A stretch of 64,000 nucleotides of DNA from positions 6,445,037 through 6,509,036 of the forward strand of contig LR746274.1 of the NCBI GenBank assembly GCA_902729315.2, read 5' to 3'. How positions within the stretch are numbered: the stretch's first letter is position 1; each line of letters opens with the position of its first letter. The notes under the pieces were generated by a model. That model was not told the DNA's origin, made no database searches, and saw nothing but the letters and a program-made list of their open reading frames with translations. This DNA comes from Spirodela intermedia (taxonomy: Eukaryota > Streptophyta > Magnoliopsida > Alismatales > Araceae). The translations under genes were made by a program, and so were the position numbers. Positions 1-64,000 of the stretch are shown piece after piece.

Positions 1-2883
1 GTCCGGCTACTCTCTCTCTCTCTTACTCTCTCCCTTTCTCCCTCTCTCCCTCTCTCTATCCCATCCTCTGTCTCTTATAACATCGGGGTGGACGTCAGAC
101 GCGTGACACCCGCCGACCCTTTCCTCTACATTTCCGTGTCTGTGAGGTTCGAAAAATGCCCGGGAAAATGGGCGATCTGGCCGACGAATTCCTCTCTCTC
201 TCTCTCTCTCTCTCGCTCTGTCTTTCTTTGAATATGTAAAATTCAAAGAATGGGCATCGCCACCCAACTTAAGAAAGCTACTACTATTTTCTTACTACTC
301 CGGTGCTCTTTAGCCGAAGGTTCCCAGGTTTGACGATGGAGGATAAGTGAACAGAGGATCGGCGGGAGGTTACCAGGTTTGGCGAAACCACCCCCCCCCC
401 TCTAATGTTTCTTAACTTGTCATCCCCCTACCCCGGTCATCTTCTTCGTCTCCGGCGGCATCTCGCCCCCGTCGGCTCTCTTTCCCGCTCGCCGCCGCCT
501 CAGAATCCGGCGAGATTAGAATCTGCTGTCATCGTCTGCATGGTTTGGGGAGGCTCCCACCTGTCATTGTTCACATAACTGGGGGGATATGTGAAAAATA
601 GTCTCCGTGCCTTTGCGGGCAGGCGGGAACCTGTTCAGAGATCGATAAGGACAACATTTCCGTTAACGTGTACCGCGCGACGTTTGACTAACCAGATCCA
701 ATGGATCTCTCTCTCCCCCTCCTGTCCGCGGGTGGGGCGTGTTGTCGGGGGTTGGGTGGGCTGCCTAAAAAGCTCTGTATTGGTGGATGAGAGAGAGAGA
801 GAGATGAGCTGATATGTGGCATGGGCTTATTTTCTTAATGGGCCTGACTGTGAAGCCAAAACAAAAGAAAAATTAAATCGGGCACATCCTTCCCTCTCTC
901 CTCGGTCTTCTCGACGCGTTCTCTCTATAGCTCCTGTCCTCCAATGGCCCACATCTTAAGATCCGAAAATGGGCCTGGGGAGAGCTACCTTGAAAGATCA
1001 TGGGCGTCATTCCGGCCCAGTAATAAAAGCCCATTAGTTGAGCTTCATTTATCCTAAAATTAAAAAAATAAGAATAATTCAAATTTTGTGATGTCAAGGT
1101 ATTTTAATTTTCCATATTTATCAAATAAATATTTAATAAATTGTAAACATGTAGCAGAAAATTGAAGTCTTCCTTAGAGAGCATGTCGACAAGACAGTCA
1201 ACACGTTCACAGGCCAAGAGACGACAAGCCCACCCAGTTTGGCCCATCTAATCAGCAGACTGGACCGGCCCAAGGGATAGTTGCATGGCTCTGAGTCCAA
1301 CCCCGGAGACGAAGAGGTCTGGCCTAGGCTGTCACAGGGTTAAGGCGACCTTACCCTGATCTCTTCACCCGGTGCCGACCCAAGCACTGTCTTCTGTGTG
1401 GGGCTCCCTCACAGGCCAAGATCGTCCACCATTTACAGGGGAGAACTGCCCCAAGGCTTTCCCCAACTTGTCATTCCTGGCCACTCCCTTACTGGATGTG
1501 GTTTCCTTATTCGGCAGAGGGATGGCTAACTCGCATGAGGCACCAGCCTGCATTTTTTGGCGGCGGGGTCTCAGCGAGTTCAGCGGATCGACTGTTATCC
1601 CCATTTTGACCTGGTCTCCCACGCATTGTGCATATCACATGCGTTTTACCTACCCCCGCTGTACGTGCATATGTTGTGCCACGCCGCCCAGGCGCAGGCC
1701 CCCACGAGTCTGTCGCCCAAGTTCTCCACACCAACATCCTCTAGGATTCATGAGATGCTCCCTCGAAGCCACTCCAAGTTGGGGTAGGATACTCCACTTG
1801 AGCTCTCCACGTATGTTGCCGTGCTCTGCAAGCCTCCTCTATACGTGTTGTGTTATGTCAGCGGCGTATCACACCGCGTCGTGGCGTGCCAACGTGCACA
1901 CCTCCTGCATGCACCTCACCAATGAGCCACCCTTGCCTTATGTGCCTCACCGTGCCCCACTGCGGCGACAACGAGCACGCCGCGCGCGCTGTGCATGTCT
2001 GCATGGATCACCACACGACCTCCTGCCGGCGGCGGGGTTCCGCCAGTAGAACTTGGATCCGATAAGCTAGGGGTGCCACACTGGCCTTCTCTATACATCC
2101 TATCTATAGTGGAGGAGAGAGAAATAGAGAGAGAGGTTATCACGTAGTGGATCATGAGACAACCGCGTAGGAATGAAATAAGATCCGGGCTTCTGAGCTA
2201 GATACTGTTTAGGAGTAGCGCAGTTGGATTTGGACCGGTTTTCCTTACTTGGCTTGATTGAAGGCCCAAACAAGCATTAAAGAGGTGAAGTGGACATGGG
2301 CCTGGCAAAATGAGACCACGAGGGATAAAAACATCCAGGTGTAGATAGAACAGTAATCCACGATGAGAGAGAAAGAGGAGGACGAGGTCAAGGATAGGTG
2401 GGGAACAGAAAAATCTGGCTATGGCGAATAGGAGCACGAGGCTTAGCTAGCAGATAGGGGGCGAAAATTGGACTGTGGGCACGCCTCCAACAGTATCTAG
2501 CTTTTCAGCCTTTCATTGGAGCATCAGAGCATCGGCCAGCGTCCTTTACAGATGGGACCCAACTATAGAATATAGGGAAATCTGACGTAGAGATATGAGA
2601 GAGGCAGGCACCAGCCCGAAGATATTTCCATTTCTGGAAGCGAAAGGTGAGGCGTGGATGATTCCTTGGTTTGGCATTGGGAAGTGCGTGCGTGCCAACC
2701 TATGTCTTATAACTGAATATTTAAATCTGTGTTCGACATGCATCATTATGTAAGATATTATCCCTCTCTTACGTCATCATACCCAGCAAAAAATTCATCT
2801 TGGTTCAATAAAGCTTTCTTCCCATTAAAAGATCAATGACGCGTATGAACCCACAGAAAGTTAACTACGATCCCCACGCAAAA

Positions 2884-2919
<36 letters not shown>

Positions 2920-3577
2920 GACATTTAAAGTGCCTTCCGGTTGAAATTTTTGGGAGACTATTGTAAAAAGGCGCACGCTGACCTTCTGACAAAAATGAGC
3001 CGCATGCTCAGAGCTACGATCATTAACGACGTGATCAAAGTAAAAACCAACCGAGATAGAACGAAGTATACCATAATGGGGAACAATCGCCCTATATAAC
3101 CCACATCCAAATCTAGACTAATTGCATTGACCCAGATACTTGGCTGGCTTGCTTCCTTACGCTCTCCAGGTCATTCCAATGCAAGGAAAATAATCATAAC
3201 TATTTAGGAGAATAATCAAGCCGTGCAAAAAATAGACAAAAAAGGGCGATGATATCATGAGGTTAGCCCCACTGTTTCATTCCTAAAAAAAGCCACAATC
3301 CCCCTTCTACAGCTGCCAAATTCGGCAATCGGCCGAAAGCAGTCAGTAAGTTCATTACAATCACGCCATCCATAGCAAGACTACAATCAGATTCTGCGAT
3401 CAAGAGAGAGAATCGGAGAGAGAGAGAGGGTAGGCGGAGGGGGGCACTTGGAAGGTTGGTGAGCTCCATTAGGATGAGCAAAGGATCTTCCACCTCAACC
3501 TGTACGTCCATGAAAGTAGAATACAGAGTAACTTTTTCATAAAAAAGAAAAGGCCCAGCCTTTGGGAGGATATCATA
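1..3577. other. Intergenic region, no gene recognised
   Basis: I see no convincing exon on either strand. The short open frames here are low-complexity or lack recognisable domains. The stretch holds short CT/GA-rich microsatellites (about 186-214, 790-804, 2112-2136, 3400-3430) and a GC-richer patch at about 1365-2050 whose overlapping open frames on both strands look like compositional shadows. The part nearest 3577 probably holds the 3' UTR of the minus-strand bHLH gene. Confidence 0.6.
2887..2919. repeat. (GT)n(GA)n compound microsatellite
   Basis: A run of GT dinucleotides passes directly into a run of GA dinucleotides. The same GT-to-GA arrangement recurs at 51461-51511. Confidence 0.95.
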
Positions 3578-5371
3578 TCATAAATAAGGAGACAATGAGG
3601 GCATCTCACATGGTCTAAGATTTGGAAAATTTTCAGGCAGGGCAGCACTGCTGCCACCCTCGCTGCTGACGGCCATGGGCAGCATCTGACTCCCTTCCAT
3701 CAACTTGGACCCATACCCATATAAATTCATCACCTGCCCCCCCCCACCCCCCCCACCCCAAAAAAAAAAAAAAAGATAAAAGGGAAGAAATCAAAGGAGA
3801 TCAAGAAAACAGGGAAGAAGAGCAGCTTTGACTATTAACCTGAGGTGATGGCTGTAGATGCTGGAATGCAAGATACGCAGGATACGACAGAGAGTGGCTG
3901 GGGAAATTTGCCATATTTAGGGGTGGCAGGGGAAACCCAGCTGAGCGGTTCATGGTGAGACCTGGGGGCATGGGCTGGTTCGCCAATGGAACCCTTGGAA
4001 GTTGAATCGGCGGGGTAAAAGTTGGCATGAGCCCCCGGCTCATTACCATCCCGATTGGTGGCACGAGGTGTTGAAGGCCCAGGAACATCATCGGAGTGAT
4101 CCCGCCGCCCATCAGCATTATCTGCCCATAAAAACGCATCAACTGTTTTTAGAAAAAGAAAATTAGGGAGTGGATTGACAAATTAGATCTGAAGAGCAAC
4201 AGGAGGCCCTGGACCTGTACTTGCAACTGGAGTGATTTCAGGTACTCGATGGCTTCATCCAGCATTGACACCTTGTCCGTCTGAGGAGTTCCAGCATTGT
4301 ACCTGGAGTTATCCCAGAGCCTGTCTATTGGCAGGGGAAGCAAAGAGAGACAGTACCTTGTTGCAGTGTGGGATAAGCTCCTGCAGTGCCCTCATCTTCT
4401 CATTGATTCTATCTCTCCGTCTCTAGATAGAAGGAGATAGATAGATAAATAGAGTGGGTGTGTGTGTGTGTGTTAGAGTGAGATGGTGGTCTAAAGTGGC
4501 TACTACAATTGGAATCCCAAGTGGGTTCAACGTTTTCCACCTACCCTCTCCGAGAGATTATGGACTTGAGCAGCACGGGCCCGTCGGGCCGGCACAGACC
4601 TCCGACAGGGCCTGGTCGCCTCCACTGACTCATCCTCAGTTTCCTGCGAAAACGAGGGCTGAGAAGAAGCCCAGCACATCAAACAGAGGAAGGGAGGGAG
4701 AGAGAAGGGGAGCCAGAGGACCTGACCTCATTCTGGCACTGAGATTCATCAACATCCTTCCGCTTCCTCTTCTTATAATTCCCTGTGTCGGTGCTCCGCC
4801 AGTCGTCCACTCTAAGGCTCAATGCAGACCCATCCGAAGTGGAAGCAATGCCAGCTTCTTGAATCTCACTGTAACTAAACCCAGCCTGAGAGTCGTCTGC
4901 ACCTTTTGCTGAGGGGACCTTCACAGAACTACTGCAGCTACCATGGATGTCGGACCATTTGGAGGCCGCCAAGGGTGACGACTCCTCCCTGCCTCCTTGG
5001 TCCCGCCCGAACTCTGCCCCTTCCTTCTCCAGAAAGTGGCCACTTGTCGGCTCCACAGCAATCCGGGCCTCCGTGGACTCGGCAGCTGGCAGCCCGTGGA
5101 AGAAGTCAAGGTAGAAGTCCCTCATCAGGGGATCGTCGATCAGGTACTGAACCCATGGTGAGGCATCCTCATTCCTTGCTGGATGGGGCAGGGGATCCAA
5201 CGGCTCTACACACCTCGGAGCTGACTCGGGCTTCTGACATGGCCTCCCGACAGCCTCCCGATGCGTCTGACTGAGCATGAACACCTGGCCGTTCTGCCAT
5301 AGCAGCTCCACAAGCTCATCCTCCGCCCTGCCAACACTGCAGCTGATGAGATGATGATGATGATGATGATG

Positions 5372-5415
<44 letters not shown>

Positions 5416-5529
5416 GAAGGACCGCTCTACCTTGTGGGTTTCCTGAGAGAAGCTGGGGAAGGGAGAAGAGCGTGGGAGGACATGGGGTCATCATCCATAC
5501 TCCGACCAGGGAAACAGTGACTCGCTCAT
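3578..5529 (-). CDS. Phytochrome-interacting factor-type bHLH transcription factor (PIF4/5-like)
   Basis: Likely a nuclear G-box-binding regulator that binds light-activated phytochrome B. Coding exons on the minus strand, all joining in phase: 5529-5501 (tentative first exon), 5336-4727 (or from 5327), 4643-4545, 4422-4357, 4280-4215, 4121-3840 and 3733-3578, giving about 435 residues. The second exon opens with the active-phytochrome-B-binding motif ([14 protein letters not shown]) and then a WVQY...DDPL acidic block. Exons 3-5 encode the b[20 protein letters not shown] (His, Glu and Arg of the G-box-reading basic region present), then HCNK/TDK and [18 protein letters not shown]. The two 66-bp exons are typical of PIF genes. 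The tail has a PIF-like GGG..PMMFLG patch. No PIF1/PIF3-type phytochrome A motif is seen. Weak points: the start exon is a guess, chosen because its phase fits, and the last acceptor follows a poly-G run; without that splice the protein would end at 3801. Confidence 0.85.
5342..5412. repeat. (ATG)n followed by (GA)n microsatellite in the first PIF intron
   Basis: About nine ATG/GAT units run directly into about seventeen GA units. It lies immediately upstream (minus strand) of the proposed acceptor at 5337-5339, so the pyrimidine-rich CT run on the minus strand could act as a polypyrimidine tract. Reading it as coding would give poly-His and Ser-Leu runs, which is unlikely to be real protein. 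Confidence 0.9.
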
Positions 5530-6330
5530 TCCATGATCAGCATCTGCAAACGGGTAAGAAGATGGGGGGAACACGAGACAGAGTTAGAAACACCTCATCA
5601 GAGCAGTATCTCCCCTCGTGATCAATTTCTAAAGAAGAAATCAATGGGGGAAGAGATTAGACAGAGAATTGGAGATATTTTATCAAGACAGGATCTCACC
5701 TCACGAAAAAGATCTAAAAATGGAGCCATGGGAAAGAGGGACGCACAGATAAATATAGGAAAATCCCAATCCACACAGTTCTTACAAGCAGGATCGAGGT
5801 CCGGAGCTTGGACGAAAATTTGAGAAAACTTCGTTAAGATATTATTCCCTTCTGTTAGGAATCGGATCATGGGAAAAATATTAGACAGAGTAAATTAGAA
5901 ATATTTGACTAGAGAATCTCCACAGCTGCGATCAACTTGTGCAAACGGGGCCTCGACGAGAAGAAGATCGGACAGATGACTGGAAATTTGAAAGAAGTAT
6001 CTCATTCCGTGGTCAATTCCTACAGAAAAGATCATGGATAAGAGATTTGATAGAAAATTAGGCATACTTTCCAGGAGTGTTATCACATTCCCTGATCAAT
6101 TTTCGGAGATAGGATCCCGGGCAAGGGAAAAAGAGGAGAACCAGAAAATAGTCCATCCAAAGATTATCTCATGATTATGGTCCTCTGCTTCAACACCAAC
6201 AGAAGAGGATACGAAGACAATAAATTTGATGGCAGAACCGAGTTCGACTTCAGTTAACTGGGAGAGAGGAAGGAATTGAGAAGAATCTCATTCTATCCGA
6301 AATCGATAAACACATGAACAAGAATGGGCT
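5500..6330. repeat. Degenerate tandem repeat of about 83 bp upstream of the PIF gene
   Basis: A motif resembling ATCTCATTCCNTGATCAATT, followed by GGATCATGGG-like and GAGATTAGACAGA-like segments, recurs at about 5521, 5607, 5690, 5838, 5914, 5997, 6079, 6164 and 6287. Most spacings are 77-86 bp and the copies are strongly diverged. It covers the proposed 5' UTR/promoter of the minus-strand PIF gene. Confidence 0.6.
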
Positions 6331-7289
6331 TTAGAGCAGACCGATGATCTATGCAATCGGGAACCTATCAGCGGCGTCAACAGTCGAATCGGAGAAGACA
6401 TTTCGAGAATTTATGACATAAAAAGAGAAGGGAATTTTGGCTCGGGAGGAGCATTGGGGATATACCGTGGGAAGGAAGTAAGGAAAGGGGGCGTCCGAAT
6501 CACTGTGGGGGAAGAGTAATCTGGTTTCCGAGAAGGAGAGGAGAGAGAAGAGAAATCCCACGTAGGACACAGAAGTCCCCATGGCTTTCTGGAGAAGGAG
6601 AGAGGGGAAGGAGAAGCCATGAAAGGAACCCGGAAGAAACGCACCTACATCGGCAGAGCAACTAAAGAAAGAGGAGGCTTCCGCCTCCCTCCTTCCTCCT
6701 CTCTTCTTCCTTCACCCTTACCCTCTCTCTCCCTCCCTCTGTTAACCATCTCCCTCCTCCGATGTGACCGGGGGTGCGATGGGGACGGCAAGGGGGACAC
6801 TCGAGAAAAACCCACGAGAGCCGGAGGCGAGCTCCATCCATCGTGGGGGCAGGAGGGGAGGAGCAAGACCGCCTCTGACGGTGGGGAAGAGCAGGGGGCG
6901 ATGGCCCACCGGGCTTCCTCCTGAGCTTCCCATGTAGGGAATGAGGACCATTCCCTCCCACTACTGTCCTCCGGGCATCTGTTGATACTTGAGTTCTATT
7001 TTTAAAATCTTCATATTTTTTAATAAGAACTGATTTTGCCCGTAGACTCCAAAATCGACGGATGAGATAGTGAATCTACTAGGTTCTGGCGATCTGTAAT
7101 AAGATGTAGAGTATTGAGCTTAGTGTGTGGTCCCAATTCAGCAAAACAAGCTCCTGCTCTTAGGAAGAGAATCACCAACTAGAAAAAAAACAGAGTATTA
7201 GAGCTCGTATGTTGAGTGTTATGATAATTATTCTCTGATTATCTTCGTATAAACAACACAATAAAGTATCAATAGAGGCTACAAACAAA

Positions 7290-7291
<2 letters not shown>
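6331..7291. other. Upstream region of the PIF gene, no coding sequence recognised
   Basis: GC-rich and purine/pyrimidine-biased sequence (6600-6960) with overlapping open frames on both strands and no protein similarity I recognise. It probably contains the promoter and the first untranslated exon of the PIF gene, but I cannot place a transcription start. Confidence 0.4.

Positions 7292-7381
<90 letters not shown>
7292..7381. repeat. (GA)n microsatellite, about 90 bp
   Basis: An almost perfect run of about 44 GA units with one GG interruption near its end; the longest microsatellite in the window. Confidence 0.97.
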
Positions 7382-8772
7382 TTATCTAAAGGTATCCCAA
7401 ACCTTACTTGGTTTGCATGGTTGACGAGGGGCAATCTCCACATAACAAATAAGTGGAGGGATCTTCTTAATTAACCATATATCCATAGCGGAAGTGTTAT
7501 CATTTTTTATTAATATTACACATCAATATGTCAGAACCTAGTAGATTCACTATTGCACACTTACAAAGATCTATGGAATGGGTTTGTTTTTATCTTCTAT
7601 GATGTTGAGTCATGAGATCTTTATGGCCGTTCCACAAAGCTATACCCCAAGAAATCACTCAATGTAAGACATAAAATATCATGTTTTGTATGAGGAGAGT
7701 AGAGAGGCAAGCGGTTTAAGAGGGAGGGAGAGTAGATAACTTGACGGGTGTTGAGGATTGCACTCAAATGTTTGAACAAAAGTATAACATGAAAAAAAAT
7801 GAAAAAACAATAAGATCCAAACACATCACTCACAAATAGAATCATAGAAAGTATCATAGATATTTTCATGGTTCTAAACCTATCTTACTTACATTCATGG
7901 TGATATGATGCTTCACATATTCTCTCTTTTCTTCCCCCTAATAATGCCTACCATAATAAGCTCAGCACCAAAGAAGATTCCACACAAGAGCATGTTCAAG
8001 TCTAGAGGGAAACCAAATGCTCTCTTTCCTAGTGGTTACTAATCTCCTAGATGGTGTGGCTCCTTTTGGGCAGTACTTGGACTTCAATTGTCCACAAAGG
8101 ATTAGTCCAATTAGGCTATTTCATTCATAACTGTTTATCCCCATTCAAGATCAAACAGTCATCTATGAGTGCAAAGAGATATTCAATAGATGAACTTGAT
8201 TTTTCAAAAGCCTCTAAATAATCTATGTTTGCACACCCCACATTAGCATTAAGAATAATATCCTTTTGCAGTGGTAGTCTAATGCTCTTCTTCCCTCCAA
8301 ATGGAGCAAAGCCTTGTTCTATTTGTAGTAGTGCACTTTTCTTAGAATCTTTTGTACACTTGCCAAACTAAAAGCCTGATTTATATCTAGTTTGATACAG
8401 ATAATTCCCCTGAAAAATACATGTGAGCATGCTGACATATAGGATGATATGTATATTTTTTCACTTTAACTTGGTCTATCCCCATTCCTATTGAATTTTC
8501 AATTCCCCTTTTTCAAAGTGGCCATAATGTTTTGGCCATAGTCTTCCATAATGTTTTTCTATAAAATTAAACATATGTAATTTTTATAGCATGATATAGA
8601 TGTTTCAAAGTTATTTCAAGATTTTAACTAGAGTTTTTTAATTTTAGTTACTTATTATGTTATTTACATTTAAAATATTAAGAAAGTAGTAATTTCATCT
8701 ATTTAAAAATCTATAATATGTGAATCCATCAAATTAAGCTTATTAGTGTGCACTTGTCATTGTGTTTAAATG
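7382..8772. other. AT-rich intergenic sequence, nothing recognised
   Basis: No open frame with a recognisable domain and no retroelement motif that I can identify. Confidence 0.5.
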
Positions 8773-9360
8773 CACACTATCTAATAATATTTATAACTAA
8801 GACTTAATAAAATATTAGTATAGAAGTAAGTCTCAGGTTGAACACAGGGAGATTGATTAATCTGTCATGAAAACTAATTTAATTTATATATAAAGTGATT
8901 TAAATATTTTATTAATATTTAACAAAAATAATAAAGTAGAAGGGTGAGGTGAGAAGAATTAAGAAAGGGAAGTGGAGAAAAGGAAGAAAGAAAAGGGAAA
9001 AAGAAGAGAGAACTCTCACGAGAGAGAGAAGGGATGAGATCTCTTGCAAAAGGGAGAGAAAGAAAGAGGAAGAGAGAAAGCTCTCACGAGAGAGAGAAGG
9101 GACGAGATCTCTCACGAAAGGGAGAGAAAGAGAGAGAAGGAGAGAAAGCTCCTACGAGAGAGAGAAGGGACAAGATCTCTCGCGAAAGGAAGAGAAAGAG
9201 ATAAGACGAGAATGAAGAAAGAGAGAAATACCATCAACTTATTTTTTTGGATGAATGTGTGCTTGAGGATTCACACATATGACATGAGGTCAATTGTGAA
9301 TGTCTCCAGCTTGTTTTAATCATTAAATGTTCATTAATCAGCATTTAATCTTGATGATTT
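8773..9360. repeat. Dispersed repeat, copy 1 (inverted relative to copy 2 at 38.4-38.9 kb)
   Basis: The sequence from CTAATAATATTTATAACTAA through the GA-rich middle to the ATGACATGAGGTCAA segment matches, in reverse complement, about 38420-38876. Both copies keep the same order of blocks: AT-rich start, AG-rich middle, then a GTGTGCTTGAG..TTCACA block. This copy is longer because it carries an expanded minisatellite at 9013-9215. The element class is unknown. Confidence 0.75.
9013..9215. repeat. GA-rich minisatellite, about 68-bp unit, three copies
   Basis: Units start at about 9013, 9081 and 9149, each with CTC(C/A)CGAGAGAGAGAAGGG-like sequence, then GAGATCTCT and a GGGAGAGAAAGA run. They are about 85-90% alike by eye. 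Open frames through it are charged low-complexity shadows. Confidence 0.85.
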
Positions 9361-10354
9361 TGTATTCGAAAATAAAAAAATACTCATTATTCGTGGAACA
9401 CCGAGAACATGAATACGTCGAGATTTGACTACAAAAATTAATATAAAATAAGTTGAAAATGATCTTAGCTTAATCTTAGATGAGTTTCGAAGGATTTAGA
9501 AGAAGAATGAAGATCATTCATCAAGTTTTCTACTCATTTCAATCGAAACATGCATGAAATGGAAAGAACTTATTCTAAAATGTAAATAAATGACAAAAGT
9601 AGGTAAGTAAATACTGAAAATAGGAAATAAATCATTGCCCAAATTTAGTTTGCCTCCTAGGCAATTGGACAATGTGGTGGCTTGGTTTCGTCTAGTTGTG
9701 CCACACCACACTGAAAGTCGCAAAAGTATCATCCGGAAGCACTGCGCCGCTTGTCGGAGAGATCCGCCAAAAGAGGGGTCGACCATGCTATCACTGTCGT
9801 TTGGGGGAGAAGGGAAGAGCTGACCACTCACCGAAGCTTGAGTGCAGTCGAGGGAGGAAAGAAGAAGTTTGCCGATCGTCGGAGATATCAATCGCACAAA
9901 AGAAAGGAAGAACGGATTGTTGTATTCGCAACTACTGTCAGAACTTTAAAGATAATCAATAATATTTATTTTATCAGACAATAATCAATTATTATCTTTA
10001 TATCCTTAATGGTGATACATGTGAGAACTTAAGTTCCTACTATCGTGGTGCTTTGCGAGCTACTAGATCAAATAAGCTTGGTCACGTTACGCTCTAAGCG
10101 ATGCAAGATCAACCTACCGCGAACTGCTATCAATCGGGAACTTAAGTTGCGGTACTGTGGCACCTCCATAGCCATCGGATCAGCCTTTAAGGCCACGTGT
10201 GTGCTGAGTGGCATCGAATTTGCAAACCGCTAATGAATTACTTTGCATCTGGTATCGTGGTGGTTTGCTAGCTGCATAAGCAAGCTAATAGGATGACATA
10301 GCTCTCTGCATACTACTAGATTACACTGCGCTCTAGATGGCTGCACTGAAACAG
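9361..10354. other. Intergenic sequence with weak internal repetition
   Basis: No gene recognised. Two related segments, at about 10036-10080 (TATCGTGGTGCTTTGCGAGC) and about 10252-10295 (TATCGTGGTGGTTTGCTAGC), suggest an old repeat. The open frames at 9514-9984 overlap on both strands and show no recognisable domain. Confidence 0.4.
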
Positions 10355-10690
10355 ATGAAAATGTTTAGTCCCACATCGGAAATATTTCGAAAGATATGTC
10401 GAATATAAACTAAAGCTCTCAGTAGAGATCCTTTCTCCCGAAATAAAATAATGCCCACGACCATCTTGGGAGAAGGCAATAAGGTGGTCCGCCCTCATGC
10501 GTGCACGTGTGTATGGGCACTCTTTGCCCCACAATCAATTGACCACCAGGACGTGGAAGGGGAGCGATGCACATATGTGCAGAGCGAGGCCTTCGCCACT
10601 CAAGCCCAGCTCGTGGCTCCCCCAGTTTGGGTCTACCCACTCGACCGTTGTCATCCCTCTGGGTTAGCTACCGAGTGCCAACTTGCTAGT
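10355..10690 (-). mobile_element. Diverged LTR-related fragment
   Basis: It reads, in the same order as the reverse-complemented LTRs further right, a TAGTCCCACATCGG motif, CGAATATAAACTA, a GCCCCACA..GACCACC..GACGTGGAAGGGGAG block and then ACTCAAGCCC. It is too diverged to be a close copy and has no recognisable LTR ends. Confidence 0.55.
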
Positions 10691-11220
10691 AGGCAAAAGA
10701 ATTTTATTATTTTATTATTTTAATAATAAAAAATTATGCTAAGTATTCTAACTTTAGACTTTTAAAATTAACAATATATCCCATATTTATTATGCAAGTT
10801 AACAAAATAAAATCAAATAATAAAACTAATTGAAACACATAAATTTAGCTTTAACACTTATCTTTAAGAATAAAAAATGATAAATAAAGCAGCTTGTAGT
10901 AGAAAATAATGACAATTCACAATGAAGAAAATAATTTATATTCTTTGAAGTCAACTAGCACCTAAATTATTATGAATTTCATATACTCATATTGATTCAT
11001 TTGCTTTTTCAGAAATTTCATCAACTCCCATGTCTTATAAGAAACCTACTTTTACATGATGTCCTAGCATTCTTGTTTCCATCAATTCATGATATCCTAA
11101 CATGACATCATAAGATGCAACTCTATTTTATTTTGATCTCAAGTATTTAATGACCATTTTCAACCAATTCAAAAGGACAATGCCTTCCATCTTCAGCCAG
11201 CATCCTTACGAGAAGAGGAC
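10691..11220. other. AT-rich sequence, nothing recognised
   Basis: It lies between the LTR-like fragment and the first clear match to element W. It does not match the 3' ends of the other elements, so the 3' terminus of W (3' UTR end, polypurine tract, 3' LTR) seems lost or replaced here. Confidence 0.4.
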
Positions 11221-12499
11221 AACAAAGAATAATATTGATCTTACATTTCCTTTTTTCATAGCTTGATTTTTAAAGTTTACACTACATTTCTTCTTTTTTT
11301 TTATAGTGGATAAGTAGTTTTTCCTGTAGACAAATTTTGACAATAAGAATGATGTCTCACACCCTCCATGTGTACTCTTTGTTTTCAAGGCTTTCACATT
11401 ATCCACCTATTTTACAGCAAGTGTTTTTCTATAAATGATTTTCAACAATGAAAATAATATCTCACACCCTTCATATGTACTTATTGTTTTTAGATTTTTC
11501 ACATTACTTTTTTTTTTTTCAAAATAAGTGATTTCTCCTCACAAATCTTATAGATTAAGGTGTAAAAATCTCCATTAAACTCAAATGATCAATCAAATTT
11601 TCACATCAAGTAAATACTATTTATCAAGATCATGAAGTAAAAATCTGCAAAATCAACTCCATGCTATCTATGATGTATCTAAAGAGTATTCCAACATTTT
11701 CTGCTACTAAATTATTCTTTTAACTCAACAATAATATTCTTAGTATCTTTTGATATCAATCAATCTAATTGATTTAATTTTTCGTGCATAAAATTTGATG
11801 TAAGAAATTTGTAATTAGATAGTTCTGACAATTCTACCTTCTATTTTCAATTCTATTTTCAGCAACAATGAATTTGTCAAAAATAAATCAAAACTATCCT
11901 CTTTACAGCTGTAATTTTGAATTTCACTAATATGTGTCTAGGGGATTGAAATGTGAAAAATGGGTCCATAGAATTTCAAATTTCAGATTATTCTTTCTCT
12001 ACTATTTTTGACTGTCTATAAATTATTTTCTACTGTTCTTGATAGAAAACTAGAAAATAGATGTTGCGGTTTTTCTGGAAAAAAAAATCTATTACCTTTC
12101 TAAGTGAGCATGAAAAAAAATGCAAACACATGTTCTTAATCGTCCTACAGTATAAATTAATATTTAGTACTTCACCCTCCAACTTAAAAATGACATTATC
12201 CTCAGTGACACAGAAAAATCAAAATAAAATATGTAAAAAATATAATTTTCAAGTGAAACGTGCATATATGTAAAGTTAAGCACTAAAAATGTTATCATAA
12301 ATGATAAAGCTCAAAAATACATCACCTCAACCTCATTTTAATTTTCCACTTCATCTTACACTCCTCCTACATGTTTAAAAAAAAAAAAATAGAAAAAAAT
12401 ATTATAAAACTCTAAGAAAAGCAGAACTTAAATAAAAACATAATGAAATAAAAACCATGAGTTGCCTCCCATGCAATGCTAAATTTAATGTCTTTAGTT

Positions 12500-13560
12500 G
12501 GACAGCTCTTAGATCATATAAGATGATCTATGGCCATCAAAATATATTTGTGTCCCAAGCTAATTTTCATGATATTCTTTTTCAGATTTAGCATAAATTC
12601 ATATATTTCATATATATACCTTTATGTACTTTCAGCCAAAAAAATGGAAATTAATAAAATAAAATTTAAAAATGATATTTCTATTTTGAAAAAAAAATCC
12701 TCATTTTTATCCTATTTTGTAAGGCTCTCATTCAATAGTAAATACTTTCTATTAATACACCCTAAAATGTGATCTGGCTATGTATTTTTCAAATTAACTC
12801 TTATCCAATCTAAGAAATTTCATCTAAAATGATATCTATAATTCTTCCACTCACCCATTTCTTAATGTATTCTTTTATCTACATAATCTTCCCCTATTCT
12901 ATTTTATCTTCCCTACATATTTGTTTAATTTGTGTGGAGTGAAATATTTCAAACTTAGACTTAATTCTAATGGGTTGTGGGTTTTGAAGGATGGAAGAAT
13001 TATCTACTTTAATCTCAAATCTAATGAATTCACTAAAATTCAAATTTTCTCTTTCATAATTATCTCTATATGCATATTCATTATTTTAATTTCTCCCCAT
13101 TAGTTGCATCAACTCTCTTTCTAGTTTTTCATTTTTGAACTCATCAAATTCTTCATCTTCTCAAGAGCTATCTTCTAATTTTGGTATATGATATATATCA
13201 TCATCCTCACTATCAACATCTATGACTTTAAAATACTGATTAGATTTATCTCCTACATCTCCCAAATCAATTGGTTTTTCCTCACCTGAAATCTGTTTTT
13301 CCTCATTTCTGTCCTTACTCTCATTTACTAAAATTTGGATGATTCTTTCATGATCAACTGTTATTTCTTCATCTAAGGGCTCTTTCTCCTCATCATCTTC
13401 ACTATATTTATTCATCAATTGTCAGCAATAAATAATTTTATTCAATTATTTTGTTACTATAGTTTTAGGCTTAATATTCTCCTTTACTTCTAATAGCTCA
13501 TCTATTTTCTCTAATAATTGAGAATAAGGATCAAGTAAAATATTTTTACTCCATGTATTC
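12500..13560 (-). pseudogene. ORFx remnant of element W
   Basis: The longest intact piece (13418-13161) encodes the acidic block NKYSEDDEEKEPLDEE that is also present in the copies at 19835-20896 and 35321-34476. The rest, down to about 12500, matches those copies at the DNA level but is interrupted by many stops and small indels. No function is known. Confidence 0.7.
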
Positions 13561-13893
13561 ATTGTCCTAAAATTTTATTTCATGGGTTTTTTTCCTAAAT
13601 TTGTCAGCTAGACTCTCCTTGCTAAAATCTTATTGTTTGATAGTTTTCTAAATTTTCTATACACTATCCCTCTTCTCTCTTATTCTCAAAACCCTCTATA
13701 AATTATTTTTGTTGCAACATCATTTATTTCATTGTTTGCTGCATCATTTGGCTCATTTGCGGCATCATATCCATAAAATCAGATTAGATTTGAGAGGACT
13801 GATTTTTCTAAAATATGTGTTCCTATTTTAGACGAAATTCAAAATTTGAATTGGGTCCAAGCACTTCTGGATTTTGAATATTATTTGGGTCTC

Positions 13894-15653
13894 TAACATG
13901 ACTTAGTCATTGTGTAATAAATCACAAAAATTTCAAATTTATAAAATTAGAAAATATTAATTTTTAGATATTTAGAAGTATTTCTAAAAACACATATCAA
14001 TTATAATTCAATAAAGTTTCAAAAATAGTAGAAATTTCCCAGGTTGATCACAAGGATATAATATAGTATGGGGTAATTTTTCAGAATTTTCCTCAAAGAA
14101 TATATTTTTTTATGAATTTTAGATAAGAAATGAAATTGGAATATATTTAAAATTCACGAAAAAGGGAAATCAGGGTGCAGACATCAAGATGACGTCAACA
14201 CCCAATGAACGCAAATCAAGTGGAAATAGAGTTCCACCTGATGATTCTTATGTAAGCGATTACAGACGATTTAATTGATCAAATTAAGATTTATAAAAGC
14301 CAGAATGATCGTATTTTAATAAAGAATAGTTTGGTAAATTTAAACCACACAAATGATCACTAAATGAAGTGAAAATTATCACTAAAGTTTCAACATCACA
14401 ATGACGATGTGTCAGCGATGCACCGGAATCCTAAGCATTTGAAAAGATTTTCATGTAGTGTCCAAGGCCTCGAAGGCTCTCCTTAGACAAGGACGATGTG
14501 GGCAATCTCTAGATCTTCTTGCGAAGTACAAAGATTGATGAAATGGGTTGTCAAATTGTCTCCGACGACTATCACCCAGCGGAGTGGAAAAAAAACGACT
14601 TTGCGGCTCTTCGGCGGCTGTCACCCAACGGAGTGGAAAAATAACGACTTTGCGGCTCTTCGGTGGCTATCACTCGATAGAGAGGAGCTGGATGGAGGTA
14701 GGGCGCATGTCAAGGAGCTTCACCCTCAGGTCTGTGCAGCAAGAGGAGGCCCTTCATCACATATGATACGTTCTCAAGAGATGGCAATGTCTCCTAGCGG
14801 ATCGTCCTCTTTCCGACAACGCCTTGTTTGTCAATCAATCAGAGATCATTTACTCAATAGATTCACAATCCTTTTATTACAAATCATTCAACAATTTTTG
14901 TAATAATACTCTGCAAATCGTATTGACAAGATTTTCACCAATGATCTAACGGTTTTGGCAGCTTAATCCTTCACTAGCAATCTGCAAAAAAGTCGTGATA
15001 ATCAAATAAAAAAACAAATTTTGGCTCTAGGAAGATTCAAACCCGTGTCGGTCGTCCGCTTACATGAGAGAGATTGAAATAAGTACTCTAATGCCCTTAT
15101 CAAGTGACATCATCATGATATATCTCTATTATAACTAAGGGGTAGTTTAAGTATTAAAATCTTTGAAGCTTTTCCGGGGAAGGTGTGATGTGGGTTTAGT
15201 CTTACATCACTTGTACGCCAAAGTCTTGGGTGAATATGTAGTAATATCACATTTACAAGCAATGAGTCCCTTTCTCCCACCTATGCGACCACTCCTTGCC
15301 CCACAGCCGACTAGCCACTAGTGACGTGGAAGAGGAATGGCACACACATACCCCCATCAGTCTTAGCCACTCAAGCCCCTGCTCACGGCTCCCCCCGACT
15401 ATGCTTACGACCCGCTTATAGGCTCCCTCCTTTTTCTATATATTTTTTAATTTCTTTTTCTTCATTTATATCAAAAATAGGACTATAAAAATTATATAAA
15501 TTCGTATAAAATCACATAATTATCTAAAATTTCACATTAAATAATTGAAAACTATTTTTTACAATTAAAAAATATATAAGTCTAATTATCATGAGTTAAG
15601 ACTAAAATTGTATTCTTTATTAATTATTAACTCATGATAATGAAGACTTATCA
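13894..15653 (-). mobile_element. Solo LTR S1 nested in element W
   Basis: A full reverse-complemented LTR, from the GACTTAGTC end to the ATGAAGACTTATCA end, lies between two halves of gag sequence. The left half stops at TTTGGGTCTC and the right half resumes at AAAAATTATTCCCCC; these are continuous at about 35680-35700 in element Y. The flanking pentamers are GTCTC (13889-13893) and ATCTC (15654-15658), a 4/5 target-site duplication. No internal region is present, so it is a solo LTR. The terminal dinucleotide at 13894 has mutated from TG to TA. Confidence 0.85.
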
Positions 15654-15665
15654 ATCTCTCTACAA

Positions 15666-16559
15666 AAAATTATTCCCCCAATTAGGATTATAAGAATTAG
15701 AAAAAGGCTCCCTATTTTTAATAAAACTATGGGGTACTTGCACTTACTCTTACCTAGGCTGAAATGATTGATCTAAATTATAACTTTGAAATTCAAAATG
15801 ATCATTTTCATCAAATATAGGACATGTATTATATGTATTAAACTGAGGGTTAGGAGGCTTTCTAATATTATCAATAAATAAATCAAGTCTTTTTAATATT
15901 TTATTAATTTGATTAACTTCATTTCTTAAATTAAAATCATTTTGATGATGTGATTTATAAATTACTCTCTTCTTATCCCTACCATATAACTCAAAAGAGA
16001 CTTGATCTCTAGAATTTTCACTTAAATTCTAATAAAGGTTGTAAATTTCATCAAAGGTTTTCTCTATAAAAGCTCCTCCGCATATAGAATAAATCATATT
16101 TCTATGTTGTTCTAATAATCCATTATAAAAAAATCTATTGAACTACCACTTGGGTATATCATGATCAGGACACTTTCTAAGTAAATTTTAAAAATTTTCA
16201 CATGTCTCATGTAAAGTTTCTCCTAGCCTTTGAGAAAAACTCTAAATATATTTTCTCATATTTTGAGTTTTTCTTAAGGGATAAAATTTTCAAAGAAATG
16301 CCTATTCTATGTCTTTCTAACTAGTTAATTCTTTATCTAATGCGGATAGCCAATAACTAGCCTTGTCCCAAAGTGTATAACGAAATAATTTCATCTTAAT
16401 ACTTTTTGGTGTAACTTGAGGGAGATTAAGTAAATACAGATCATATGAAAAAAAATTCAATGTTGAAGAGGTTCCACTAAATGTAATCTATGAAAATTAG
16501 GGCACATTTAGAAATTTTCTGTATTTATTTCGTATTTAACAGTGGGTGCTAATGGGCTC
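15666..16559 (-). pseudogene. gag remnant of element W (central and C-terminal part)
   Basis: Reverse-strand sequence matches the gag of elements X and Y over the capsid-like domain (the LRDKASHWL, IWNFSQRPGETLHET and FYDGLLEQHRNMV regions), but with stops and frameshifts. It ends at 16559 inside the segment that reads VPLAP in the intact copies, exactly where the LTR of element X begins. Confidence 0.8.
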
Positions 16560-18186
16560 TGATAAGTCTTCATTATCATGAGTTAATAATTAGTAAATAA
16601 TATAGTTTTAGCCTTAACTCATGATAAATAAACTTATATTTGTGTTAAAGTGTGAAAAGTGGTTTTCAATTGATTAACGTGAATTTTTGGGTAATTATGT
16701 GATTTTATATGAGTTTTACAGTCTTACTTTTGAGATAAATGAAGAACAAGAAATAAAAATAAAAATATTACAAAATGGGGGGACCCGCCGGCTAGCCGGG
16801 CCCGCAAGCGGGTCGGAAGCGCAGTCGGGGAGTAGCCGCGAGCAGGGGCTCGAGCGGCTTGAACCGATGGGGGCACGTGTGCGCCACTCCCCTTCCACGT
16901 CACCGGTGGCCAGTCGGCTGTGGGCCAAGGAGTGGTCGTACATGCGTGAGAAAGGGACTTTACTTAGAAATATAACATTACTATATATTCGCCCGAAAAT
17001 TCGGCGCACAACCAATGTGGGACTAAACCCGTCACCTTCCTCAGAAGAGGCGGGGGCAACCGGCACGGGTTCGAATCCTCCCAGAGCCAAAACTCATATT
17101 TTTATCTGATTATCGCGACTTTCCTGTAGATCGCCAGTGAAGGATTAAGCAACCAGAATCGTTGGATCATCGGCGAAAATCTCGTCAACATGATTCACGG
17201 AGCATTATTACTCAAATTGCTGAAGGATTCGCGATAAAAGGATCGTGAATCCATCGAGTAAATCATCTCCGATTGATCGACGAACAAGCCGTCATCGGGA
17301 AGAGGACGATCCGTCGGGAGACGAGTCACCACCTCCTGAGAACGTACCAGATGCGATGAAGAGCCTCTTCTTGCTGCGCGGACCTAAGGATGAAGCTCCC
17401 TGACACGCGCCCCACCTCCATCCAGCTCCCTCTCTGTCAGGTGACAGCCGCCAGAGAGCCGCAAAGTTACCGTTTTTCTACTCTGCCGGGTGACAGTCGT
17501 CGGAGACGAGTCAACGACCCATTTTATTGATCTCTAGACTTCGCAAGGAGATCTAGAGATTGCCCACGTCGTCTTTGTCCAAGGAGAGCCTTCGAGGCCG
17601 TGGACACTACACGACGATCCTCCCGAACGATCAGGATTCCGATGCATCGTCGACGCATCGCCATCGCGACGCCAGAATTTTGTTTTCCTGCTTTCAACTT
17701 ACTTTACGCTTCATTTAGTGATAATTTGTGTGATTTTAATTTACCAAAATATACTTCGTTCACTTACGATTCTTCCGGCTTTTACAGATCATAATTTGAT
17801 CAATTAAATCATCTGTAATCACTTACGTAAGAATCGTCGGGCGGAACTCTATTTCCGCCCGATTCGCGTTCGCCGGGCGCTGACGTCATCCTGACGTCCG
17901 CACCCTTATTTCCTTTTTTTGTGAATTTTAAATATATTTCCTTTTTATTTCTTAGTATAAAATTCATATAAAATAGTATTCTTTGAGAAAAATTCTGAAT
18001 AATTACCAGATATTATATTACATCCCTGTGATCAACCTGGAAAATTACCGCTATTTTTGGAAGTTTTATTGAATTATAATTGATATATTTGTTCAGAAAT
18101 ACTTCTAAATATCTGAAAAATCATATTTTCTAGTTTTATAAATTTTAGATTTGCGTGATTTAATATACAACGACTAAGTCATGTCA
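16560..18186 (+). repeat. LTR type A (5' LTR of left element)
   Basis: Starts TGATAAGTC and ends GTCATGTCA; 1,627 bp. Near-identical to the reverse-complemented LTR at 31072-32697 (1,626 bp). It contains a stem-loop at its 5' end, a TATA-like CTATATATTCGCC (about 16980), an adjacent CGAAAATTCG palindrome, a TGTGGGACTAAAC motif and a GGTTCGAATCC box. Its 5' flank is GGCTC (16555-16559). Confidence 0.9.
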
Positions 18187-18191
18187 AATTT

Positions 18192-18208
18192 TGGTGCCGT
18201 TGCCGGGG
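18192..18208 (+). promoter_or_regulatory. Primer-binding site, tRNA-Asp type
   Basis: TGGTGCCGTTGCCGGGG lies five bases after the LTR end and is complementary to the 3' end of plant tRNA-Asp (ending CCCCGGCAACGGCGCCA) with one mismatch. This primer is typical of Athila-type elements. Confidence 0.88.
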
Positions 18209-18391
18209 GATGTATTGCATAATATTTAGTATTCTTCTGTTTTTCTCTTAGAGTACACAAAAAAATTTAACTCTTGTTTTGTTTTCTTTGTGCCAAATTT
18301 TTGTTAAGAAAAAGAGAACGAAAAGAAGCAAGGCAAGGATTGGAGCATATTGAAGGAGCGTAACAATTACTAAACTTTTCCCTCGAATTTA

Positions 18392-19730
18392 TTGTTTTTT
18401 TTTATGCATGGTAGTAGATCCTTGCATCCAAGGCTAGAAAATCCCTTCATTATTTCATTCAAGACTAAAAATCCGAAAGAAAAGTTAATTTTGATGGATC
18501 CTGAAGGAAGTACAGGTCAAACTAACAACAATCCTATGGCCATGAAAAATCATTATATCCTTGATTCATTTCAAAGAGCATCAAATATTAGAGTCCCATT
18601 AGCACCCACTGTTAAATTCGAAATAAATCTAAGAATTTTTCAAATGCTCCCTAATTTTCATGGATTGCCTTTAGAGGAACCTCATCAGTACTCAGAAAAA
18701 TTTCATATGGTCTGTGATTTAGTTAATCTCCCTCAAGTTACACCAGAAATTATTAAGATAAAATTATTTCCTCATACACTTAGGGACAAAGCTAGTCATT
18801 GGCTATCCACATTAGATAGAGAATTAACTAGCTGGAAAGATATAGAACAGGCCTTTCTTTGAAAATTGTATCCCTTAGAAAAAACCCAAAATATGAGAAA
18901 ACATATATGGAATTTTTCTCAAAGACCAGGAGAAACTTTACATGAGACATTGGAAACATTCAAAGATTTACTTAGAAAGTGTCATCATCATGCTATACCC
19001 AAGTGGCAGTTCAATAGAATTTTTTATGATGGATTATTAGAACAACATAGAAATATGGTTGATTCTATATGTGGAGGAGCTTTTATGGAGAAAACCCTTG
19101 ATGAGATTTATAGTCTTTATGAGAATTTAAGTGAAAATTCTAGAGATCAAGCCCTTTTTGAATTATATGACAGGGATAAGAAGAGAGGAATTTATGAATT
19201 GCATCATGATGATGATTCTAAACTTAGAAAGGAGGTTAATCAGATTAATCAAAGATTAGAAAACTTGATTTACTTATTGACAATATTAGAAAGCCTCTTA
19301 ACCCTCAATTTAATTCAAATAGTACATGTCCTATGTATGGTGAAAATGATTATTCTGAATTTCAATGTTATAATTTAGATTAATCATTTCACCCTATGCA
19401 AGAACAAGTGCAAGTAGCTCACGGTTTTAATAGAAATAGGGAACCTTTTTCAAATTCTTATAATCCTAATTTGAGGAATAATTTTTCGTGGAAAAATCTA
19501 AATAATATTCAAAATCTAGAAGCACTTAGATCCAATTCAAATTTTGAATTTTGTCCAAAATAAGAACACAGATTTAAGAAAAATCAGTCCTTTCAAATCC
19601 AACCTGATGCTATGGAAATGATGCAGCAAATGAGCCAAATGATGCAACAAACTATGAATCAAATGATGCTGCACCAGAAACAAATTATAGAGGCTCTTGG
19701 GGATAAGAGAAGAAAGACAGCTACCTAGTC
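18392..19730 (+). pseudogene. gag pseudogene of left element
   Basis: Encodes an Athila-type gag: a FHGLPLEEP..LRDKASHWL capsid-like core (retrotransposon gag domain), FKDLLRKC, FYDGLLEQH, then a YSN..YNPN..NNFSW tail and a Met/Gln-rich stretch (MMQQMSQMMQQ). An in-frame TGA at 18860-18862 replaces the CGA found in the right copy. A frameshift near 19270-19290 and further stops disable the rest. The zinc-knuckle region keeps only part of its Cys/His pattern, because Tyr replaces the second Cys. The start is uncertain; the first Met at 18392 or the one at about 18404 are candidates. Confidence 0.85.
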
Positions 19731-19834
19731 AGCCCATAGAAAATTCAGGAAATTGTCTAATAGTAGGATTTCAGCAAGAAGAGTCTAGCTGGATAAATTT
19801 AGAAAAAAACCCATGAAACGAAAATATTAGGACA

Positions 19835-20896
19835 GTGAATACATTGAGTGAGAATATTTTACCTAATCCTTATTTCCAATTATTAGAAGAATTTGATGAG
19901 CCATTAGAAGTAAATGAGAATATTAAGGCTGAAAATATAGTAGCAGAAAATTTAAATAAAATTATTTATTGCTCACAATTGATGAATCAATATAGTGAGG
20001 ATGATGAGGAGAAAGAGCCCTTAGATGAAGAAACAGCAACTGATCATGGAAAAATCATCCAAATTTTAGTAGAAGGGATTAAGGACAGAAATGAAGAAAA
20101 GCATATTTCAAGTGAGGAAAAATTAGTTGATTTGGGAGATGTAGGAGACGAAATTAATAAATCTAATCATAATTTTGTAGCCATGGATGTTGATAGTGAG
20201 AATGATGATGTATATCATATACCAAAATTAAAAGATAGCTCTTGGGAAGATGAAGAATTTGATGAGTTGAGAAATGAAAAGCTAGAAAAAGAGTTGATTC
20301 AACTAGTGGGGAGAAACGAAAATAATGAATATGAATATAGAGATAATTTTTGAGGAGAAAATTTGAATTTTACTGAATTCATTAGATCTGAGATTAAAGA
20401 AGACAATCCTTCCATCCTTCAAAACCTACAGCCCATTAGAATTACTTCTAAGCTTGAAATATTTCACTCCTCACAAATTGAACAAATATGTATGGAAGAT
20501 AAAATGGAGAAGGGGAAGATTATGCAGATAAAAGAAGACATTAAGAAATGGGTGAGTGGAAAAATTAGAGATATCAATTTAGATGAAAAACAATTAGATT
20601 GGGTAAGAGCTAATTCGAAAATTATATGGCCTGATCACATTTTATGGTCTATTAATAGAAACTATTTATTAATGAATGAAAGCCTTACAAAACAAGATAG
20701 AAATGAGGAAAGATTCTTTTCAAAATGGAAATATTATTTTTGGGAAAATTTTGTTAATTTCTATTTTGTTTTGGCTGAAAGTATGTCAAGGTATATATAT
20801 GAAGTATATGAATTTATGCTAAATCTGAAAAAGAATATCATGAAACTTACCTTGGGATACAAATATATTTTGATGGCCATAGATCATCTTATATGA
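19835..20896 (+). pseudogene. ORFx of left element (acidic, uncharacterised)
   Basis: A 353-residue frame broken only by one TGA at 20351-20353, which is CGA in the right copy. The N-terminal half is very acidic (YSEDDEEKEPLDEE; DVDSENDDVYHIPKLKD). The C-terminal half is basic/aromatic (KKWVSGKIRDINLDEKQLDW; FSKWKYYFWENFVNFYFV). I see no zinc finger, DTG protease motif, DD reverse-transcriptase motif or integrase motif. It stands between gag and the post-pol tail, i.e. in the place of pol. I do not recognise the protein family. Confidence 0.8.
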
Positions 20897-21919
20897 TCTA
20901 AGAGTTGTCCAACTGAAGACATTAAATTCGACACTGCATGGGAGGCAACCCATGGTTTTTATTTCATTTTGTTTGATTTTTTTAAGCTCTGTTTTTCTTA
21001 GAATTTTGCAGTACTTGTTTCTGTAATTGTTTTTTCGAAAAAGTGCAGGAGGAGGAGTGAAAGATGAAGTGGAAAATTAAAAATGAGGTTGAGGTGATGT
21101 CTTTCTGAGCTTTATCATTTATGAAAATATTTTTAATGCTTAACTTTGCACATATGCATGCTTCACTTGAAAATTATATTTTCTGCATATTCTATTTCGA
21201 TTTTTCTGTGTCATTGAGGACAATGTCATTTTTAAGTTGGGGGGTGAAGTATTCATTATTAATTTATGCTGTAGGACGATTAAGAACATGTGTTTGCATT
21301 TTATTCAACTTAGAACAGCAACTAAAAAAATAAAAAAAGATTGCCGAATTCGGAAAAACTGCAACATCTATTTTCTGGTTTTCTGTCAGGAACAACAGAC
21401 TGTCAAAAATAGCAGACGAAAAAACAACCCGAAATTTGAAATTATAGAGACCCTTTTCTCACATTTCAATCCCCTAGACATATATTACTGAAATTCGAAA
21501 TTACAACTATAAAGAAGATAGTTTTGATTTATTTTTTGACAAATTTATTGCTGCTAAAATAGAACTGAAAACAGAAAACAGAACTGTCAGAACTATCTAA
21601 TTTACAAATTTCTTATATCATATTTCATGCATGAAAAATTAAATCAATTAGATTGATTGATACCAAAAGATACTAGGAAGATTATTATTGAGTCAAAAGA
21701 ATGATCTGGTAGCATGAAATGTTGGAATACTCCTTGGATACATGATAGATAACACAGATTTGATTTTACAGATTTTCACTTCATGATCTTGATGGATAAT
21801 ATTTACTTGATATGAAAATTTGATTGATCATTTAAGTTTAATGGAGATTTTTGCACCCTGATCTATAGGACTTGTGAGGAGAAATCACTTATTTCGAAAA
21901 AAAAAAAGGGAGCAATGTG

Positions 21920-22105
21920 AAAAATCTAGAAACGAAGAGTACACATGGAGGGTGTGAGACATCATTCTCATTGTCAAAAATCGTGTATAGAAAAACACTT
22001 GCTGCAAAATAAGTGGATAAAGTGAAAGCCTTGAAAATGAAGAGTACACATGGAGGGTGTGAGACATCATTCTTATTGTCGAAATTTATCTACAGGAAAA
22101 GCTAC
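21920..22105 (+). repeat. 105-bp direct duplication in the 3' untranslated part of the left element
   Basis: GAAGAGTACACATGGAGGGT recurs at 21934 and 22039 together with GTGTGAGACATCATTCT. The same paired arrangement is found in W (about 11340-11500), the right element (about 33125-33275) and Z (about 42425-42600), so it predates the divergence of the four elements. Confidence 0.9.
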
Positions 22106-22490
22106 TTATCTACTATATATAAAGAAAGAAGAAATATAGTGCAAACTTCAAAAATCAAGCCATAGAAAAAGGGAAATGTAGGATCAATATTATTCTTTGA
22201 TGAGTATTGATAATTGGAACATCTTGTAAATACATCTATGAGTGAAGAAGTGATAAAGATGTGAATAGAAGAAGTGAAGTCTAGATTGTTATTCCAAGGA
22301 GTGTTTAAACATTTAAGTGCTTGACATCATTCTTAAATACTTGATATAAGAATCCAAAGTGTCTAAAGGTGCATCATTTCTAATTGTATTTTTTTTCTTT
22401 CTGTATTGAAATATGATGTTTGAGATTTGTAAATTTTTATTTTCGTAATTCCATTGCTAAGGGACTACCAATGATTTAAGTTGGAGGGTG

Positions 22491-23785
22491 TGATAAGTCT
22501 TCATTATCATGAGTTAATAATTAGTAAATAATATAGTTTTAGCCTTAACTCGTGATAAATAGACTTATATTTGTGTTAAAGTGTGAAAAGTGGTTTTCAG
22601 TTGATTAATGTGATTTTTTGGGTAATTATGTGATTTTATACGAATTTATATGATTTTTACAGTCTTACTTTTGATATAAATGAAGAAAAAAAAAATAAAA
22701 AAAATATTGCAAAATGTGGGGGGACCCGCCGGCCAGTCGGGCCCGCAAGCGGGTCGGAAGCGCAGTCGGGAGTAGCCGTGAGCAGGGGCTCGAGCGGCTT
22801 AGCTTGGACCGATAGGGGCACGTGTACGCCACTCCCCTTCCACGTCACCGGTGGCCAGCTAGCTGTGAGGCAAGGAGTGGTCGTACACGCGAGAGAAGGG
22901 ACTTTGCCTGAAAAGCTAACATTACTATATATTCGCCTGAAAAATCGGCGCACAACCGATGTGGGACTAAACCTGCGTCACACCTTCCTCAGAAGGGGGG
23001 GCGGACAACCGGCGCGGGTTCGAATCCTCCCAGAGTCAAAATTCATATATTTTTATCTAATTATCGCGACTTTCCTGCAGATCGCCAGTGAAGGATTAAG
23101 CAACCAGAATCGCTGGATCATCGGCAAAAATCTCGTCAACGCGATTCGCGGAGCATTGCTACTAAATATGCTGAACGATTCACGATAAAAGGATCGCGAA
23201 TCCATCGAGTGAATCATCTCCGATTGATTGACGAACAAGCCGTTGTCGGGAAGAGGACGATCCGCCGGGAGACGAGTCGCCACCTCCTGAGAGCGTACCA
23301 GATGCGATGAAGAGCCTCCTCTTGCTGCGCGGACCTGAGGATGAAGCTCCCTGACACGCGCCCCACCTCCATCCAGCTCCTCTCCGTCGGGTGACAGCCG
23401 CCGGAGAGCCGCAAAGTCACCGTTTTTCTGCTCCGCCGGGTGACAGCCGCCGGAGACGATTCGACGACCCACTTCATTGATCTCTAGACTTCACGAGAAG
23501 ATCTAGAGATTGCCCACGTCGTCTTTTTCCAAGGAGAGCCTTCGAGGCCGTGGACACTTCACGACGATCCTCCTGAATGCTCAGGATTCTGGTGCATCGC
23601 CGACGCATTGCCGTCGCGACGCCGGAACTCTGTTTTCCTGCTTTCAATTTACTTTACACTTCATTTAGTGATAATTTTTGTGTTTTTAATTTACCAAGTA
23701 TACTTTGTTCTATTACGATTCTTCTGGCTTTTACAGATCTTAATTTGATCAATTAAATCATCTGTAATCGCTTACGTAAGAATCG
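22491..23785 (+). repeat. LTR type B (3' LTR of left element, truncated)
   Basis: Begins TGATAAGTC right after the purine tract TTGGAGGGTG (22481-22490). It matches the reverse complement of 37923-36860, including the diagnostic CTTAGCTTGGACCGATAGGG segment. It stops at AAGAATCG, about 340 bp short of a full LTR end, and is followed by AGGGTG and another LTR start. Confidence 0.85.
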
Positions 23786-23791
23786 AGGGTG

Positions 23792-25360
23792 TGATAAGTC
23801 TTCATTATCATGAGTTAATAATTAGTAAATAATATAGTTTTAGCCTTAACTCATGATAAATAGACTATATTTATGTTAAAGTGTGAAAAGTTATTTTCCG
23901 TTGATTTTATACAAATTTATATAATTTGTATAGTCTTACTTTTGAGATAAATGAAGAAAAACAAATAAAAATTAAAATAAGACAAAATGGGGGGGACTTG
24001 CCGGCCAGTCGGGCCCACAAGGGGTCAGAAGCGCAGTCGGGGAGTAGCTACGAGCAGGGGCTTGAGCAGCTTGGACTGATAGGGACATGTGTGTGCCACC
24101 CCCCTCCACGTCACCGGTGGCCAGCCGGTTGTGGGGCAAGGAGTAGTTGTACATGCGCGAGATAGGGACTTGATCAAAAATGTAATATTACTATATATTC
24201 ATCATAAATTTTGGCGCACAACCGATGTGGGACTAAACCCGCGTCACCTTCCCCAAAAAGGGCGGGCAAGCGACGTAGGTTCGAATCCTCCTAGAGCCAA
24301 AATTTATATTTTTTATCTGATTATCGCGACTTTCCTGCAAATCGCCAATGAAGTATTAAGCAACCAGAATCGCTGGATCATCGGCAAAAATCTCATCAAC
24401 GTGATTCGTGGAGCATTATTACTAAAATTGTTGAACGATTCGCAATAAAAGGATCGCGAATCCATTGAGTAAAGCATCTTCAATTGATCGACGAACAAGC
24501 CATCGTCGGAAAGAGGACGATCTACCGGGAGACGAGTTGCCACCTCCTGAGAGCGTACCGGATGCGATGAAGAGCCTCCTCTTGCTGCACGGACCTGAGG
24601 ATGAAGCTCCCTAACACGCGCCCCACCTCCATCCAGCTCCTCTCTGTCGGGTGACAGCCATCGGAGAGCCGCAGAGTCACCATTTTTCCACTCCACCGGG
24701 TGACAGCCGCCGGAGATGATTCGACGACTCATTTCATTAATCTCTAGACTTCACAAGGAGATCTAGAGATTGCCCACATCGTCTTTGTTCAAGGAGAGCC
24801 TTCGAGGCCGTGGACACTACACGACGATCCTCCCGAACGCTCAATATTTCGGTGCATCATTGACGCATCGCCGCCCTGATGCCGGAACTCTGTTTTTCTA
24901 CTTTCAACTTAATTTTCGTTTCATTTAGTTATATTTTTTTGATTTTAAATTTACCAAGATATACTTTATTTCATTAAGATTCTTTTAGATTTTACAGATC
25001 TTAATTTGATCAATTAAATCGTCTGTAATTGCTTACATAAGAATCACCGGGTGCTGACATCATCATGATGTTCGCACCCTTATTTCCCTTTTTCGTGAAT
25101 TTTAAATATATTTCCTTTTTATTTCTTAGTATAAAATTTATAGAAAATATTATTCTTTGAGAAAAATTCTGAATAATTACCAGATATTATATTACATCCT
25201 TGTTATCGACCTGGGAAATTATTGCTATTTTTGAAAGTTTTATTGAATTATAATTGATATATTTGTTCGGGAATACTTCTAAATATCTGAAAATTCATAT
25301 TTTCTAGTTATATAAATTTTAAATTTGCGTGATTTACTATACAACGACTAAGTTACATTA
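23792..25360 (+). repeat. LTR type C (outer LTR of Y)
   Basis: A full-length but more diverged LTR, starting TGATAAGTC after AGGGTG (23786-23791) and ending AGTTACATTA. It is followed by GTATT (25361-25365), the inverse complement of the AATAC found just outside the LTR at 37923. Together they form the target-site duplication of element Y, split by the later inversion. Confidence 0.8.
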
Positions 25361-25365
25361 GTATT

Positions 25366-25600
25366 CATCTTTGATGTATGGAAAAATGGTCTCCCTAAGA
25401 CGATTAATGCATCATAAAACTGTCCATTAAAATCTATTTTTAGCACTACAAAATCAGTTGATAATTTACACTTTAATTGTCACTATTATATTTTCTAAAA
25501 TATCTTTAAGATTTTTTACAGATCTATTAGTAAATTTTAAGGTAACAATAGAAGGTTTAAGATCATACTTGTAGGTAATAAATTAATATTAGCACCGGTG
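25366..25600 (-). pseudogene. Protease fragment of element Z
   Basis: Read on the minus strand, it gives a TGANINLLP-like segment (the aspartic-protease active-site region, with His in place of the usual Asp before Thr-Gly-Ala), then DLKPSIVTLKFTNRSV, and an ALIVLGRPFF-like end, the classic LGRPF close of plant Ty3/gypsy protease. Stops and frameshifts are present. It breaks at 25366 at the GTATT target duplication; the following sequence is found at 37924 onwards on the plus strand. Confidence 0.75.
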
Positions 25601-25839
25601 TGAAGTAATATATTTGAAAAATAAATCCACCATTATCACACAAAATTAAAAGAGCACAAATCTCTCTCAATTTATATGACAACTAATTAAATAATAAAAC
25701 ACTATCCTGCAAAGATAATTTTTCTATTATAGGTGCCTTTTTTGGTGTACACATTTCTTTCAAAACTATAGCATATTTAGAAATATGTTTGATAGTTATG
25801 ACTAAAGAAAGACTAATTTGCACTTACTTTTGCTGAAAC

Positions 25840-26725
25840 TGAAATGATTGATCTAATATGGGGCATTGAAATTTGAAATAATCATTTTCACCACATATAA
25901 GATAGTTACTATTTGAATTAAATTGAGGGTTAGGAGGCTTCTAATATTATTAATAATTAAATTAAGTTTTTTTAATATTTGATTAATGTAATTTACCTCA
26001 TTTCTTGAGTTAGAATCATCTTGATGATGTAATTCATAAATTAGTTTCTTCTTATCACTATGATATAATTCAAAAGAGGCTTGATCTCTAGAATTTTCAC
26101 TTAAATTCTCATAAAGACTATAAATCTCATTAGAGATTTTTTCTATAAAAGCTCATTCACATATAGAATAAACCATATTTGTATGTTGTTCTAACAATCT
26201 ATCATAAAAGATTCTATTGAGCTGTCACTTAGGTATAACATAATGAAAATCTTTGAATTTTTTTTATGCCTTATATAAAGTTTCTCTTGACCTTTGAGCA
26301 AAACTCTATATATATATTCTCATGTTTTGAGTTTCTTTCTAAGGATTAATTTTTTTGAAGAAAGGTGTATTGTATATCTTTTTAACTAGTTAATTCTCTA
26401 TCTAATGGGGATACCTAATAACTAAGCTTGTCCCTAAGTGTATGAGGAAATAATTTTATCTTAACAATTTTTGATATAACTTGAAAGAGATTAACTAAAT
26501 CAGAGATCGTATGATTTTTTTTTAAATGCTAATGAGGTTCCTCTAAAGGTAATTCATGAATATTAGGGAGCATTTGAAAATTTTTAGATTTATTTTGAAT
26601 TTAATTGTGATTTCTAATGGGACTCTAATATTAGATGGTCGGTGATATGAATCAAGGATAGAATGATGGATGAAATAGTGGAAGGATTTTTTAGTCTTGG
26701 ATGTAAAGATCTTCTACCATGCATA
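25840..26725 (-). pseudogene. gag pseudogene of element Z
   Basis: The minus-strand sequence aligns throughout with the gag of the left and right elements (start near CATGCATAAAAATTTATAAA at 26720, capsid-like core, and the tail that precedes protease), but it is full of stops and indels. It sits between the Z 5' LTR and the Z protease in the expected order. Confidence 0.75.
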
Positions 26726-26934
26726 AAAATTTATAAATTTGAAGACAAAGTTTAATAAATATTACCCTCCTTACGTATGATCTAGTCTTTGCCTTGCTAT
26801 TCTTAGTTCTTTTCTTTTTTTTATCTACAAGAAGAAAATAGAAATAAGAATTAAATTATTTTTGTGTACTATAAGAGAAAAATTAAAAAATACAAAATAT
26901 TATGTAATACATCCTTGACAATATTGCCAAAATT

Positions 26935-28780
26935 TGATGTGACCTAATCATGGTATAATAAATTATATAATTTTAAAAATTATAAAATTAGAAAAATACT
27001 ATTTTTTATTTTTAAAAAAATATGTCATCACAAATAAATCAATTATAATTCTCTAAAATGTTTCAAAAATAGTAAGAAATTTCTAGATCAATTATAGGGA
27101 TGTAAGATAATATATGGCAAGATTTAAGAATATTTTTTTATATAATTTATAGACTAAACGATGAAGATAATAATATATTTAAAAATTTACGAAAAAAATT
27201 GGGTGTGGATGTCAAGGTGACGTCAATGCCTTGGTGAACACAATATGTAATGAATGAGGAGTCCGTTTCGGAATCGTCTGCCCTGCACTGACCCCCTGAG
27301 TATATAATTCAACAAGAATCACACAAGGGTAGATTCATAGAAACCTATGGTAAAATGCCCCCCTATAAACCAGCAAATAAAGTACATTATATAGTCTATT
27401 TTAAGCAAAAATAGAGTTCTACTTGATGATTCTTATATAAACAGTTACGGTGATTTAATCGATCAAATTAAAATTTGTAAAAGCTAGAAGAATTTTAATT
27501 GAATGAAGAAGATTTTTAAAACTTAAAATCACACAAAATATCATTAAATTAAGCAAAAAATAAGTTTAAAGTAAGAAAGATAAAGTTTCGACTTTGCGGT
27601 GGCGATCACTAGAATTTTGTATGTTGAGAGAATTATTGTTCAATGTCCATGACCTCAAGAGCTTTTTTTAAATATGTACGATGTAGATAATCTCTATATC
27701 TTTTTGAGAAGTCTAAAAATTAATAAAATAGGTTGATGAATTGTCTTTAGTAGTTGTCACCTAATAGAGCAGAAATACAAGGAATTTTTAATCTTCAATG
27801 ACTATCACCTGATGGAGATAAGTTAGATGGAGGTGGGGCATGTCTTCAGATTCGCGTGGCAAAATAAGGCTTTTCATTGCATTTAATATGCTCTCAAGAG
27901 GTGGCGACTTGTTTTCCAGTAAATTATCTTCTTCTTGATGATGACTCGTTTGTCAATCAATCAAAGATGATTTACTCAATGAATTTGTGATCTTTTTATC
28001 TAAAATCATTCGACAATTAGTAATTATGGTCTGCAAATTACGTTAATGATATTTTATTGATGATTGAGTGATTTTGGTAGCTTAATCGTTGACTAGTGCT
28101 CTACAAAAAAATCATTATTTAATCAGATAAAAACATATATTTTGGCTTTAGTGAGATTTGAACACTCATCAGTTGTTTGCCTATATGAAAGAGAGTTAAA
28201 TAAGTATGGAATACTCTTGTTAAGTGTCATTATAAGGGTGTCTCTTTCTTATCATTTAGGGGTATTTTAGGTATAGAAATATTGAAAACAAATGACAACG
28301 AGTGGTGACCTAGATTTTATGTAACATAGGCTATTTTCTAAGTTTTAAGATAAATATATAGTAATACCTCTTCCTATCTTTAATGTAGTCCTCTCACGTG
28401 CGTAAGGGGAGTGATGCACATGTGCCCCCAACTGGTCCTTAGTAGCCTGAGCCCCTTGCTCATGGCTCCTCTCAACTGTACTTTTGGTTTGCTTGTGGGT
28501 TCGGCTGGCCAATAGGTCCCCCAACTGTGCTTTCGATCCACTTGTGGGCTAGCTGTTTGATGGGGTCCCTTCTTTTTATATATATTTTATTTTATTTCTC
28601 TTTATTTTATCTCAAAAATATAATTATAAAAATTATATAAAATCACATAATTAGTCAAAAAATTACATTAAGTAACTAAATTTTTATCAACTTAATATAA
28701 ATATACGTCTATTTATCATGAGTTAAAGCTTAAAATATATTATTAATTAATTATTAACTCATGATAATGAAGACTTATCA
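26935..28780 (-). repeat. 5' LTR of element Z (inverted), with an internal insertion
   Basis: Reverse-complemented LTR from TGATGTGACC (26935) to AGACTTATCA (28780), strongly diverged. Next to it (26915-26931) is a decayed primer-binding site. In Z orientation its upstream flank ends ACTCCCTT, and CTCCCTT recurs just after the Z 3' LTR (46308-46314). It carries a foreign segment at about 27243-27407. Confidence 0.78.
27243..27407. other. Non-LTR insertion inside the Z 5' LTR
   Basis: Compared with the equivalent part of the other LTRs (e.g. about 14207-14225 and 31385-31400), this copy has about 165 extra bases. They include a GC-richer stretch with GTCTGCCCTGCACTGACCCC and ACACAAGGGTAGATTCATAG. 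It is unlike the surrounding AT-rich LTR and its origin is unknown. Confidence 0.6.
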
Positions 28781-29259
28781 AAGGGAGTATAATGGATTGG
28801 GCAATTCTAAAACTTGATGTGGGCCTAGTTTTATGGCTTTGGGCCTTGACGCCCATAAGAATAATAAGAATAACTTAATAACTATCATAGTTTGTCACCT
28901 CAATCCCACCTTTTATTCTAGCCCAATACGCCCTAAAATATTTGTGCTTACCTTCACATTTAAGGCTTGAGCATTTCAGAGAAATATCGGGCCCATCTAG
29001 GATCTAGCTACTAAGGACATGAGGTGAAGGATTCTTGTCACTTTTACAATTTTGAGACCTCAAATCTGCCAAATTTATTGACATGTGGTATCCATCTATC
29101 TCCCCTCTCACTCTCTCTCTAACACTGTGAGGGATTCCATTTAGAGCCCCATTTATGAGATTGGTTATATGTATTGACCATTCATGTTTTGCTGCAGCTG
29201 TCATTAGCCACCAGCTATCACCTTTGAGGCAGTGGTGAGTTTCCATACCTGTTGTGCAC
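28781..29259. other. Host DNA island between two retroelement LTRs
   Basis: No retroelement similarity. It is bounded by the outer ends of the Z 5' LTR (28780) and the W 5' LTR (29260), so it appears to be a remnant of pre-insertion host sequence. It contains GGGCCTAG/GGGCCC motifs and a short open frame on the minus strand (29279-29004) without recognisable domains. Confidence 0.65.
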
Positions 29260-31071
29260 TGATAAGTCTTCATTATCATGAGTTAATAATTAATAAATAA
29301 TGCAGTTCTAGCCTTAACTCATGATAAATAGACTTATATTTATGTTAAATTATGAAAAGTGATTTTCAGTTGATTAATGTGATTTTTTGGCTTATTATGT
29401 GATTTTATGTGATTTGATATAATTTTTATAATCCTATTTTTAAGATAAATAAAGAAAAAAATGAAAATAAAAAAAAGAAAAAGGGGGCGACCCCTCGGCC
29501 AGCTAGTCCCACAAGTAGGTTGGAAAGTAGTCGGAGCCACGAGTAGGGGCTCAAGCGGCTATAGACTGATGGGGGCACGTGTGTGTCACTCCCCTTCCAC
29601 GTCACTAGTTGCTAGCTAGGCGTCGGGCAAGAGTGGTCATACACAAGTGAAAAAGGGACTCATTGATTCCTAAATCTCGCATTACTATATATGCGTCTCA
29701 ACATTCGGCGTATAACCAATGTGGGACTAGATCGACGGTCATACTTTCCTTAGAATATTTTGATAATTTTAATATCAAAAACCCCTTATTTATAACAATG
29801 AAATACTATAATGATGTCACTATATAAGGGTATTCGACTACTTATTCACTCTCTCTCATGTAGGCAGACGACTGGTGTGGGTTCAAATATTACAAGAGCT
29901 AAATTCATATTTTTATTTGATTAAAATCGTGATTTTCCTACAGATCATTGGTGAAGGATTATGTCGCCAGAATCACTCGATTATCGATGAAAATCACGTC
30001 AACGCAATTCACGGAGCATTATTACTAAAATTATGGATATCCACTATTTTTTTCTAGACTTTGAAAGGAGATCCAACGAATGCCCAAGTCATCCATGTGT
30101 AAAGAGAGCTTTTGAGGCCATGAATATCGTTCAATGATCATTCCAAACAGACAAAATTCTGACGATTGCTGTCGTGAGGCTGGAACTCTACCTTTTCTAC
30201 TTTCAACTTAATTTTCACTTTATTTAGTGATAATTTGTGTGAATTAAAATTTTCAACCTACTCTTCATTCAATTACGATTCTTCTAGGTTTCACAGGTCT
30301 TAATTTGATCAATTAAATCATCTATAATCACTTATGTAAGAGTCATCGTGCAGAACTCTATTTTCGCCTGATTCGTATTCATCAAGTGCTGATGTCATTT
30401 TGATGTCTGCACCATTATTTTCTTTTTTCACAAATTTTAAATATATTTCACTTTCATTTCTTAATCTTAAATTCATAAAAAATCAAATTTTTTGGGACAA
30501 ATTCTGAAATATTACTTGATATTATATTATATCTTTCTAATTGATCTTGAAAATTTTCACTAGTTTTAGAACTTTTATTGAATTATAGTTATAAATATCC
30601 CAAAATTAGTATTTTCTATTTTTATAAATTTTAAATTTACATGATTTATTATCCAATGACTAAGTCACATCAAATTTTGATGCCATTGCCAGAGATGTAT
30701 TACATAATATTTGGTATTTTTTGTTTTTCTTTTAGAGTACATAATTTTTTTTAGCTCTTATCTTTATTTTTGTAGTAGAAAAAAATAGAAAAAAAGACAG
30801 AACAAAGATCAGCAAGGACTGGAGAAGACTGAAGGAGGGTAATAGTTATTAAAAATTTTCTTCAAATTTATTGATTTTTATGCATAGTAGAAAATACTTA
30901 CACCCAAGGTTAGAAAATTCTTACACTATCTTGTCTAAAACAAAAAATTCGAAAGAAAAATCAATTTTGATGGATCTTGAAGGTAATATAGGTCAAACTG
31001 AGAATAATCACATGGGAATAAAAAATTATTATATCCCTGATTCATATCAATGAGCATCCAATATTAGAGTC
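29260..31071 (+). mobile_element. Element W, 5' portion (5' LTR, primer site, gag start), now inverted
   Basis: LTR 29260-30672 (TGATAAGTC..GTCACATCA), then a decayed primer-binding site (about 30678-30695), a leader, and the beginning of gag. It ends at 31071 in ATATTAGAGTC, just before an LTR. The missing continuation of this gag (CCATTAGCAC..) is at 16559 reading leftwards. The flanks GAGTC here and GGCTC at 16555-16559 are the two copies of the target duplication made when element X inserted. Confidence 0.82.
30860..31071 (+). pseudogene. gag N-terminal fragment of element W
   Basis: Encodes the family's gag start (MHSRKYLHPRLENS, then a segment ending YYIPDSYQ) with a stop before the ASNIRV segment. 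It is interrupted at 31071 by the LTR of the right element. Confidence 0.78.
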
Positions 31072-32697
31072 TGGCGTGACTTAGTCGTTGTATATTAAAT
31101 CACGCAAATCTAAAATTTATAAAACTAGAAAATATAAATTTTCGGATATTTAGAAGTATTTTTGAACAAATATATCAATTATAATTCAATAAATCTTCCA
31201 AAAATAGTGGTAATTTTCAATATTGATCACAAGGATGTAATATAATATCTGGTAATTATTCAGAATTTTCCTCAAAGAATACTATTTTATATAAATTTTA
31301 TACTAAGAAATAAAAAGGAAATATATTTAAAATTCACAAAAAAAGGAAATAAGGGTGCGGACGTCAAGATGACGTCATCACCCGGCGAACGCGAATTGCG
31401 GGGAAACAGAGTTCCGCCCGACGATTATTACGTAAGCGATTACAGACGATTTAATTGATCAAATTAAGATCTGTAAAAGCCGGAAGAATCGTAAGTGAAC
31501 GAAGTATATTTTGGTAAATTAAAATCACACAAATTATCACTAAATGAAGCGTAAAGTAAGTTGAAAGCAGGAAAACAAAATTCTGGCATCGCGATGGCGA
31601 TGCGTCGGCGATGCACCGGAATCCTGAGCGTTCGGGAGGATCGTCGTGCAGTGTCCACGGCCTCGAAGGCTCTCCTTAGACAAAGACGACGTGGGCAATC
31701 TCTAGATCTCCTTGCAAAGTCTAGAGATCAATGAAATGGGTCGTTGACTCGTCTCTGACGGCTATCACCCGGCAGAGCAGAAAAACGGCAACTTTGCGGC
31801 TCTCTGGCGGCTGTCACCTGACAGAGAGGAGCTGGATGGAGGTGGGACGCGTGTCAGGGAGCTTCATCCTTAGGTCCGCACAGCACGAGGAGGCTCTTCA
31901 TCGCATCTGGTACGCTCTTAGGAGGTGGCGACTCGTCTCCCGGCGGATCGTCTTCTTCCCGACGACGGCTTGTTCATCGATCAATCGGAGATGATTTACT
32001 CGATGGATTCACGATCCTTTTATCGCGAATCCTTCAGTAATTTGAGTAACAATGCTCCGTGAATCGTGTTGACGAGATTTTTGCCGATGATCCAACGATT
32101 CTGGTTGCTTAATCCTTCACTGGCGATCTATAGGAAAGTCGCGATAATCAGATAAAAATATGAGTTTTGGCTCTAGGAGGATTCGAACCCGTGCCGGTTG
32201 CCCCCGCCTCTTCTGAGGAAGGTGACGGGTTTAGTCCCACATTGGTTGTGCGCCGAATTTTCGGGCGAATATATAGTAATGTTATATTTCTAAGTAAAGT
32301 CCCTTTCTCACGCATGTACGACCACTCCTTGGCCCACAGCTGGCTGGCCACCGGTGACGTGGAAGGGGAGTGGCGCACACGTGCCCCCATCGGTTCAAGC
32401 CGCTCGAGCCCCTGCTCGCGGCTACTCCCCGACTGCGCTTTTGACCCACTTGCGGGCCCGGCTGGCCGGCGGGTCCCCCTATTTTGTAATATTTTTATTT
32501 TTATTTCTTGTTCTTCATTTATCTCAAAAGTAAGACTGTAAAAATCATAGAAAATCACATAATTACCCAAAAATTCACGTTAATCAATTGAAAACCACTT
32601 TTCACACTTTAACACAAATATAAGTTTATTTATCATGAGTTAAGGCTAAAACTATATTATTTACTAATTATTAACTCATGATAATGAAGATTTATCA
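31072..32697 (-). repeat. LTR type A (3' LTR of right element)
   Basis: 1,626 bp, near-identical to 16560-18186 in reverse complement, including the absence of the CTTAGCTTGG segment. It begins TGGCGTGAC and ends GATTTATCA. Antisense open frames in it (e.g. 32148-32570) mirror those in the left copy and are compositional. Confidence 0.9.
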
Positions 32698-34439
32698 CAC
32701 CCTCCAACTTAAATCATTGCTAGTCCCTTAGCAATGGAATTTACGAAAATAAAAATTTACAAATCTCAAACATCATATTTCAATACATAAAAAAAAATAC
32801 AATTAGAAATGATGCACCTTTAGACACTTTGGACTCTTATATCAAGTATTTAAGAATAATGTCAAGCACTTAAATGTTTAAGCACTCCTTGGAATAACAA
32901 TCTAGACTTCACTTCTTCTATTCACATCTTTATAACTTCTTCACTTATAGATATATTTACAAGATGTTCCAATTATCAATAATCATCCAAGAATAATATT
33001 GATCCTACATTTCCCTTTTTCCATGGCTTGATTTTTGAAGTGTGCACTATATTTCTTTATTCTCTCTTTTTTTTTAATATATATATATATATAGTGGATA
33101 AGTAACTTTTCCTGTAGACAAATTTCGACAATAAGAATGATGTCTCACACCCTCCATGTGTACTCTTCATTTTCAAGGCTTTCACTTTATCCACTTATTT
33201 TGCAGCAAGTGTTCTTCTATACACGATCTTCGACAATGAGAATGATGTCTCACACCCTCCATGTGTACTCTTTATTTCTAGATTTTTCACATTGCTCTCT
33301 TTTTTTTTTCGAAATAAGTGATTTCTCCTCACAAGTCCTATAGATCAAGGTGCAAAAATCTCCATTAAACTCAAATGATCAATCAAATTTTCACATCAAG
33401 TAAATACTATCCATCAAGGTCATGAAGTGAGAATCTGTAAAATCAAATCCATGTTATCTATCATGTATCCAAGGAGTATGCCAACATTTCACGCTATTAG
33501 ATCATTCTTTTGACTCAATAATAATCTTCCTAGTGTCTTTTGGTATCAATCAATCTAATTGATTTAATTTTTCATGCATGCAATATGATGTAAGAAATTT
33601 GTAAATTAGATAGTTCTGACAATTCTGTTTTCTGTTTTCAGTTCTATTTTTAGCAACAATAAATTTGTCAAAAATAAATCAAAACTATCCTCTTTATAGC
33701 TGTAATTTCGAATTTCAGTAATATATGTCTAGGGGATTGAAATGTGAGAAAAGGGTCTCTAGAATTTCAAATTTCGGGCTATTTTTTGTCTGTTATTTTT
33801 GACAGTCTGTTGTTCCTGACAGAAAACCAGAAAATAGATGTTGCAGTTTTTTTCAGTTGTTGTTCTAAGCTAAACACATGTTCTTAATCATCCTATAGCA
33901 TAAATTAATAATGAATACTTCACCCCCCAACTTAAAAATGACATTGTCCTCAATGACACAGAAAAATCGAAATAGAATATGCAGAAAATATAATTTTCAA
34001 GTGAAGCATGCATATATGCAAAGTTTAGCATTAAAAATGTTGTCATAAATGATAAAGCTCCGAAAGACATCACCTCAACCTCGATTTTAATTTTCCACTT
34101 CATCTTACACTCCTCCTCCTGCACTTTTTCAAAAAAACAAATACAGAAACAAGTACTGCAAAATTCTAAGAAAAACAGAGTTTAAAAAAAAAAATCAAAC
34201 AGAATGAAATAAAAACCATGGGTTGCCTCCCATGCAGCGCTGAATTTAATGTCTTCAGCTGGACAGCTCTTAGATCATATAAGATGATCTATGGCCATCA
34301 AAATATATTTGTATCCCAAGGTAAGTTTCATGATATTCTTTTTCAAATTTAGCATAAATTCATGTACTTCATATATATACCTTGACATACTTTCAGCCAA
34401 AACAAGATGGAAATTAACAAAATTTTCCCAAAAATAATA

Positions 34440-35321
34440 TTTCTATTTTGAAAAGAATCTTTCCTCATTTCTATCTTATTTTGTAAGGCTCTCATTCATT
34501 AATAAATACTTTCTATTAATAGACCATAAAATGTGATCAGGCCATATAATTTTCAAATTAGCTCTTACCCAATCTAAATTCTTTTCATCTAAATTGATAT
34601 CTCTAATTCTTCCACTCACCCATTTCTTAATGTCTTCTTTTATCTGCATAATCTTCCCCTGCTCTATTTTATCTTCCATACATATTTGTTCAATTTGTGA
34701 GAAGTGAAATATTTTAAGCTTAGAAATAATTCTAATGGGCTGTGGGTTTTGAAGGATGGAAGGATTGTCTTCTTTAATCTCAGATCTAATGAATTCAGTA
34801 AAATTCAAATTTTCTCCTCGAAAATTATCTCTATATTCATATCCATTATTTTCGTTTCTCCCCATTAGTTGAATCAACTCTTTTTCTAGTTTTTCATTTC
34901 TCAACTCATCAAATTCTTCATCTTCCCAAAAGCTATCTTTTAATTTCGGTATATGATATACATCATCCTCCTCACTATCAACATCCATGGCTGCAAAATT
35001 ATGATTAGATTTATTAATTTCGTCTCCTACATCAACTGATTTTTCCTCACCTGAAATATGTTTTTCTTCATTTCTATCCATACTCCCTTCTACTAAAATT
35101 TGGATGATTTTTCCATGATCAGCTGTTGTTTCTTCATCTAAGGGCTCTTTCTCCTCATCATCCTCACTATATTCATTCATCATTTGTGAGCAATAAATGA
35201 TTTTATTCAAATTTTCTGCTACTATATTTTCGGCCTTAATATTATCATTTACTTCTAATGGATCATCAATTTCTTCTTCTAATAATTGGAAATAAGGATT
35301 AGGTAAAATATTCTCACTCAA
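34440..35321 (-). pseudogene. ORFx of right element
   Basis: The most intact copy: 281 codons open from the Met at 35321 to a TAA at about 34476, which is CAA in the left copy. Beyond the stop the sequence stays homologous to about 34250. The acidic N-terminal block and the KWVSGRIRDINLDEKNLDWV core match the left copy. The two copies are broken at different codons, so their common ancestor had the whole frame open. Confidence 0.82.
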
Positions 35322-36657
35322 TTTTCATTTCGTAGGTTTTTTTCTAAATTTATCCAGCTAGACTCTCTTTGCTGAAATCCTACTGTTGGATAGTTTCCTG
35401 AATTTTCTATGGGCGGACTAGGTGGCTGTCCCTCTTCTCTCTTATTCCCAAGAGCCTCTATAATTTGTTTCTGGTGCAGCATCATTTGATTCATAGTTTG
35501 TTGCATCATTTGGCTCATAGTTTGTTGCATCATTTGGCTCATTTGCTGCATCATTTCCATAGTATCATGTTGGGTTTGAGATGGCTGATTTTTCTGAAAT
35601 CTGTTTTCTTATTTTGGACGAAATTCAGAGTTTGAATTGGATCTAAGTGCTTCTGGATTTTGAATATTATTTGGGTTTCTCCACGAAAAATTATTCCCCA
35701 AATTAGGATTATAAGAATTAGAAAAATATTCCCTATTTTTACTAAAATCGTGGGGTACCTGCACTTGTTCTTGCCTAGGATGATATTGAAATTCGAAATG
35801 ATCATTTTCACCATACATAGGATCTGTACTATTTGAATTAAATTGAGGGTTAAGAGTCTTTCTAATATTGTCAATAAGAAAATCAAGTTTTTTTAATCTT
35901 TAATTAATCTGATTAACCTCATTTCTAAATTTAGATTCATTATCATGATGCAATTCATGAATTCCATAAAAGCTCCTCCACATATAGAATCAACCATATT
36001 TCTATGTTGTTCTAATAATCCATCATAAAAAATTATATTGAGCTGCCACTTGGGTATAGCATGCTGAGGACATTTTCTAAGTAAATCTTTGAATGTTTCC
36101 CATGTCTCATGTAAAGTTTCTCCTGGTCTTTGAGAAAAATTCCATATATGTTTTCTCATATTTTGAATTTTTCCTAAGGGATAAAATTTTCGAAGAAATG
36201 CCTGTTCTATGTCTTTCCAGCTAGTTAATTCTCTATCTAATGTGGATAGCCAATGGCTAGCTTTGTCCCTAAGTGTATGAGGGAATAATTTCATCTTAAT
36301 AATTTCCGGTGTAACTTGAGGGAGATTAACTAAATCACAGACCATATGAAATTTTTCTAAGTGCTGATGAGGTTCCTCTAAAGGCAATCCATGAAAATTA
36401 GGGAGCATTTGAAAAATTCTTGGATTTATTTCGAATTTAACATTGGGTGCTAATGGGACTCTAATATTAGATGCTCTTTGAAATGAATCAGGGATATAAT
36501 AATTTTTCATGGCCATAAGATTTTTCTCAGTTTGACCTGTACTTTCTTCAAGATCTATCAAAATTAATTTTTCTTTCAGATTTTTAGTTTTGAATGAAAT
36601 AATGAAAGGATTTTCTAGCCTTGGATGCAAGGATCTTCTACCATGCATAAAAATCAA
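35318..36657 (-). pseudogene. gag pseudogene of right element
   Basis: Open from 36657 to about 35893 over the capsid-like core (LRDKASHWLSTLDRELTSW; RKFYPLGKIQNMRKHIW). A deletion of about 115 bp relative to the left copy, after the GGAFME segment (around 35955-35965), shifts the frame. The tail then resumes in other frames with NSYNPNLGNNFSW and a duplicated Met/Gln-rich MMQQ repeat (35560-35318). The first Met at 36657 or 36648 is the likely start. Confidence 0.83.
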
Positions 36658-36837
36658 TAAATTCGAGGGAAAAATTTAGTAATTGTTACCCTCCTTCAGG
36701 ATGCTCCAGTCCTTGCCTTGCTTCTTTTCGTTCCCTAAAAAAAAAAATCAGCAAAAAGAAAATAAAACAAGAGTTAAATTTTTTTTTTGTGTACTCTAAG
36801 AGAAAAACAGAAAAATACTAAATATTATGCAATACAT

Positions 36838-36854
36838 CCCCAGCAACGGCGCCA
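36838..36854 (-). promoter_or_regulatory. Primer-binding site, tRNA-Asp type
   Basis: On the minus strand TGGCGCCGTTGCTGGGG, one mismatch from perfect complementarity to the tRNA-Asp 3' end, five bases inside the 5' LTR. Confidence 0.88.
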
Positions 36855-36859
36855 AAATT

Positions 36860-37923
36860 TGACGTGACTCAGTCGTTGTATATTAAATCACGCAAATATA
36901 AAGTTTATAAAACTAGAAAATACGAATTTTCGGATATTTAGAAGTATTTCTAAATAAATATATCAATTATAATTCAATAAAAGTTCCAAAAATAGTGGTA
37001 ATTTTCCAGGTCGATCACAAGGATGTAATATAATATCTGGTAATTATTCAGAATTTTTCTCAATGAATACGATTTTCTATGAATTTTATACTAGGAAATA
37101 AAAAGGAAATATATTTAGAATCTCAGGAGGTGGCGACTCGTCTCCCGGCGGATCGTCCTCTTCCCGACGACGGCTTGTTCGTCGATCAATCGGAGATGAT
37201 TTACTCGATGGATTCGCGATCCTTTTATCGCGAATCGTTCAGCAATTTTAGTAGCAATGCTCCGCAAATCGCGTTGACGAGATTTTCGCCGATGATCCAG
37301 CGATTCTAGTTGCTTAATCCTTCACCGGCGATCTGCAGGAAAGTCGCGATAATCAGATAAAAATATATGAATTTTGACTCTAGCAGGATTCGAACCCGCG
37401 CCGGTTGTCCGCCCCCCCTTTTGAGGAAGGTGTGACGCAGGTTTAGTCCCACATCGGTTGTGCGCTGATTTTTCAGGCGAATATATAGTAATGTTAGCTT
37501 TTCAGGCAAAGTCCCTTCTCTCGCGTGTACGACCACTCCTTGCCCCACAGCCGGCTGGCCACCGGTGACGTGGAAGGGGAGTGGCGCACACGTGCCCCTA
37601 TCGGTCCAAGCTAAGCCGCTCGAGCCCCTGCTTGCAGCTACTCCCGACTGCGCTTCCGACCCGCTTGCGGGCCCGGCTGGCCGGCGGGTCCCCCCATATT
37701 TTGCAATATTTTAGTTTTATTTCTTTTTCTTCATTTATCTCAAAAGTAAGACTGTAAAAATCATCTAAATTTGTATAAAATCACATAATTACCCAAAAAT
37801 TCACATTAATCAACTAAAAATAACTTTTCACACTTTAATACAAATATAAGTCTATTTATCATGAGTTAAGGCTAAAACTGTATTATTTATTATTTATTAA
37901 CTCATGATAATGAAGACTTATCA
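36860..37923 (-). repeat. LTR type B (5' LTR of right element, internal deletion)
   Basis: Reverse-complemented LTR from TGACGTGAC (36860) to ACTTATCA (37923). An internal deletion of roughly 600 bp joins AATATATTTAGAA to TCTCAGGAGGTGG at about 37119. It is followed by AATAC (37924-37928), the target duplication partner of GTATT at 25361. Confidence 0.85.
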
Positions 37924-38415
37924 AATACTAATTTTCTCACAGGTATTACAAAAATTTCATATGGGGAACAATCAGTAGAAATTACAAATTTTGAAGAATT
38001 AAATGATCTTAAGAAATGACAAATATATAATTTCCATACTATAGATCTTTTTGATGATTTAGATGTTATTAATGAATGTGCGCTGGAAAAATTAGAAGAA
38101 ATAAAGAATATAAATTTGTGAGAAAAGAAAGAAGGAAGATCATTCAAATTTAGAATTGAAATCTCTTCCCTCTTATTTAAAATATATTTTTTTGGAGGAA
38201 AATAATTTATTTCTTGTTGTTGTTCTAGCTGATTTGAGTGATAAATAGGAAGAAGAATTATTTTATTTACTTCAAAAAAATAAGAAGGTTATTAATTGAA
38301 AAATTAATGATTTGAAAGGCATTGATATGAGTGTATGCATGCATAATATATATTTAGAAGAAGGGGCTAGTACTAGTACGGAACCACAATGAAGGTTAAA
38401 TCCTAATGTTAAAAC
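37924..38415 (+). pseudogene. Element Z pol: protease-RT linker and start of reverse transcriptase
   Basis: Continues the protease fragment found at 25366 on the other strand. It encodes TGITKISYGEQSVEITNFEE, then the linker PLPSHLKYIFL-like, KGIDMSVCMHNIYLEEGAS and RLNPNV, which in Athila-type pol immediately precede the reverse-transcriptase core. Several stops are present. It breaks at about 38415 where a dispersed repeat has inserted. Confidence 0.78.
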
Positions 38416-38885
38416 TAGCTTTTTCTGTTTTAATTAGTTTTATTATTTTATTTTGTGAAATCAATGAGATTAAAGGCTAATTAATGAGCGTTGAACTGTT
38501 AAAACAAGGTGAAGACATTCACAGTTGACCTCATGTCATGTATGTGAATTCTCAAGCACACATTCATTCAAGAATAATGGTCACCGTGAAAACGGGTTGA
38601 CCGTATTTCTCTCATTCTTTAATATCGTCAAGATTCTCTCCATCTCTCTTCTCTCTCCTTTCCTCTTTCCTTTCTCTTCTTCCCTTCTGTTATTCTTCTC
38701 ACCAAAACCTTTTCTTTTATTATTTCTATTAAATAGTGATAAAATATTAAACTTACTTTATATGTAAACTAAATTAGTTTTTATGATAGATTAATCAATG
38801 TTCTTATGTTTGACCTAAGACTTACTTCCATACTAATATTTTATTAAGTCTTAGTTATAAATATTATTAGATAATGGGCCTTTAT
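38416..38885. repeat. Dispersed repeat, copy 2, inserted in Z pol
   Basis: The reverse complement of this segment matches 8773-9360 in block order and wording (CTAATAATATTTATAACTAA; ATGACATGAGGTCAA). It replaces the N-terminal half of the reverse-transcriptase core of Z. I could not define clean terminal repeats or a target duplication. Confidence 0.75.
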
Positions 38886-38888
38886 ATT

Positions 38889-39700
38889 AAGAAAAAGTGA
38901 CTTTCATTTGTCCATTTGGTAATTTTACTTTTAAATGCATGCCTTTTAGGTTGTGTAATGCTCCAACCACATTTCAAAGATGTATGCTATCTATTTTTTC
39001 TAATATGACTAGAAAATATATGAAAAATTTTATAGACTATTTTTCTATTTTTGGTGAATCATTTGATGAATGCTTAGATCATTTATAATATGTACTTGAG
39101 AACTGTATAAAGAAAAAAATAATTTTAAGTTAAGGAAATCACATTTCATGATTAGATAAGGAGTTGTGTTGGGACATATTGTGAGTGAAAGGGGTTTATA
39201 GGTGAATAAAGTAAAATATAATATTCTATATAATATGCAACCTCCAAATTCACAAAAACAGATTCTATCTTTCTTGAGTCATGCAGGTTATTATAAAAAA
39301 TTTATTCAAAAAACTTTAAAAATTAATAAACCTCTTACCATGTTATTATCTAAAGATGTGCCTTTTAATTTTGATAATAAATATTTTGAGTCTTGTTTTG
39401 AAATTAAAAGATACTACTAAAGCATCAATTTTACAAGCTTCTGATTTGTCTCTTCTATTTGAAATAATGTGTAATGCTTTGAATTATGCAGTGGGAGTTA
39501 TGCTACGACAGAGAAAGAGTCAAAACCCATAATAATTTCATATGCTAGCAAAATTATATCTAATACTCAGTTAAATTATACCACAATTCAAAAAGACTTG
39601 CTAGCAATAGTATTTTCTTTAGAGAAGTTTAAATTATATATTTTATGAGCTAAAATTATTATTTATATTGATCATGCAGCATTAAAATATTAATGAAATA
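38889..39700 (+). pseudogene. Element Z pol: reverse transcriptase C-terminal part and RNase H
   Basis: Encodes TFICPFGNFTFKCMPFRLCN, APTTFQRCM and the active-site segment FIDYFSIFGESF, where the second catalytic Asp of the usual xxDD is Tyr. It continues through the connection region and RNase H (SLPFEIMC.ALNYAVGVMLRQ; ISYASK..TIQKDLLAIVFSLEKF), with multiple stops and frameshifts. Confidence 0.82.
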
Positions 39701-40049
39701 AAAAAAAGCAAAACTGCATTTCTCATATGATAGATTTTATTACTATAGTAATTTGACTTAGAAATAAAGGATAAAAAAGGTTTCAAAAATATTATTGTTG
39801 ACCATCATTCTAGATAAAGTAATATACGAATAAATGCAACATCTTTACGATATGGATTTCTATATAAACAATTGATGGCAGCTCAACATCAACCATCAAC
39901 CATGGTATGCACATATTGTCAATTTTTTGACTCTTAGAAAAATTCTCAAATAATGGAAAAAGAACATAAAAAATTATTTATTTATTAAGATTAGAAATTA
40001 TTTGTGACATGATCATGATTTATATTACTTGGGCAATGATGAAATTTTA

Positions 40050-41165
40050 AGGAGATGTGTTCCTAAATAAGAATATCACAGCATTCTTAACATGTGCCAT
40101 TCATCTAGTTGAAGATATTTTTCTAGACAAAAAATAGCTGTAAAAAAATTTCAGTGTGATTTTTATTGGTTTACAATAATTAAAGATTAAATAGAATTCA
40201 ATAGGACATGTATTTCATGTCAATCTATATATAAGATGAATAAAAGAGATGAAATTCCCATGAGTAATATGTTAGTAGTCAAAAAAATATATGTTTGGGT
40301 ATAGACTTCACGAACATGGGGTTCCTTCTCACCATCCTAAAAATATGAATATATTTTTCTTGATGTTGATGTATCTAAATGGTTGAAAGCTATTCTTACT
40401 TATAACTAATGATCATAAAATAGTAATAAAATTTATACATGAAAATATTTTTCGAGATTTGGATGTCCTAAAGTGATTATTAGTGATACAGGAACACATT
40501 TTACGAATAAACATTTCAATAAACTATTGAAGAAGAATGAAGTGTACCATAGAGTAGCCACTCAATATTATTCCCAAACAAATGATTAAGTTGAAGTAGC
40601 AAAATAGAAAAATTTAGAGAATTTTTGAAAATACTAATTAGGCCTAATAGGAAATATTAAGCCACAAAATTACAAGATGCATTATAGGCTTATAGAATTA
40701 GATATAAAAATCACATAAATATGTCCTTATTTTGTCTCATTTTTGAAAAATCATGTGATCTTCCTGTGGAAATAGAGCATAAAATATTATGGGATATAAA
40801 ATTAAAGTATGAATGAAAATTCAGCAAAGATCATAGAATCTTTCATTTATATGAATTAGAGGAGCTGAGAAATGAAGCTTATAAAAACCATAAAATATAT
40901 AAATAAAAAACTAAAGCCTTTGATAATAAATACATTCCCAAGAGCGGCTTTATGATTCTAGGCTAAAATTCTTCTCAAGAAAATAAAAATAAAAATGAAT
41001 AAAAAGGGCCTTATGTGATAGAAGAGATATATGATCATGGGGTTGTAATGATTAAAGATCTTAAACATAATTATAACCTTAAGTTAAATAGACAACGGCT
41101 TAAACATTACATAAAACATGAATGCCTTGTAGAAAAAGAAATTCTTTTATTAGAAAAAAATCAAG
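40050..41165 (+). pseudogene. Element Z pol: integrase
   Basis: Shows the HSSS.GGYF zinc-binding region, TCISCQSIYKMNKRDEIP, the DVDVSKW segment and RFGCPKVIISDTGTHFTN, the D...D of the integrase core, followed by a degenerate C-terminal tail. It ends just before GCATGGGAGGGCAACTCATG (about 41208), the post-pol tail shared with the left and right elements. Many stops. Confidence 0.8.
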
Positions 41166-42976
41166 AATAAGATTAATGTGTTAAGTTAGAGACAATAAAT
41201 TCAGTGTTGCATGGGAGGGCAACTCATGATTTTTATTTTATTAATTTTTTTCTAGCTTTTTAGTTTTTTAAAAAATTTCAACATTTTTTTCTGAATTTAT
41301 TTCTTCAAATAAAAGTGCAAGAGGAGAGTGTAAGATGAAGTGAAAAATAAAAAATGAGGTTGAGGTGATGTCTTTCTGAACTTCACCCTTTATGACACTA
41401 TTTTAGTACTTAAATCGACATATATGCATGTTTTATTTGAAAAAAATTGTGTTCTATATATTCTATTACGATTTTTTATGTGTCATTGAGGACAATGTCA
41501 ATTTCAATTGAGGGATAAAGTATTAAATCTTAATTTCTACTATAGAATGATTAACCACATGTATTTGCATCTGTTTTCATGCTCATTTATAAAACAATTA
41601 TAGAATATATGTGTGTTTATTGGTTTTCTATTAGAAACTGTGGAAAATAGTTAAAATACTACCAAAAATAGTAGAAAAAATAGTCTGAAATTTAAAAATT
41701 TAGAGACCATTTTCTCACATTTCAATCCCCTAGACATATATTGTTGAAATTTGAAAATTACAACTATAAAGATGATAGCTTAAATTTATTTTTGACAAAT
41801 TCATAGTTGTTGAAAATAAAACCTATTGCTTAACTACAAGATGTTAAAATGAAATATGACAATAAAATTTTATGGCCACGAATGATCAGTCAAAAGTGTT
41901 GACCTAATGTTAACCTTTTTTCTTGTTTAAATGGCTTCGAGCAACTGGATATAGATTTTATTTTCTCAGAATAAAAAACTTATTTTTAACCATCAAAATG
42001 GGTGGATACTTGCCCTAATTGGGATCATGTCAAACAAACCAAAATAAGTCTTGGATTTGAGACAATGCAGCTTCATAGAAAACAAAATTATCAAAAGTAT
42101 ATAATTGACAAATTTCTTACATCATATTACACGCACAAAAAATTAAATCAATTAGAATGATTGATACTAAAAGAGACTAGGATAATTATTGATGAGTTAG
42201 AAGAATGATCAGTGACATTAAATCAATACTCCTCTAATACATGATAACTAATGATGTAAAATTATTTTATAGAATTTTCACTTTATGATCTCAACATAAT
42301 AAGCACTTGACATGAAGATTTGATTGATCATTTGGGTTTGACATAGATCTTTATACCTTGAACTATAAGACTTGTGAGGATAAATCATTTATTCTAAATT
42401 GAAAAAAATAATAGCACAAAACTATATCAACAAGAAGTACACATGGAGGATGTGAGACATCATTCTCATTGTTGAAATTTATTTATAGAATAAATGGCTG
42501 TTGAAAAAAAAAGAGATGGAGAAATAGCCTTGAAAATGAAGAGTACACATGGAGGGTGTGAGACATCATCTCATTGTCAAAATTTGTTTATAGGAACGCT
42601 ATTTATTTATTTATGAAAATAAAAATAAGAAAAATAGTGTGAACTTCAAAAATCAAGCAATAAAAAAAGAGAATATAAGATCAATATTATTATTGAATGA
42701 GGTTTGATAATTTGATCATCTTTTCATTTATTTCTATGAGGGAATAAAATGTGATTAGAAGAAGTAGAATCTTGATTGTTATTTTGAGGAGTGTTTAAAT
42801 ATTAAAATGATTAGTATTATTTTTCGTACTCAATATAAGAATCTAAGGTATCTCGAGGTGCATCATTTCTAATTGTATTTTCAAATATTAAAATATGATG
42901 TCTGAAATTTGTCAATATTAAATAATTTTCATAATTCCATTTCTAAAAGATTAGTGATGATTTAAGTTAGGGGGTG
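41166..42976 (+). mobile_element. 3' untranslated tail of element Z
   Basis: Homologous to 20936-22490 and to the reverse complement of 32698-34250. It contains the TCATTGAGGACAATG motif (about 41484-41498), the doubled ACACATGGAGG repeat (about 42425-42600) and the terminal purine tract AGGGGGTG just before the LTR. It has no open frame of note. Confidence 0.8.
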
Positions 42977-45900
42977 TGATAAGTCTTCATTATTATAAGT
43001 TAATAATTAATTAATAATATATTTTAAGTCTTAACTCATTATCAATAGACTTATATTTATGTTAAATTCAGAAGATGAGTTTTTAGTTGGTTAATGTGAA
43101 TTTTTAACTAATTATGTGAATTTATATAATTTATATAATCATATTTTTGAGATAAAATAAAGAGAAAAAAATAAAATAAAAAAGATGTAAAAAGGGAAGA
43201 ATTGCCGATTTGTGAGTTAGAAGCATAGTCAGGGGACTCATTGGTCAACTAGAACTGTAAGCAAGTCAAAAACATAGTGATAAGTCTTCATTATCATGAG
43301 TTAATAATTAGTAAATAATATAGTTTTAGTCTTAACTCAGATAAATAGACTTATATTTGTGATAAAGTGTGAAAAGTAATTTTTAGTTGATTAACGTGAA
43401 TTTTTGGGTAATTATGTGATTTTATACAAATTTATATGATTTTTACAGTCTTACTTTTGAGATAAATGAAGAAAAAGAAATAAAAATAAAAATATAGCAA
43501 AATGAAGGGGACCCGCCGACCAATTGGGGCCTGCAAGCAGGTCGAAAGCACAGTCAAGGAGGAGTCACGAATAGGGGCTCGAGCGGTTAGGACCGATAGG
43601 GGCATGTGTGTGCCACTCCCCTCCCACGTCACCGGTGACTAGCTAGTTGTGGGCCAAGGAGTGGTCGTACATGCGGGAGAAAGAGACTTACTTGCAAATG
43701 TAATATTACTATATATTCGCCCGAAACTTTGATGCACATGCAATATGGGACTAAACTCGTATCACACCTTCCCTCGAAAGGGTTTGAAGATTTGAATACC
43801 TAAACTACCCTTTACTTATAATAGAGATATATCATGATGATGTCATTTGATGAGGGCATTAGAGTACTTATTTCAATCTCTCTCATATAGGGGGGCAATC
43901 GACATGGGTTTGAATCCTCTCAGAACTAAAACTCATTTTTTATCTGATTATCGCGACTTTCTTGCAAATTGTCGGTGAAGGATTAAGCCACTAGAATCGT
44001 TGGATCATCGGCAAAAATTTAGTCAACCCGATTCGTAGAGCATTGTTACTAAAATTGTTGAACGATTCATGATAAAAAGATCGTGAATCCATCAAGTAAA
44101 GCATCTCCGATTGATCGACGAACAAGCCATCGTCAAGAAGAGGACGATCCACTAGGAGACGAGTCACCATCTCTTACTGTGTAGACCTGAGGATGAAGCT
44201 CTCTGACACACACCCTACCTCCATCCAGCTTCTCTCCGTCGGGTGACAACTGCCAGAGAGCCACAAAGTCGTCATTTTTCTGCTCTGTTAGGTGACAACC
44301 GTCGAAGACGATTCGACGACCTATTTCATTAATCTCTAAACTTCGCAAGGAGATCTAGAGATTGTCCATGTCATCCTTGACCAAGGAGAGCCTTTGAGGC
44401 CATGGACACTGCATGACAATCCTCCCGAATGCTCAAGATTCCAGTACATTGTTAACGCATCGCAGCCGCGACGCCAGAACTCTATTTTTCTACTTTCAAC
44501 TTAATTTCTACTTCATTTAGTGATAATTTGTTAATTTTAAATTTACCAAGCTATACTTCATTCAATTACGATTCTTCCAACTTTTACAAATCTTAATTTG
44601 ATCAATTAAATCATATGTAATCGCTTACGTAAGAATCTTCAGGCAAAATTCTATTTCTACCCGATTCGCATTCGCCGGGCGCTAATGTCATCTTGACGTC
44701 CGCATCCTTATTTTCCTTTTTCGTGAATTTTAAATATATTTTATTTTCATTTCCTAATATAAAATTGATAGAAAATAGTATTCTTTGAAGAAAATTTTTA
44801 ATAATTACTTGATATTATATTACATCCATGTGATCGACCTAGAAAATTATCACTATTTTTAGAAGTTTTATTGAATTATAATTAATATATTTATTTAAAA
44901 ATACTTCTAAATATCCAAAAATTCGTATTTTCTAGTTTTATAAATTTTAAATTTACGTGATTTACTATACAACGACTAAGTCACATCACATAGTCAGATA
45001 AAGCTATGAGTAAGGGGCTTAGGCAGCTAAGTACCACGTCATTAGTGACTAGTCAGGTGTGGGGCAAGGAGTGATTGTATATATCTAAGAGGACTACATT
45101 AGGGATAGAAAGAGATAGTACTATATATTTGTCTAAAAACTCATAAAATAGCCAATGTGAGATTAAATTTGGGCCACCGCTCATTGTCATGTGTTTTAAC
45201 TCTCATACTTATTTAACTCTCTCTCGTGCAAGTGGGCAATCGGTGAGAGTTTAAATCTCACTATGACTAAAATTCATATTTTTTATCTAATTAAATCATG
45301 ATTTTCATGTATAACGTTAGTCAACAATTAAGCTACTAGAGTTGTTCAATCATCAACAAAAATGTAGTCAATGCGATTTGCGAAACATCATTATGAATTG
45401 TTGAACGATTCTAGATAAAAAGATTATGAATCTATCAAAGAAATCATCTCCTATTGATTGACAAATGAGCCATCATTAAGAAGAGTAAGATCTATAAGAA
45501 AATAAGTCTCTACCTCTTGAGAACATACTACATGTGGTGAAGAACATCATCTTGTTATACAAACTTGAGGCTGAAGCGCCCTAATGTGCCCCACCTTTAT
45601 ATAACTTATTTTTACTAAATGATAGTCATCCAAGTCAATTCGTTGATCTATTTCATTGATTTCTAAACTTGTCAAAAAGATTTAGAGATTATCCACATTG
45701 TCAATGTTCAAATAGAGCTTTTGAGGCTATAGATATTGAATGATGATCCTCTCAAATGCACAAAATTTTGACGATCGTCACTATGAAGCTAGAACTTTGA
45801 CTTTCCTACTTTAAATTTAGTTTTGTATTTAATTTATGATATTTTGTGTAATTTCAAGTTTTAAAAATCTTCTTCATTCAACTATGATTCTTTTGACTTT

Positions 45901-46306
45901 TACAAATCTTAATTTGATTGATTAAATTATCTATAATCATTTATGTAAGAATCACTAGGTGGAACTCTATTTTTATTCAAATCATGTTTGTTGGGGTGCT
46001 GACATCATCTTGACATCTGCACCTGAATTTCTCTTTTTGTGAATTTTTAAATATATTTTATCTTTATTATTTAATTTGAAAATTATTAAAATATATATTA
46101 TTTGAGAAAATTTATAAAATCTTACTAAATATTATCTTATATTCCTATGATCAACTAAAATTTTATTACTATGTTTGAAACATTTTAAAGAAGTATAATT
46201 AACTTATTTATATTAAAATATTTCTAAAAATCTACAAAAATATTATTTTATAATTTTATAATTTTTAAATTTACATGATTTATCATACAACGACTAAGTC
46301 ACATCA
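42977..46306 (+). repeat. 3' LTR of element Z, split by a solo LTR
   Basis: Old LTR starting TGATAAGTC after the purine tract and ending CGACTAAGTCACATCA. It is interrupted at 43277/44989 by solo LTR S2. The flank after it contains CTCCCTT (46308-46314), which also ends the upstream flank of the inverted Z 5' LTR at 28780; the match is three bases off the canonical LTR end. Confidence 0.82.
43278..44988 (+). mobile_element. Solo LTR S2 nested in the Z 3' LTR
   Basis: Complete LTR (TGATAAGTC..GTCACATCA, 1,711 bp) flanked by a perfect 5-bp target duplication, CATAG, at 43273-43277 and 44989-44993. No internal sequence. It is clearly less diverged from types A and B than the LTR it interrupts. 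Confidence 0.93.
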
Positions 46307-46647
46307 CCTCCCTTACTCCCTCAACCTTCATCCCACATTTCTCTATATCCATCGTGGGTCAAAAGAAAACTCTATAGATAGGCCCCCAAAATAGACCTAA
46401 TATAAATAGGCCCATTATATGCCTTCATGTCTTATGGCCCATTTAATAGGACTAGATCACAAATGGGCCTAGTAATTAGGTAGTATCCATAAAACTTAGA
46501 GCCCAAAACAACAACCTGAGATTTGGTCTTTTTGATATTGAGGGCAAATCTCAAACCGTTATTTTGGGCTCAAATCAATAGCTAATCGGTCAAACCAAGG
46601 TCGAAACATTAGGGAGCTCTATGGACCAGGCGAGCTCAACAGGGCCA

Positions 46648-46649
<2 letters not shown>

Positions 46650-46701
<52 letters not shown>
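46650..46701. repeat. (CT)n microsatellite
   Basis: About 26 perfect CT units. Confidence 0.97.
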
Positions 46702-46705
<4 letters not shown>

Positions 46706-46899
46706 GTGCGCATTCGTGAGGTACACACTAGAGAGAGTTTTCGGGCTAGGGTTGGTATGGCTTCCCATTGGGCCCAATTTAGAGGCTTAAAAAGCCCGAG
46801 GATTCTCCGCCAAACTTTCCATCTTTGCCTGTATTTCGTTCTACATATGGGTACGATGGCTTGGAGGGTCATGCGTATGTAGTGATAAAGACAGAGATG

Positions 46900-46901
<2 letters not shown>

Positions 46902-46948
<47 letters not shown>

Positions 46949-46952
46949 AGAG
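46902..46952. repeat. (GA)n microsatellite
   Basis: About 20 GA units followed by two GGGA interruptions. Confidence 0.95.
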
Positions 46953-47305
46953 ACTCCGGGCAAAGTACTTTTATAGTTTTGGTATGTATTTGGAGGCCTA
47001 AATCTTTGAACATCGGCCAGCCTGGGCCGGGCTGGAGATTCATCTGGTCGACGCCTGCCCGAAAATTGCGTCTTTCACAGCACTACCTTCCTTAGGGGTT
47101 GGGGCTACCCGCCTGCGTTGGACGATGGAGATGACTGGTAGATGACCAGGATCATACGCGTCGTGGTGGCTTGGGCTTCTCGGCGGGGTTGAAATGGGTC
47201 CACGTCAAACCATATCGATCTTGTCACAGATTCCCGTTTTTCACTTGCAATTCCTCTTAAACAAGTCTCTTCTGGGGTCTTCGCTCTATACCTTCTGTCT
47301 GTGCT

Positions 47306-47339
<34 letters not shown>

Positions 47340-47391
47340 GAAGAGAGATTCCCTCTGGATGTTGGGGAAGGGGAACTAAAGGAGAGAGGGG

Positions 47392-48168
47392 ATGGGTGCC
47401 GGGGGCGCTGCCGTTCGCGGGCTATCACGGCAAAAGCCCCCCGCCTTCGCCACCGCCTTGTGCCTGATCCTCCTGCTCCTCGTCTCGGCGTCCCTCCCCA
47501 CTCTGAACTCTCTTCCATTCATCGTCCTTCACGGTACTTCTATCCCGTTCTTTCTGACCTCTCTATCTCTGTCTCTCTCGATTCCTGGTATTTCCACGAT
47601 TACCTTCTTCCCTCCTCGTCAGGAAAGATGAAGAACACATGATTTTACCCACGATCCTGTCTTCCCGAATCCATATCCTTCCTCAAGAGAGGAGCCTCTC
47701 CTTGCCTATTTCCTTTATGAATTCCTAGACTAGCAATTTGGATGGATAATTTCGAAAATTGGGTGACCTTTGTATAAATGATGAACGTATAATCGGTAGA
47801 TCTACTTCTTCGCCTCTTTACATAACTTGGTGCCCTTCGACAGGGATTGGTGACCGATGCACCAACGCAGGGTTGACTCAGTTCACCAACCTGCTGACCG
47901 AGTGGTCGGGCTCCACCGGGCACTGCATGTAAGCTTGCTGAAACTTTCATTCCTTCATCCTCTTCATCAATTACGTCTGGAATTGCTTGTCCTTGGTTTG
48001 ATCAGAATCACTAGAAATTGCGAGAATGATGAAGATCATTGTTGCTTCTACTGTGGACTTTTCCCTTTAAACCTAAACTACCGGCATGCTATTTAATTGA
48101 AGAGTGAAAATTAATTCATGAACACCCTTGACCACGTCCTTTCCTGCTTATCTCTTCCTTCAACCGGC

Positions 48169-48218
<50 letters not shown>

Positions 48219-51200
48219 TCACGATGGCAATCAGTGACCTGATTATTTATTAGTTCTCAAGCTCTCAATTATGCAGAGACTCCTGGGTTTGAATGATCTT
48301 TTACTTTTAAAGATTAATTCATGGTTATGGCCTTGTAATCGGTACAGAATGGAATATGGATTCGGAAAATGCGTTCAAATCACAACTCTCTATGGTTTCT
48401 CGTACCCCTTTCAGTCAAAATATTTGATCCTGCTCAATAAATTTTCCACTTTGTTTTCTTACATGTTGAGGAACAATCTTTCTTGATCTTTTTATAAAAT
48501 ATTGTAGAGAGATTGGAGATGGTTCCTGGGATTCCTGGATCATGCCGCTCACGGATCAGGTTGACTTACTAGAAATTATCCTACTTCCCCATGGAAATAT
48601 GTAGCTTTTCTTCTTGATTCTGACGCATTTTCCTCTGATGAATCAGGCAAATGCTGTCTGTGAGAAGGTGAATGAGCCCTCACTGCTGCCAGAGCCGATC
48701 TGTGCGTATATTTGGGGTTGACTTTAGATCTCTTTAATGCGTGTTGAGTTTATGTAACAGGTGAAGAAGATGAAGGAACTCAGTGAGGGCTATCACATTG
48801 TTGGTCTTTCCCAGGTAATTGGGATCCTCACATCCCCACCCTCCACAGTTATTCACTTGATTTCGGTTTAAGCCTGATCAATAGTGGCAGTAAATGTTTT
48901 CTTTTTTTTAATTTTTTATTCTAATCTGGTGTTTTTATGTGGTGATAATTGGCCAGCTTTTAATACCAAATTGTACGGATGTACCATTTTTATGCTGCGA
49001 TATTAAAAACATTGGCTGGATTATAACTATATACTTTCATCAGGTTGCAAATAGAAATTTGTTCCATTTACTGTAATGGCTCCCAAATTGTTTTTCTTCA
49101 TTCTGCGTAACATTTTTCCTATTTCTAACTATTTTGTCTGAGTATTGGATCAACTATTTCTGATGCCTCTGTTATGCTTTCAGGGTAATTTAATAGGTCG
49201 AGCGGTAGTCGAATTTTGTGATGGAGGACCTCCTGTGAGATTTCCCATTCCTCTTCCACTTTTCTAGTTTGATATTTATGATCGTTTTAAAATTGTTACT
49301 ATTACTGTTGTTGTTGTTGTTGCTACTGTTATTAACTCAGCCTTGTATTCTAATCCTGAGGAGTTTTCTTTTCTCTTTCCTAATGATTCTTCACTTTAAC
49401 TGTGGTTAAAGTTCACCATTGGATTAATTTTCTAATTTCCGACACCTATTGATTTTTTCCTAATACGGGGAATGTTTTTTCCCAGGTCAAAAATTTTATT
49501 TCTTTGGGGGGACCACATGCTGGCATTGCTTCTGTGCCGCTTTGTGGAGTAAGCCCTCTTTCAATCCTCCTTATTATTTTTTTCTGAAGTATTTCTGTAT
49601 ACAAATACAAAGGAAACGCTGTAATTTTTTAACTAGGAAAAGGAAAATGGGAACTAATTTAAGATGGAGATTATTGCAAAAAACTAAAATTTATTGAAAT
49701 TATTTATATTTTAATGTTGAACTTGATATCAGACGATAAATATAAACTAGCTCCTTTCCTCTGAATATTATTTACTTACTTTTAGGTTTAACTAGATACT
49801 TACACCACGGTTTTCTTTCCCTCAGACAGGTATCATGTGCATTATTGTGGACAACCTCATCAAATCAGAGGTTTACTCTGACTACGTCCAGGTCACCATT
49901 TATATAAGTAGTTATATTAATTCTATGATACAATGAAAATCACACAGTTTCAGGATCAGACTTGAGATGCCCCAACCCCCCCCCCCCCCCTCCCACTCGA
50001 GTTGTTTATGGCAAGCCACTGATGATCACGGCTATCTGATCTTATCTGCAGGCTCACCTGGCTCCCAGCGGATATATCAAGATTCCGACGGTGAGTAATT
50101 CATGAATAATTTTCCCACGTGTTTATTTTTTATCTTTTCATGCATTTTCCTTGTGTCTTCGAAATTTCATTCATCATGAAATTCACGTCAGTATCTTCTA
50201 GGACTGAAATTTCTTGTCGGCCATTGGCCCTGGGAAAAGGCCCGAAAAACCTTGGCTTGGCATCCAACCTTACCGGCCCCCCTAACCCGCCAAGTGCCCA
50301 ATAATTTTCCTAGGTATTTTCCTTCTCCATTGATTAGAATGGGGAACCAAGCCTGCATTAATCTTCCTGATTTAAACCCTTTGGTTGATTTCAAGGAAAG
50401 TTTCTAGCTTCATCTATTAGGACTGGTGGGCTATGATCCATACCTCTCTCCCTAAAAATCGAGTGTCTCTTCTCTCTAGGATATCCCCGATTACTTGGAG
50501 AAGTGCAGGTTTCTGCCGAAGCTCAACAATGAACGGCCCAGCGAGAGGAACTCTACCTACAAGGATCGGTTTAGCAGCCTTCAGACGCTGGTTCTGATCA
50601 TGGTGAACTGACTTTTGCTCATCCTTTTTGTTTTTCTCTTCCTATGATGGTGCCCGATTTTAATGGACCCGCTGACCAAATGCCCACCTTTTTTTTTTCC
50701 ATTGGCTTTCTGCCGTCAGTTTGACCATGACAATGTTCTTGTTCCTCGTGAAACGTCGTGGTTTGGGTTCTATCCCGATGCCTCTTTCAGCCCTGTTTTG
50801 CCAGCAGAAGAGGTAAGAAAACCATCAATGATCCCACCTTCATAACCATGGAAAAAGGATTGCCGGATAAAATTGGATTTCACAATGGGGTCAACTGGGG
50901 TCCCAAGCCCGGCATTCGCTGATCAGCCGGCGTCATTTTCCTTGTCTGGCAATTCTTTGCAGACCCTCCTCTACAAGGAAGACTGGATAGGCTTGAAGGT
51001 GTTGAATGAGGCAGGTCGGGTCAAGTTCGTCAGCGTGGCAGGGAATCATCTGGGGATCTCTCGGGCTGACATGAGGGAGCATGTGGTCCCTTACTTGAAG
51101 GCTGGGGACGGTGGAAATCTCTGGAGCTCTCTCTCTAATCTCTGGGCCACATCCGTTGAGGCCGTCCATGGAAGCTGGCTGGGGAGGATGGTGGGGCTAG

Positions 51201-51244
51201 CTGAAGCAGCTCCGCCCTGGGCTGCCCCCGTGGGTGAGAGTTGA
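47392..51244 (+). CDS. Palmitoyl-protein thioesterase (PPT1-like)
   Basis: Alpha/beta hydrolase that removes fatty acyl groups from cysteines of proteins, acting in the endomembrane/vacuolar system. Twelve exons with GT/AG ends join in phase: 47392-47533, 47844-47928, 48508-48559, 48647-48667, 48761-48814, 49184-49234, 49486-49548, 49826-49891, 50052-50090, 50480-50602, 50720-50812, 50963-51244. The product has 356 residues. Residues about 15-40 form a hydrophobic signal peptide. The first domain strand reads PFIVLHGIGDRC. The nucleophile is in GLSQGN (Ser117), followed by FISLGGPHAGIASVP. The acid is probably Asp236 in DHDNVLVP, with ETSWFGFY after it, and the base is His292 in AGNHLGIS. Length and motif order match the family. 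The start is the Met that opens the signal peptide. I see no defect, so the gene looks functional. Confidence 0.95.
48174..48215. repeat. (CT)n microsatellite in intron 2 of the thioesterase gene
   Basis: About 20 CT units. Confidence 0.95.
49978..49991. repeat. Poly-C run in intron 8 of the thioesterase gene
   Basis: About 13-14 consecutive C residues, a likely slippage site. Confidence 0.85.
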
Positions 51245-51456
51245 GGCAGGGCCTCAGCCCGATGCCAGATGGAATGGACTCTCTTCTGCTCTCTACGAGT
51301 GTGTGTACAGCGCACCACCTTCATGTGTACCTCAAAGTAATATCGACTCCTCTCTCTCTCTCTCTCTCTCCCCTCCTGTATATATGCACTGTTTCCTACT
51401 TGGGTGACCTTTCAGGTGGGCAGTGGAAAATCCAGCTGAGCTAAGGGTTTACCAGG

Positions 51457-51512
<56 letters not shown>

Positions 51513-52069
51513 TTACAAGGTTTACTTGGGTAGAGGAAGATTGATGTGAGCGGGAGAAGGGTAATGAGTATTTTTAGTTTCTAATTAAATTTAGTTTTTT
51601 CCCTTACCAAAGTTAACTGGCCTTTTGGACATGAAATTCCTTGGGACTAAAACCACGGGAGTAAATTAACAAGCCAACTTTATAGGGCCCCAAGACAAAT
51701 TTAATATTTTTATGATTCATTTACAATACTAAGTCCATGATTCTCTACAGAAATGGAGGCCCATTTTTTGTTGGAGATTAATATAAACCCCTCATTTAGA
51801 ATTTTGTTCAAAAAATAAACCTTAATCAATTTTCCATTTCCTACAAGTACAGTGCATATTTGGAACGGTCGAAGGAGTCGTAAACTTGGGAAAAGGTCGT
51901 CTTTGCAAAAAAAGTAACAGAAATTTGTAAAAAAACACTTTGTTCGGACGTTTTCTCCTGAGGCAGACCATATTTCAGAGAACCTCACACGGGTAGAGTA
52001 TACACACGATATTGTAAATGTAAGTGGTATAACTAAAACTGAAATGCTTGACGGCTCACTTGCTGAGTG
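51245..52069. other. Intergenic region, probably 3' UTR plus spacer
   Basis: Starts with the probable 3' UTR of the thioesterase gene, which contains a CT run at about 51350-51371 and a (GT)n(GA)n compound microsatellite at 51461-51511. No further gene recognised. Confidence 0.55.
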
Positions 52070-52072
52070 GCG

Positions 52073-52340
52073 TAGCCCATCTGGAAACGTTCTATGATTC
52101 TCTTTTCTCTTTTGTGATAATGTTTAAAGCCCATCTGGTGCATTATGGCCCATTAGCTCAAGTTAATAGGTTCTCTTGGGGAAGCCCATTAGTTCCAATT
52201 GTTCGCCAACCGTTCGATTGTTGGATCAATCTCAACCGACGGCTAGCCTACTGTGCATGAAGGAGTATTAGGGTTTTGGAAACATATCCTATAAATCGCA
52301 GACCTCTCTCTCCCTCTCTCTTCTCTCTCTTCGCAGCAGC
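52073..52340 (+). promoter_or_regulatory. Ribosomal-protein-type promoter of eL41
   Basis: Four GCCCAT (site II-type) elements at about 52075, 52129, 52148 and 52184 stand upstream of a perfect telo-box (TTAGGGTTT, 52268-52276), then a TATA-like TATAAAT (52290-52296) and a pyrimidine-rich start region (about 52300-52335). Site II plus telo-box is the known arrangement of plant ribosomal protein promoters. The transcription start is inferred, not seen. Confidence 0.75.
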
Positions 52341-52393
52341 CTCCAGACGAGAAGGGGGCGGGAGCGCATAGGGGCGGGGGGCTACCGGCGATC

Positions 52394-53879
52394 ATGAGGG
52401 CGAAGGTACAATCAGTGATAAACTGTCATCTGCCATGTTCATTTTTCTTCGGAGGATTTCCCGTTTCGCTTTTGTGAACAGTCGGGACTGTAGTTTTCCG
52501 TGTGTTCCATGCGTATTCTTTATTTGATCCGGGTGGCTGGCATAGTTGGTAGATCTGTCTTCGTGCTTCGACTCCGGCATTGCGGTTGCTTTGGTTGGAC
52601 ATTGACTGAGTATTCATTTTGTCTCGAAGAATATGATATCCAAATATCCATGGTATCACTTGTTGTGCGATGTCTCTGGGTAGCTCTCAATGTGAATAGC
52701 TAGGATTCCTGGTTGTCTCCATGGTCTGTTAGGTAGAAACTGACTCGTTTTCCTTGTGATTCCCGTCTTTCTACTTCCATTAGATTGATTTTTTCTCGTT
52801 GTTTATAAACTTGCGTAAGCTTTTCATTTGGCTTCTAATTGTTGACCTGAATCCTTTTGCCTATTGAGGGCGGCTTTATGATTTATTTCATGTCGCTGAT
52901 GTTTCTGATTCCGATGCTCTGAACATGGGGCAACATTACTCTTCCGCTAGATATTTTACATGTCGGCTCTGGAATGTCTTCTTTAGCTTATCTGTTGTGT
53001 TCGGAATTTTGGTAATGTAGGTTTCTTCAGGAGCACTTTTCCAATGTAGACCACTATGACTTATTTCTAGAGCCACGTCCTCTACGATATGTGGTGTTGC
53101 ATTGTGCTATCCCGCTAGGAAGTACGAATGCGCCAGCGCCTCGTTCTCTATAAGTTGAATGTCCGACAAGCTGATCTCAGTTCTGATCTAAAATATCAAC
53201 GAAAAGCGAATGAAAGAGAGTGCGAGAGCTAAAAGCAATGAAATCAGTTTGCATTTTTTTCTTTTTTTCTTCCTTTGATATCGGTATCCTTATTATCGTA
53301 CTCTTCTGCTGAATTTTGGTTTCCATGGAGAAATAAGGGATAGATAGAGTATTTACTCAATAGCCCTCATTCCTGAAGACAAACAATATCTCAAGTACCT
53401 TAACAATACCTCACCTTTAATAAATGTTTTGGATTTATTCATTACTCTCCATTAAATGGCTAGTTTTTCATGCTGGAATTTACGTACAAATCAGAGACCT
53501 ATCTTAGTGAAATTTTGTGGCATTTGTTTGGAATCTATTTTGACGCTTGTAGCAGATTTTCTACAACTTTGTACCATTTTTTCGAGATCAGAGTCTATAA
53601 GTGCATTTCTTGTCCCGCTGGTTAATGCGCGTTTTAATTTATATAGTAAAAAGCAAACATTGGGCCAAAATAGCATTACTCTTTAATATGAATAGAAGGC
53701 CAAATTTTCTTTTCTTTGGCCTGATTCTGAAAATTGTGTTAATCCAGTAACATTAGCATGGAATCAACCCTTTCCTAAAGTTTCTTTTTTCCTACCTTTT
53801 CCTTTTTTTTCAGTGGAAGAAGAAGCGCATGAGGAGGTTGAAGAGGAAGCGCAGAAAGATGAGACAGAGATCTAAGTAG
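52394..53879 (+). CDS. RPL41: 60S ribosomal protein eL41
   Basis: The smallest ribosomal protein, a 25-residue, almost entirely Arg/Lys helix of the large subunit. Two exons: 52394-52405 (ATG AGG GCG AAG, donor GT) and 53814-53879 (after a long pyrimidine tract and CAG). Joined they read MRAK then WKKKRMRRLKRKR and end at TAG (53877-53879). The length and sequence are as expected for the highly conserved family. The intron is about 1.4 kb. The gene is too short to show up as an ordinary open frame. Strong expression is expected from the upstream site II/telo-box promoter. Confidence 0.95.
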
Positions 53880-55508
53880 ATGGAGGACAAAGGTCCGGGC
53901 GCCATTTTGACCCTCCAAAGTTCTGTTGTTCTTAATAGAAGAACTCCCATTAATCGTGTGATTCAACTTGCAGTTTGATTTAGGTTATGAAACCAGTACT
54001 TGCCAGTTTGATTCTAGCTCTTTAGATGACTATTGCTGCGGTGAGAATTATTTTAAATTATTACAACCGCCATTTTCCAATTGCATGATCTTTTTTCTCT
54101 GTTCCATCTTCATGCTGTTCCGATGACATGGATTAATTTCCTCAAAAAGGCAATTCATAGAAACCAAGATTACCTAATAAGGTAATTCATTCATTAGGTA
54201 TTTCTTGTCATGGTTGTTGATAAACCCAAATCAGGTGTGTATTCTAGAGGTTCAATGGTGCGTAAGAACGACCAGGTGTGTGCTCTCCGGTTAATGTCCA
54301 TGAGCATATGAGCCCAATTTATCCCTCCCAATGTTATCGCTGAGATCAGTTTACAGATATTAAGCGATTCTAGTCCCATGTGAGGGATGAGGAAAGCCCA
54401 GGTAAGCTCCATAATATCTTTGGGAATATAAACTTTTTAAATAATTCAGAGAAAGTTGAAGTCGACTAATTGTACTAAGCCGCTCATGTAGCATGTGGCG
54501 CCTCCTCTCTCTCTCTCGCTCTCTCTCTCTCTCTCGCTTTTCTTTGATCAGCCAGAGTAAGGTCCCGGGCCATTCAGATCCCCTTAAGAAGCAATATTAA
54601 CTTGTATAAAGTGACTAAACAGAGAATGTTACATTGATTTAAATATTAACGTGAATGATAATTTCTTCTCACCTACTTCTGAGAAGAATAATGAATTGCT
54701 CTGAACGAGCCCACTTGGCCAACAAGTTGGAAACTTCTGGGTTATTTGATGGCAACCTACAGTAACTAAACTATTAAGTTTTAGCTAAGAATGGAAATCA
54801 AATAGGATAAAAAGTCAAGAGGAGACCCAATAGATCGGCAAAAAGAAATTATCCATCATCCACCATCCAATCCCAATTCACGGCATTCCAGCCCCACAAA
54901 CGATCAGCGATCCCATCTGTGTGACTCACCCGCTGGCCAACTCTCCATATTATCTATCACCTTCCCGTGGGAAGAAACGGTTATTTTGTTTTTTTACCAA
55001 AAATCCCCCAGTCATCATCAGCCACGGCTTGAACAACTTGTCCCCGAATAAGTATGGACAGGAGATAATAAGAAAGAGACTATGGGGAAAATCTGGGGAG
55101 AACGCAAGCAAGAACGTTCTGCAGATTTTTAATCTCTGCTTTCAATTATTCAATCTAAATTGTACAGCAAAGTATGGACAGGAGCAAGAACACGGGTGAG
55201 CCTTCTTCCACAGGAAGAATCTCAAAGATACGAATTGCACTAGATCCCAACTCGATAAATTCATGGGGCCGACAGAGCTCGAGTTTATTCAAAAATCAAA
55301 TGTGGAAGATAACCCATCATGCAAGACGAGGCGGAAACCCAGTCGAGGTTAGAATCAAATATATATACCTTGTTCTTCCTGAATGAGGCAATGGGTGGCC
55401 TGGCCTCTGCAAGAGGAACGAGCTTGTTGATCCTGTTCTTGTTCCTGCTGCATGTCTTGGGGAGGAGAACCCCAGAGGAGGAGGAGGAGGAGGAGGAGGA
55501 GGAGGAGA
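53880..55508. other. Intergenic region between convergent genes
   Basis: Contains the 3' UTR of the eL41 gene on the left and that of the minus-strand PPR gene on the right, with CT-rich microsatellite sequence at about 54504-54536. A GAG trinucleotide run at 55475-55506 lies just after the PPR stop codon. No further gene recognised. Confidence 0.55.
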
Positions 55509-57212
55509 TCAGTCGAGGAGCAAGTCCAGGTCGTACTGCATGGAGATCCTCTCGGCGGTGGTGCGGCTGACAGCCTCCCTGGAGTGGAGCTCCCCGAGGA
55601 CCGCCGCCGCGAGCTCCGGCTGGTCCTCGTGGGCGAGGCCCTCGACGAAGATTATGTAGGAGGTCTCGTTGGGCGGGTAGCCCTTGTGGATCATCATGGC
55701 GAAGACGTCGACGGCGAGGTCGGTCCGCTGGGCCTTGCACATGCCGAGGATGAGGGCGTTGTAGTTGTCGATGTCCGGCCTGGAGCCGTTCTCCTCCATG
55801 ACCTCGAAGATCTGCAGGGCCTCGTCGAGCATGCCCTCCAGGCAGAGCCCGCGGATCAGGGAGGAGATGGTGTAGGAGTCCGGGGTGAATCCGGATTTGG
55901 CCGTCATGGCCTCGAGAAGCTGGAAGGCCGCGAGGGTGCTGCCCTTCTTGCAGAGGACGGAGATGACGGTGCGGTAGAAGTCGTGCATGGGGCAGTCCTG
56001 CTTGCCCCCCAGGCCCTGGATCACGGCGAAGGCTTCCGCCACCATGCCCTCCCCGCAGAGCGCCGCCACCGCGTTGTAGGTGCCCTCGTTGAAGGGGCAG
56101 CTCTTCTGCGCCATCATCTCGAGGCAGCGCTCCGCCGCCGCGAGGTTTCTCTCCCGGCAGAAGCGGGCGATGATGGGGTTGTAGCTGGCAGCGTTGGGCT
56201 TGAACCCCCCCCGGGTCATCTCCTCGAGCACCTCCAGGGCCTGCCCCGTGCGCCCGTGGGCGGCCAGCGAGCCGATGAGGATGTTGAAGGTGATGATGCT
56301 GGGGGAGCACCCGCGGCTGCCCATCTCCGAAAGCAGCTCTTCCGACTCCGCCCACCGCCCGTCGTAGCAGAGGCTCCGCAGCATGATGTTGTAGCTCACC
56401 ACATTGGGGCGGAAGCCCTTGCCGGGGAGTTCCCGGAAGAGGCGGAAGGCGTCCTCGAAGCGGCCCTCCTTGCAGAGCCCCGTGAGCAGGACGTTGTAGC
56501 TGACCAGGTTGGGCTTCCCGCCCTTGACGACGATCTCCTCCAGGAGCTTGGCAGCCTCGTCGACGCCCCTCTCCTTGTAGGCCGCTTCCAGGAGGAAGGA
56601 GTAAGTGAAGACGTTGGGGGTGAGCCCCCGCTGCATCAGCCGGTCCAGGAGCTGCAGGCTCTGCTGCAGATTGCCGTGGATGCAGAGGCCGCGCACCAGG
56701 GAGTTGTAGGTGGCCGTGGTGGGCGCGCAGCCGAGCTCGTCCATCTTGTCCACCAGCTGCATGGCGTAGCCCACGTTGCCCCGCTTGCAGAGTTGGTTCA
56801 CCAGGAAGGTGAACGTAGAGGAGTCGGGGGTCGTCCCCGCGGAGACCATCAGGTCCATCACCCGCAGGGCCTTGCGGATCTTGTTCACCTTGCAGAGTTC
56901 GTACAGGAGCTGCGTGGCCTGCTCCAGGTTGGGGGAGAGCCCCCTCCCTACCATGTGCTCCAGGTACAGAAAGGTGTCGTTCAGCCGCAGCTCCTTGGCC
57001 CGCTGGTCGCCTCCGCCGCCCCCGCCCTTCCCGTTCCTCCAGCTGGGGAGGGCGAACTGCCCCGCCGCTGCCGCCGCCGCCGCCCCCGGGGGGGCTTTGG
57101 CAGCGCCGCGGGGTGCCGTGAGAAGGCAGATTGGGGCCCGCCGTCCCTCGGGCCGGTGGGAAACCCTAGCGGGCAGGCCGGGGGAGGAAGAGGACTGGAG
57201 GAGAGCCGCCAT
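55509..57212 (-). CDS. Pentatricopeptide repeat protein, P-class, probably plastid-targeted
   Basis: An organelle RNA-binding protein made of tandem 35-residue helical repeats. Single exon, 567 codons, very GC-rich. I start at the ATG at 57210-57212: it opens a Ser/Ala/Arg-rich stretch typical of a plastid transit peptide, while the in-frame ATG at 57399-57401 would add an Arg/Glu-rich leader unlike one. About twelve P-type repeats follow, e.g. TFTFLVNQLCKRGNVGYAMQ, TYNSLVRGLCIHGN, SYNVLLTGLCKEGRFEDAF, SYNIMLRSLCYDGRW, TISSLIRGLCLEGMLDEALQ and NYNALILGMCKAQRTDLAVD. No E, DYW or SMR domain follows, so it is a pure P-class protein. The wording resembles the family of Arabidopsis At1g79080, an inference from memory. 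Long open frames on the opposite strand (55452-57632) are shadows of its GC bias. Confidence 0.92.
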   Translation of the reverse strand: MAALLQSSSSPGLPARVSHRPEGRRAPICLLTAPRGAAKAPPGAAAAAAAGQFALPSWRNGKGGGGGGDQRAKELRLNDTFLYLEHMVGRGLSPNLEQATQLLYELCKVNKIRKALRVMDLMVSAGTTPDSSTFTFLVNQLCKRGNVGYAMQLVDKMDELGCAPTTATYNSLVRGLCIHGNLQQSLQLLDRLMQRGLTPNVFTYSFLLEAAYKERGVDEAAKLLEEIVVKGGKPNLVSYNVLLTGLCKEGRFEDAFRLFRELPGKGFRPNVVSYNIMLRSLCYDGRWAESEELLSEMGSRGCSPSIITFNILIGSLAAHGRTGQALEVLEEMTRGGFKPNAASYNPIIARFCRERNLAAAERCLEMMAQKSCPFNEGTYNAVAALCGEGMVAEAFAVIQGLGGKQDCPMHDFYRTVISVLCKKGSTLAAFQLLEAMTAKSGFTPDSYTISSLIRGLCLEGMLDEALQIFEVMEENGSRPDIDNYNALILGMCKAQRTDLAVDVFAMMIHKGYPPNETSYIIFVEGLAHEDQPELAAAVLGELHSREAVSRTTAERISMQYDLDLLLD

Positions 57213-57757
57213 CGCGGGCGGCGGGCTCCGGGCTTGCCCCTCCCCAGCTGCCGCGGTGGCTATCCGCGGTGCCCCATTGCAAGCTCGTCCCTTGATCTCT
57301 TCTTCCTCTCTCGACTCTCCTCTCTCTCTCTCTCTATCTATGCTCCCTCTATTGAATGCCCACGGGATGTGGTGAAAGGGGAATTCTTTCGCCTCATCCA
57401 CAGCCCCTTATCGCCCCCCATCCTTCCGCAAGGCGTCCACCCTTCCACCGTCTGGCCCCTCTTCTGCATCCGAAAACTGCACGCTCTTTTATCTGCCAAC
57501 GCCGTCAACGAAGGCACGGTCAAAGCCCCCGGCCACAGATCTAAACAGGGCCGCCGAATGGACCGCCCCACTCCAGGCCCTTCTTCTGGGCCGAACCAAA
57601 AAAAAAAGACCATTCCCATATTTATTTATTAATCCCAGTGAATAAAGCAACTGAGATTATCTAGTGTTAGACTTCACCGTACCCTTATTTTATTTTATTC
57701 TTTTTAATTTTAAAATAAATTACAGGAGAATATTGTCTTATTATTAACTACAGCTGA
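57213..57757. other. Upstream region of the PPR gene
   Basis: Probably holds the 5' UTR and promoter of the minus-strand PPR gene, with a CT-rich run at 57318-57336 and GGCCC motifs near 57575-57595. No separate gene recognised. Confidence 0.5.
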
Positions 57758-58033
57758 GTGGCCGACATGCATTTATCCAGTATGCATTTCAAGAAGGCTT
57801 TGGATGCTCTATATAAACAACGGCAATGCATCCTCCCAAGCAAGGCCGATGGAGAGGAAGGAGAGCCGGTGTTCGCTTCCGCAACAGTCGAGAAGGCCTT
57901 CTTTGCCCCCCATGTGCTGACGGACGGCGCCGCCGCCGTGTTCATGCACGTGGTTCTCACGGCGGGCCTCGCTCTGCTCCAGCTGGGCGTCTTCCTCGCG
58001 TACGCGGCGCCGCCGCCCTGTTCACGTTCCTGA
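57758..58033 (+). CDS. Hypothetical small open frame, doubtful
   Basis: A 91-codon frame with a hydrophobic, membrane-helix-like segment near its end (VFMHVVLTAGLALLQLGVFL). A good TATA box (TATATAAA, 57810-57817) lies inside the frame. If that box is used, transcription would begin downstream of this ATG and a shorter product would be made. The opposite strand is open too, as expected from GC bias. I do not recognise a family; it could equally be a gene fragment or a chance frame. Confidence 0.2.
   Translation: MADMHLSSMHFKKALDALYKQRQCILPSKADGEEGEPVFASATVEKAFFAPHVLTDGAAAVFMHVVLTAGLALLQLGVFLAYAAPPPCSRS
57810..57817 (+). promoter_or_regulatory. TATA-box-like element
   Basis: CTATATAAAC in a GC-balanced context, followed about 25-30 bp later by a GC-rich open frame. 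No other promoter element was identified. Confidence 0.35.
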
Positions 58034-58520
58034 TCCTCCGGCATTGACACCTGGCTATGGAATTAAAACAGGAGTTACGACGCAGCGTGTACTCCAGTTA
58101 TTGCCATCTTGATGTTCTCCTATTAGGCTTACGCTGTCTTAATTGTCTACCGCTGCATACCGGATATATATGTAGACATACAGAGAGAGAGATCCAGACG
58201 GAGAGCAGTGGAGAGGAGGGAGAGAGAGAGAGAGAGCAGTGCAGAGGAGATATAAATGCAGAGGCAGGGGGGAGAGAGAGAGCAGCGGAGATGAGGTGAG
58301 GAAGAGAGAGAGGCGTCGGCCCTGTCCTCTTTTCTGGCCACCCCCTCCGCGGCGGCTGTGTTCCCCGTGGTCAATCGAGATTTTTGGGCCCACATCCAAG
58401 GTTCTGCAAGCTTGTCCGTCACGTGGCAACCGAATCTAGACGACCTTTCTGTCTGTCTCATTGCTAACAGAGGGTCAGAGGCGTTCTTCCCTCTTCCCTG
58501 CCCGCTGTTCCACTCTAAGC

Positions 58521-58581
<61 letters not shown>

Positions 58582-60423
58582 TAAGAGAGAGAAGAGGAAG
58601 AAAAAGAGTTAAAGGTGAAGAAAATACTGATTCCATAAAATTATGCCCCAGGAAATGAAATTATCATGAGGAGAACGCTCAGATTGGACGGCTGGGATCT
58701 CTTTTGTGAATGCCAAGCTCCATCCTGATCTAATCATTTATTATTTATTTAACATTTCGATTTTAAAAAATTAAAAAATTAAAAAATTAAAAATCGAGCA
58801 GTAAAGTAGTAAAGATTTATTATACGAATGTGGTCTGACATCATGATTAGCCTCTTCTTGAACGGCTACTCGAACAAATTTGCTACCAGTGCCGGCCAGC
58901 AGAGGCCATGGCCTCCGTCTAATGGGGGCTGAAACAATGGATGAAATAGAGAGGAATCAGACGGTGACGCCCATCGTGCCAACACCGGGCATCATTGAGC
59001 CACATGAAGGAAGGAGTTTTTTCGGTGGACCTTGTCACCTGGGAGTAACACCCGCTTGCCCATATCAGTGTGGGTAGCATGTGTTGAACTTAAGAGGCTC
59101 AATTGTAAATGTCCACAATTCCACACATGGTGAGCTAGCGAATGCCTGCTGTGCACCTGCCATGGTGTACTCGCCGAGCCATTTTGTGTCAATGTTATGT
59201 CGTTGTAGTAGTGTCATGGTGTAATGTCTCGTGCCATCAGCCTACGAGGTTCATGTGAAGCTTCTCAAAACCTTCCTTTGCCTTGACAGAGTCATTCTTT
59301 CATCTCCAAGATGGTTTCAAAGAGCAGTAGCTATCATTATGTCCAAATCAAAAAGGCGGAGATTAACCGAAGACAACATCAACGACTGAGTTTGATTCAG
59401 ACCCAGAAATGACTTCTCCGAAATGAGTTGTATTTTTCAATAGCACCTAAATTGGTAACTTCACTTGCTATGGACATTTTTCAGTACCATTCTTTTTGGG
59501 CAATTGATTAAAATTCCTCCTTTGTGAGGAATGTGTGTATGAGCACCAATTTCTGCTGCTAAGAGAGATCCAAATTCAACCAGGCCTATATATAGAAGGC
59601 CCACCCAAAAATATTAACTCCATTCCAGAGAGAAAGATGCAAATTTAGAGAGAGCTCGCATATCAGATGATGAGGACTTGAAAGTTTCAACGCATGGTCA
59701 TTCAAAAATGTAGCCGAGAATTAGCCAGGGGCAAAGAGAGAAATAGAGAGCATGAAAACTAGTGCATAAACTAAATAAAAAAAAGCAAGAGGCCCTCATA
59801 TCAGATAAAGAATGATACACAGTTCCAGCGCATTGCCACAAGAACCACCACAAAAATCAGAAAGTAGCAGAAATTAAGGGAAAAAAAAACAGGACATTTG
59901 CGGTAAAAGGTAACAACACTCTGGCATGGCCCGGATGACGCTTTCTACACCTTACGCTTACCAGGAATTCGAGAACGACATAAAGACGGTTACTCCCTGC
60001 AGGAGCCAGATCAAACAGCCAAATCCAAAGAGCAGAGCATAGCAGGGCCTCTGTGGAGCGGCTTTAATTCCTGCCCTCCACTTTCAAGTACAAACTCACC
60101 ACCCGCCTGCAGTAACAGAGAGAACCTGTACAGTTGCTACAACCCCTACCCCCTCCGTCGGGAACTGATGTGAAAGAGCCAGCAAAACAAGCTCTCAGTC
60201 TGGCCACAACTCCCAGAAAACCTCAAAGAACAGAAAATGCAGAGGCCAAGATCACCTCCAATCCACCAACCAGGAGTGCAGAGAGAGAGAGAGAGGCCTG
60301 CTATTCATGTATACTGGACTCTCAGAAGAATGCCTAACCACATGCAAAATATCTCGGGAGGCAGCGGGGAGCAGCATGTTAGAGAGAAATAGTGATCCAC
60401 CTCTGAATGACGTCCATCAATCC
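58034..60423. other. Intergenic region and probable PAT1 3' UTR
   Basis: Contains GA-rich low-complexity sequence (58175-58310), a (GA)n run of about 45 bp at 58527-58572 and three short AAAAATT repeats at about 58765-58790. No exon recognised. The right part (about 59900-60423) probably belongs to the 3' UTR of the minus-strand PAT1 gene. Confidence 0.5.
58527..58572. repeat. (GA)n microsatellite
   Basis: About 22 GA units, continuing as imperfect GA-rich sequence to about 58600. Confidence 0.95.
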
Positions 60424-63400
60424 TCAGCCCGGAATAGACTCAGAGCTCATTTGCCCCCTGCCGCCGCCACCATGACCATTGAACCCAGCAGCCGGCATGG
60501 TAGACCGCTGTGCGAAGTCCATCAATGTCTTCCGCTGATGCTCATCTGTGTGGGGGAGACTCGCTCGCAGCAGCTCCACCGGCATCTCCCGGCTCATCGC
60601 TTTCACCGCCTCAAACTTATTGACAACAGCATGTGGTGTCTGCATGTCCAATGACTGCATTATGCTGTCATATTTGCTCACACAGTACTTGGTCAGAAGC
60701 CTGAAGAAGGCGTCAAAGGAGGCCTGCCACAGAGACCTGTTAGAGACGTTGTAGCTGCCGGACGCATGCGGACTGGTCAGAAGCTCCGTCGCCCTCTCCA
60801 GAACGGACTTTATGATTACAGAGGCACCGTCGCCGGCAGAGCTCCCAAGTGGCCGGAGTGGCGGCTGCTCCGAAGAACAGACTATGGCTGCCAGGCAGGC
60901 ACTTAGCGAGTTCAAATCCATGCCGCTGATGCATGAGGAGACGGTCCTGGAAAGATTGGCTGTCGTCTCAGCCATGGTGGAACCTGGTGGCAGGCCGCCA
61001 AAGAGGAACCTCAGGTGGCGGAAGATGGCCATGCAGACCACCCGTGTGAGCTCGCTACCGGGGAAGAGAAGCTGGAGATAGCAGGAGAGGAGCTTTCGTC
61101 CCTTGGGGAGAGAGACCAGCCGCAAGAAGACCAGGTCGTCATTTGGGCCCAAGCTCACAGTGTGGCCAGACTTCCCCGGGCCAAGGGGATCGACAAGCTG
61201 TAGAGATGTAGCCAACCCTTCAAGTAGCGCATGCCGCCGCCGCCTCATCTGAGAGCCACCATCTTGGGGCTGGCTGAACTGCAGAAGACGATCTATATCA
61301 TCCACGTCAAGGAGAAGGCAGAACCCATCTTCAATGGCTATCCTGGCCGCCAGCAAGGGCTCCTGATCCAGAGGCTTAGCAGCAACGGTAGCAGCAGACT
61401 TCTGGCCATCATCTCCAGAGGTGGGTGGATCAACCTCCAGCAGTGGCCGTGGCCGGCGAATGGAAGAGAAGGGGACCCTCCCAAGTGCATCCACCTGGAG
61501 AAAGGCATGTGGCTCACTGTTGGCACGGACCTGAGGCGGAAGGTCACGGATGGAAGCCGGGCAGAAATGGTGCCTCATTCTCGACTTTGCTGCCACGCAA
61601 GCTTGATGATAGTAGTCATCAACGTAGGGGTCATTGCTGTGTGTGGCAGCATGCTGAATCCTCAATATACCCTCAATCTCCTCCGCCGACATGTACCTTG
61701 ACCTGAACTGCGGCCATCCATTGTCACTCTTCTGCCCTCCTCCATCATAACCTTGCCTGGGGATCCGACCACCTGGTCTCCCCCTTGGAGGCGGCCTCAG
61801 CAATCTCTGCTCCCTCAGATCGGCCATCCCAAGTATCGAGTCATAATTGTTCATCACCTGGGGAACCAGGTGTTGGCCGACCAGCTGGGGCTGGAGGTGT
61901 GAGAAATGAGGTGGCAGAGACTGACTTTGATGCATCCTCTCTTGCTGCTTCTGGAGCAGCAGCTGCGGGGACATAAGGCCATTGGAGTGAGGCAACCGCT
62001 GCTGCAGGAGGTTAGGCAGAATACTTGGGTGATCCCCTGGGGGCATGTTAACCAGGTTCATCCAGTTCTGAGGCCGGCTGTGGAGGCCTGGAGGGGTGAA
62101 CTGGTGGGGCATGCCCCCACCATAGGGGAGCCCATGAGACAGCCCAGCCGCCAGATGAATCTGGGAAGCAGAGAGAGGAGAGAGATTCGGCGAGGAAAAG
62201 GGCATCTGGGCACCGGGTGGGGGGAGAGAGGGAACGACTGTGTGGTGTGACTGGTTGGGAGAACCCTGGGATCGATGGCCGGGTGGAGGGTAAGATGTGA
62301 AGGAGGAGTTGGGCACGGGGATGGGCTTGCTGGGAATGATGTGTTGCTGCTTCTGTTCCTGCTGCGGCTCGGGGTATGATGATGTTCTGTAAATTCGTCC
62401 GGGTTCTTCGATTTGGGCTGGAGAATATGCATCCAAAAACCGCTGCTTGCCTTCCTGAATGCCATCAGCATCTAATAATGGCTGCTCGAGCCAGTTCAAG
62501 TCCATCTCCTGAGACCAATCCGCAGCAGACGAGCCTGAGGAGATGATTGATCAAGGAGACCGGGTCAAGAAAGTTCATTGAAAACAAAAAACTTCAATCA
62601 AGCGGCAGCAGACAACTCAAGTCAAAGGATGAACAAATATTAAATTAAAAAACTGTGGATCAAAGAGAAATAATTGTATATATAAAACTATGCTGATCAT
62701 ATTAATTAGGTAAGGAGAAGATCTTGCTGGTTGCACCGACAAGGGCCCCACGAAGAGGTGAACCCAGAGCGAGTTCCACTGCAAAATGTAAGCATCAGCA
62801 AATCACATAGACCAACGATTTTATCTGAATTCAGTTTCATCCAATAATGTTCGTGAAGAATTCACATAAAATCAACGTAGAAAAAATATAACCAAACTTA
62901 TAAAAGGGTCTCATGAACTCCAGATCAATTTTCATTGTAAACGATTACCAAAGAAGTAATCGTTGTCCCTCCAAGAATAAAAAAATGAGAATGCTCTTAG
63001 GATCATGCCATGGAACCCATTTATTTGAGCAACAGAACGTAATTTCATGGAACCCATGTTAGGCCCGCAACAAGGATGGATTTTTGGAGCAGACTACCGT
63101 GATTGGTTGGTTTTAAGATTAGACAAAGCATCTTGTCCATAAATATGCATGAAGGAAAAAAAAACTTTCCAAAAAATATGTATCAGCAAAAAGTGGGTTA
63201 AAGATGATAAAAGTATAAAGTCAATGGGCAAATGATTATTCTATGAAAATTTATGGAAAAAAGTTATTTATATCACAGTGAAGCTGCGGGAACATAACCC
63301 ACTGAAGTAACAACAGACTCAATTTTGAGCAACAAACTGTTTTCAATGGTGGTGATCACATAACCCACCAAGACTCAAATTTTCAAATAAATTATAAAAA

Positions 63401-63502
63401 AAAACCACTGAAGTAACAACATAACTACTCACTTTCTCTTGGAAACAATCCTCTCTCACCAATGACTCCCACGCTCCTCAGTTCATTAACATCCTTGTTC
63501 AA
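60424..63502 (-). CDS. PAT1-type mRNA decapping activator (5' end beyond window)
   Basis: Processing-body protein that links deadenylated mRNA to decapping through LSM1-7 and DCP1/2. The last exon is 62534-60424; the exon before it is 63502-63433. They join in phase, reading ..ERGLFPRE then [10 protein letters not shown]. The N-terminal exon(s) with the real start are not in the window. The large exon holds the plant PAT1 signature [11 protein letters not shown], then [11 protein letters not shown], a Pro/Gln/Ser-rich disordered middle, [36 protein letters not shown], and a helical C-terminal PAT1 domain ([34 protein letters not shown]) ending in a Gly-rich tail. It is open throughout and looks intact. 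Only the final two exons are supported. Confidence 0.93.
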
Positions 63503-64000
63503 CTGAGAAGAAACAAAAGCAACATTATTGTACAAGGAAAGTAGAATTCGACAACAAAGAGTAAAATCGAACCTGAGCATGAATGAGGCATGACTTATAT
63601 GCGAACATAACAAGAATGTGAGACTTGCAGCATGTTCAAATAAGATATTGCAGCCATGATTGATTGGTTTGAAGATTAGGCAAAGCATCTTTGTCCGTAA
63701 ATATGTATGAAGAAAAAAAATTCCAAAAATATGCAACAGCCAAAATATCTTACATCGATTGATACTGTATATCAACCAATACAAAAAACTTTTCTTACAG
63801 CTTTAGGATCTTTTTCTTTTGGCAATCACAGAAGCCTTATCAATATGCTCTACTTCAGAGCGACCCTCTGCCCAATATATCATAGAATGTGCAGTGTAGC
63901 CTGATATCATGATTTAATATCTACTTCCCCTGATCGATAAAACGATTTTTTTCCCTCAAAATAAAAATTACACCAAAGGAAGGATAATAAGATGAAGAAA
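62535..64000 (-). other. Introns of the PAT1 gene
   Basis: Apart from the small exon at 63433-63502 this is AT-rich, intron-like sequence. I found no clear upstream PAT1 exon between 63503 and 64000, so that intron probably continues past the window edge. Confidence 0.6.

Follow-up and report, generated by a model that had tools for sequence, protein, structure and literature searches.

A probable inversion in Spirodela intermedia by crossover between two opposed LTR retrotransposons

Introduction

How did two retrotransposons of one family come to lie in opposite orientation, each bordered by short duplications that do not match, among older elements whose halves are found on opposite strands? 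The question is raised by a 64,000-nucleotide stretch of the Spirodela intermedia genome (C11:6445037-6509036, hereafter the window), which contains no N and belongs to a 32-contig assembly totalling 136.5 Mb. The original prediction was that a crossover between two oppositely oriented LTR elements, here called X and Y, had inverted the DNA between them. This proposal is supported by three mutually independent lines of evidence, namely the sister relationship of two LTRs now found in different elements, the rejoining of two split host elements in the manner seen in their relatives, and a switch of element-specific differences that is unmatched by controls. As a whole explanation, we give a single crossover between the opposed X and Y a probability of roughly 0.92.

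Results

Between 11 and 46 kb the window consists of nested copies of one LTR-retrotransposon family, with LTRs that start with TGATAAG and an internal region of about 4.3 kb. Its members carry long direct terminal repeats, a stretch following the 5' LTR that we take to be the primer-site region, a polypurine tract before the 3' LTR, and a 5-bp target duplication, and the flanks match in two intact relatives, L044 (ATCAT) and L050 (ATGAT). Elsewhere in the window there are two long open frames, at 55452-57632 (+, 726 aa) and 60424-62505 (-, 693 aa), for which no Pfam match was obtained at E 0.001.

The two copies in question occupy 16560-25360 (+) and 31072-37923 (-), and the coordinates and orientations first proposed for them and for their LTRs were borne out. 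Both internal regions match the Pfam gag model PF03732 (18866-19375 in the left element, 35896-36657 in the right), and no polymerase domain, whose order of reverse transcriptase and integrase would mark the Ty3-type (gypsy) superfamily, was detected in the element frames scanned, a scan confined to pieces of 75 aa or longer. As assembled, neither element has matching flanks: those of the left are GGCTC and GTATT, and those of the right, taken in its own orientation at the A' and B ends, are GACTC and GTATT. The left element begins with its 5' LTR, A (16560-18186, +), assigned to X, and continues with an internal region (18187-22490, +) that appears X-derived to about 21151 and Y-derived from about 21271, and with LTR B' (22491-23785, +), which lies on the Y side, belongs to the B-type subfamily and is truncated at its 3' end. 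In the right element, LTR B (36860-37923, -), the 5' LTR and Y half, has an internal deletion at 37121; the internal region (32698-36859, -) appears Y-derived from 36859 to about 34016 and X-derived from about 33896 to 32698, and LTR A' (31072-32697, -), the 3' LTR, completes the X half.

If one crossover had joined two such elements, the LTRs of X and those of Y would now be paired across the two copies, and the original prediction hinged on A being closer to A' than to B', with which A now shares an element. This is what we found, as A and A' are 96.0% identical (K2P 0.041) and A and B' 91.7%. In a tree of 23 LTRs A and A' are sisters with support of 100/99, they share 12 private sites in a comparison against 13 reference LTRs, and a genome search with A returned 92% as the best match after A' among the 40 of 3674 candidates that were scored. 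The predicted pairing of the B-type LTRs fared less well. B (37923-36860) and B' (22491-23785) are 95.0% alike, and of 22 other LTRs, 11 resemble B more than B' does, while six resemble B' more than B does; the two share none of the 781 sites compared as a private site against the 13 reference LTRs. Both come from a large young subfamily, in the unresolved part of which the tree places them, so that the reciprocal pairing holds for A and A', and for B and B' extends to membership of one subfamily. Because other copies of the subfamily are equally close to B, we did not retain B and B' as a proven pair from the same insertion. The motif CTTAGCTTGG, said to distinguish the B-type LTRs, does have just two occurrences in the window, at 22798 and, in reverse, at 37606, but as it is carried by 8 of 18 reference LTRs it marks the subfamily rather than the pair.

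The want of specific pairing between B and B' would fit a history with no inversion at all, in which two elements inserted independently in opposite orientations, with ends that came to look alike by coincidence or conversion. Such a history, however, leaves the private sites of A and A' unexplained, and it provides no cause for the condition of the two older elements into which X and Y are inserted, W and Z, each of which is cut in two with its halves on opposite strands, at exactly complementary points. The 3' part of W (11220-16559, -) is separated from its 5' LTR and gag start (29260-31071, +), and the 5' half of Z, with its LTR and gag (25361-28780, -), from the 3' half with the 3' LTR (37924-46306, +); in each case it is the 5' portion that would have had its strand reversed by the inversion. 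Between these two reversed portions lies a spacer (28781-29259) that gave one match in the genome search. In relatives, the halves of W are joined with an overlap at the target duplication at 7 of 7 loci examined, and those of Z likewise at 28 of 29. When the segment is turned back, W and Z rejoin at the same overlap, as had been predicted, and the continuity of the flanking sequence is restored. This continuity, observed in relatives across the turned-back ends, also speaks against independent insertions, which we regard as exceedingly improbable. Each host also carries a solo LTR that splits it further, the one in W at 13894-15653 (flanks GTCTC and ATCTC) and the other at 43278-44988 in the 3' LTR of Z, with an exact CATAG duplication on both sides. 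The CTCCCTT flanks described for Z do match at 7 of 7 bases, but one base past the expected end of the LTR.

The target duplications of X and Y appear to have been exchanged between the two copies, one exactly and one imperfectly. The copy of the Y duplication within Z, GTATT (25361-25365, +), is the exact reverse complement of AATAC (37924-37928, +), and hence equals at 5 of 5 bases the GTATT adjoining the LTR start at 37923, as originally proposed. The GACTC duplication of X was also expected to be restored by flipping, and is so only in part: the left copy in W reads GGCTC (16555-16559, +) and its partner, which the inverted segment today separates from it, GAGTC (31067-31071, +), or GACTC on the reverse strand. 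Aligned with the family sequence, the two become GAGTC and GAG-C, consistent with one base having been lost from the left copy. This imperfection, together with the undemonstrated pairing of B and B', counts against our explanation.

The Y duplication also led us to revise the structure of Y, which was initially regarded as a plain element with a B-type LTR at either end. B' stops at 23785, and the GTATT at 25361 is bordered by a third, overlooked LTR; a polypurine-tract remnant (23786-23791) followed by this diverged LTR, C (23792-25360, +), forms the outer end of Y. Among the 40 of 3674 genome candidates scored, no other match to C exceeds 85%. Since the far end of Y is a third and much more diverged LTR, Y was already composite, and the K2P of 0.13 between its outer LTRs, B and C, in spite of the exact target duplication common to both, indicates that it was remodelled. 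The junction between B' and C (window 23780-23800) has a single occurrence in the genome when up to 3 mismatches are allowed, and shows an overlap of 1 base, which together point to a local deletion; end-joining acted at this junction. The first 108 bases of B hold 7 of its 20 differences from the subfamily, two of them common to C, and this hints that part of an old 5' LTR survived and was joined to a younger element.

To locate the crossover, the internal regions of both elements were aligned with those of ten relatives, and a private site was defined as a base absent from the relatives where 80% or more of them have the base of the other element (113 sites). Plotting such differences along the alignment had been suggested with the original prediction, and the sides do switch inside both elements. 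Up to left-internal position 2874 the left element is the odd one at 66 of 81 private sites, and from 3085 at only 10 of 32; no shuffle of 5000 did as well. Among 45 pairs of relatives used as a control, the best switch score was 7.35, compared to 12.77 for the two elements, and two pairs showed a weaker reversal of sign by a lenient criterion, from which the family appears to be somewhat mosaic. The private rate is higher in the two parts assigned to X (2.50% and 2.13%) than in the two assigned to Y (0.64% and 1.16%). The support range of the switch is wide, from left-internal 1572 to 3085. When only the three closest relatives were used, the switch fell at 1706-1714, and the second part was even (44 of 92) and without reversal; with six relatives it fell at 2747-2800, and 2 of 5000 shuffles were as good. 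A reciprocal switch exists in both copies, and its location depends on the marker rule.

Two other ways of placing the crossover were discarded. Markers diagnostic of two groups of relatives discriminate the elements before left-internal 1750, but are equal for both from 1750 to 2900 and yield no reciprocal switch after 2900, and are thus uninformative past 1750. The right internal region lacks 100 bp near 35963 (right-internal 897), where identity to relatives drops, and a crossover had been considered at that point; the private sites, however, hold the same sign well past the gap, and because the gap is absent from all ten relatives we interpret it as sequence deleted from the right element.

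The most likely crossover interval is 21152-21270 (+) in the left element, a stretch of 119 bp identical to 33897-34015 (-) in the right. The two internals share no longer stretch of identity, and this one falls exactly in the best switch interval, an agreement that is suggestive rather than proof, as an identical stretch holds no informative sites. A crossover here would have inverted about 12.6-12.9 kb, and one at the outermost supported positions (19758 and 35388) about 15.6 kb; the first estimate of the size, 10.2 to 18.7 kb, contains both figures.

The longest identical stretch is also where a misjoin would fall, and the same arrangement could be generated by an assembler crossing between inverted copies on a chromosome that is truly unrearranged, with X in W and Y in Z. 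Errors of this sort have a precedent, as a maize centromere report describes five centromeric retrotransposons of the reference genome with mismatched duplications that were corrected by resequencing (PMC4806543). The two internals, however, are only 94.5% identical (a 5.5% difference), and identical stretches on opposite strands reach at most 165 bp, the longest being between A and A'. Contigs are megabases long and the window has no N, the spacer at 28781-29259 matches the genome once, so that the assembly contains no second version of it, and a consistent misjoin would be required on both sides. We consider an artefact quite unlikely, and the inversion probably occurred in the organism rather than in the assembly.

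Two unrelated breaks sealed by end-joining, with the look of a crossover arising from gene conversion or chance, could draw on the partly mosaic nature of the family and on the end-joining that took place nearby, at the B'/C junction with its 1-base overlap. Such an origin has next to no probability in our judgment, given that the two breakpoints fall at corresponding positions within elements of the same family, that ends and duplications are reciprocally exchanged, and that full-length chimeric elements remain.

Discussion

The history that we favor would begin with W (minus) and Z (plus before the event), the oldest elements, about 0.5 kb apart. One solo LTR would have entered W and another the 3' LTR of Z, X and Y would have been oppositely oriented insertions, X within the gag region of W and Y within the internal part of Z, and Y either was or became composite, with C as its outer 3' LTR. 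A single homologous crossover between the internals of these two, its likeliest position being the 119-bp stretch or close by, would then have inverted the intervening 12.6-12.9 kb, leaving two chimeric elements with exchanged ends and target duplications; the inversion would postdate both insertions. That a single crossover was responsible, and neither a series of exchanges nor a conversion tract, is an inference. Because the chimeric elements still form long inverted repeats, the 13-kb segment might flip repeatedly, with both orientations present in the species, which we hold to be unlikely.

The mechanism is ordinary and the type of event is already known; what is unusual is how clear the record is. 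In Drosophila buzzatii, inversion 2z3 is argued to have been generated by Galileo from the opposite orientation of the copies, their exchanged duplications and the chimeric nature of both (PMC2775673). All three marks can be read in the sequence analyzed here, alongside the private-site switch and the split of W and Z, and in both cases the crossover falls in a short interval (141 bp in Galileo). Galileo, however, is a DNA transposon and the elements here are LTR retrotransposons, and 2z3 is a large polymorphic chromosomal inversion that was compared with uninverted chromosomes, whereas our case involves about 13 kb of nested elements and is read from the inverted order of one assembly alone. 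A closer likeness in terms of element type is found in maize CEN10, where inter-element recombination in nested LTR retrotransposons generated chimeras with mismatched duplications, but where, in the excerpts of that report considered, inversions were inferred from synteny rather than from a single pair of elements having swapped ends (PMC4806543).

Old nested clusters hide rearrangements, as their elements then resemble simple insertions with mismatched ends. Here both element ends, the duplications, the interrupted hosts and the approximate crossover point are legible from one chromosome, and more cases could be sought by looking for host elements split onto opposite strands. Another inter-element recombinant in the same genome is L045, noted together with L071 and L064 (C10:4846161-4853711), a full-length element with non-sister LTRs (94.5%) and mismatched flanks, GGAGAT and CTAACC, which could mark an inversion, a deletion or a translocation; in the other two full-length relatives checked, the flanks match.

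A minor observation concerns the gag region, where the Rfam plant snoRNA family snoR71 (RF00097) matches the antisense strand at 36056-36162 (+) and 18890-18996 (-), and also the internal regions of all ten relatives scanned. The best match has no evident box D at its end, and the similarity may be a chance resemblance, or the family model may have been touched by retrotransposon sequence.
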